Shown here: in pieces, positions 1-33,790 of the stretch
Layout of the letters: each line of letters opens with the position of its first letter
How positions within the stretch are numbered: the stretch's first letter is position 1
Source: an archaeon
GTDB lineage: Archaea > Thermoproteota > Thermoprotei_A > Marsarchaeales > Marsarchaeaceae
Length of the DNA stretch: 33,790 nucleotides
NCBI GenBank assembly: GCA_021817005.1
Contig: JAKAWJ010000021.1
Span: 1-33,790 of the forward strand
Direction: 5' to 3'
Notes under the pieces: model-generated
What the model was told of the DNA's origin: nothing
Database searches by the model: none
Seen by the model: only the letters and a program-made list of their open reading frames with translations
Position numbers and translations under genes: made by a program

Positions 1-141
1 ATTTGGCGGTTCGGTGGCACGAAAAATCCTAATTTTTGAGTTCGCGGGTCAGAGTTACAGACTAAAGTACTGCGCCAGTCTCTGATTGGGCCGCCTCAGT
101 GGAGTTGCTCGTTCCTTCCATAAATAACCCTGTGCGCAGAC

Positions 142-150
142 GTTAATAGA
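142..150 (+). promoter_or_regulatory. Putative TATA box of the HD-domain gene
   Basis: The AT-rich stretch GTTAATAGA lies about 26 nt before the ATG at 172. This is the spacing expected for a leaderless archaeal transcript. A second AT-rich box, CATAAATAAC near 119-128, would give a short 5' leader instead. Both are read from the sequence only. Confidence 0.35.
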
Positions 151-171
151 AGGACAAAGAAAGCTGCGCAG

Positions 172-756
172 ATGGCTCCAGAGCATGACACGTTCAACTT
201 TCTCCACGAAACGCGGGACCTGATGATCCTTAGACGCTTTCCGACTATTAGGGGACTACAAAACGAAAGCGTGGCCGAACATTCTTATTATACTTCACTC
301 TATGCCCTCCTTCTAGCAGATATGGAGGTAGAGAGCGGAAAGACTGTAGATTATGCCAAATTGCTCAGAATGTGTCTCATTCACGATATCGCTGAGGTTC
401 GTATCAGCGATATTCCTCGTCCGGTAAAGCATGCAAATCCTAGAGTAAACGAAGAAATGGATATACTTGCCGAGCAAGCCTATTCCTCGCTGGTAAGGTC
501 TTTGCCTTCGTTTAGCTCAGAGAGGTTCATGAAGTCTTGGAGAGACATGCGGTCACGTACTTTTGAGTCGAAACTGTACAAGGCGGCAGATCTTCTAGAA
601 GCCCTAGTTTGGGTAGTGGAAGAGGACCTTATGGGCAGGCGCAATGCGAAGAGGCTAGGTGTTGCGGAACAACTAGTCCAAGAAATCACGAAAATTGGTC
701 TCCCGAGCGCCAACAAAATAGCCTTTGACTTGTTGTCGGAAGTGAATAAGCCGTAG
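172..756 (+). CDS. HD-domain phosphohydrolase, YfbR/HDDC2-type 5'-nucleotidase
   Basis: This is a 194-aa HD-superfamily metal-dependent phosphohydrolase. His37 sits in the motif ESVAEHS, followed by the His71-Asp72 pair in LIHDIAE, then Asp80 in SDIPRP and Asp139 in KAADLLE. These match, within a few residues, the metal and catalytic positions of E. coli YfbR (H33, H68, D69, D77, D137), which dephosphorylates deoxynucleoside 5'-monophosphates. Its length is normal for the family. It is probably cytosolic and monocistronic: the next recognisable gene on this strand is over 250 nt away. By family, the role is nucleotide-pool housekeeping. The substrate cannot be read from the sequence. Confidence 0.85.
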   Translation: MAPEHDTFNFLHETRDLMILRRFPTIRGLQNESVAEHSYYTSLYALLLADMEVESGKTVDYAKLLRMCLIHDIAEVRISDIPRPVKHANPRVNEEMDILAEQAYSSLVRSLPSFSSERFMKSWRDMRSRTFESKLYKAADLLEALVWVVEEDLMGRRNAKRLGVAEQLVQEITKIGLPSANKIAFDLLSEVNKP

Positions 757-1016
757 ATTCTCACTTCGCCAAATGGAATTGAGTGGTCGCAGGGGATAGT
801 TTTCGTGGTGGCGCTGTCCAGCTGAGCACTCGACCATTCAATGCTTGGGACGAATTACGCAAGTGCAGCCGTGCCCGTGCACAAAAACAAAAGTTATTCC
901 ACAAGCTCTCTTGAGTTTCATTCAGAAGTCTATGACTCATTGTACGTATTGATTTTGTACTAGGTTCACTACACTAATTACGTGTTACAGAGTGGTATTG
1001 ATGAGAGGCGTTTAAG

Positions 1017-1184
1017 GTGCACTCTGTACTGAGGATAGTGGTTGGAATCATTCTGATATTAGGATTGGGTTTTGCTTTCAAAAGCCTGTGGGTCGGAGAG
1101 ATCGGTTATCCGCTGAACTATTTGCTCACAATTCTCTTCATGACACCCATAGTCATCGCATTTGGTTATGCCATTAAAGGCTAG
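1017..1184 (+). CDS. Small two-helix membrane protein (55 aa), unknown function
   Basis: This short ORF has a GTG start. It encodes 55 residues with two hydrophobic segments: residues 4-21 (start VLRIVVGIILILGLGFAF) and residues 34-52 (Y-L-L-T-I-L-F-M-T-P-I-V-I-A-F-G-Y-A), joined by a short polar loop and ending AIKG. The composition and the clean helix-loop-helix pattern look like a real membrane miniprotein. A nearby ATG at 1001 is in another frame and stops at once, so GTG is the likely start. I do not recognise a family. Nothing next to it suggests an operon. Confidence 0.5.
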   Translation: MHSVLRIVVGIILILGLGFAFKSLWVGEIGYPLNYLLTILFMTPIVIAFGYAIKG

Positions 1185-1234
1185 AAATCGGCTTAGTTCG
1201 TTCCCCTCAAAGGGCCAGTAATAGTCTCTAATGA

Positions 1235-1483
1235 CGATGTCCTCCTAGTGCTCGGGTTCGTGGGTCTATACGCTTGCCAGTGGGAACTCCTCGTTTGAGT
1301 GTCTTAAAGAATTTCAATCGTCCTTTCCAGCATACGTGGGATAACCTGATACGGCAAATGCAATTCCTAGCGCGTTTAGATCGTGTGATTTGGCAGAGCT
1401 GGTTCGTTTGCGGAGACAGCATAGCTAAGCCGGATCCCCTCTCTGAGAGTCTCACTGTTTCTTCCAAGGCGGCACGGTCGTGA
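1235..1483 (+). mobile_element. Degenerate IS5-like transposase remnant
   Basis: One open frame reads like the middle of an IS5/IS427-group DDE transposase. There is an LP...SVLKNFNR segment, then WDNLIRQMQ, then LDRVIWQSWFVCGDSI. These correspond to the family pattern DLPxxxGxxxxVxxRFxRW, WxxLxxxLQ, DWSxxFVDGxxIRAH, where the first catalytic Asp lies in FVDG. Here that Asp is shifted to CGD and the downstream HxHAAG region is missing. The frame opens after a stop at 1232 and ends at 1483. I see no terminal inverted repeats or target duplication. It is most likely a fossil insertion. The assignment rests on pattern similarity only. Confidence 0.4.
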
Positions 1484-2000
1484 TTGCGGCGCAGCTCAAT
1501 CGTATTGTCTAGTTAAGCCACCAACCTTAGCTGAAGCAGAGAAGCGCTGCGACCAAGCATGGCTCACAATTAGCCAGAAATAGTATATCAACAAACTGTT
1601 TAACTGCAGACTCTGACTTGATGAACCGGCCTGGACGAACTAACTAGCGACTCGCATACCACGGAGTCAGGCGGGCCAGTACCTTCACTCAACTACTCAA
1701 TAGCAGTGTACGGCACACTGAAAGTGAGAAACGTGAACGAATCAAGCTTGACGAAATACATGGACTAACCAGAGAATACAAACCCTAACTAAGCGCTAAA
1801 GGCAGCCTAGCAGACCTGCGGCAAGTGAATCCCAAGAGAGAATTGCCCTAGCGCCCCTTGCCAGGTACGAATCAATGGGCCGGTCAAGGCGAACTGCACG
1901 AAATAGAAATCGCCTATGAAGCGAGCTCTCAACGTTCATGATTCTTCAGCGAGGCTGTCGAGGAATTGACGTCTAACCGGACACATACCGCATAGTCCAG
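1484..2000. other. Long spacer with no recognisable gene
   Basis: About 500 bp between the transposase remnant and moaD. Several short frames on the + strand around 1650-1850 have protein-like composition (for example a frame containing KLDEIHGLTREYKP, interrupted by a stop and continuing KGSLADLRQVNP), but I cannot tie them to a family. It may be decayed coding sequence next to the insertion remnant. No RNA gene or strong hairpin was seen. Confidence 0.4.
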
Positions 2001-2276
2001 CTATCCCCCCGCTACCGGAGGCATAATCACGAGTTGGGACCCATCTCTAATTTCGGTATCAAGCGCATCCACTCTCATCCCGTCTAAGAGTAAGACGAGT
2101 CTTCGACCCATCCCATCTTTCCTGTCTTCAAGGACCAGATTCCATAACCGCGGCCTTAAATCGCGCAGGTGGGTGAAGAGATTTTCCAAATTCGAATTCG
2201 GTGGGAGCTCAACTGTGTCCAAACTGGTTCCCACAGCCTCCCTTACGGAGGCGAAGTATCTTATGGTTACTTTCAC
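2001..2276 (-). CDS. moaD: Molybdopterin synthase small subunit MoaD (ThiS/ubiquitin fold)
   Basis: A 91-aa beta-grasp protein ending in Pro-Val-Ala-Gly-Gly. The exposed C-terminal Gly-Gly is the site that is adenylated and turned into a thiocarboxylate to carry sulfur to precursor Z. The N-terminus (VTIRYFASVREAVG) and the stretch DGSQLVIMPPVAGG are typical of MoaD. The start is GTG at 2276. It is divergent from the MoeB-like gene, the enzyme that would activate its C-terminus, across a 65-bp spacer with one shared AT-rich box. MoaE, its partner in molybdopterin synthase, is encoded about 1.1 kb away on the same strand. Confidence 0.9.
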   Translation of the reverse strand: MKVTIRYFASVREAVGTSLDTVELPPNSNLENLFTHLRDLRPRLWNLVLEDRKDGMGRRLVLLLDGMRVDALDTEIRDGSQLVIMPPVAGG

Positions 2277-2341
2277 TGGGCTCAGGAAACATTGCTGGGG
2301 TCAAACTATTAAGTTGTGCCATCCCTTAATGCAGGCTTAAC
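2277..2341. promoter_or_regulatory. Shared divergent promoter of moaD and the moeB-like gene
   Basis: The 65-bp spacer between the two start codons contains CTATTAAG at 2308-2315, which reads CTTAATAG on the other strand. It lies about 30 nt upstream of both starts, so a single symmetric TATA-like element could serve both leaderless transcripts and balance the E1 enzyme with its MoaD substrate. This is inferred from spacing only. Confidence 0.4.
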
Positions 2342-3400
2342 ATGGTCGCAGGAGTCCCCAAGAGAGTCGGTTTTGATCAGCTACTGAGATATTCTAGGCA
2401 AAGCATTCTACCCGAAATAGGAGAAAGGGGGCAGGACCTGTTGTCGCGTGCCAGCGTGGCAATCTTCGGAATAGGCGGACTTGGCTCTCAAGCGGCCCTG
2501 AGCCTAGCTGCGCAGGGAGTAGGAGAGCTACATATTGTTGACTACGATATCGTTTCGATAACCGACCTCCATCGACAGCTTATTTATTCCGAAGGTGACC
2601 TTGGCTACGCCAAGGTCGAAGCAGCTGCGACTCGCCTGTCGGCAATGAACCCCGATGTAGAGGTGCATCCATACTGCAATTACATAGACCTAGCCGTGGC
2701 TACCGGAGTCGTAAAGAAATGCGATGTAGTTTTAGAGTGCACTGACAATTTCCTTACAAAATACACGGTTAATAGGGCATGTGCGACCGAGCGCCGCAGA
2801 CTGGTCTATGGAGCCGCATTGGGACAATATGGAAATGTTTCCCTGTTCTATCCATGGCAGGAGCCATGCATAGAATGCCTATTTCCTTCCTATGACGATA
2901 GTTCGCTAGAGTCCTGCGCCACCACAGGAGTACGAAGCGAGCTTGTCCAAACGGTGGGTGCGATACAGAGCACTGAAGCCGTTAACGCGCTACTAGATTC
3001 GCCGAAATTGCTGAATTCGTTGCTCTTTGTAGATTTTTCCAATTACTCACTAGAAAAGGTGGCAATTTTCGCAAACCCGAAGTGCCCTAGGATTGAGAAC
3101 CGCCCACTTGCCAGCTCTGACTCGACGTATATCGAGCTCTGTAGCAGAAATGGCTATCCGTTTCTTATGGTAAAGGTGCGAAAACCGACCACCGTAGAAG
3201 ATGCGATCAAGTCAGCAGAGCAAAGAGGACACGCCGCAAGGTTGCTGGGAAAGATGGTGATGCAAACAGAAGTCTACGGCTGCAGGTGCAGCTACACCGC
3301 AGGCGGAATTCTATTCATTGAGACTGGTCCGCCGCAGCTTAATGCTAGAAAGTCTATAGACGCGCTTGTAGGCGATTGCGTGGAAATTATCTCACCTTGA
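2342..3400 (+). CDS. moeB: MoeB/ThiF/UbaA-like E1 adenylyltransferase with C-terminal extension
   Basis: A 352-aa E1-like enzyme that adenylates the C-terminal Gly of MoaD, and possibly of other ubiquitin-like proteins as archaeal UbaA does. Visible features are the nucleotide loop GIGGLG (43-48), Arg78-Gln79, Lys91, Asp135 in ECTDNF, a first Zn pair Cys176-x2-Cys179, and a candidate catalytic Cys192 in SCATTGV. Oddities: the usual Asn of NLxRQ is Asp75, and the second Zn pair (CPxC) has only Cys248, with Ile at the fourth position. Residues about 255-352 form a compact extension (YIELCSRNGYPF...), not a rhodanese. It is convergent with moaE, 8 bp away. Confidence 0.85.
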   Translation: MVAGVPKRVGFDQLLRYSRQSILPEIGERGQDLLSRASVAIFGIGGLGSQAALSLAAQGVGELHIVDYDIVSITDLHRQLIYSEGDLGYAKVEAAATRLSAMNPDVEVHPYCNYIDLAVATGVVKKCDVVLECTDNFLTKYTVNRACATERRRLVYGAALGQYGNVSLFYPWQEPCIECLFPSYDDSSLESCATTGVRSELVQTVGAIQSTEAVNALLDSPKLLNSLLFVDFSNYSLEKVAIFANPKCPRIENRPLASSDSTYIELCSRNGYPFLMVKVRKPTTVEDAIKSAEQRGHAARLLGKMVMQTEVYGCRCSYTAGGILFIETGPPQLNARKSIDALVGDCVEIISP

Positions 3401-3408
3401 AAGCCCAT

Positions 3409-3852
3409 TCAGCTTTCACCCTCGATCCAGGTACTGGTTCCGTCCTCATACACTTCTTGCTTCCATATGGCGGGTTCGGTCTTATACCTGTGAATCGCTT
3501 CTTCTAGGGCAGTCAGTCCCTCCTTCCGCCCTGTAGAAGCTATTACTATGTGCACAAGCACCTCGCCCGGGAAAAACTTTCCAACAAAATGATAGATTGC
3601 AGCGCGATTTAATTGATATTTCAGCGAAAGCTCTGAACAGATCTTGGTTATCTGCTCGCTTGCAAGAGGATCATATGATTCCATAATAAGATAACTGACT
3701 TTCCTGCCAGACTTGCTAAATCGTTTTGCGAGACCTGTAAAGCTGACGACAGAACCTGTTGTTCCGGCATCACTTCCCAGTGCAGCTACAATAGGTGTTA
3801 TATCCAGTGATCCCTTTGTGTATATTCCCGGTGGAGGCACAGATGCTTGCAT
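3409..3852 (-). CDS. moaE: Molybdopterin synthase catalytic subunit MoaE
   Basis: A 147-aa MoaE that joins two MoaD-thiocarboxylate sulfurs to cyclic pyranopterin monophosphate to make molybdopterin. Family features are the GSVVSFTGLAKRF segment, the YLIMESYDPLA strand-helix, the HIVIASTGRKEG region, and the C-terminal EAIHRYKTEPAIWKQE. The Lys residues of that last region correspond to the active-site lysines of E. coli MoaE. It lies 33 nt downstream of coxG on the same strand, so the two are probably cotranscribed. The start ATG at 3852 is preceded by the coxG-moaE junction with no obvious promoter of its own. Confidence 0.9.
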   Translation of the reverse strand: MQASVPPPGIYTKGSLDITPIVAALGSDAGTTGSVVSFTGLAKRFSKSGRKVSYLIMESYDPLASEQITKICSELSLKYQLNRAAIYHFVGKFFPGEVLVHIVIASTGRKEGLTALEEAIHRYKTEPAIWKQEVYEDGTSTWIEGES

Positions 3853-3885
3853 TGATGCTCACCAAAAGCGTGTTTTGAGCATTAC

Positions 3886-4326
3886 CTAAGCCTGCTCGAC
3901 GCCGCGTTTTATGCAATCGAAGAGGCCCTTGAGTATCTTGTCCGATGTGTTGCCAATAAATCTCGCACCTAGACCTGCGAGAGGACCAGCAATCGTGATT
4001 GAAGCATCATACGATACTCTTACCGCACTCACCTCATCGCTAAATGTGACTTTTGCGGAGCCGTCCATTCGGCCCCCGCCGCCCGAACCAGAGAGGCTCA
4101 AGTCGATTGCAGTCTTGGGGGTTCTGTTGATTCCCACTGAGAGTTTATAGGTATTCTTGATGAACCCAACCGTGACTACAACATCGGCGTCGAAGTGATC
4201 CTGATCCTTTAAGCTAATGGCTTTGACTCCAGGAATACAATTCGCGACTCTACTCGTATCCGAGGTAAATTCCCATACTCGGTCGAGACTTGCGTTTACC
4301 ACTTCCGAACCGCTCAGCTCGACCAT
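3886..4326 (-). CDS. coxG: CoxG-like SRPBCC protein (CO dehydrogenase subunit G family)
   Basis: A protein of about 146 residues with the SRPBCC (START-like) fold, of the CoxG type. Diagnostic segments are VWEFTSDTSRVANCIPGV near the N-terminus, the glycine-rich turn GSGGGGRMDGSAKVTF, and a C-terminal helix IGNTSDKILKGLFDCIKRG. CoxG proteins accompany xanthine-oxidase-family hydroxylases and aerobic CO dehydrogenases and are thought to help enzyme maturation or membrane association. I prefer the ATG at 4326 because an AT-rich box (GGCTTAAGTC, 4347-4356) sits about 25 nt upstream. The ATG at 4332 would add two residues. It is the first gene of the coxG-moaE unit. Confidence 0.85.
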   Translation of the reverse strand: MVELSGSEVVNASLDRVWEFTSDTSRVANCIPGVKAISLKDQDHFDADVVVTVGFIKNTYKLSVGINRTPKTAIDLSLSGSGGGGRMDGSAKVTFSDEVSAVRVSYDASITIAGPLAGLGARFIGNTSDKILKGLFDCIKRGVEQA

Positions 4327-4593
4327 ACGCATTCGAGCGGATTCCCAGACTTAAGCCTTTTACCCCAGCTCGTCTTCGTGCCTGCGTTTAGACCCGACCC
4401 ACAAAACCTAGATTGTTGTGCTGCTCCATTTTTGCAAAATTGCTACCTTGACAGGTTACTTCTGTATCCCTGAGCGCGTTGTCTTCCGTAGCCTTCCATA
4501 GCTCTTGAATACGACAGGGGTCACGAGGCGAGGTCTATCTTGTCCCAGGTGGGAGAGGCTAGAATATTCAAAACAAGAGCGAATCGTAATTTT

Positions 4594-4758
4594 TCATTTT
4601 GTCCGACTTATACTCACGCCTTCAGAGCACCATCGTTTGCACACTAGCTCCTCATATTCCGCCACACGGGCCAAATCGCTCGGGCGAAGATCCATGGACA
4701 AGACATCAGTATTACCATGCGTAATATCTCTTAGGACTAACAGAAACTCTCCAGCCAT
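4594..4758 (-). CDS. Small hypothetical protein, 54 aa
   Basis: An ATG-started ORF of 54 codons on the strand opposite coxM. It begins MAGEFLLVLRDITHG and contains DLRPSDLARVAEYEEL and a Cys-rich patch VCKRWCSEG. Charged and aliphatic residues alternate as in a folded soluble protein, unlike the competing frame on the other strand. A stop three codons upstream (TGA) fixes the start. It diverges from coxM, with the coxM palindrome 55 bp upstream of its start, so that element could control both. I do not recognise a family. It could be a spurious frame. Confidence 0.4.
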   Translation of the reverse strand: MAGEFLLVLRDITHGNTDVLSMDLRPSDLARVAEYEELVCKRWCSEGVSISRTK

Positions 4759-4812
4759 AAAGTGGTCGTATCAGCTTTGGTGGCGTTTGCACAACCGAAG
4801 TATCCAGTTTCG

Positions 4813-4831
4813 TGAGATAACGCTTATCTCA
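4813..4831. promoter_or_regulatory. Perfect inverted repeat over the coxM promoter (candidate operator)
   Basis: TGAGATAACGCTTATCTCA has perfect 8-bp arms around CGC. It occupies positions -44 to -26 relative to the coxM ATG, and its right arm (CTTATCTC) is also the best TATA-like box for a leaderless coxM transcript. A dimeric regulator bound here would block TBP/TFB. The symmetry is seen directly; the operator role is inferred. Confidence 0.55.
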
Positions 4832-4856
4832 ATGGACCAAGTAGGGCCTCGTTATA

Positions 4857-5732
4857 ATGTACCCGTCCAAGTTTGATTACGTTCGAGTTCAAAGTGTGGA
4901 AGAGGCGGTGCGTGTGCTGGGGGAGCATGGGGAAGAAGCCCGTGTTCTTGCCGGCGGTCACAGCTTAATACCTCTAATGAAGTTAAGGGTGCTAAGACCG
5001 AAATACCTGATTGATATTGGGGGGATCCAGGGACTCAAGTATATCAGAAGAGATAAAAACACCCTCAGAATAGGGGCTCTGACCACATACTTTGAGCTAG
5101 AGAATTCACTCGAAGTGAGTCGCACTCATCAAGTGATCGCCTCAGGAGCCTCAGTTGTGGGGGACCCCCAGGTGCGGAACTGGGGTACTATTGGAGGTAG
5201 CTTGAGCCACTGTGACCCTTCAGGCGACATGGGCTCATGCGTGCTCGCGGCACGCGGACTAATGCATGTTAGAGGGCCATCGGAAACTAGGACAGTTGAG
5301 TCGGATAACTGGTTCGTGGACACGTTTCAGAGCGCTCTTAGACAAGGTGAGATACTGGAGGAAATTGAATTTCAGGTGCCACCAGGAAAGCTCGGAGGTG
5401 CATACCTTAAACTCGAACGGAAGTCCGGCGACTACGCGATAGTAGGTGTGGCTGTCTCGTTAGCCCTTGACTCGTCCGGAAAATGTAGTTACGCCGGAAT
5501 AGGACTGACATCTGTTGGCGCGACCAATCTGAGGGCGAAAAATGCCGAAAACGCAATTCTTGGAAAGATTCCTACGAAGGAGGTGATTTCCGAAGCAAGC
5601 GAAGAAGCATTCAAAGAGGTGACTCCGTCGGACGATCCACTTCGGGGCTCAGCAGAATACAAAAAGGAAATGGTGAGAGTATATGTTAGAAGAGGTCTCG
5701 AGAAGGCGCTTGAAGCAGCGAGAAGCTCATAA
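4857..5732 (+). CDS. coxM: FAD-binding medium subunit of a molybdo-hydroxylase (CoxM/CutM type)
   Basis: A 291-aa subunit of the xanthine-oxidase/CO-dehydrogenase family that holds FAD and passes electrons from the Fe-S small subunit to an acceptor. The two FAD-binding signatures are clear: AGGHSLIPLMKLR (about 32-44) and TIGGSLSHCDPSGD (about 112-125). The C-terminal CO_deh_flav_C part (AYLKLERKSGDYAIVGVAV...) is complete. It is an orphan: no large or small subunit flanks it, unlike typical cox operons, although coxG and moco genes do. The last 6 nt overlap the convergent zinc-ribbon gene. The substrate (CO, aldehyde or purine) cannot be told without the large subunit. Confidence 0.88.
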   Translation: MYPSKFDYVRVQSVEEAVRVLGEHGEEARVLAGGHSLIPLMKLRVLRPKYLIDIGGIQGLKYIRRDKNTLRIGALTTYFELENSLEVSRTHQVIASGASVVGDPQVRNWGTIGGSLSHCDPSGDMGSCVLAARGLMHVRGPSETRTVESDNWFVDTFQSALRQGEILEEIEFQVPPGKLGGAYLKLERKSGDYAIVGVAVSLALDSSGKCSYAGIGLTSVGATNLRAKNAENAILGKIPTKEVISEASEEAFKEVTPSDDPLRGSAEYKKEMVRVYVRRGLEKALEAARSS

Positions 5733-6398
5733 TTCCGATTTACTCTCGGTCGAGTCCTGGCCTTCATTTTCGGTATCAAGCGGTTTGTCCGATTCTACGG
5801 CCTTTGGAACGCGAGAATCCAGCCAACTGTAAAGGTCGCTATCACCCCTCCTGGGATTGGAGGGAATAACAAGACCCCGGGTCATACGACCCAGTCCCAG
5901 AAAAATGCGGTTTCTTATGAGCTGCACAGATTTGATGTCGGTATACCTGACTACTCTTGTCCCGGTTCTCGACGTGACTGTTATGGCGTCGGCTCCGAAA
6001 GTGTAGCTTCGGCGTGATATTGCGGCAATCGACAGCGCAACTCCGACCATAATGAGCACGGCGAGCAAGGTTATAGGATTCGAAGACAATCCAATGAGCA
6101 CAACCGCGAATATCGCCCAAGTGACTACTGTAATAAGACTCGGCAAAAGAGGAGAATTCAGCCTTAGACCTTCGAACGACTCAATTTGTTGCCCTTGGAC
6201 TGGTGACATTTGAGACGGTGCGCGTTGGCCCGGACTTGGATTTTCGGGCTGAACTTCGGATCCCGTCAAAGCGGAGCGGCTGTCGCTCCCGTAGGATTCC
6301 GCCGGCTGCAATGAGGAGGCCCCGGCCAGCGCAGAACCGCAGCTTACACAGGCGGCGGCAGAGTCAGGATTCTTCTTTCCGCAGACCGGGCACTTCAA
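5727..6398 (-). CDS. Membrane protein with N-terminal zinc ribbon and PH-like domain
   Basis: A 223-aa protein. Residues 1-21 form a C-x2-C...C-x2-C zinc ribbon (CPVCGKK...CVSCG). A Pro/Ser/Gln-rich linker of about 60 residues follows, then two adjacent transmembrane segments (about 90-130: LITVVTWAIFAVVLIGL and ITLLAVLIMVGVALSIAAI). A bacterial-PH-like domain comes next (DAITVTSRTGTRVVRYTDIKSVQLI...), and the tail is acidic. The start is TTG at 6398, with GGTTAAATTTG about 30 nt upstream as a likely TATA box. It converges on and overlaps coxM by 6 nt. The function is unknown; proteins of this plan are common membrane-anchored archaeal proteins. Confidence 0.75.
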   Translation of the reverse strand: MKCPVCGKKNPDSAAACVSCGSALAGASSLQPAESYGSDSRSALTGSEVQPENPSPGQRAPSQMSPVQGQQIESFEGLRLNSPLLPSLITVVTWAIFAVVLIGLSSNPITLLAVLIMVGVALSIAAISRRSYTFGADAITVTSRTGTRVVRYTDIKSVQLIRNRIFLGLGRMTRGLVIPSNPRRGDSDLYSWLDSRVPKAVESDKPLDTENEGQDSTESKSEL

Positions 6399-6496
6399 TA
6401 TACTTCAAGTACAGGGCTTCTAGGACAAATTTAACCGTATCGTGAGTGATTTGAGGCAATCACCTTACCTATCGAGGGAAATCGTTATCCTTTTCA

Positions 6497-7252
6497 TTGT
6501 TCGATCGAAGGGTCCTTTGCTGGCACGTGGACCGCCGTAATTTCCTGAAGGTTCTTCGAATTCTGGGCAGTCGTTACAAGCGAGACTTGCCTGCTCACAT
6601 TCGTGAGGACCCTTTCAGGACAATGATAGGCTGTCTTCTCTCAACAAGAACCCTTGATGAAAGGACCGATATCGCGTACACTGCTCTTTTTTCTCGCTAC
6701 CCTACACTTGAAAGCCTTCTGGCTGCTGATCCAGAGGTCGTCAAGGAACTTGTCAGACCCGTGAATTTTTACGCGACAAAAGCAAAGCGCGTATTGGAAG
6801 CTGCGTCATATATTTCAAAGGTACATGGCGGTAAGGTACCCAGAAGCAGGAAATGCCTGTTAGAGGTCCCCGGAATTGGGCCGAAGTGTGCTGACATCAT
6901 ACTGAACTATGCCTTCAGAAAGGCCGCAGTTGCTGTGGACACGCATGTTGAGGTGGTGTCGAAAAGGCTGGGAGTTTGCTCCCCTGAGGATTCATACGAC
7001 GAGGCGAAAAAGAAGATCGAAACCCTGGCGACAAAAAGAGAGCTAGGAAGGATTAACGACATCCTGGTCTGTTTTGGTAAGGAGTTTTGCAAGAAACGTA
7101 ATCCCAAGTGCAATATATGTCCGGTATTCTTTTACTGTGAGTGGCCAGAGAAGTTCAAAGCTGCCAAGCGAGAGCCTGAGAGATATCAAGGAACGGAAAT
7201 AAGAACAAAGAGAGCTCAGGACTCCGCTAAAACTCCTGATAAAAGCCTGTAG
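6497..7252 (+). CDS. nth: Endonuclease III (Nth-type DNA glycosylase/AP lyase)
   Basis: Base-excision-repair glycosylase for oxidised pyrimidines. It has the helix-hairpin-helix VPGIGPKCADIILN with catalytic Lys130, and Asp148 in VDTHVEVVSKRLG. A complete 4Fe-4S loop Cys198-x6-Cys205-x2-Cys208-x5-Cys214 follows. About 35 charged residues after the cluster form a short tail not needed for the fold. The annotated start is TTG at 6497; a GTG at 6527 (MDRRNFLKVL) would give a more typical N-terminus. The 3' end overlaps the convergent racemase gene by 37 nt (7216-7252). Confidence 0.92.
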   Translation: MFDRRVLCWHVDRRNFLKVLRILGSRYKRDLPAHIREDPFRTMIGCLLSTRTLDERTDIAYTALFSRYPTLESLLAADPEVVKELVRPVNFYATKAKRVLEAASYISKVHGGKVPRSRKCLLEVPGIGPKCADIILNYAFRKAAVAVDTHVEVVSKRLGVCSPEDSYDEAKKKIETLATKRELGRINDILVCFGKEFCKKRNPKCNICPVFFYCEWPEKFKAAKREPERYQGTEIRTKRAQDSAKTPDKSL

Positions 7253-8319
7253 CCAGCCAACGCTTGTTCGTCGATTTCAACTCCAATGCCAGGAGATTCG
7301 AAGGGTCTGATCCTACCCTCCATCATTTTGAAGGGATTCTTCACAATATCATGATGAAAATACTTGTCATTTGGAGATGTGTCTCCAGGGTAGTCCACAT
7401 CTGAAATGCTAGCCAAGGCGACGTTAAATGCACGACCTATCCCAGTCTCAAGCATACCTCCGATCCAAACATGTCCCCCGGCTTCTCGCACAAGGTGAGC
7501 TATGGCCAGTGACTCAGTCAAGCCTCCCACTCTTCCAGGCTTTATGTTTACAACCCTTGCGGCTCCAGTCTGCATCGCCTTCCTAGCTTTATCAACTGAG
7601 GTTATGGACTCGTCTAGGCAAATTGGTGTAGCCATTTGTTTGCTGAGTTCGGCGTGGTCAATTATGTCGTCATGCGCGAGGGGTTGCTCGAGATAGACCA
7701 GATTAAACTTATCCAGTGCTCCCAGAGTCGGGGCGTCATTCAAGGTATAGTCAGAGTTTGCGTCTGCGCTTAATGGGAAGGCGGGGACTGCTGGTCGAAC
7801 TGCTGATAGAATTTTATCCTCTTTTCCCTTTTCGATCTTTACTTTTATTCTCTTATATCCTCTTGTGACTGCTGCCACGGCTTTTTCAGCCATACGAGCA
7901 GGCTCGTCCATACCTATCGATATGCCGACGTCTGCAAATCCTTTGGTATTCCCAAGTGCCTTGTAAAGAGGGATACCCTGAACCTTGGCGTGATAATCCC
8001 AGAGCAACATTTCCATCGCGGCTTTTGCCATATTGTGTCCTTTTATCCGGGAAATTTCGTCCATATTCATGAAATCCTTCGGCCTGGGAAGCGCGAGAAC
8101 GTGCTCAGCCAGCAAATCTTTGATGACGTGAAACGAAGTGTCATTGTCTTCAGAACTATAGTACGGCTTGATTTCAGTCACGCATTCAGAGTATGCAGTG
8201 ACACCTTCTGCCTTTAACTGAAAAATCATTGCTGTCCTGTGAGTTTGAGTGTCGAAACTGGTCGTAAAGGGTGCAATGAACGGCATTTTCACTTTTGTAT
8301 AGCTAAGGCTGGCCCTCAA
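7216..8319 (-). CDS. Enolase-superfamily N-succinyl/N-acylamino acid racemase-like enzyme (NSAR/OSBS group)
   Basis: A 367-aa member of the muconate-lactonising subgroup. Catalytic Lys159-x-Lys161 (IKVKI), metal ligands Asp186 (SADANSDY), Glu211 (YLEQPL) and Asp236 (CLDESI), and Lys260 (NIKPGRVGG) are all present. They sit 2-3 residues before the equivalents in the Amycolatopsis racemase (K161/K163, D189, E214, D239, K263). The segment GGMLETGIGRAFN is typical of the NSAR/o-succinylbenzoate synthase family. There are no menaquinone genes nearby, so racemisation of N-acylated amino acids is the likelier role. The start is TTG at 8319, with CTTTTAAG about 34 nt upstream. It diverges from an amidohydrolase. 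Confidence 0.82.
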   Translation of the reverse strand: MRASLSYTKVKMPFIAPFTTSFDTQTHRTAMIFQLKAEGVTAYSECVTEIKPYYSSEDNDTSFHVIKDLLAEHVLALPRPKDFMNMDEISRIKGHNMAKAAMEMLLWDYHAKVQGIPLYKALGNTKGFADVGISIGMDEPARMAEKAVAAVTRGYKRIKVKIEKGKEDKILSAVRPAVPAFPLSADANSDYTLNDAPTLGALDKFNLVYLEQPLAHDDIIDHAELSKQMATPICLDESITSVDKARKAMQTGAARVVNIKPGRVGGLTESLAIAHLVREAGGHVWIGGMLETGIGRAFNVALASISDVDYPGDTSPNDKYFHHDIVKNPFKMMEGRIRPFESPGIGVEIDEQALAGYRLLSGVLAES

Positions 8320-8423
8320 TACAAGTCCATGACCGACAGTTCTCGGCCGCTTAAAAGTTTCGTGACGGCCTCCGTTTTCGGAAAGACCAGAAAGGATTTT
8401 AGCATGCCCGGCAAATCCGAGTC
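8320..8423. promoter_or_regulatory. Divergent promoter region between racemase and amidohydrolase
   Basis: A 104-bp spacer with two separate TATA-like boxes at leaderless spacing. CTTTTAAG (about 8350-8358, minus strand) serves the racemase, and GATTTTAGC (about 8396-8404, plus strand) sits 25 nt before the amidohydrolase ATG. The two genes could be co-regulated here. No palindrome was noticed. Confidence 0.4.
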
Positions 8424-9557
8424 ATGAAGGCAGTCAAAGCAAACCTATTGTACGACGGCGCGACCACGGTTCGGAATGTGTATGTCACCTTTGAGGGAGA
8501 CGTTATCAGGCGGGTAACCTCCGAGAAGCCAGAAGCAGAAATACTTGGGGAGGGAATCGTAACGCCTGCGTTCATTGACGGGCACAGTCATATCGGGATG
8601 GCTAGGTCGGGTGAGCCTGGTCGGGAAGATGAAGGCAACGAGGAAATGGATCCTCTTTTCCCACTCGTCAGTGCCATCCACAGTGTATACATGGACGACA
8701 TTGCATTCAAGGAATCGGTCGAGTCAGGCGTGTTATACTCCACTGTCCTCCCGGGCAGTGGAAACATAGTTGGCGGAAGGGCAGTCTTAATCAGGAACTA
8801 TGCTTCGAATATTGAGCAAGCAAAGATTATGGACGTGGGCGTCAAGGCAGCCCTTGGATACAATCCCAGAAGCACGACCGAGTGGAAGGGAAAGAGACCT
8901 ACTACGCGCATGGGCGCGATTGCTTTGCTGAGGGAGAGTTTGATAAAAGCCACTAAGACCAAGCGCTTGCTCTCCAAACGCAAGAAGCAACCCGATGAAA
9001 TAGAACCCGTTATGGATGCATTTATTGACATACTTGATAGAAGGCTCAAGCTCATGGTTCACCTTCACAAAGAAGATGACGCGATGGTACTGATTCAGTT
9101 AGTTAACGAATTTGGTTTCAAAGCTGTGCTCAACCACGGCATGGACATCTTCAGGGAAGAAGCGTTCGCGAGAGTGGCTGCCGCTGGGATACCCATAGTG
9201 TATGGGCCGTTGGACTCGTTTCCTTACAAAGTCGAGCTGAAACACGAAAGCTGGAGAAACGCGCAATCACTCCTGAAGTCGGGTGCAAAATTCTGCATGA
9301 TGAGCGATCACCCAGTGATTCTGCAGCGCAACATGTTCTATACCCTGCGCCACTTCCTTCGCTTTGGGCTATCCAAGGAAGCTGCAGTGTCGAAGGTGAC
9401 CAAAGACGCCGCCGAAATACTTGGAGCAAAAGGAATCGGAGAGATAAAGAATGGATTCAAGGCTTCGCTTGTAGTCTGGAATGGAGACCCGTTCGACCTT
9501 TCTAATTTCCCTACGCTTGTCATAGGAGAGGGAAAGGAAGTGCACAGGGAAGAGTAG
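8424..9557 (+). CDS. Amidohydrolase-superfamily protein (imidazolonepropionase-like)
   Basis: A 377-aa metal-dependent TIM-barrel hydrolase with the usual flanking beta-sandwich. Seen in order: the first metal motif DGHSHIGMA (about 52-60), a second His pair in MVHLHKEDD, a lone His in LNHGMD, and the metal Asp in MSDHPV. The C-terminal KNGFKASLVVWNGDPFD returns to the small sandwich domain, as in imidazolonepropionase and related enzymes. Substrates of this branch are cyclic amides, N-acyl or ureido compounds. Its divergent partner is an N-acylamino acid racemase-like enzyme, which suggests a joint pathway on N-acylated or cyclised amino-acid derivatives. That link is inference. Confidence 0.75.
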   Translation: MKAVKANLLYDGATTVRNVYVTFEGDVIRRVTSEKPEAEILGEGIVTPAFIDGHSHIGMARSGEPGREDEGNEEMDPLFPLVSAIHSVYMDDIAFKESVESGVLYSTVLPGSGNIVGGRAVLIRNYASNIEQAKIMDVGVKAALGYNPRSTTEWKGKRPTTRMGAIALLRESLIKATKTKRLLSKRKKQPDEIEPVMDAFIDILDRRLKLMVHLHKEDDAMVLIQLVNEFGFKAVLNHGMDIFREEAFARVAAAGIPIVYGPLDSFPYKVELKHESWRNAQSLLKSGAKFCMMSDHPVILQRNMFYTLRHFLRFGLSKEAAVSKVTKDAAEILGAKGIGEIKNGFKASLVVWNGDPFDLSNFPTLVIGEGKEVHREE

Positions 9558-9729
9558 CACAGGTAAGATTAACATCGTATACGGAGGGATCCGCAACCCC
9601 CTTTCTAGTTGGGCGAAGGAGCCTGAAAGTGAGCCGCGGCGATACTAGGGCTTCGCACTGGGTCCATTAATTGATATGGTTAAATTCTGGCCATCCCGTA
9701 TCTGGCGTTGAGTTTTCGGAAGCTTGATT

Positions 9730-10320
9730 ATGAGCTTGAAATTTGGCTGCGTGATACTCGCGGCTGGGGAGTCGCGGAGGGCTGGCAAACTAAAGCTGGC
9801 TGAGAACTACAAGGGTAGCCCGCTCCTGCAGTGGACGGTTGACCTCGCACGGTCTGTCGGGTTCTCAGAGGTGGTAGTAGTGCTTGGAGCTGGAGAGACA
9901 ATTCTTCGAGAAAGAGTAGACTTGGCGGGTTGCTCGGTGGTAGTAAATCGCGAGTACGCCCAAGGAGTATCTGGCTCCATTAAAATGGGACTGAAGGGAC
10001 TGCGACCTGACACAGATGCAGCTGTTATACTCCTTGGGGATATGCCTGATATCACGAAAGCCACACTGCAGAAGTTAATGCTCGCGCATGAGAAGATTAG
10101 GCTTTTTTTCACGTTACCAACTTACCGTGGCAAAAGGGGAAACCCCGTGATAGTGGATTCGAGCGCCTTTCCCGAAGTGCTGAAGCTGGAAGGAGACACG
10201 GGCATACGTCAACTCTTCGGACTTCATCCAGAGGCTGTACAGCGAGTAGAGGTTGACGACCCGGCAATCTTATTCGACATTGATACCCCTAGAGATTTTA
10301 AGCTGCGATCCCAAGTGTAG
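9730..10320 (+). CDS. mocA: MocA/MobA-like molybdopterin cytidylyltransferase
   Basis: A 196-aa nucleotidyltransferase. The N-terminal nucleotide loop is VILAAGESRRAGKLKL, closer to MocA (LAAGxSxRxG, CTP-using) than to MobA (LAGGxxxRMG). Other family marks are VILLGDMPDI, RGKRGNPVI, EGDTGIRQLF and the C-terminal DIDTPRDF. MocA makes molybdopterin cytosine dinucleotide, the cofactor form of CO dehydrogenase and related hydroxylases, which fits coxM, coxG and xdhC here. I chose ATG 9730; an upstream in-frame TTG at 9724 adds two residues. A likely TATA box, GGTTAAATTC, lies at about 9677-9686. Confidence 0.87.
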   Translation: MSLKFGCVILAAGESRRAGKLKLAENYKGSPLLQWTVDLARSVGFSEVVVVLGAGETILRERVDLAGCSVVVNREYAQGVSGSIKMGLKGLRPDTDAAVILLGDMPDITKATLQKLMLAHEKIRLFFTLPTYRGKRGNPVIVDSSAFPEVLKLEGDTGIRQLFGLHPEAVQRVEVDDPAILFDIDTPRDFKLRSQV

Positions 10321-10358
10321 CCCAATCCAAATGAGCAATATGGGTAAAAGTGTGTAAA

Positions 10359-10493
10359 ATGCGTACCCTTACTATTTCTGGAGCATGGAAAAGATGGATG
10401 CTCCTGGAATCAAATGGCAATTGGGTCGTTGACGAACCCCCGAATGCCGCACAAGCAGCTCCGGAGGATGTCAGTGCAGAGTATGACCTTTGA
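10359..10493 (+). CDS. Possible 44-aa hypothetical protein
   Basis: A short ATG-started ORF between mocA and moaC. It begins MRTLTISGAWKRWMLLESNG, then has an acidic/Ala-Pro tail (DEPPNAAQAAPEDVSAEYDL). Codon choice and composition look protein-like and it lies 38 nt behind mocA on the same strand. A 7-bp inverted repeat (GGAGCAT at 10380 / ATGCTCC ending 10404) falls inside it. No family is recognised, and it may not be expressed. Confidence 0.25.
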   Translation: MRTLTISGAWKRWMLLESNGNWVVDEPPNAAQAAPEDVSAEYDL

Positions 10494-10873
10494 ACTTAAA
10501 CCCGATGCCTTTACATGTCTTTCACTTTATGGTACAGATGAATGTGCAAGCTTAACGCTCGTGATCTATGACATTCTCGTCTGATTTCACCGGCAACTAG
10601 CTCAAGGTCTCTGAAATTGCAGTGAGACACTCGCCTCAAGTATTGAACCTTTCTGGCAGTCACCTTTGAATGTGACCAGCCTACTAATCCCCCCACCACA
10701 AACCAAATTCATGGCCAGAGGTCTTTCTTTATTCGAGCCTGAAGTGCGGCGCAAAGTGGGTATACTACGCCGCTCCAGTTTTTCGAACAAAAGGCAAAGG
10801 TGAGCAGCCGGCCGACTAGGAATGCAGAGTCGAGGAAGAAGGTTTATCACGTCGCCCGTGGGATGAAGACTAT
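10494..10873. other. Spacer upstream of moaC, no clear gene
   Basis: About 380 bp. There is a 30-codon + strand frame starting at the ATG near 10710 (MARGLSLFEPEVRRKVGIL...) and a longer minus frame, but neither is convincing. GGTTTATCAC at about 10839-10848 is a plausible TATA box for a leaderless moaC transcript. Confidence 0.4.
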
Positions 10874-11308
10874 ATGCCCCCTGGAACTGTAGACATAACT
10901 GCCAAACAGGTCAGTCAAAGGACAGCAGAAGCTCACGGCAGGTTGCGGTTGAGAAGGAGCACTATTCGCCTTATCAGGGAGGGAAAAGTGCCCAAGGGTA
11001 ACCCCTGCTCAGTCGCGGTAGTTGCCGGCGTGCAGGCCGCCAAAAGAACATATGAATTGATTCCGTACTGTCACCAGATACCCTTAACATCGGTCACAGT
11101 CTTACCGAAAATTGAGGAAGACGCAGTAAGTATCAGCACTCAGGTAAAGGCGAACTACTCGACAGGGGTGGAAATGGAAGCACTGACCGCATGTTCTGTT
11201 GCATTGCTTACTTTCTGGGACATGGTCAAGGAGCTCGAGAAAGATACGACAGGTGGTTATCCCGATACCAAAATAGAATCAGTTGCAGTGACCTTGAAGT
11301 CGAAGTGA
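10874..11308 (+). CDS. moaC: Cyclic pyranopterin monophosphate synthase MoaC
   Basis: A 144-aa MoaC. It converts the MoaA product to cyclic pyranopterin monophosphate in the first stage of molybdopterin synthesis. Family motifs are VDITAK at the N-terminus, AAKRTYELIPYCHQIPLTSV with the conserved His of the CH(P/Q) motif, and TGVEMEALTACSVALLTFWDMVKEL, in which the Asp and Lys of DMVK correspond to the catalytic pair of E. coli MoaC. The length is slightly under the bacterial norm. The ATG at 10874 is about 28 nt downstream of a TATA-like box. It is followed after 6 nt by moaB, so the two form one transcription unit. The MoaA partner is not in this window. Confidence 0.92.
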   Translation: MPPGTVDITAKQVSQRTAEAHGRLRLRRSTIRLIREGKVPKGNPCSVAVVAGVQAAKRTYELIPYCHQIPLTSVTVLPKIEEDAVSISTQVKANYSTGVEMEALTACSVALLTFWDMVKELEKDTTGGYPDTKIESVAVTLKSK

Positions 11309-11314
11309 TAATAA

Positions 11315-11854
11315 ATGAACCGACATCCGCATGAAAATCATGAGCGAGCGTCAGCCGAAATGGCCCAACCAGAGTTCGGGATAATTGTGGCTAGCACTTC
11401 CCGTTACCACGAAAAGAAATCGGGTAAGGAGGTAACTGATGAATCTGGTGACAGAGTGGTTGCTGCAGCTAGTAAAGCTGGATTCAAAGTGACATTCCGT
11501 ACTCTAGTAGATGATGAGATTCATGAGATAAGATATGCTATTCTAAAGTCGATTGTGGATGTCAGATGCGACGTTTGCGTCGTAGTAGGAGGTACAGGAA
11601 TATCAGGCAGAGACGTCACGGTAGAGGCAACTCGGCCCCTCTTAGACAAGAGCCTGCCGGGATTTGCCGTTAGATTTCAATTAGAAAGCATTGAACAAGT
11701 AGGTAGCTCGGCCATGATTTCTAGAGCAGTGGCAGGGGTGCTGAGAAAATCGCTTGTGGTCTGCCTCCCTGGGTCACCTGAGGCTGTTGACAAGGGGATG
11801 GAAATCTTGATCCCCGCAGTTAAGCATATGCTATTCATCGCCAGAAAGGACTGA
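11315..11854 (+). CDS. moaB: MoaB/Mog-type molybdopterin adenylyltransferase
   Basis: A 179-aa protein of the MoaB/MogA family, which adenylates molybdopterin before molybdenum insertion by MoeA. The signature is complete: VVVGGTGISGRDVTVEATRPLLDKSLPGFAVRF, then GSSAMISRAVAGV and CLPGSPEAVDKGMEILIPAVKHML. The first roughly 20 residues (MNRHPHENHERASAEMAQ) are a polar leader absent from most homologues, so translation might begin at an internal ATG (Met16). It lies 6 nt after the moaC stop. With moaC, mocA and moeA it supplies most of the later steps of cofactor assembly. Confidence 0.9.
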   Translation: MNRHPHENHERASAEMAQPEFGIIVASTSRYHEKKSGKEVTDESGDRVVAAASKAGFKVTFRTLVDDEIHEIRYAILKSIVDVRCDVCVVVGGTGISGRDVTVEATRPLLDKSLPGFAVRFQLESIEQVGSSAMISRAVAGVLRKSLVVCLPGSPEAVDKGMEILIPAVKHMLFIARKD

Positions 11855-11899
11855 AATCCAGAAGGAAATCATGCATGCATTTGAATGGGCGCGGTGGTT

Positions 11900-13186
11900 T
11901 CATTCTGACTCAGTGCCGGCCCCAGCCTGAACTCCCAATCGCTTGGCCAGAAATCCTGTCGTGAAGCCTGATACAAGCACGGTTACCAGCACAATAAAGA
12001 GTACTATTGAAAATACGGTCTCAGTATATGGTTCAAGAGACGGTATGCTTACCGAGTAACCAATAAGCGCAAAAGCCAGGGCCGCGGGCACGGCTCCCCT
12101 AGCCCCCACCCATGATATCAGAGCTTTTTCCCTAGGCGATATGTCGTCTAGGGCTGTAGATACCCACACCGCTGCAGGTCGAACCAAAAATATTAACGAT
12201 GCAGATATCCCAAGACCAAGCAAAAAATTACCTTCCCCAAACGTTCCTACGGGCGCGTACACACCCAGAAGCAGGAAAATGGCCACCTGGGTCACGAAGG
12301 CCACAATACTCCACAGGTAATTTACCTGTTGCCTCTCAAAAGCGGTAAATCGTTCCTTCATTGCAGCGCCCACTACCATACCTGAAATCATTGCGGCGGC
12401 AATCCCGCTCGTTCCCAAGGCGTCAGCCAACCCGTAAGCCACTGTAAAAATCACAACACTGGCGTAGTTCATTTGCTCCCTGAATCTGAACCTCTCAACC
12501 AGCGCCATCGAGGCTACACCAACAAGCAGCCCGACGCCAACTCCTCCAAAGAGCAGCCTCACGAAATCAAACGCGATTATCGATCCATTAGGGGGGCTTT
12601 GGCCGGCAACCACCGACAGAATAATTGTGAAAATCACGATACTCGTTGGGTCATTCAGTGCAGATTCGCCGCCAGCCACTGCCGCTATCTTTGGGGCTAA
12701 CTTGCCAGACTTGAGCAGTGGAAATACTACTATAGGGTCTGTCGCGGAAACTATTCCTCCAACCAGAAGCGAAATAGTAAGCGGAAGACGAAGAACATAG
12801 TAGCTTATTCCTGCTACCCCAATAGTGGTTATCGCAACTCCCAGGGTTGCAAGCAGAAGAACACTTTTTGCAACCTTCCTGAGTTCCCTCAAATCGGTTT
12901 CGAGGCCAGTTCCGAAGAGGTAGAGTGGCACAAGAAAGAATGCCACACCCGCTATTGAAAATCCGAATGAAGTAGGGCTAAGTATAGAGAGACCTGACGG
13001 CCCGATAATGAGTCCAGTAAGAATGAGTGGCACAATAACCGGGATCCTGAGCAGGCTAGCGGCCCTGGCGCTGAGTAAACCCAAGACGAGTATGATGCCA
13101 ATCTCGTCCACTATGACTGGAGAACCACTTGTAGAAAGACCACCAGTCAGAGTAGAATAATCGAATTGATTCCACACGAGGTTCAT
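11900..13186 (-). CDS. CPA1-family Na+/H+ antiporter (NhaP-like)
   Basis: A protein of about 428 residues with 12-13 hydrophobic segments across its whole length. It carries the two hallmark motifs of monovalent cation/proton antiporters: the unwound-helix Thr-Asp-Pro (SATDPIVVFPLL, about 148-159) and the Asn-Asp pair in GGESALNDPTSIVIF (about 172-186). The ND pair is typical of the CPA1 electroneutral branch. There is no C-terminal TrkA/RCK regulatory domain, only a short tail. I chose ATG 13186; a TTG directly before it is also possible. It acts in the cytoplasmic membrane in pH and Na+ homeostasis. It stands alone on the minus strand, convergent with moaB. Confidence 0.87.
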   Translation of the reverse strand: MNLVWNQFDYSTLTGGLSTSGSPVIVDEIGIILVLGLLSARAASLLRIPVIVPLILTGLIIGPSGLSILSPTSFGFSIAGVAFFLVPLYLFGTGLETDLRELRKVAKSVLLLATLGVAITTIGVAGISYYVLRLPLTISLLVGGIVSATDPIVVFPLLKSGKLAPKIAAVAGGESALNDPTSIVIFTIILSVVAGQSPPNGSIIAFDFVRLLFGGVGVGLLVGVASMALVERFRFREQMNYASVVIFTVAYGLADALGTSGIAAAMISGMVVGAAMKERFTAFERQQVNYLWSIVAFVTQVAIFLLLGVYAPVGTFGEGNFLLGLGISASLIFLVRPAAVWVSTALDDISPREKALISWVGARGAVPAALAFALIGYSVSIPSLEPYTETVFSIVLFIVLVTVLVSGFTTGFLAKRLGVQAGAGTESE

Positions 13187-13433
13187 CAAACCGTAATCAA
13201 CTCTTTCACCTGACTGGACCCGCCACCTTTGGGATTATTAGTTCCGTTGTGACTTCGTAGCTTAAGCCTTGCTTGAGCTGAGCGCCGTAATGCTCTAGAA
13301 CTAAAGGCAATGTAAACAAGGAGACCGGTAGTTGATTACGTAGCTCTTGTCCACCCGCAATAGCTGACATCCTCTCACCCTTAAAGAGTGTGGGTATTCT
13401 GCGTTCATCCGGTCATAACTGGATAGATGAAGA

Positions 13434-14798
13434 CTACTTCTCAAGAGAGCTCGGACCTGAGTTGGCCAATGCATACTCATAGAAGAACTGCGCCGAGTGA
13501 AGAATTGCTTTGTAGAAATGGTCAATTTCGACGTTTTCATTTGGCGCGTGTACCGCTGACATCGGTCCCCCGGCACCAATTGCGGACACAGCTTCGCCGA
13601 TTCCTAGAACATGTGTAAACAGGCTCATGGGCTGCGTTCCTGGGCTATTGGGAATAAGGCACGACTCCCTGCCGTAAACTTTCGCCGCAGAATTTTTCAG
13701 GGCCGAGACAAGGACCGTATTAGAAGAAGACCGCACAGGGAATTCTGAGCTAAGCACCTTCACGTCGCCCTCGAAGCCCACTTTGGCAAGGTGGTTCCTC
13801 AGGAGCTGCAGAATTTTCTGCGGGTCCTGATCCGGCACGAGCCGGAAATCCATCTTTGCGCTTGCCCTTGCGGGGACAATTGTCTTGGCTCCGGCTCCAG
13901 AATAACCAGAGGCTAACCCGTCAATATTGCAGCTGGGCTCATTGAAAAGCGCTAGGGCCACTTCTTTCCTAGTTTTCTTTGTCAATCTGCTGACCCCCAG
14001 CGATCGCTCGAGGTCTGAGGGATCGATGTCATAGGTATCAACCATTGAAAGATATTCCTCACGTAGCGGCTTCACGTCGTCGTAGAAGCCAGGCACCAAC
14101 ACCTGCCCATCGCTTCCCCTAATGGTGCTAAGAACATTCAGGAGCTTCCAAGCGGCATTCTCGGTTATGACCGCATTTGAGGAGTGCAAATCTCTTTCAC
14201 CAATTGATGTGTCAAGCTGCAAATAGAGCAGACCCTTTACGCCAAGAATAATTTGCGGCCTGCCTTTGGCATCCAATCCCCCTCCTTCCATAATCACGGA
14301 GTCGGCGTGCAAACCCATGGCATTATCTCTGATGAATCTCTCAAGGTGTGGGCTCCCGATTTCTTCTTCGCCCTCCACCAGAAATTTGAAGTTAAGACCC
14401 GCAGCTTTCTCCTCTACGAATTTCTTGAAGCCAAGGAGTCTAGCGATAAGCGTACCTTTATTATCTGCAGCTCCTCTTGCATATACACGGCCGTTCGCAA
14501 TATCTGCTGAGAATGGTCCATGGTGCCATTCATTCAGGGGGTCTACGGGTTGCACGTCATAGTGGTTATACACCAAAATGGTGCGTGCAGCGCCAGTATT
14601 GTATTCACCTGTGACTATGGGATGCCCCTCGGTCTTTCTAATAGCGGTCTGTATTCCGGCCTGCTGAAATAAGGAATTCAGGAGGTCAGCTGTTTCCATT
14701 ATTCCTTCTCCAGTCGCAGAAATGGACGGTTGTTTTAGGAATTGAGTGTACGACGCCAGGGCATCTCGCTCTTCTTCCTTGGTAAGCGAAAACTCCAT
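13434..14798 (-). CDS. M20-family metallopeptidase (dipeptidase/carboxypeptidase type)
   Basis: A zinc peptidase of about 454 residues. The first metal motif is YNHYDVQPVDP, followed by the bridging Asp in RGAADNKGT and the catalytic Glu pair in EGEEEIGSP. The dimerisation/lid domain lies between, and the last metal His is in MSAVHAPNENVEI. The YDVQP form resembles M20 peptidases acting on di- and oligopeptides (CNDP-like). The reading frame stays open to 14936, but the ATG at 14798 (MEFSLTKEEE) fits the family and has an AT-rich box (TTCTTATTT) about 28 nt upstream. It probably completes the degradation of peptides released by enzymes such as tricorn. Confidence 0.88.
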   Translation of the reverse strand: MEFSLTKEEERDALASYTQFLKQPSISATGEGIMETADLLNSLFQQAGIQTAIRKTEGHPIVTGEYNTGAARTILVYNHYDVQPVDPLNEWHHGPFSADIANGRVYARGAADNKGTLIARLLGFKKFVEEKAAGLNFKFLVEGEEEIGSPHLERFIRDNAMGLHADSVIMEGGGLDAKGRPQIILGVKGLLYLQLDTSIGERDLHSSNAVITENAAWKLLNVLSTIRGSDGQVLVPGFYDDVKPLREEYLSMVDTYDIDPSDLERSLGVSRLTKKTRKEVALALFNEPSCNIDGLASGYSGAGAKTIVPARASAKMDFRLVPDQDPQKILQLLRNHLAKVGFEGDVKVLSSEFPVRSSSNTVLVSALKNSAAKVYGRESCLIPNSPGTQPMSLFTHVLGIGEAVSAIGAGGPMSAVHAPNENVEIDHFYKAILHSAQFFYEYALANSGPSSLEK

Positions 14799-15105
14799 AT
14801 CGAACAGAACCTGTCCACGGAAATAAGAATTAACCAGAAGCCATGACATGCCAGCTCCAATCCATACGATGGAGCCAGTGAATCTCACCTGGAGTTGCCC
14901 CGAAAACCCAGCGTCAGGTCCAGGGAGGAAACTCAACAGGTGGGTTCAAACCCCCTGCTTATCTAGAGTGCAGCGCGTTTCAACTAAAGAAATTTACGGA
15001 CTGATTTACAAAATTATGGATATCCCCAAATTTTCTATTGAGCCCGAAATATGGGAACTGCTCCGGACAGGAAACTTTATAAACAAAATAGTTTACATAA
15101 TTCAG
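14799..15105. other. Divergent spacer between M20 peptidase and Fe-S regulator
   Basis: A 307-bp region with no gene that I accept. Long frames run through it from both flanking genes but lack family sequence. It holds two divergent TATA-like boxes (TTCTTATTT near 14823-14831 on the minus strand; CTTTATAAA at 15075-15083 on the plus strand) and GGGTT/AACCC symmetry near 14942-14953. Confidence 0.45.
15075..15094 (+). promoter_or_regulatory. TATA box with overlapping inverted repeat before the Fe-S regulator
   Basis: CTTTATAAA at 15075-15083 lies 23-31 nt before the ATG at 15106, a textbook position for a leaderless archaeal promoter. It overlaps the inverted repeat TAAAC (15080-15084) / GTTTA (15091-15095), which could bind the regulator itself. 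Autoregulation is a guess; the box position is seen directly. Confidence 0.5.
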
Positions 15106-15828
15106 ATGCAGGAAAGCAAACTTCAGCGTGGATTGTCAACTGAGGCGCGGTTACTCTTGCTTTTGAAGTATTCCGGAGGTCGCACTCTCAACAAGCTCGC
15201 GGACGAACTGGGCCTCTCTCGTATGGGCGTATACAAACGCCTAGTTGTGCTCGAGAAAAAGGGATTGGTTACAAGGAAGGTTCACAAAACGAAACTCGGA
15301 AGGCCAGCATTTCTTTTTATGCCCACTGAAGAAGGGAGAAACAGCTTTGGCAATGAAAATGTGCTGCTCGGGAGACTTGTAGAGTATCTTGACCGTACGT
15401 CGCACGGGGGGCTCGTGTCTTGCTTTCTCGAAGATAGATATGCGTCTGCTCACCGAGATTACTCGGAAAGGCTCAAAGGTCTTTCTGGCAATGAAATGGT
15501 CTTGGCACTGGCAGAAATTCGTTCTGAAGAGGGGTACATGGCCGAGTCGAGACTGCTCACTCGAGATTTGGCCGAGATGGTGGAATATGCCTGCCCCATA
15601 TTCGAAATCGCAAAGCGCCATGCCGAAGCGTGCATCATGGAGCAGAAGCTGTTCTCTGAATTGTTCGGTGAGGAAGTTGAGAGTACGCATCGCCAGGTAG
15701 ACGGCCGCGATATCTGCAGGTTCGTATTCCACACCCGCACAAAGCGCGCTTCCAAGCGCGAAGCTGCGAAAGTAAGTCAATATAGCGAAGAAATCGGGGC
15801 TGGCCCGTACGCAGTCCCCAGCGTCTGA
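15106..15828 (+). CDS. SufR-like winged-helix regulator with C-terminal Fe-S ligand motif
   Basis: A 240-aa transcription factor. Residues 10-75 are a winged helix ([36 protein letters not shown]...GRPAFLF). The C-terminal part has the layout of SufR/iron-sulfur-sensing regulators: Cys163-x12-Cys176, then His195 where homologues have Cys, then Cys204 in RDICRFV. This could hold a Cys3His cluster or have lost the cluster. I chose ATG 15106 from the well-placed TATA box; longer starts (15016, 14848) lack family sequence. It precedes the YyaL-like gene by 29 nt, so they are probably one operon, suggesting redox or iron control. Confidence 0.78.
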
Positions 15829-15857
15829 TTTACTCAGCCTCTGAAGAAGCGAATAGC

Positions 15858-17966
15858 ATGAAAACGCCGCGGCGTCCAAACAGGTTGATATTTGAACAAA
15901 GCCCCTACCTACTGCAGCACGCATACAATCCTGTGGATTGGTTTCCTTGGGGGGAAGAGGCTTTCGCCACGGCAAAGAGACTGGATAAGCCAGTTTTTCT
16001 TTCAATCGGTTATAGCACTTGCCACTGGTGTCACGTCATGGAACGCGAGTCTTTCGAGGATGAGGATGTGGCTAACATTCTTAACTCAGCTTTTGTTTGC
16101 ATTAAAGTGGATAGAGAAGAGAGGCCAGACATCGACCAATTGTACATGGAATTCTGCCAGTCTATAACTGGAGGAGGCGGCTGGCCGCTTACGATAATCA
16201 TGACACCTGAGAAGAAACCATTCTTCGCAGGAACCTATTTTCCCAAGGACGACATGATGGGAATGATCGGACTTCGCCAGCTCGCACTAAGGATAAATGA
16301 GGCGTGGCACACTCAGAAATCAAAACTAGTAGAATCCGCAGAAGCGCTTACCGAGGCGTTAACGAAGCAGGAGCCCGGCCCCTCCCATCTCCAGACCCCT
16401 AGCCGGGAGGACATGGAGAAACTTCTACACCAAGGTTATACCGAGCTTTATGGGGCATTTGACGCAGTATCCGGAGGTTTCGGTGGGTCTCCTAAATTCC
16501 CTTCTCCCCACAGACTTCTGTTTCTATTGAGATACTGGGAGCGGAGTGGAGAAGCTCCTGCCTTGCTCATGACTCAACTGACGTTAAAAAAGATGCGGCA
16601 TGGAGGCATATTCGACCAAGTTGGATTCGGATTTCACAGGTATTCTACGGACTCTCAGTGGCTCATACCGCACTTCGAAAAGATGCTGTATGACCAGGCT
16701 CTCCTGAACATGGCCTATTCTGAGTGCTTTCAGATTACAAGAGACGAAAGCTTCGCAACCACATCTCGTGAGATAGTCGAGTTTGTAAAGCGCGAGCTGA
16801 CTTCTCCTACGGGAACCTTCTATACAGCTCTGGACGCTGACAGCGGAGGAATTGAGGGGGATTACTACAGATGGAGGAAAGACGACTTCAGGCAGATACT
16901 TGGCGAGGAGGCCGTTTGGGCCCAAGAAGCATTTGGGATGGCCGAAACTGGGCTGGAAGGGAGCGCGGAAGTAAATGACGATGGACCTTTCGTGCTTACG
17001 CTGAATTCAGAATTCCTGCAACACAGATTTCCAGATAGTACCGTAAGACGCGCGAAGCTAGGCGGGGCGATTTCCAAGCTTCGCGAGGAGTGTAGCAAGA
17101 GAGCCAAACCATCACTTGACACAAAGGTTCTCACAGACCTGAATGGATTGATGATAGCTTCGCTTGCGAAGTCCTCAGTCGCCCTGGGCAATCCTGATCA
17201 CCTCAACATGGCAAAGGCCGCGTGTTCGAATCTCGCTGCCCAAAATTTGAAACCCACCGGAATGCTCTACCATCTCACCCAAGATAGCGGCCGCCATGTA
17301 GAAGGATTACTTGACGACTATGCATTTTTCGCTTGGGGTTTGCTCGAACTTTATCAGGCAACTGGAGAGACAGAGTATCTGAATAAGGCGATTTTGACCA
17401 CCAAATACGCTCTCAAACATTTTCGCGGTAGCGAAGAGGGAATACTCTTTTCGTCAGCCGAAGGTTCTATCGAACTTCCATTTCGCCCAAAAGTCGCATA
17501 TGATGGGGCTATACCCAGCGGCGCCTCAGCAATTTTTATGAACACTCTGCGGTTGGCTTTGCTCACGGGGGACCTGGAGCTCTCCGCTGCGGCAGATAAG
17601 ATTCTTCGAGCTTACTACAGGCAAATTTCCTCAGCGCCTAGCTCTTTCTGTCACTTTCTTGCAGGCGTATGTATTGCGCTAGGGCCAAGCTTCGAAATAG
17701 TAATATCGACAGATTCGGCTGAGGCAGGAAGCCAAGCTCTTCTCGAGCTCACGAGACCATTTGGGCCGCGCAAGCTCGTGCTCCTTCGCACGCCCAATAC
17801 CAGGGATGAGCTTGGAAAGCTTGCCGAATATACGAGAGGCATGTCAACTGGCAAGTCTGGAACACAATTTTATGTATGTTTTAATCATAGCTGCGAGAGA
17901 CCAGTGGCCACGCTGACAAACGTAGAATCCATACTATCACGACAGAAGTCGGCCCACTCACGATGA
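15858..17966 (+). CDS. YyaL/SSP411-type protein (thioredoxin-like domain plus alpha/alpha barrel)
   Basis: A 702-aa DUF255-family protein. The N-terminal region ([46 protein letters not shown]) is a thioredoxin-like domain with a Cys55-His-Trp-Cys58 redox pair. The rest is an N-acylglucosamine-2-epimerase-like (alpha/alpha)6 barrel, with [19 protein letters not shown] and the [12 protein letters not shown] motif. Homologues occur in all domains, the human one being SPATA20, but the biochemical role is not established. It is full length with no disruption. It follows the SufR-like regulator by 29 nt, so a redox-linked function is plausible. Confidence 0.9.
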
Positions 17967-17969
17967 AGA

Positions 17970-18566
17970 TTGCTTGATGACTTACGAGACTCAGGCTTGA
18001 TGAACCAGATCAGGACTCCCGAGTATTACACATGTTTATGTATACCCCCGAGGCAAAAGACCAACCGGCTACTGAGCAATACCGCGTGGGGAATAATCTT
18101 GCCGTATAGATTCGACATCGCGAGATTCATTCTGATAATTGTCACTGCGCTCTTAATGGTGGTCTTCTTTTCCTTCGGAGGATTGTTTGGAACAGGCGCG
18201 AGTGTGAAACTGGGTGGTGGGTCACTCGTTCTTATTCTCATTATTATTGCAAGTGTGGCGGCTGGCCTAAGTTTCACAAAAGTAATTCCATCGAAGGAAG
18301 ACGTAGATATCACTACAGAAAGCAGATGCCCTTCCTGCGGATTTCTTCTTCAGCGGACATTCGTAAATGGGGACTTCATCTCGAAACCTGACAAACCATG
18401 CCCCAAGGACGGAGCAACCACTGTTATTCAGAAGATATACACTACTCAGTCGAGCCAGGAAAAGACCGGAACCGTGAGCGTCGGCTCAGGCGATACCGCT
18501 GCCGCTACCGCTACGCGAATCCACCCTTGCCAGCATGCTCTCCTAGCAATGTCATGTTCACCATAA
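17970..18566 (+). CDS. Membrane protein with two helices and a zinc-ribbon-like domain
   Basis: The convincing part is the middle. There are two transmembrane helices (ARFILIIVTALLMVVFFSF and LVLILIIIASVAAGLSF), then a Cys-rich domain CPSCGFLLQ...KPCPKDGATTVI. Both ends are doubtful. The first 40 residues read poorly, while a frame starting at the ATG at 18038 (MYTPEAKDQPATEQYRVG) reads like a natural N-terminus but stops just where the helix begins. This suggests a frameshift near 18110. After QKIYTTQSSQEKTG the sequence also becomes less protein-like. It lies 3 nt after the YyaL-like gene. No family is recognised. Confidence 0.5.
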   Translation: MLDDLRDSGLMNQIRTPEYYTCLCIPPRQKTNRLLSNTAWGIILPYRFDIARFILIIVTALLMVVFFSFGGLFGTGASVKLGGGSLVLILIIIASVAAGLSFTKVIPSKEDVDITTESRCPSCGFLLQRTFVNGDFISKPDKPCPKDGATTVIQKIYTTQSSQEKTGTVSVGSGDTAAATATRIHPCQHALLAMSCSP

Positions 18567-18983
18567 TATCCTCGATGGGGAGTGACGCCGCGAGTATTTA
18601 CGGCGCATTCAGTGAGTCACAGCGCCATGGTCTGGCGCGTTTGACACTGATGATACAACAGTGATTCTGCACATTCAAGACCTTTTTTAGAGAACACGCT
18701 GGAATAGCAGGATGGTAACGAACATGCAACATCCAAGTTTCGCAATCGCATATACTAATCGGGTGCAAGAAGACGATAGTTCGGCCAATGTGCCCATGTG
18801 ACGTAACAGCGTGGCGACTGCCCTTTTCCTTCCTGTAATACCTGACTCAGCGGAAGCGAGAATCGTTTACCCGTTTTTCCATGTAGATCTGAAATTGAAT
18901 ATAGGCGGCCGTTACTCGTTCCCGCGCCCGAGGACACTCGTCGCATCCGTGTCAATTCTGTGATGAACCGGAGACTCGTAGTC
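18567..18983. other. Spacer with short uncertain frames
   Basis: About 415 bp. It contains a T7 run near 18682-18688 that could end transcription, and a 50-codon GTG-started frame (18811-18963, containing ARIVYPFFHVDLKLN) of protein-like composition but no known family. I see no RNA gene. Confidence 0.35.
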
Positions 18984-19011
18984 CCACGCGTAGTGATTCA
19001 CTAGCGCGTGG
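18984..19011. repeat. 28-bp near-perfect inverted repeat
   Basis: The left arm CCACGCGTAGTGA (18984-18996) pairs with TCACTA and CGCGTGG (18998-19003, 19005-19011): 13 bp, one central T and a single bulged G at 19004. It lies about 170 bp upstream of the MFS transporter start. It could be an operator, a cruciform or RNA hairpin, or the remnant of a small mobile element. Confidence 0.65.
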
Positions 19012-19178
19012 ATGAAACTTTCGCACTCTAAGCTCTCCTGTGGCAGCATCAAAGAAGCGGCCGAGGAGGTCGAATGAGTCAGATTTGATCCTGATTGAAC
19101 TCAAATCTTCCCCCTGCAGAAAATTGGCTGAGCAGTAGGAATCTGGTCCAAGAAAATTGTACTCCATTTGCGCATGTG

Positions 19179-20744
19179 GGTCTTATGCAAGCCAATAACT
19201 CAATTTCCGAAATTGCGGCCGAAAAACGGTACCGCTCTTTAGCGATTATCATCGTTATGATGGGAGTGACCATGAGCGCGATTGATACTACTGCGGTAGT
19301 CCTTGGACTGCCGGTGATAATGAGGGACCTTCATTCCAATCTCATCAGCATGATTTGGGTTATAATGTCTTACCTTTTGGTCATTACTGTAGCAGGTACT
19401 CAGGTGGGAAGGCTCGGAGACATGTTTGGAAGAGTGAGAATGTATAATCTCGGCTTCGCAGTATTCACAGTTGGCTCGCTGTTTTGCGCCTTTTCGACCA
19501 ATGGTCCTCAGTTAATTTCGTTTCGAGTGTTACAGGGAGTGGGTGGAGCGTTAGTATCGTCTAACAGTGGCGCAATCATAGCTGACACCTTCCCCCAAAG
19601 AGAGAGAGGAAAGGCGTACGGCTTTACTGGGGTGGGCTGGTCAGTGGGAGCTATTTTTGGGATACTGATAGGAGGCGCATTTGTGACGTTCCTTAACTGG
19701 AGGTACATCTTTCTAATCAATCTACCAATCGGGATCCTCGCAACTACCGCCGGCTACGTGCTACTGAAGGAACGGTCCCCGAAACTGAGGGCCCGGTTAG
19801 ACCCCGTTGGAATAGTGCTTTTAGCCGCAGGACTGTTCGCGGTCTTGCTCTCTCTCACTGACATGACTGGGTCTGGCTATTCTATCCGCTACGGTGCAGA
19901 GTTCGTCGCCGGAATTAGTCTTATGATCGCGTTTGCATTTTGGGAAAAGCGCTTTACATCCCCGCTTCTCGACCTTGCCATCTTACGAGAAAGGGTGCTC
20001 TCTGCATCGGTGCTAGCTGCGTTCTTCCAAGCACTCGCAAGTTTTGCAGTAATCTTTCTGATAATAATGTATTTGCAAGGCCCGCGGGGACTGACTCCAT
20101 GGAATGCCTCCTTGCTTCTCATACCTGGGTACGTCCTCGGTGGCATGATAGCCCCATTCGCGGGGAGATTGTCCGACAAGTTTGGGGCTCGCGTTGTGGC
20201 ATCGGTTGGATTGTTGGCTCAGGTAGTCGGGATCGTGATCTACTCGACGCTTGGCCTTAACAGCTCTCTCTATATTGTAGTTCTGGGCTCAATCGTTAAT
20301 GGGGCAGGGAGCAGCTCTTTCTTTCCAGCTAATAACAGTGCTGTGATGGCTAGCGCCCCTCCCAATGCATATGGCGTCGCAAATGGCCTGCTACGAACGC
20401 TTTCGAATACTGGTATGGTGAGCAGCTTCGCACTTGCCCTGCTGATTGCCTCGATTTCTATACCCCGAGAATTGTCCTTTCAAATCTTTCTTGGGGTCGG
20501 CGGGATTCAGGGGGCTCTGTCATCGGCGTTCGTAGAGGGTATGCACGCCGCGCTCCTATCTACCATTGCGCTTCTTTCAGTAGCTTTGTTGCTTTCAGTC
20601 CTCCGCGGAAAAGAGACCCGTACCATGGCCCCAGGGCCTGTGATTTCAGCTCGACCGACAGGTCAGCTTTCTGTGAAAAAGCACAGCAAGCGAGTTCGGG
20701 GCAGAGAGCCAAACCTTAATCCGCCGCACATTACTCCCAATTAA
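19179..20744 (+). CDS. MFS transporter, DHA2 family (14-helix drug/H+ antiporter type)
   Basis: A protein of about 521 residues with 14 hydrophobic helices. Motif A is seen as GRLGDMFGRVRMYNLG in the first cytoplasmic loop, and again weakly as GRLSDKFGARV in the second half. Motif C is GVGWSVGAIFGILIGGAFV. The start DTTAVVLGLPVIMRDL is typical of EmrB/QacA-like exporters. The tail is basic and Pro-rich. I chose ATG 19179 (MQANNSISEIAAEKRY); the open frame extends upstream to 19095 without family sequence. It is probably an efflux pump in the cytoplasmic membrane; the substrate is unknown. No regulator gene adjoins it, but an inverted repeat lies upstream. Confidence 0.87.
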   Translation, partial: GLMQANNSISEIAAEKRYRSLAIIIVMMGVTMSAIDTTAVVLGLPVIMRDLHSNLISMIWVIMSYLLVITVAGTQVGRLGDMFGRVRMYNLGFAVFTVGSLFCAFSTNGPQLISFRVLQGVGGALVSSNSGAIIADTFPQRERGKAYGFTGVGWSVGAIFGILIGGAFVTFLNWRYIFLINLPIGILATTAGYVLLKERSPKLRARLDPVGIVLLAAGLFAVLLSLTDMTGSGYSIRYGAEFVAGISLMIAFAFWEKRFTSPLLDLAILRERVLSASVLAAFFQALASFAVIFLIIMYLQGPRGLTPWNASLLLIPGYVLGGMIAPFAGRLSDKFGARVVASVGLLAQVVGIVIYSTLGLNSSLYIVVLGSIVNGAGSSSFFPANNSAVMASAPPNAYGVANGLLRTLSNTGMVSSFALALLIASISIPRELSFQIFLGVGGIQGALSSAFVEGMHAALLSTIALLSVALLLSVLRGKETRTMAPGPVISARPTGQLSVKKHSKRVRGREPNLNPPHITPN

Positions 20745-20829
20745 TTCGCCTAAAGAGGGGAAGAGCCGCCGCACTGGATCTCATTCACATTAACACGAGC
20801 ATTACTTCTGTGTCTCAGCAATCCAGTTA

Positions 20830-20979
20830 ATGGAAATCCTGCGAAAGATTCTTCGAGGTCCAGGCTATGATTTTGGGGTAGCAGAGAGATTGCCTGAATC
20901 GATTATCAGGATTCACGAAAGAGCCGTGGAAATCCCCCTTAGGGTCCAAGCTAGGACTACTCGGTTAGAACCTGCTTGA
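20830..20979 (+). CDS. Possible 49-aa hypothetical protein
   Basis: An ATG-started frame downstream of the MFS gene, beginning MEILRKILRGPGYDFGVAER and ending in an amphipathic, Arg-rich stretch (IIRIHERAVEIPLRVQ). Its composition is balanced and it lacks the low-quality look of neighbouring frames. It could also be the 5' piece of a decayed longer gene. No family is recognised. Confidence 0.3.
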   Translation: MEILRKILRGPGYDFGVAERLPESIIRIHERAVEIPLRVQARTTRLEPA

Positions 20980-21445
20980 ACTACCTCTACCGCTGTATCT
21001 TCCGGCCAACCAGAAGCTGCGACGTCTATAGAGTCGCGACTACTGAATGCCTTTAGAGAGCGCAAGCTAATCTCGACCGGGACCAAGCCCGGTTGATTCT
21101 CGTCAACGTGTATTTATAGGGGAGCCAGCGCAAAACTGGTTCAAAGCTTGCCAAAAATTTTCCTTGCTGAACCAGATTACAGGAAGACAGTTCGATTAGC
21201 TGGAGTGGCCAACGGGCAACGGTTCCCTTATGAATGTACTGATGCACCGCCAATAAATTATCCTGCTACAATGACGTTCAAGAGTATTTCGGATGAATCG
21301 CGTCATAAGACATATGGTAGTCTAGAATTCCACCCTGCAGCTTCACTTGCGACTCTCGGAAGACAAGAAATCGCCCTGTTTAAAAGTTAGTAACGCTATC
21401 TTTCTAAAATTGTGAGGTATAAAGAGAAGAGATGCCATAAATGAT
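20980..21445. other. Spacer with hairpin and one weak ORF
   Basis: A 9-bp stem (21073-21081 / 21088-21096, one G-U pair, loop ACCAAG) is followed at 21111-21119 by TATTTATAG, a TATA-like box. About 30 nt on, a TTG-started 80-codon frame (21148-21390, MPKIFLAEPDYRKTVRLAG...) begins. I do not recognise its product and rate it unlikely to be a gene. Confidence 0.35.
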
Positions 21446-22825
21446 CTATTTAGTCTTCAATGCCGCAATTAGCTCTGTAAGCACCTGTTTTGCGTCGCCG
21501 AATACCATCATTGTGTTTTCGTTATAGAACAGCTCGTTTTCTACGCCAGAAAATCCCGCTCCCAGCGAACGCTTTATGAATATCACGGTCTTTGCCTTGT
21601 CCACGTCCAGAATCGGCATACCGTAGAGCGGCGAGCCAGGTTTCGTTCTCGCTGCCGGGTTGGTCACGTCATTTGCCCCGACAACCACGGCGACGTCAGT
21701 CTCCGGAAAGAGCGGATTTATTCGCTCCATTTCATACAACTGATCATAAGGCACATTTGCTTCGGCCAATAGTACGTTCATGTGGCCTGGCATCCGCCCT
21801 GCAACCGGATGAATCGCGTACTTGACATCAATACCGCGGGCCTGCAGTACGTCTGCGAGTTCCTTGAGGACGTGCTGGGACTGGGAAGTAGCCATACCGT
21901 AGCCTGGTGCGAATACAACCTTTCGGGCATTCGATAGTACGGTGGCGGCGTCATCGACACTGTAGCCCTGTACAGTTCTGTGGGCCTCCACTTCCTTTGC
22001 GTCTACTTCCTTTGCTCCGCCCACGGCCCCAAACAGGATGTTTATGAATGATCGGTTCATGGCCCTGCTCATGATTATTGCGAGGACAAGGCCAGACGAG
22101 CCATCGAGTGAACCTGCTACAATAAGTATCTTGTTATCCAGAACAAATCCAAGGCCGGCAGCAGACATCCCCGCAAAAGAGTTGAGTATCGCAATGACGG
22201 TGGGCATGTCGGCTCCCCCTATGGCCATTACGAGCAGAAAACCGAAGAGGAGGGAAAGTGCCGCCAGCGCCGGAAGCGCAAAGGAGTGCGACGGGTTCAA
22301 AACCAAGTAGACGGCGAACGCTATAGCCAATCCGAGATTCACGAGGCTGACGACAACTCTTCCGGGATACACAAAGGGCCGACCCGGGATGAGCGCCTGA
22401 AGTTTCAGGAATGCCACCGAGCTTCCAGTGAAAGTCAAAAACCCGAGAATCATCTCGCCGCTAAGAACTGCCATCGTAAAGGGGTCAACGTTGGGGGCGT
22501 CGTGATAGTATTCGGCGGCGCCGACAAGCGCCACCGCCAGCGAACCGAAAGCGTGAGACATCGCCGTCCGCTGGGGTACGGCCGTCATGGGCACCTTTAG
22601 TGCGATAGGGGTCCCCACAATTGTCCCCACTATGACGGCGAGCACCAGAAGGTCCACACGGTGAATTTCGAACGCAGTGAGCGTCGCCAAAATCGAGATG
22701 ACCATCCCAACTATTGCGGACCAGTTTCCGTAACGCGCTGTCTTTACTTCGCTCATGAGCTTCAGCCCGAGCGCGAAGAACAGCGCGGCAGCGGCGTAGA
22801 GATACAGGACGATCAGGTCATTCAT
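21446..22825 (-). CDS. pntB: Proton-translocating NAD(P) transhydrogenase subunit beta
   Basis: A 459-aa PntB. The N-terminal half is membrane domain II with 8-9 helices. The C-terminal roughly 180 residues form the NADP(H)-binding domain III, with the fingerprint VVFAPGYGMATSQSQH, then HPVAGRMPGHMNVLLAEANVPYD, VVGANDVTNPAA and KRSLGAGFSGVENELF. With the two alpha polypeptides it couples hydride transfer between NAD(H) and NADP(H) to proton flow, usually making NADPH. The start ATG overlaps the pntA-2 stop in ATGA (22822-22825), so they are translationally coupled. It is the last gene of the three-gene operon. Confidence 0.95.
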   Translation of the reverse strand: MNDLIVLYLYAAAALFFALGLKLMSEVKTARYGNWSAIVGMVISILATLTAFEIHRVDLLVLAVIVGTIVGTPIALKVPMTAVPQRTAMSHAFGSLAVALVGAAEYYHDAPNVDPFTMAVLSGEMILGFLTFTGSSVAFLKLQALIPGRPFVYPGRVVVSLVNLGLAIAFAVYLVLNPSHSFALPALAALSLLFGFLLVMAIGGADMPTVIAILNSFAGMSAAGLGFVLDNKILIVAGSLDGSSGLVLAIIMSRAMNRSFINILFGAVGGAKEVDAKEVEAHRTVQGYSVDDAATVLSNARKVVFAPGYGMATSQSQHVLKELADVLQARGIDVKYAIHPVAGRMPGHMNVLLAEANVPYDQLYEMERINPLFPETDVAVVVGANDVTNPAARTKPGSPLYGMPILDVDKAKTVIFIKRSLGAGFSGVENELFYNENTMMVFGDAKQVLTELIAALKTK

Positions 22826-23151
22826 TGCTGAGCTTTCCGCTCCTCTTTGTTCGGCCTGCCGCGAAACATCCTTAGAATTCGTTCAGTTAGCATAAACCCG
22901 CTCACGATGTTAGTGAACGCAAGAGCCACCCCAATTGTGGCTAGTGTAAGTAAATTCGTATTCGTAGTTTCAGCCATCACAATAAGTGCCGCAATGAACG
23001 AAACAGACGAAATAGCGTTCGTAAGGGACATCAGGGGGGTGTGTAGCAGCCTAGAAACATGCCTGATTAGCTCTATTCCAAGGAACGTGGAGAGGACAAA
23101 GATAAGCAGGTTCACTGGAAGGTCGTTGTAAATCTGGCTAACCAATTCCAT
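22822..23151 (-). CDS. pntAB: NAD(P) transhydrogenase subunit alpha, part 2 (membrane domain)
   Basis: A 109-aa membrane segment corresponding to the C-terminal helices of bacterial PntA, separate here as in Rhodospirillum. It has three hydrophobic stretches: VNLLIFVLSTFLGIELI, NAISSVSFIAALIVMAE and LLTLATIGVALAFTNIVSGFML. The loop RLLHTPLMSLTNAISSV is characteristic. A GGAG sequence lies 5 nt before the ATG, a plausible ribosome-binding site for an internal operon gene. It is spaced 10 nt from pntA-1 and overlaps pntB by 4 nt. Confidence 0.92.
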   Translation of the reverse strand: MELVSQIYNDLPVNLLIFVLSTFLGIELIRHVSRLLHTPLMSLTNAISSVSFIAALIVMAETTNTNLLTLATIGVALAFTNIVSGFMLTERILRMFRGRPNKEERKAQQ

Positions 23152-23161
23152 CCATCTCCAG

Positions 23162-24295
23162 TTATTTTACTCCTTCCATCGCCTTCCGAGTGGGCTCGTG
23201 CATCACTTGTCCGTTCTGGGTAACTAGGGCTCCCCGTGTCAGCTCATCATTCAAATCCACGTTCATGCTACTATTTTTCAAAATGCTCAGGAGAAATGTA
23301 GTAACGTTCTTTGAATAAAGGCGGCTGGCTTCGGGGGCCATCATCGAGGGCAAGTTTAGCAGACCGTGAATTGTTACCCCATACTTGACCACTGTCTTAC
23401 CGGCTTCAGTAAGCGGGCAGTTTCCGCCCTGCTCCGCCGCTAGGTCAACTATAACAGACGATGGTTTCATCTGTTTTACTGCATCCTCGGCTACAAGAAT
23501 TGGCGCCCGCTGACCAGGGACGAGTGCGGTTGTAATAACGACGTCGGAAATTTTAACATGCTCAGCCAACAGTTCCTGTTGTTTTCGGTAGAATTCCTCA
23601 GACTGCGCCTTAGCGTAGCCGCTCGTAGCCTGAGCATCAGCAGCAGTGACAGGAATCTGGACGAACTTCGCTCCGAGACTCTCGATTTGCTCCTTGACAG
23701 CCGGTCGAACATCGTAAGCCTCCACTAGGGCTCCCAGCCGGCGAGAAATCGCTATGGCCTCGAGCCCGGCTACACCTGCGCCGATAACAAAAACTCGAGC
23801 AGGCGATATCGTTCCGGCTGCGGTCATGAGCAGTGGGAAAAGTTTTGGAACCGAGTTCGCGGCGAGCAGCACCGCCTTGTACCCAGATATCGTTGCTTGA
23901 GACGAGAGCGCATCCATCGATTGTGCCCTGCTTATTCTTGGGATAAGGTCCATGGCGAACGCTGTTATCCGCTTGGCGACTAGCGACTTTATGAGATGGA
24001 GATTGGTAGCCGGGTAGAGGAAAGACACGAGAGTGGTCCCTTCCCTGTAGTGCTCTACCTCATCCACACTGGGAGGCTGAACCTTGAGTATGACTTCAGA
24101 CTGAGAGTAGACGCTAGCAGCGTCAGGCACAATCTCGGCCTTATATCCCGCGTACATATCGTCAGTGAAATTGGAGGTTTCACCAGCTCCCGCTTGTACC
24201 AAAACTCGGTTCGGTAATAATTTTGTAACCGCGTCAGGAACTATTGCGACGCGTCGCTCTCCTGCAGCAGACTCCTTTGGAATTCCAATTATCAT
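23162..24295 (-). CDS. pntAA: NAD(P) transhydrogenase subunit alpha, part 1 (NAD-binding)
   Basis: A 377-aa soluble NAD(H)-binding domain I, related to alanine dehydrogenase. It begins MIIGIPKESAAGERRVAIVP. The RQD-loop region is recognisable in DLIPRISRAQSMDALSSQATISGYKAV, and the Rossmann fingerprint in VFVIGAGVAGLEAIAISRRLGALVEAYDVRP. It is complete at both ends. It is the first gene of pntAA-pntAB-pntB, with GATATAGCC about 40 nt upstream as a possible TATA box. The operon would supply NADPH for biosynthesis. Confidence 0.95.
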   Translation of the reverse strand: MIIGIPKESAAGERRVAIVPDAVTKLLPNRVLVQAGAGETSNFTDDMYAGYKAEIVPDAASVYSQSEVILKVQPPSVDEVEHYREGTTLVSFLYPATNLHLIKSLVAKRITAFAMDLIPRISRAQSMDALSSQATISGYKAVLLAANSVPKLFPLLMTAAGTISPARVFVIGAGVAGLEAIAISRRLGALVEAYDVRPAVKEQIESLGAKFVQIPVTAADAQATSGYAKAQSEEFYRKQQELLAEHVKISDVVITTALVPGQRAPILVAEDAVKQMKPSSVIVDLAAEQGGNCPLTEAGKTVVKYGVTIHGLLNLPSMMAPEASRLYSKNVTTFLLSILKNSSMNVDLNDELTRGALVTQNGQVMHEPTRKAMEGVK

Positions 24296-24558
24296 TGCTG
24301 TTACAGAGTCCTTGAGGGCGGTGTGAACTGAGGCTATATCAGGCTAACGCAGTTTTGGTTGGTCACCAGACCGTCACTAATGGATCAGATTCAACCATGA
24401 GCGCTACCCCGCAAAGGGCTCTCGTCGACTGAACGATCCGGACACTTTCAATTGGTAGATGCGAGCCAAAGTGAGCAAGGTGCATAGACGCGTCCTGCTC
24501 TCTTTAGCACGTTTGCGTGCGGCTCTGGTATACTGTACTCTTCAGCTCTGCAGCTCGA

Positions 24559-24974
24559 TTAGTATGGCTTGATATCTAGGACTGGAGTTCCATCCAAATA
24601 TTCGAGTTCACATACTGTTAACACGTTTTCGCTCCGTTTCAACAGCCGTGCAAGCAAGAGTCCTATCGGGTTCGGCCCCGTAGTCGAGTCAAGCGCGAAA
24701 ACTTCGAAGGCGGAAACTAGTCTAGAGTCATGCCCGCGTTCAGCATAGCTCTCGGCTTCACCTTGAGCGATCCGAGCCGCTGCATTCGCAACACGTCAAA
24801 GTAGCCGTTCTCATAAACGTATGAGAATCCGTTAATTCCGCCCTAGCACACCAGCGTGCTTTTGGAAGAGCTCGACTTTCGAGGCCATTCCTTTTTTGCG
24901 CGTATGTCGTCGCGAGAGGTTCGGGTGCGAACAATCCCAAAAGGTTGAAGCCTAACCTTCTTGTATGTGCTCAT
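24559..24974 (-). pseudogene. trmO: Frameshifted TrmO/TsaA-family gene (tRNA t6A37 N6-methyltransferase-like)
   Basis: Read in successive frames, the minus strand gives a full-length family member of about 138 residues. The start is MSTYKKVRLQPFGIVRT, then SKVELFQKHAGVL, GGINGFSYVYENGYFD and LKVKPRAM. The end is TTGPNPIGLLLARLL and DGTPVLDIKPY, matching the UPF0066 RPNPIG and DGTPVLDIKPY motifs. Three frame changes are needed, each at a homopolymer: the T6 run at 24892-24897, CCC at 24841-24843 and CCC at 24733-24735. The usual Arg before PNPIG is Gly, so activity is doubtful even if repaired. The family methylates t6A37 in tRNA. It is either a decaying gene or sequencing error. It diverges from tricorn, 28 bp away. 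Confidence 0.75.
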
Positions 24975-25002
24975 AAGGATTAGCTATTGATTACTGACTC
25001 CG

Positions 25003-28000
25003 ATGTCAGGAGCTGTAAAAGCATTTTCCACCATTCACGGGCTCCACGTAACCATTAAGAACGGGTCGACAGTGACACTCCGCGTGAAGGGCTATTATTT
25101 GTATCCTGACGTATACAAAAACAGGATTTGCTTCGTCTCCGACGATGATGTATGGCTAACGGATGACAAGTCGCACTCAGCAAGTAGGCTCACTGTAGGT
25201 TTCGGAGTCGTCTCTCGACCGAAATTCTCTCCGGATGGCGCATGGATAGCTTTCAGGGGGCAGAAAGGCACGGACCAAGCCAGCGCCGAAATCTACGTAA
25301 TTTCTACATCAGGGGGAGAAGCCCGGAGGCTCACTTATTTCGGTGGTCTGGGGGTAGACATGGTTGGGTGGACAAAAGACGGGAAAGTGGTATTTTCGAG
25401 CGATACTGGCCGACCCTTTCGGGGCTGGAAGGAACTGTTCAAAGTTTCTCCGTCGGGAGGCGAGCCAGAGCGGCTGCAATTCGGCCCGGCCACTGGCGTG
25501 ACGTGGGGGGAGGGCTTTACTGTGCTCGCCCGAAACTCAAGCGATCTAACTCATTGGAAACGCTACAGGGGCGGAACAAGGGGAAAGTTTTGGATAGACC
25601 GGACTAACAGCGGCGAGTTCGTAAAGTTCCTAGAACTAGATTCCAACCTTAACTCTCCTTGCGTTATCGGCAGGAGACTTTACTTCATATCGGACCATGA
25701 AGGTGTTGGAAACATTTATTCCGTATCCGTTGACGGGAATGGAGGAGACATAAATAAACACACCAATCATAACGAGTACTATGTGAGGAATGCCAGCTCG
25801 GACGGGGAGAGGATAGTCTTCCACTCAGGAGGTGATCTGTTCATTTACGATCCAAGCTCTGACAAGGAAGTAAAGCTCCAAGTTGATATCCCCTCACCCC
25901 AAAGACAGAAAGAGGCTAGGTATGTTGAACCGAGTGAGTTCTTGGAGGCGTACGGGCTGCACCCCAAGGGTCACATGCTTGTGCTGACAATTCGCGGAAA
26001 GTTATTTGTAATGGGCAACTGGGATGGACCGGTTCACCAAGCGGGAATGCACAACGGGGTGAGGTACCGATTGCCAAATCTTGCCCCAGAAGAGAACAAA
26101 CTGGTCACAATATCCGACGCAACGGGGGAAGAGAGATTGGAACTTCACGACCTTGAGCGAACAGAGATCAGGCAGATCGAGAAGGATTTCGGAATCGTAG
26201 AAGAGCTTGTGCTGTCACCTGACGGGGAACGAGTCGCAGTAACGAACAACCGCTTCGAGCTTTGGTCAGTCCAATTAAGCGACGGCTCGGCGAAGAGACT
26301 GGACTCAAGCGAATACGGTTCTATATCAGGTGTCCAGTGGCACCCGAGCGGTGATTGGCTCGCGTATAGCTTCCCTGAGTCGAACCACACGGCCAGTATA
26401 AAACTGGTTAATATTGGCACCGGCGAGTCAGCAAGGGTAACTACTCCGACCGCGGTGGACTATAGCCCGTCATTCGACCCCGAAGGAAGATATCTGTACT
26501 ACCTTTCGCAGAGGTGGTTTGACCCCGTCTACGACAAGGTGATTTTTGACCTGGGCTTTCCAAAGGCCTCAAAACCGTTCGTAGTTACCCTCCAAAAGGA
26601 AACGCCGTCCCCGTTCAATCCAGTGCCGAAGCCCCCGACGAAAGGTGGAGAGGCAAAGGATACACAAAAATCAGAGTCAAAGATAGACATCGCAGGTATA
26701 GTAGAAAGGGCAGAACCTTTTCCAGTTGACGAAGGAGATTATGTCAAAATAGCAGGAATCAAAGGGAAGGCGCTCTTTCTATCGTTCCCAGTTGAAGGCG
26801 CGATGCGCAGATGGCTTTTCTCTGCTGGTCCGCGCACCAATGGGCTCTTAGAGGTCTACGATATGGAGGAAAACAGCAAGGACACGTTGCTCTCGGGCAT
26901 ATCGGATTTCGAACTCTCGGCAGACCGGTCAACGTTAGCCTACAGAGTTGGGGAGCAAATACGGGTTGTCAAGGCCGGAGAAAAATTAGACGAAAAGCCT
27001 CCCAGTCTCCCAGGAAGAAAGTCTGGCTGGGTAGACCTCAAACGAATCAAGGTCCAGGTCGACCCGGCAGCAGAATGGAAACAGATGCTAAAGGAAACCT
27101 GGAGGCTGATGCGGGAGAACTACTGGCGAGAAGATATGCGCGGACTTGATTGGGCCAAAGTATGGGAGAGGTACTATGACCTGCTTAGCCGAATAAGCAC
27201 GCGCTCTGAGCTTTCGGATCTACTGCGGGAAATGCAAGGTGAACTCGGCACCTCACACGCCTATGAGATTGGAGGAGACTACGGAGAAGATCGCTTGCCA
27301 CAAGTAGGAGCTATCGGGGCCGAGCTGAAATTCGATGGAAATGGTTACAGAATCGAATCTATTGCCGTAGGAGACCCTTCAAATCCAGGCGAAAAATCCC
27401 CTCTGAAAGCACCTGGAGTCGGCCTCGAAGTGGGCGATGTCCTGCTTGAGATCGCCGGCCAGCGTCTGACTGACCAACTTACATGGAGGATGGCCCTCCT
27501 TAACCACGCAGGCGACACGGTCGCAATCAGAGCCGAGACTAAGGCTGGCGTAAAGACGTTGAGTATCAAAACGCTTCAGGACGAAAGGCAACTGCTTTAC
27601 AGGGCGTGGGTTGAAGCAAACAGGAGCTATGTGCATGAGAAGACCAACGGAAGGATAGGCTATGTTCACATCCCGGATATGGGCCCACATGGGTATGCCG
27701 AGTTCCACAGGCTCTATCCGCAGGAAACGGAGAGGGATGGACTCATCGTTGACATCCGCTATAACGGCGGCGGACACGTCTCAATGCTACTTCTTGAGAA
27801 GCTTGCACGAAAGCGCATAGCTTACGACAAGCCGAGAAGAGGTAAAGTCTCACCTTACCCTCAGGACTCGGTCAAAGGTCCCATAGTCGCCCTGACAAAC
27901 GAACTCGCTGGTTCTGATGGCGACATTTTCAGCCATTCTTTCAAACTGCTCGGACTGGGCCCCCTGATAGGAACCAGGACTTGGGGAGGCGTGATAGGGA

Positions 28001-28230
28001 TCAATCCTAGACTTAGACTCGTCGATGGCACGTTTGTGACTCAACCTCAATTCGCTTTTTGGTTCTCAGATGTGGGTTGGGGAGTGGAGAATTATGGTAC
28101 AGAACCGACCACGCTCGTCGAAAATCGCCCACAGGACTATGCGCGACGCGTCGATTTCCAACTAGATACCGCAATTGACACTGTCCTGCAAATGCTTGAC
28201 AAAGCAACTCCGGTTAACGCTCCAGATTGA
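25003..28230 (+). CDS. tri: Tricorn protease
   Basis: A 1075-aa tricorn core protease, which cuts proteasome products to small peptides in the cytoplasm. The N-terminal two thirds are beta-propeller repeats (FSPDGAWIAFRG, LSPDGERVAVTNN, WHPSGDWLAYS). These are followed by the C1 helical domain, a PDZ domain (about 765-855, VGDVLLEIAGQRL) and the C2 serine-protease core. Catalytic residues Ser751-His752, Ser971-Asp972 and Glu1029 are intact. All sit exactly six residues after those of Thermoplasma TRI (S745, H746, S965, D966, E1023). It is full length with no frameshift. No F1-F3 aminopeptidase cofactor genes are in the window. Confidence 0.96.
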   Translation: MSGAVKAFSTIHGLHVTIKNGSTVTLRVKGYYLYPDVYKNRICFVSDDDVWLTDDKSHSASRLTVGFGVVSRPKFSPDGAWIAFRGQKGTDQASAEIYVISTSGGEARRLTYFGGLGVDMVGWTKDGKVVFSSDTGRPFRGWKELFKVSPSGGEPERLQFGPATGVTWGEGFTVLARNSSDLTHWKRYRGGTRGKFWIDRTNSGEFVKFLELDSNLNSPCVIGRRLYFISDHEGVGNIYSVSVDGNGGDINKHTNHNEYYVRNASSDGERIVFHSGGDLFIYDPSSDKEVKLQVDIPSPQRQKEARYVEPSEFLEAYGLHPKGHMLVLTIRGKLFVMGNWDGPVHQAGMHNGVRYRLPNLAPEENKLVTISDATGEERLELHDLERTEIRQIEKDFGIVEELVLSPDGERVAVTNNRFELWSVQLSDGSAKRLDSSEYGSISGVQWHPSGDWLAYSFPESNHTASIKLVNIGTGESARVTTPTAVDYSPSFDPEGRYLYYLSQRWFDPVYDKVIFDLGFPKASKPFVVTLQKETPSPFNPVPKPPTKGGEAKDTQKSESKIDIAGIVERAEPFPVDEGDYVKIAGIKGKALFLSFPVEGAMRRWLFSAGPRTNGLLEVYDMEENSKDTLLSGISDFELSADRSTLAYRVGEQIRVVKAGEKLDEKPPSLPGRKSGWVDLKRIKVQVDPAAEWKQMLKETWRLMRENYWREDMRGLDWAKVWERYYDLLSRISTRSELSDLLREMQGELGTSHAYEIGGDYGEDRLPQVGAIGAELKFDGNGYRIESIAVGDPSNPGEKSPLKAPGVGLEVGDVLLEIAGQRLTDQLTWRMALLNHAGDTVAIRAETKAGVKTLSIKTLQDERQLLYRAWVEANRSYVHEKTNGRIGYVHIPDMGPHGYAEFHRLYPQETERDGLIVDIRYNGGGHVSMLLLEKLARKRIAYDKPRRGKVSPYPQDSVKGPIVALTNELAGSDGDIFSHSFKLLGLGPLIGTRTWGGVIGINPRLRLVDGTFVTQPQFAFWFSDVGWGVENYGTEPTTLVENRPQDYARRVDFQLDTAIDTVLQMLDKATPVNAPD

Positions 28231-28233
28231 AAT

Positions 28234-28256
28234 CCCCCAGGCAAGTAGGCTGGGGG
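28234..28256 (+). terminator. Hairpin just after the tricorn stop
   Basis: Perfect 7-bp stem CCCCCAG (28234-28240) / CTGGGGG (28250-28256), loop GCAAGTAGG, 4 nt after the stop codon. It has no T-tract of its own, so it may stabilise the 3' end rather than terminate. Confidence 0.5.
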
Positions 28257-28298
28257 GTTGGCGAGTCAGAAAAGAGTATTAGAGAAATTCTGAGAGGC

Positions 28299-28319
28299 GG
28301 GGATATGCCCCTTATTTTT
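28299..28319 (+). terminator. GC stem plus T-tract, probable transcription terminator
   Basis: GGGG (28299-28302) and CCCC (28308-28311) pair around ATATG, followed directly by TTATTTTT. T-tracts are the main archaeal termination signal, so this probably ends the tricorn transcript. Confidence 0.5.
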
Positions 28320-28377
28320 CACCTCGTACCCCAAAAGCAGTGTGCACTCATATTCAGGAGCCAAGTCTCTTTGCACT

Positions 28378-29334
28378 TCAGTCCGCAGGTATTTTCCAGG
28401 ATCGTGATGGAGCCGGAGGGTGAACGAACATCCGTAAGGCAAGGAAAGACGGTCTAGGAGTCCCGTTGACTTGGAGGAGCCCGAACCCCTGACCGCTTCC
28501 CTCTAACGTATACCAGAATATTTTCTGCGCGCCATCCCGTAACAGCAGTGGGTAAGCCTCCCTTATGAACTGGCTCTGTGAGCCCCCGATATCATATATG
28601 GTAGTTCCTGTTTCTGTAACCCAGAACGGCAATCCAGGAAAGTCTGACCTATAGACGGCTATACTGGCGCTCCAATCTTCCCACACTGAATTGCTCATGT
28701 TATTCCAGTCGTAGGCGTGGATGGAAAAGGCGTCCATGCACCGCCCTCCGCCCAGAGTTGCAACGCCTTTAGCGAATTCATAGTCTCTTTCTAGCATGGA
28801 GTCATTCGGCCCAGAATAAATTGCGACGCCTCCCAGGCCTATAACTATCGCATCTGGTTGAAGCTTCTTTATTATATGGTAAGCCGAACAAAGAAGCTTG
28901 TAATAATTATACGAGGAGCCGTTCTCGTAACCATTTCGGAAAACGGTTGGCTCATTCCAGATTTCGTAAGCGTTCACCTCACTCCCAAAACTCGTTACAA
29001 ATTCTGTGACGCTCTTCTCCCATACCTTAAGGCTCGGAAGGAAGTCGCTCCCTGTTTCGTACCAAACAACGTGGTCGTCCAAGATTATCAGGGTCCGTAA
29101 TCCCTCTTTCTGAGCCGCCGAGAGCTCTTGAGGGATATCAGATGGCACGTCAATCCTCACCCAGCCCACCCCGAGTTCCTTGATGTAAGGAGCATAGCTG
29201 AGGTTGTGCGTGTTTACCCCGAACAAATTTTCAAAGTTGAGTTGAACAGCAGTGACCGGACTCGCCGCCACCGAACCACTTAATATTGTTACGCCGAGAA
29301 GGGCAATGGTCAAGGTAGCGACAACAACTTCCAA
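28378..29334 (-). CDS. Secreted glycoside hydrolase, clan GH-A type (GH5/GH39-like)
   Basis: A 318-aa TIM-barrel protein. Residues 1-24 are hydrophobic (VVVATLTIALLGVTILSGSVAA) and look like a signal peptide or membrane anchor, though without a basic start. The two catalytic acids of clan A are placed as expected: acid/base Glu128 in YEIWNEPTV at the end of strand 4, and nucleophile Glu241 in FWVTETGTT at the end of strand 7. IHAYDW and KIFWYTLEGSG are also typical barrel segments. The exact family and substrate cannot be told. The start is TTG at 29334, as a stop lies two codons upstream. It is likely extracellular and degrades beta-linked glycans. Confidence 0.72.
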   Translation of the reverse strand: MEVVVATLTIALLGVTILSGSVAASPVTAVQLNFENLFGVNTHNLSYAPYIKELGVGWVRIDVPSDIPQELSAAQKEGLRTLIILDDHVVWYETGSDFLPSLKVWEKSVTEFVTSFGSEVNAYEIWNEPTVFRNGYENGSSYNYYKLLCSAYHIIKKLQPDAIVIGLGGVAIYSGPNDSMLERDYEFAKGVATLGGGRCMDAFSIHAYDWNNMSNSVWEDWSASIAVYRSDFPGLPFWVTETGTTIYDIGGSQSQFIREAYPLLLRDGAQKIFWYTLEGSGQGFGLLQVNGTPRPSFLALRMFVHPPAPSRSWKIPAD

Positions 29335-29571
29335 TCCTCAACAACTCACCCAATCATTTCGGCAGGCGGTCAAGGAATACCCCGTCTCTTTTAAATTTGT
29401 AATGTCAGGTAATCTTCTTCCCATTATAGCTACTCCCGCGGCAACAGGCGAACGTGATAGTTCAATGCTCGACTGGCGGTTAGGGGCTCAGGTTAGCCAA
29501 AAAGAGCGCGCACTCAGACCATATAAAGAGACGCCATGACCTATGTATGGCAAGAAGTTAAGTTTAGGTAG
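29335..29571. promoter_or_regulatory. Divergent promoter region of the glycoside hydrolase and xdhC
   Basis: On the plus strand, ATATAAAG (29521-29528) and a weaker CTATGTATGG (29541-29550) precede the xdhC GTG start. On the minus strand, AATTTAAAAG (about 29388-29397) lies about 58 nt before the hydrolase TTG. No gene is supported in between. Confidence 0.4.
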
Positions 29572-30417
29572 GTGGTGAAATTCTGCGGGGTTGAGTATAT
29601 GCAAGACCTGAGCTTCCCAGCCCTCGTTGGACAGATGGCCTCAAAAGGTAGACCATTTGTCGTAGCTACAGTGGTCGACACTGAAGGCTCGACGCTCGCC
29701 AAAAGGGGCTTCAAAGTAGTAATGAATGAAAGAGGAGAAGTGGTTTACGGTACCTTGGGCGGGGCGTGTCCAGAAGGCGCAATTTCTGAGGTTGCTCTCG
29801 AAACCATCCGGACCCGAAAGCCCAAGCTTGTAAAGGTGATACTGGAAGATACTGGAAGGGCAGTGGCAGCTGCGCTGAAGCCTCAGGAGTCTGATGTGAT
29901 ACATGTAGAGACCAACTGCGGAGGACGGATGCAGATATTTGTTGAGCCCTTTACCGAAAAGGAGAGATTGATAATAGTAAGCGATGGAGGGAGGGACGAA
30001 GTGGCGAGTGCCGTCGCGGCAATGGCCGAAACTGTTGGCTTTCGTGTTGAACTAGTCGATCCATCGGGAACGGTACCCGAAATAAGGAACATCCACAAAA
30101 GTGAATCCATTCTCGAACTTGATGTAGGGAAGGAGGACTACGTGGTACTGGTCACCCGTGGAAGGCTAGACGTGCCGGTGTTGGAAGAACTCTCCAAGGT
30201 CGGATGTAAATATATTGGGCTCATGGGCTCCCGGACACGCATCGCGGAAGATTTTGAAAAGCTTCGAGCCAAAGGAGTCGCAGATGATTACCTGAACTTC
30301 GTGCGCGCTCCTGTTGGCGCTGACATAGGAGCTCAAACTCCTGAGGAAATTGCACTGAGCATCGTGGCGGAGCTAGTCGCTGCAAGGCACGGAAAAGAAG
30401 TATGGCGAAAGCGCTGA
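29572..30417 (+). CDS. xdhC: XdhC/CoxI-family molybdoenzyme maturation factor
   Basis: A 281-aa protein with both family domains. The N-terminal XdhC_CoxI part has GSTLAKRGFKVVMNERGEV and GTLGGACPEGAI, where family members have GGGC. The C-terminal Rossmann part ends GLMGSRTRIAEDFEKL and APVGADIGAQTPEEIALSIVAELVA. XdhC proteins bind molybdopterin cofactor, protect it, aid its sulfuration and insert it into xanthine-oxidase-family enzymes, which matches coxM and mocA in this window. The start may be GTG 29572 or 29575, or the ATG at 29599. The 3' end overlaps moeA by 16 nt, implying cotranscription. Confidence 0.9.
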   Translation: MVKFCGVEYMQDLSFPALVGQMASKGRPFVVATVVDTEGSTLAKRGFKVVMNERGEVVYGTLGGACPEGAISEVALETIRTRKPKLVKVILEDTGRAVAAALKPQESDVIHVETNCGGRMQIFVEPFTEKERLIIVSDGGRDEVASAVAAMAETVGFRVELVDPSGTVPEIRNIHKSESILELDVGKEDYVVLVTRGRLDVPVLEELSKVGCKYIGLMGSRTRIAEDFEKLRAKGVADDYLNFVRAPVGADIGAQTPEEIALSIVAELVAARHGKEVWRKR

Positions 30418-31661
30418 CGCGGGAGCCAATAGGAGGAGACCCTCTGGCAGGGATGCACCCAGTATCCAAACTGCTGAAATACCGCAAGTTCCTCAAGCTT
30501 GTTTTTAGAGAAACTCGACCAATTGCGGGTGTCGAGAAGATCACTCTTCCTCAGGCTGTAGAAAGAATACTTGCACGTGATTTCAGGGCAAGGAGATTCA
30601 TTCCCAATTTTCGTAGGTCGAATTTCGACGGTTACGCCGTCCGTGCCGTAGATACAGCTGGCGCTTCCAAGTCTTCCCCAGTTGAACTTAGCCTGTCAGG
30701 CTTTTCGAAACCGGGAAAGCCCTACAGCAGAGCGCTTGGCCGACGCGAATGCGTCAGGATATTCACGGGAGCGGCTCTTCCTCATGGGGCAGATGCCGTC
30801 GTAATGGTCGAATACACAGAAGCTAATGGTGGCATAATCAGAGTATTCGAGGAGGTAGCTTCTGGTAGTCGATATGATGATGTCGGAGCGGATATCAGGC
30901 GCGGCTCGCTTCTGCTCGCTCGAGGTCGAAGAATCCGTCCGCTTGACCTGCCAATCATCGCTTCCCAAGGTGTGAATTCCGTGGAGGTGGCCATCAGACC
31001 AAAGGTGTTGGTCATTCCTACCGGGAATGAAGTGAAACCTGTGGGCCGCCGCTTAAAAACCAGCGAAATTTATGATGCCAACAGTTTAGCTGTAGCTGAG
31101 CTAATTAGGAAAAGAGGAGCGATTGTTATGACGCACCCACCAGTACGTGATAGCCCGCGAGCCATCTCAGATGTCCTGAGCAGATCCCGTGGGCGTTACC
31201 ACATGATAGCATTCATTGGTGGGTCCAGCGCCGGGTCTGAGGACTATGTGGCTCGACTGGTCGCGGAAAAGGGGGAGGTGTTCGTGCATGGGATCGCAAT
31301 CAGCCCAGGCAGGCCCACTCTATTTGGACGCGTAGGAAAGACGCTAGTGCTCGGCATTCCTGGCCACCCTGCATCGAGCGTGGCCGTAACGGTTCTGGCG
31401 GCCTGCCCCATAGTCGATAGGTTGTCTGGAGCAATCGAAGATGCCCCTTACTCATACGTTAGACTCCATTCTCAACCAGATTGTCCGGAAGGGCTGACCT
31501 GTGTCAGAACAATCAGAGCCTCTGGCGACGGTGCGACACTTGTCTATAAGAGCTCAAGCCAGCTGTCTAGTTTCTTGAATAGCGATGGTTACATACTCCT
31601 TGACCCAGAGACCGATGAGGGTAACGGTGATGATGGATGGGCTCGTTTACACTTCTTTTGA
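30402..31661 (+). CDS. moeA: Molybdopterin molybdenumtransferase MoeA
   Basis: A 419-aa MoeA that inserts molybdate into adenylated molybdopterin. It shows the N-terminal SNFDGYAVRAVDT motif (SxMDGYA in relatives), FTGAALPHGADAVVMVE, the central VLVIPTGNEV...TSEIYDANS, and the active-site segment GGSSAGSEDY. These are followed by HGIAISPGRPTLFG, GIPGHPASSVAV and a complete C-terminal domain IV. The ATG at 30402 overlaps xdhC by 16 nt; Met18 at 30453 would remove the overlap and fits the family start better. It pairs functionally with moaB (adenylation) and mocA (cytidylation). Confidence 0.93.
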   Translation: MAKALTREPIGGDPLAGMHPVSKLLKYRKFLKLVFRETRPIAGVEKITLPQAVERILARDFRARRFIPNFRRSNFDGYAVRAVDTAGASKSSPVELSLSGFSKPGKPYSRALGRRECVRIFTGAALPHGADAVVMVEYTEANGGIIRVFEEVASGSRYDDVGADIRRGSLLLARGRRIRPLDLPIIASQGVNSVEVAIRPKVLVIPTGNEVKPVGRRLKTSEIYDANSLAVAELIRKRGAIVMTHPPVRDSPRAISDVLSRSRGRYHMIAFIGGSSAGSEDYVARLVAEKGEVFVHGIAISPGRPTLFGRVGKTLVLGIPGHPASSVAVTVLAACPIVDRLSGAIEDAPYSYVRLHSQPDCPEGLTCVRTIRASGDGATLVYKSSSQLSSFLNSDGYILLDPETDEGNGDDGWARLHFF

Positions 31662-31713
31662 AGCTAAATCTGAATCCGAGCCCGCAATACCTGAAAATTC
31701 TTTAATGCCACGC

Positions 31714-32418
31714 CTAAGCAACAAATCCTATTCTATCCCTGGTCGTATCCTTACCCGGGAGCAACATAAGGTCCGGAAGCAACACTCCAAGATGCAGGGG
31801 GGTCTCATTTATTATCCATTTCCTTGCCCTAGCCTCCCTCAGCGCGCCCGTCACGTGAGACCACGCAGTGAGCGAGTCAGTCTCATACATAACGACAAAT
31901 TCATGGTCACCCAAACCGTAGCTGTAGGTTGTATAAGAACGGATGCCCTTCCCCTCTGGATGCGAGCGTGCTATTCCGATGTGCTCTGACATGATCCTTT
32001 TCCTTTCCTCATAGTCAAGTTGGTACCAGTCCGCACTTTTGCTCATCGGATATGCCACGAAATATCGCAGCGGCTCCCTCCTGAAACCTTCCGTCAAGTC
32101 TCCTCCTGGTTTGACGTAGGGAGATTCCTCGAAGAGAGAAAGAAGGCTGTGTGTTGGGTCCGCGACTCCAACAAAGGCGCTGTTAATTTTGAGCTTGATG
32201 TCCGCGAGTTGTTCCGGTTCGCGTGAAGCGCACCAGAAGAGCAGATCACAATCCCACTGCATAGACTTGTATGCTCGAAAGAATAATGGTCCCGGGGTGC
32301 TGTCTTCAATACTCTTCCTTAACCTCGACGCAATCCTCCCCCTAAGAATTGAATCTCCTGACCACCAGGCAGGCTGCAATCGGTAGGCAAGGACCATCAT
32401 GTAAACTTCTGCTGACAA
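31714..32418 (-). CDS. Chlorite dismutase/HemQ-family heme protein
   Basis: A Cld-fold protein of about 234 residues. The C-terminal half carries YFVAYPMSKSADWYQL and ERKRIMSEHIGIA. The Tyr-Pro-Met-Ser-Lys motif and downstream His match the catalytic Tyr147/Met149 region and proximal His174 of coproheme decarboxylase (HemQ), with a 4-residue shorter loop. TYSYGLGDHEFVVMYE is also typical. In Gram-positives HemQ makes heme b from coproheme; archaeal relatives are less well understood. The frame is open to 32526, but domain sequence starts at EVYMMVLAYRLQPAWW. A TATA box at 32446-32456 favours the TTG at 32418 or ATG at 32400. It diverges from mfnB. Confidence 0.78.
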   Translation of the reverse strand: MSAEVYMMVLAYRLQPAWWSGDSILRGRIASRLRKSIEDSTPGPLFFRAYKSMQWDCDLLFWCASREPEQLADIKLKINSAFVGVADPTHSLLSLFEESPYVKPGGDLTEGFRREPLRYFVAYPMSKSADWYQLDYEERKRIMSEHIGIARSHPEGKGIRSYTTYSYGLGDHEFVVMYETDSLTAWSHVTGALREARARKWIINETPLHLGVLLPDLMLLPGKDTTRDRIGFVA

Positions 32419-32445
32419 TGCCCTTTGTAGCTTGTCCAGAGACGC

Positions 32446-32456
32446 AATATATAATT
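32446..32456 (-). promoter_or_regulatory. TATA box of the HemQ-like gene
   Basis: Minus strand AATTATATATT. It lies about 33 nt before the TTG at 32418 and is one of the strongest TATA-like elements in the window. Its position inside the longer open frame argues for the shorter HemQ-like protein. Confidence 0.5.
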
Positions 32457-32505
32457 TCCACGAAGAGGTCGGAGGAGAAGATGTTACTACTGACTCGTGG
32501 TACAG

Positions 32506-32513
32506 CTTATAAT
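32506..32513 (+). promoter_or_regulatory. TATA box of mfnB
   Basis: CTTATAAT is centred about 28 nt before the mfnB ATG at 32538, ideal for a leaderless transcript. It also lies inside the longest possible frame of the divergent HemQ-like gene. Confidence 0.55.
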
Positions 32514-32532
32514 TCGGACTAGTCAAAATAAA

Positions 32533-32553
32533 TCACCATGATGCTCATGGTGA
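32533..32553. promoter_or_regulatory. Perfect inverted repeat spanning the mfnB start codon
   Basis: Arms TCACCATGA (32533-32541) and TCATGGTGA (32545-32553) are exact reverse complements around TGC. The start ATG (32538-32540) is in the left arm. It has the same plan as the coxM-promoter palindrome (8-9 bp arms, 3-nt centre). It could be an operator just downstream of the transcription start, or a chance symmetry of a start region rich in ATG. Confidence 0.55.
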
Positions 32554-33293
32554 GCGTGCAAGATCTGAGAGAGGCAGAGCAGGCAGTACGTGGCGGCGCG
32601 GATATAGTCGACGTGAAGAATCTAAAGGAGACTATTGTGGGGTCAAATTTTCCGCCAGTAATAAAAGAAGTGAGGAATGCCTTCCCCAAGAATATCCACG
32701 TCAGTGTCACGCTTGGCGCTGTTCCGAACCAAGCTGGCACCGTGGCACTGGCTGTTTATGGTGCAGGTGCGCTGGGGGCGACTTCCGTCAAGGTGGGCTT
32801 CGTAAATACCGACTTTGAAACGGCTTTGAGAATATTGAAAGAATCTCGCAAAGCTCTCGAGGGGTTTGACACTAAGCTCATAGCAGCAACTTTTGCTGAT
32901 AGCCACCTCTATGATGGCCTTCCTGCGGAGCATGTGGTGACCCTTGGCGCAGAGAGCAAATCCGACGGCATTTTAATTGACACACTGACAAAGGATGGAA
33001 GGAACCTCTTTGATTTCGTTCCCGAGAAGAAACTACTTGAACTTGTGAGTTCGGCAAAGGAAAACAGAATGAGCGCAGCGCTTTCTGGGTCATTGAGAAT
33101 AGAGAACCTGAACACGCTTGCCAGAATAAACCCTGATATTGTAGGAGTGCGCGGGGCAGTGTGCACGAATGGTGACAGGGAGTCTGGACATGTGGCTGCA
33201 GAAGCGGTGGCGAGGCTGAAATCTGAGCTGCAGAAACGAATGAACGGCGAGATTGACGTTTACGCCCTTGCCAAAGGGGCGGCGGCGGTTTGA
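32538..33293 (+). CDS. mfnB: MfnB-like (5-formylfuran-3-yl)methyl phosphate synthase family protein
   Basis: A 251-aa TIM-barrel aldolase-like protein (DUF556). MfnB joins two molecules of glyceraldehyde-3-phosphate to the furan precursor of methanofuran. The N-terminus is MMLMVSVQDLREAEQAVRGG and the Schiff-base/catalytic lysines are Lys27 (ADIVDVKN) and Lys85 (SVKVGF), at exactly the positions known in the M. jannaschii enzyme. The acidic site LIDTLTKDG (Asp148, Asp153) and VGVRGAVC near the C-terminus are also present. Nothing else in the window is methanogenic. It is followed by an overlapping TusA-like gene. A product other than methanofuran is possible. Confidence 0.85.
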   Translation: MMLMVSVQDLREAEQAVRGGADIVDVKNLKETIVGSNFPPVIKEVRNAFPKNIHVSVTLGAVPNQAGTVALAVYGAGALGATSVKVGFVNTDFETALRILKESRKALEGFDTKLIAATFADSHLYDGLPAEHVVTLGAESKSDGILIDTLTKDGRNLFDFVPEKKLLELVSSAKENRMSAALSGSLRIENLNTLARINPDIVGVRGAVCTNGDRESGHVAAEAVARLKSELQKRMNGEIDVYALAKGAAAV

Positions 33294-33544
33294 GCGAGTC
33301 ACCCCCTCACAACCTTGCTGGCACTATTGACGCCACCTCCCGCAACTGTAAAGGAGTAATAGCCGGCTTGGAGGCGCTTTTGGGCGACGCTCCTCCCGGT
33401 ACAAGCGCAGTCGCACTGATTGGTGACGTTCTAAGCCGCCATGATGTTCACACCTGGTGTGACAGAAAGGGGTACAGAGTGACTCTGGAAGAGCGCCGTG
33501 GTAAGGTTATTGCACTAACAATCGTAAAGAGTCGGGACTCGTAA
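33290..33544 (+). CDS. Degenerate TusA-like small protein coupled to mfnB
   Basis: An 84-aa protein starting at a TTG whose bases overlap the mfnB stop (TTGA, 33290-33293), so translation is probably coupled. Residues 13-80 fit the TusA (SirA/YeeD) fold. IDATSRNCKGVIAGLEALL aligns with LDxxGLxCPxPVxxLKKAL, PPGTSAVALIGD with the PG-turn, and DVHTWCDRKGYRVTLEER with the DIxxWaxxxGH region. The catalytic Cys (Cys20) is kept but CPxP has become CKGV. TusA proteins pass persulfide sulfur, including to molybdopterin and tRNA thiolation. Without CPxP the role is uncertain. The family call is moderate. Confidence 0.55.
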   Translation: MSESPPHNLAGTIDATSRNCKGVIAGLEALLGDAPPGTSAVALIGDVLSRHDVHTWCDRKGYRVTLEERRGKVIALTIVKSRDS

Positions 33545-33672
33545 CAAACCCCTGATGAGAACCCCTAGGACAGGTGCCTGGTTAAGATACTGCGAAGGTC
33601 GTTGTTTGTCCAATCTGGAGAATTATTCTGCAGGTGTAGAAGAGCGGGCGTGCTGCATTTCGGAACTACGTA

Positions 33673-33753
33673 TCATACTGCGCGCCTCTTCTCTTGTCCC
33701 TTGTACTTAGACTGCATCAAAAGCTGAGCCACCTCCTCGCACAGCCAAAGCAT
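33673..33753 (-). CDS. Possible leaderless 26-aa ORF at the window edge
   Basis: The minus strand shows a strong TATA box (CGATTTATAAATAAA, about 33770-33784). About 25 nt on is an ATG opening a 26-codon frame (MLWLCEEVAQLLMQSKYKGQ...). The promoter spacing is ideal and the frame after the stop stays open for some 30 codons, so this may be a miniprotein or a gene broken by a stop. It could also be chance. Confidence 0.25.
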   Translation of the reverse strand: MLWLCEEVAQLLMQSKYKGQEKRRAV

Positions 33754-33790
33754 ATGCGTCTCCCAACTTTTTATTTATAAATCGTATGTA

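Follow-up and report, generated by a model that had tools for sequence, protein, structure and literature searches.

A four-base overlap joins mfnB to a gene for a TusA-like protein

The window analysed here is a stretch of 33,790 nucleotides from an archaeon of the Marsarchaeaceae (contig JAKAWJ010000021.1, positions 1 to 33,790). Near its right-hand end, two genes lie on the forward strand. The first is an mfnB-type gene (32538..33293, +), whose 251-residue product is a Schiff-base aldolase of the 4-HFC-P synthase family and belongs to what is called below the trio subfamily. The second is a TusA-like gene (33290..33544, +), which has a TTG start and encodes 84 residues, with Cys20 in a CKGV sequence that replaces CPxP. 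The two open reading frames, whose overlap had been described in an earlier note on this DNA, share the four bases TTGA (33290..33293, +), the TTG start of the TusA-like gene running into the TGA stop of mfnB. Four-base overlaps are also present at related loci (L002-L006, L008 and L017), and among relatives either such overlaps or short gaps recur between the two reading frames, one archaeal pair being fused.

A gene of the chlorite dismutase family (31714-32526, -; PF06778, E 1.9e-44) is divergent to mfnB, with a gap of 11 bases between the annotated starts. Molybdenum cofactor and CO-dehydrogenase-type genes occupy 2342-11854 and 29572-31661, and encode ThiF-like, MoaE, CoxG, CoxM-like FAD subunit, MobA-like, MoaC, MogA-like, XdhC and MoeA proteins. 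A tricorn-type protease of 1075 residues, with Peptidase_S41, Tricorn_C1 and PDZ_Tricorn matches, is encoded at 25003-28230 (+).

The small protein has a TusA fold and an invariant cysteine

A search of the PDB with the 84-residue sequence alone returned mostly chance matches (MS2 coat protein, E 0.016), and was superseded by fold and profile searches. The protein matched the Pfam TusA family, PF01206, with E 2.2e-4 and 21.5 bits, below the curated cut-off of 28.6. A profile of 34 sequences matched Thermoplasma Ta1170/Ta1414 (1pav) at E 1.3e-4, with the cysteine aligned to the CPxP cysteine. The AlphaFold model, made with 34 relatives, has a pLDDT of 87.3 and a beta-alpha-beta-alpha-beta-beta order, and Foldseek matched it to SirA-like 3hz7 and to E. 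coli TusA (3lvj_C) at TM 0.74/0.80, as well as to 1dcj. The protein therefore models as TusA in the structure prediction that the earlier note had proposed, and its description there as TusA-like with CKGV in place of CPxP holds.

The protein lacks the CPxP motif, having retained the cysteine and lost both prolines, and it had been called degenerate. That word does not fit the alignment, in which Asp14, Cys20, Gly22 and Trp56 do not change across the 44 rows, a few of which are duplicates. A degenerate or decaying TusA was ruled out by the invariant cysteine: with a conserved C-x-G motif standing where TusA has CPxP, we regard the protein as a variant and not a decayed copy. Two canonical CPxP TusA-like proteins are encoded elsewhere in the same genome (L181, 8170-8439, and L193, 8409-8684).

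MfnB and the TusA-like protein belong to a three-part module

Relatives were sampled from contigs of database genomes (39 loci) and from 147 genomes of the window's class. A TusA-like reading frame follows mfnB at about 20 archaeal loci. Fusions to MfnB number about 20 in bacteria, with one more at an archaeal locus. Metagenome-assembled genomes (MAGs) labelled Thermoplasmata and Micrarchaeota have the reading frame directly 3′ of mfnB, and the bacterial fusions are found in Chloroflexota (SAR202/Dehalococcoidia) and Planctomycetota. Given this recurrence across archaeal and bacterial loci, the pairing exceeds chance.

A DapA-family protein of about 325 residues, here called X, is encoded within 6 kb of MfnB-TusA at 36 of the 39 database-genome loci, and X-MfnB-TusA is a single polypeptide of about 700 residues at L021, L022, L123 and L125. 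X from the window's genome matches PF00701 with E 4.8e-29 and fails the curated dapA model TIGR00674 (74.2 bits, against a cut-off of 206.15). The Schiff-base lysine, K174, is invariant among 29 sequences, with a YN motif, and the fold is dihydrodipicolinate synthase-like (2yxg, TM 0.79/0.87). A profile search of the PDB with X gave no match at a threshold of E 1e-30, which was too strict. X-MfnB-TusA, hereafter the trio, is a conserved module of three parts, two of which are the MfnB and the TusA-like protein described above.

The window's genome (G000) is 84.6% complete. In it X lies on a separate contig (C17), with the gene for a MenA-like UbiA prenyltransferase as its divergent neighbour, an arrangement common to the window's family. 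X was found in five of the 147 genomes of the class, all five of this family; four of them carry MfnB-TusA, and the fifth, G008, is 78% complete. The X gene of G020 (L070 / G020:C9:6443-7407) is split into two pieces, one of which contains a TGA; a frameshift, a misassembly or damage to the gene would account for this. The genomes compared are MAGs, and the absences given below are absences from MAGs.

The positions of the XdhC and MoeA genes just upstream of the pair, and of the MoaC, MogA-like, MobA-like and MoaE genes elsewhere in the window, would suit a sulfur step in molybdenum cofactor synthesis or in the maturation of a molybdenum hydroxylase, and the earlier note had tied the pair to these genes. 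The MoeA/XdhC neighbourhood, however, extends no further than the genus and, in part, the family; in G014 it lies on the same stretch, and it was not among the clusters common to the other trio loci. The molybdenum cofactor link was ruled out on these grounds: the neighbours are local and no part of the trio module, and we consider a molybdenum role highly improbable. The genus and G020 (L043) retain the pairing of the chlorite dismutase family gene with mfnB, and other trio loci do not.

MfnB of the trio is distinct from methanofuran-type MfnB

The mfnB product matches PF04476 (4HFCP_synth) with E 3.7e-59 and 200.7 bits, passing the curated cut-off of 22.4. In an alignment of 57 MfnB sequences the equivalents of D25, K27, K85, D151, K155 and R217 of MJ1099 are near-invariant; D25, K27, K85 and D151 we take to be catalytic. 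K155 of MJ1099 is a named catalytic residue (PMC11365854). With the catalytic residues kept, a furan product is plausible. In a phylogenetic tree with some long branches, the trio MfnBs form one clade (support 100/99), apart from the MfnBs of class-mates and of M. jannaschii, and about 19 positions are fixed differently in trio and methanofuran-type MfnB.

Membership of the MfnB family would suggest ordinary methanofuran synthesis for C1 metabolism. Formylmethanofuran formyltransferase (FTR, PF01913), however, was found in none of 32 distinct trio genomes, including the window's (G147, which has the same coordinates as G011, was counted once, and G008 was counted on X alone), as against all six class-mates with a plain MfnB. 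Three of these six were checked further, and had no COX1 and only a weaker UbiD match. As FTR is absent from the trio genomes, the trio is unlikely to serve ordinary methanofuran chemistry. This absence ruled out methanofuran synthesis as a candidate; the separate clade and its differently fixed positions also argue against it, and it seems to us extremely improbable.

The trio recurs among genes for late steps of quinone synthesis

A survey of mfnB neighbourhoods had been proposed for non-methanogens. The partners that proved informative were the DapA-like aldolase and quinone genes of the UbiA, UbiD, UbiX and UbiE types, all outside the window, and not the molybdenum cofactor genes. In Dehalococcoidia the genes run UbiD-UbiA-UbiX-[X-MfnB-TusA]-UbiE along a single strand at L022, and UbiD-UbiA-UbiX-[X-MfnB-TusA] at L125. 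Four Micrarchaeota loci (L015 and L018-L020) have the order MfnB-TusA-X-UbiD-UbiA, with UbiX nearby, and at L123 the X-MfnB-TusA fusion is followed by one reading frame and then by COX1. The UbiD proteins of the window's genome (528 bits), L022 (627 bits) and L125 (606 bits) pass the cut-off of 495.9 for TIGR03701, the menaquinone biosynthesis decarboxylase, and that of L018 falls under it (439 bits). The Micrarchaeota loci are from small MAGs with the trio, UbiD/UbiA/UbiX and a DUF981 membrane protein. A search for COX1 in the trio-bearing Micrarchaeota genomes gave no match.

Trio genomes carry UbiD, usually with UbiA and UbiX, and some have UbiE-like genes; COX1 is present in 24 of the 32. 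The window's genome further carries UbiX, a UbiE-like methyltransferase, a polyprenyl synthase, COX1 and cytochrome b, with mfnB-tusA, X, UbiD and UbiX/UbiE spread over four contigs. A second UbiD-family protein of this genome (L104, 225-1676, contig C21) is nearest to phenylphosphate carboxylase beta and scores under the cut-off for that family.

At most loci the trio is not adjacent to UbiD, and X and MfnB-TusA have no neighbouring quinone gene. Together with the retained catalytic residues of MfnB, this would be expected if the trio made some other cofactor, containing furan or sulfur and with no relation to quinones, and lay near quinone genes through shared regulation or chance. Such a cofactor appears distinctly unlikely, since the trio has come to lie with UbiA or UbiD-UbiA-UbiX independently in Dehalococcoidia, in Micrarchaeota and in the window's family, and since each of the 28 trio entries searched gave a strong UbiD, compared with the weaker match in three class-mates with a plain MfnB.

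The early quinone genes tested are missing from trio genomes

The early quinone genes tested were those for MqnA/MqnD (PF02621) and MenD (TIGR00173). No PF02621 match, and no MenD match above the TIGR00173 cut-off, was found in the 32 trio genomes. Among 47 control genomes of the Dehalococcoidia class without X (among G170-G216), MenD was present in 13 and MqnA/D in three others (16/47). One-sided Fisher tests, which ignore relatedness and leave out three weaker MqnA/D matches in the controls (two of them in MenD-bearing genomes), gave p values of 0.01 within the class and 7e-5 with all trio genomes. About 21 COX1-bearing Dehalococcoidia controls were without MenD (at the cut-off), MqnA/D and X, and such absences are therefore common in Dehalococcoidia. 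A scan of the window's genome for radical-SAM motifs gave few candidates, none of them named MqnC or MqnE; the same scan showed no clear MoaA. The control genome of Sulfolobus acidocaldarius has a match above cut-off to PF02621, the MqnA/MqnD family. Sulfolobales are reported to make sulfur-containing quinones.

A proposed role in the head-group branch of a respiratory quinone

The trio lies among quinone genes in archaea and bacteria without the early quinone genes tested, and may therefore belong to an undescribed respiratory-quinone route and not to methane metabolism. The reading that we consider most likely, somewhat more probable than not, is that X-MfnB-TusA supplies a carboxylated head-group precursor of the respiratory quinone, as a new early branch. 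MfnB would condense triose phosphates via a lysine Schiff base, X would add a pyruvate-type unit, and the invariant cysteine of the TusA-like part would carry sulfur or an intermediate. A UbiA/MenA/MqnP-type enzyme would then prenylate the product of the trio, an MqnL-type UbiD with UbiX would decarboxylate the prenylated product, and a UbiE/MenG-type enzyme would methylate last. By carbon count, two trioses and pyruvate would add up to nine carbons, of which eight would remain once decarboxylated. What the genomes show is that the trio is conserved, is fused in places, co-occurs and lies repeatedly among quinone genes; from this we infer the reactions, their order, the product and the role of the cysteine, and the use proposed for the two aldolases and the cysteine is a guess. 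Counting against a quinone is that it is not obvious how a quinone ring would arise from two aldolases and a TusA-like protein. The main caveat is that the aerobic Dehalococcoidia controls lack the tested pathways and X alike; the Micrarchaeota cluster without a COX1 match, the many loci at which UbiD is not adjacent and the scatter over four contigs in the window's genome also count against it. In a bolder version, triose phosphates and pyruvate would be made by the trio into the ring itself, independently of chorismate, and the respiratory quinone would be an undescribed one that might contain sulfur; this is in our judgement unlikely.

The ring might instead be made conventionally, for example from 4-hydroxybenzoate or by an unrecognised chorismate route, with the trio making a modification or side group, for instance a substituent with sulfur or a furan, for the quinone or for some other prenylated lipid. 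The genomic linkage would suit this equally well, and the invariant TusA-type cysteine suggests sulfur transfer. UbiA, UbiD and UbiX also serve quinones derived from 4-hydroxybenzoate. A side group, however, gives no account of where the ring would come from when a genome has neither MqnA/D nor MenD, and we give this explanation only a modest chance.

The late enzymes of the favoured head-group branch are of known kinds. A search of literature open without subscription found no paper treating MfnB together with TusA, and neither the trio nor its proposed role was found described there. The earlier suggestion that the pair could define an undescribed cofactor or sulfur step is retained as a cofactor step, which is the best reading; its tie to molybdenum cofactor genes, whose neighbourhood is restricted to the genus and, in part, to the family, is not. 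Quinone pathways seem to be missing from many lineages of bacteria, most of them Bacillota and Chloroflexota, and the existence of further quinones is suspected (PMC13386864); an older survey found a complete menaquinone pathway in only 42.8% of archaeal organisms outside the Sulfolobales (PMC3914697). X-MfnB-TusA is a concrete candidate gene set, testable by lipid analysis, and it shows that a gene annotated as 'mfnB' does not necessarily point to methanofuran when found outside C1 metabolism.

Comparison with known systems

The late steps of the futalosine menaquinone pathway (MqnP, MqnL, UbiX and MenG) resemble those of trio genomes in the MqnL-type UbiD, usually accompanied by UbiA and UbiX and sometimes in one operon with the trio. 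Unlike that pathway, all 32 trio genomes are without MqnA/D. The UbiA matches of trio genomes are below the MqnP and MenA cut-offs, and the UbiE-like protein of the window's genome is below the MenG/UbiE cut-off.

Trio MfnB resembles the 4-HFC-P synthase MJ1099 (PDB 4rc1/4u9p, PF04476) over its full length and keeps the catalytic Asp and Lys residues. It differs in fixed changes, among them P29L, Y83S, Y122F, M149L and A186S (MJ1099 numbering), in forming a separate clade and in occurring without FTR. X shares with the DapA/NanA (DHDPS) family, PF00701, the fold (2yxg), the invariant lysine and the YN motif, but scores far under the dapA, nanA and KdgD cut-offs. DapA has a TT-G-E motif, in place of which X has N/G-M-G-E. 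Finally, the TusA-like protein is like the TusA/SirA-like sulfur carriers (E. coli TusA 3lvj_C, PF01206) in its fold and in a cysteine at the position of the CPxP cysteine, and differs from them in its C-[K/A/R/T]-G-[V/I/A] motif, in a Pfam score below the cut-off and in being coupled or fused to MfnB.
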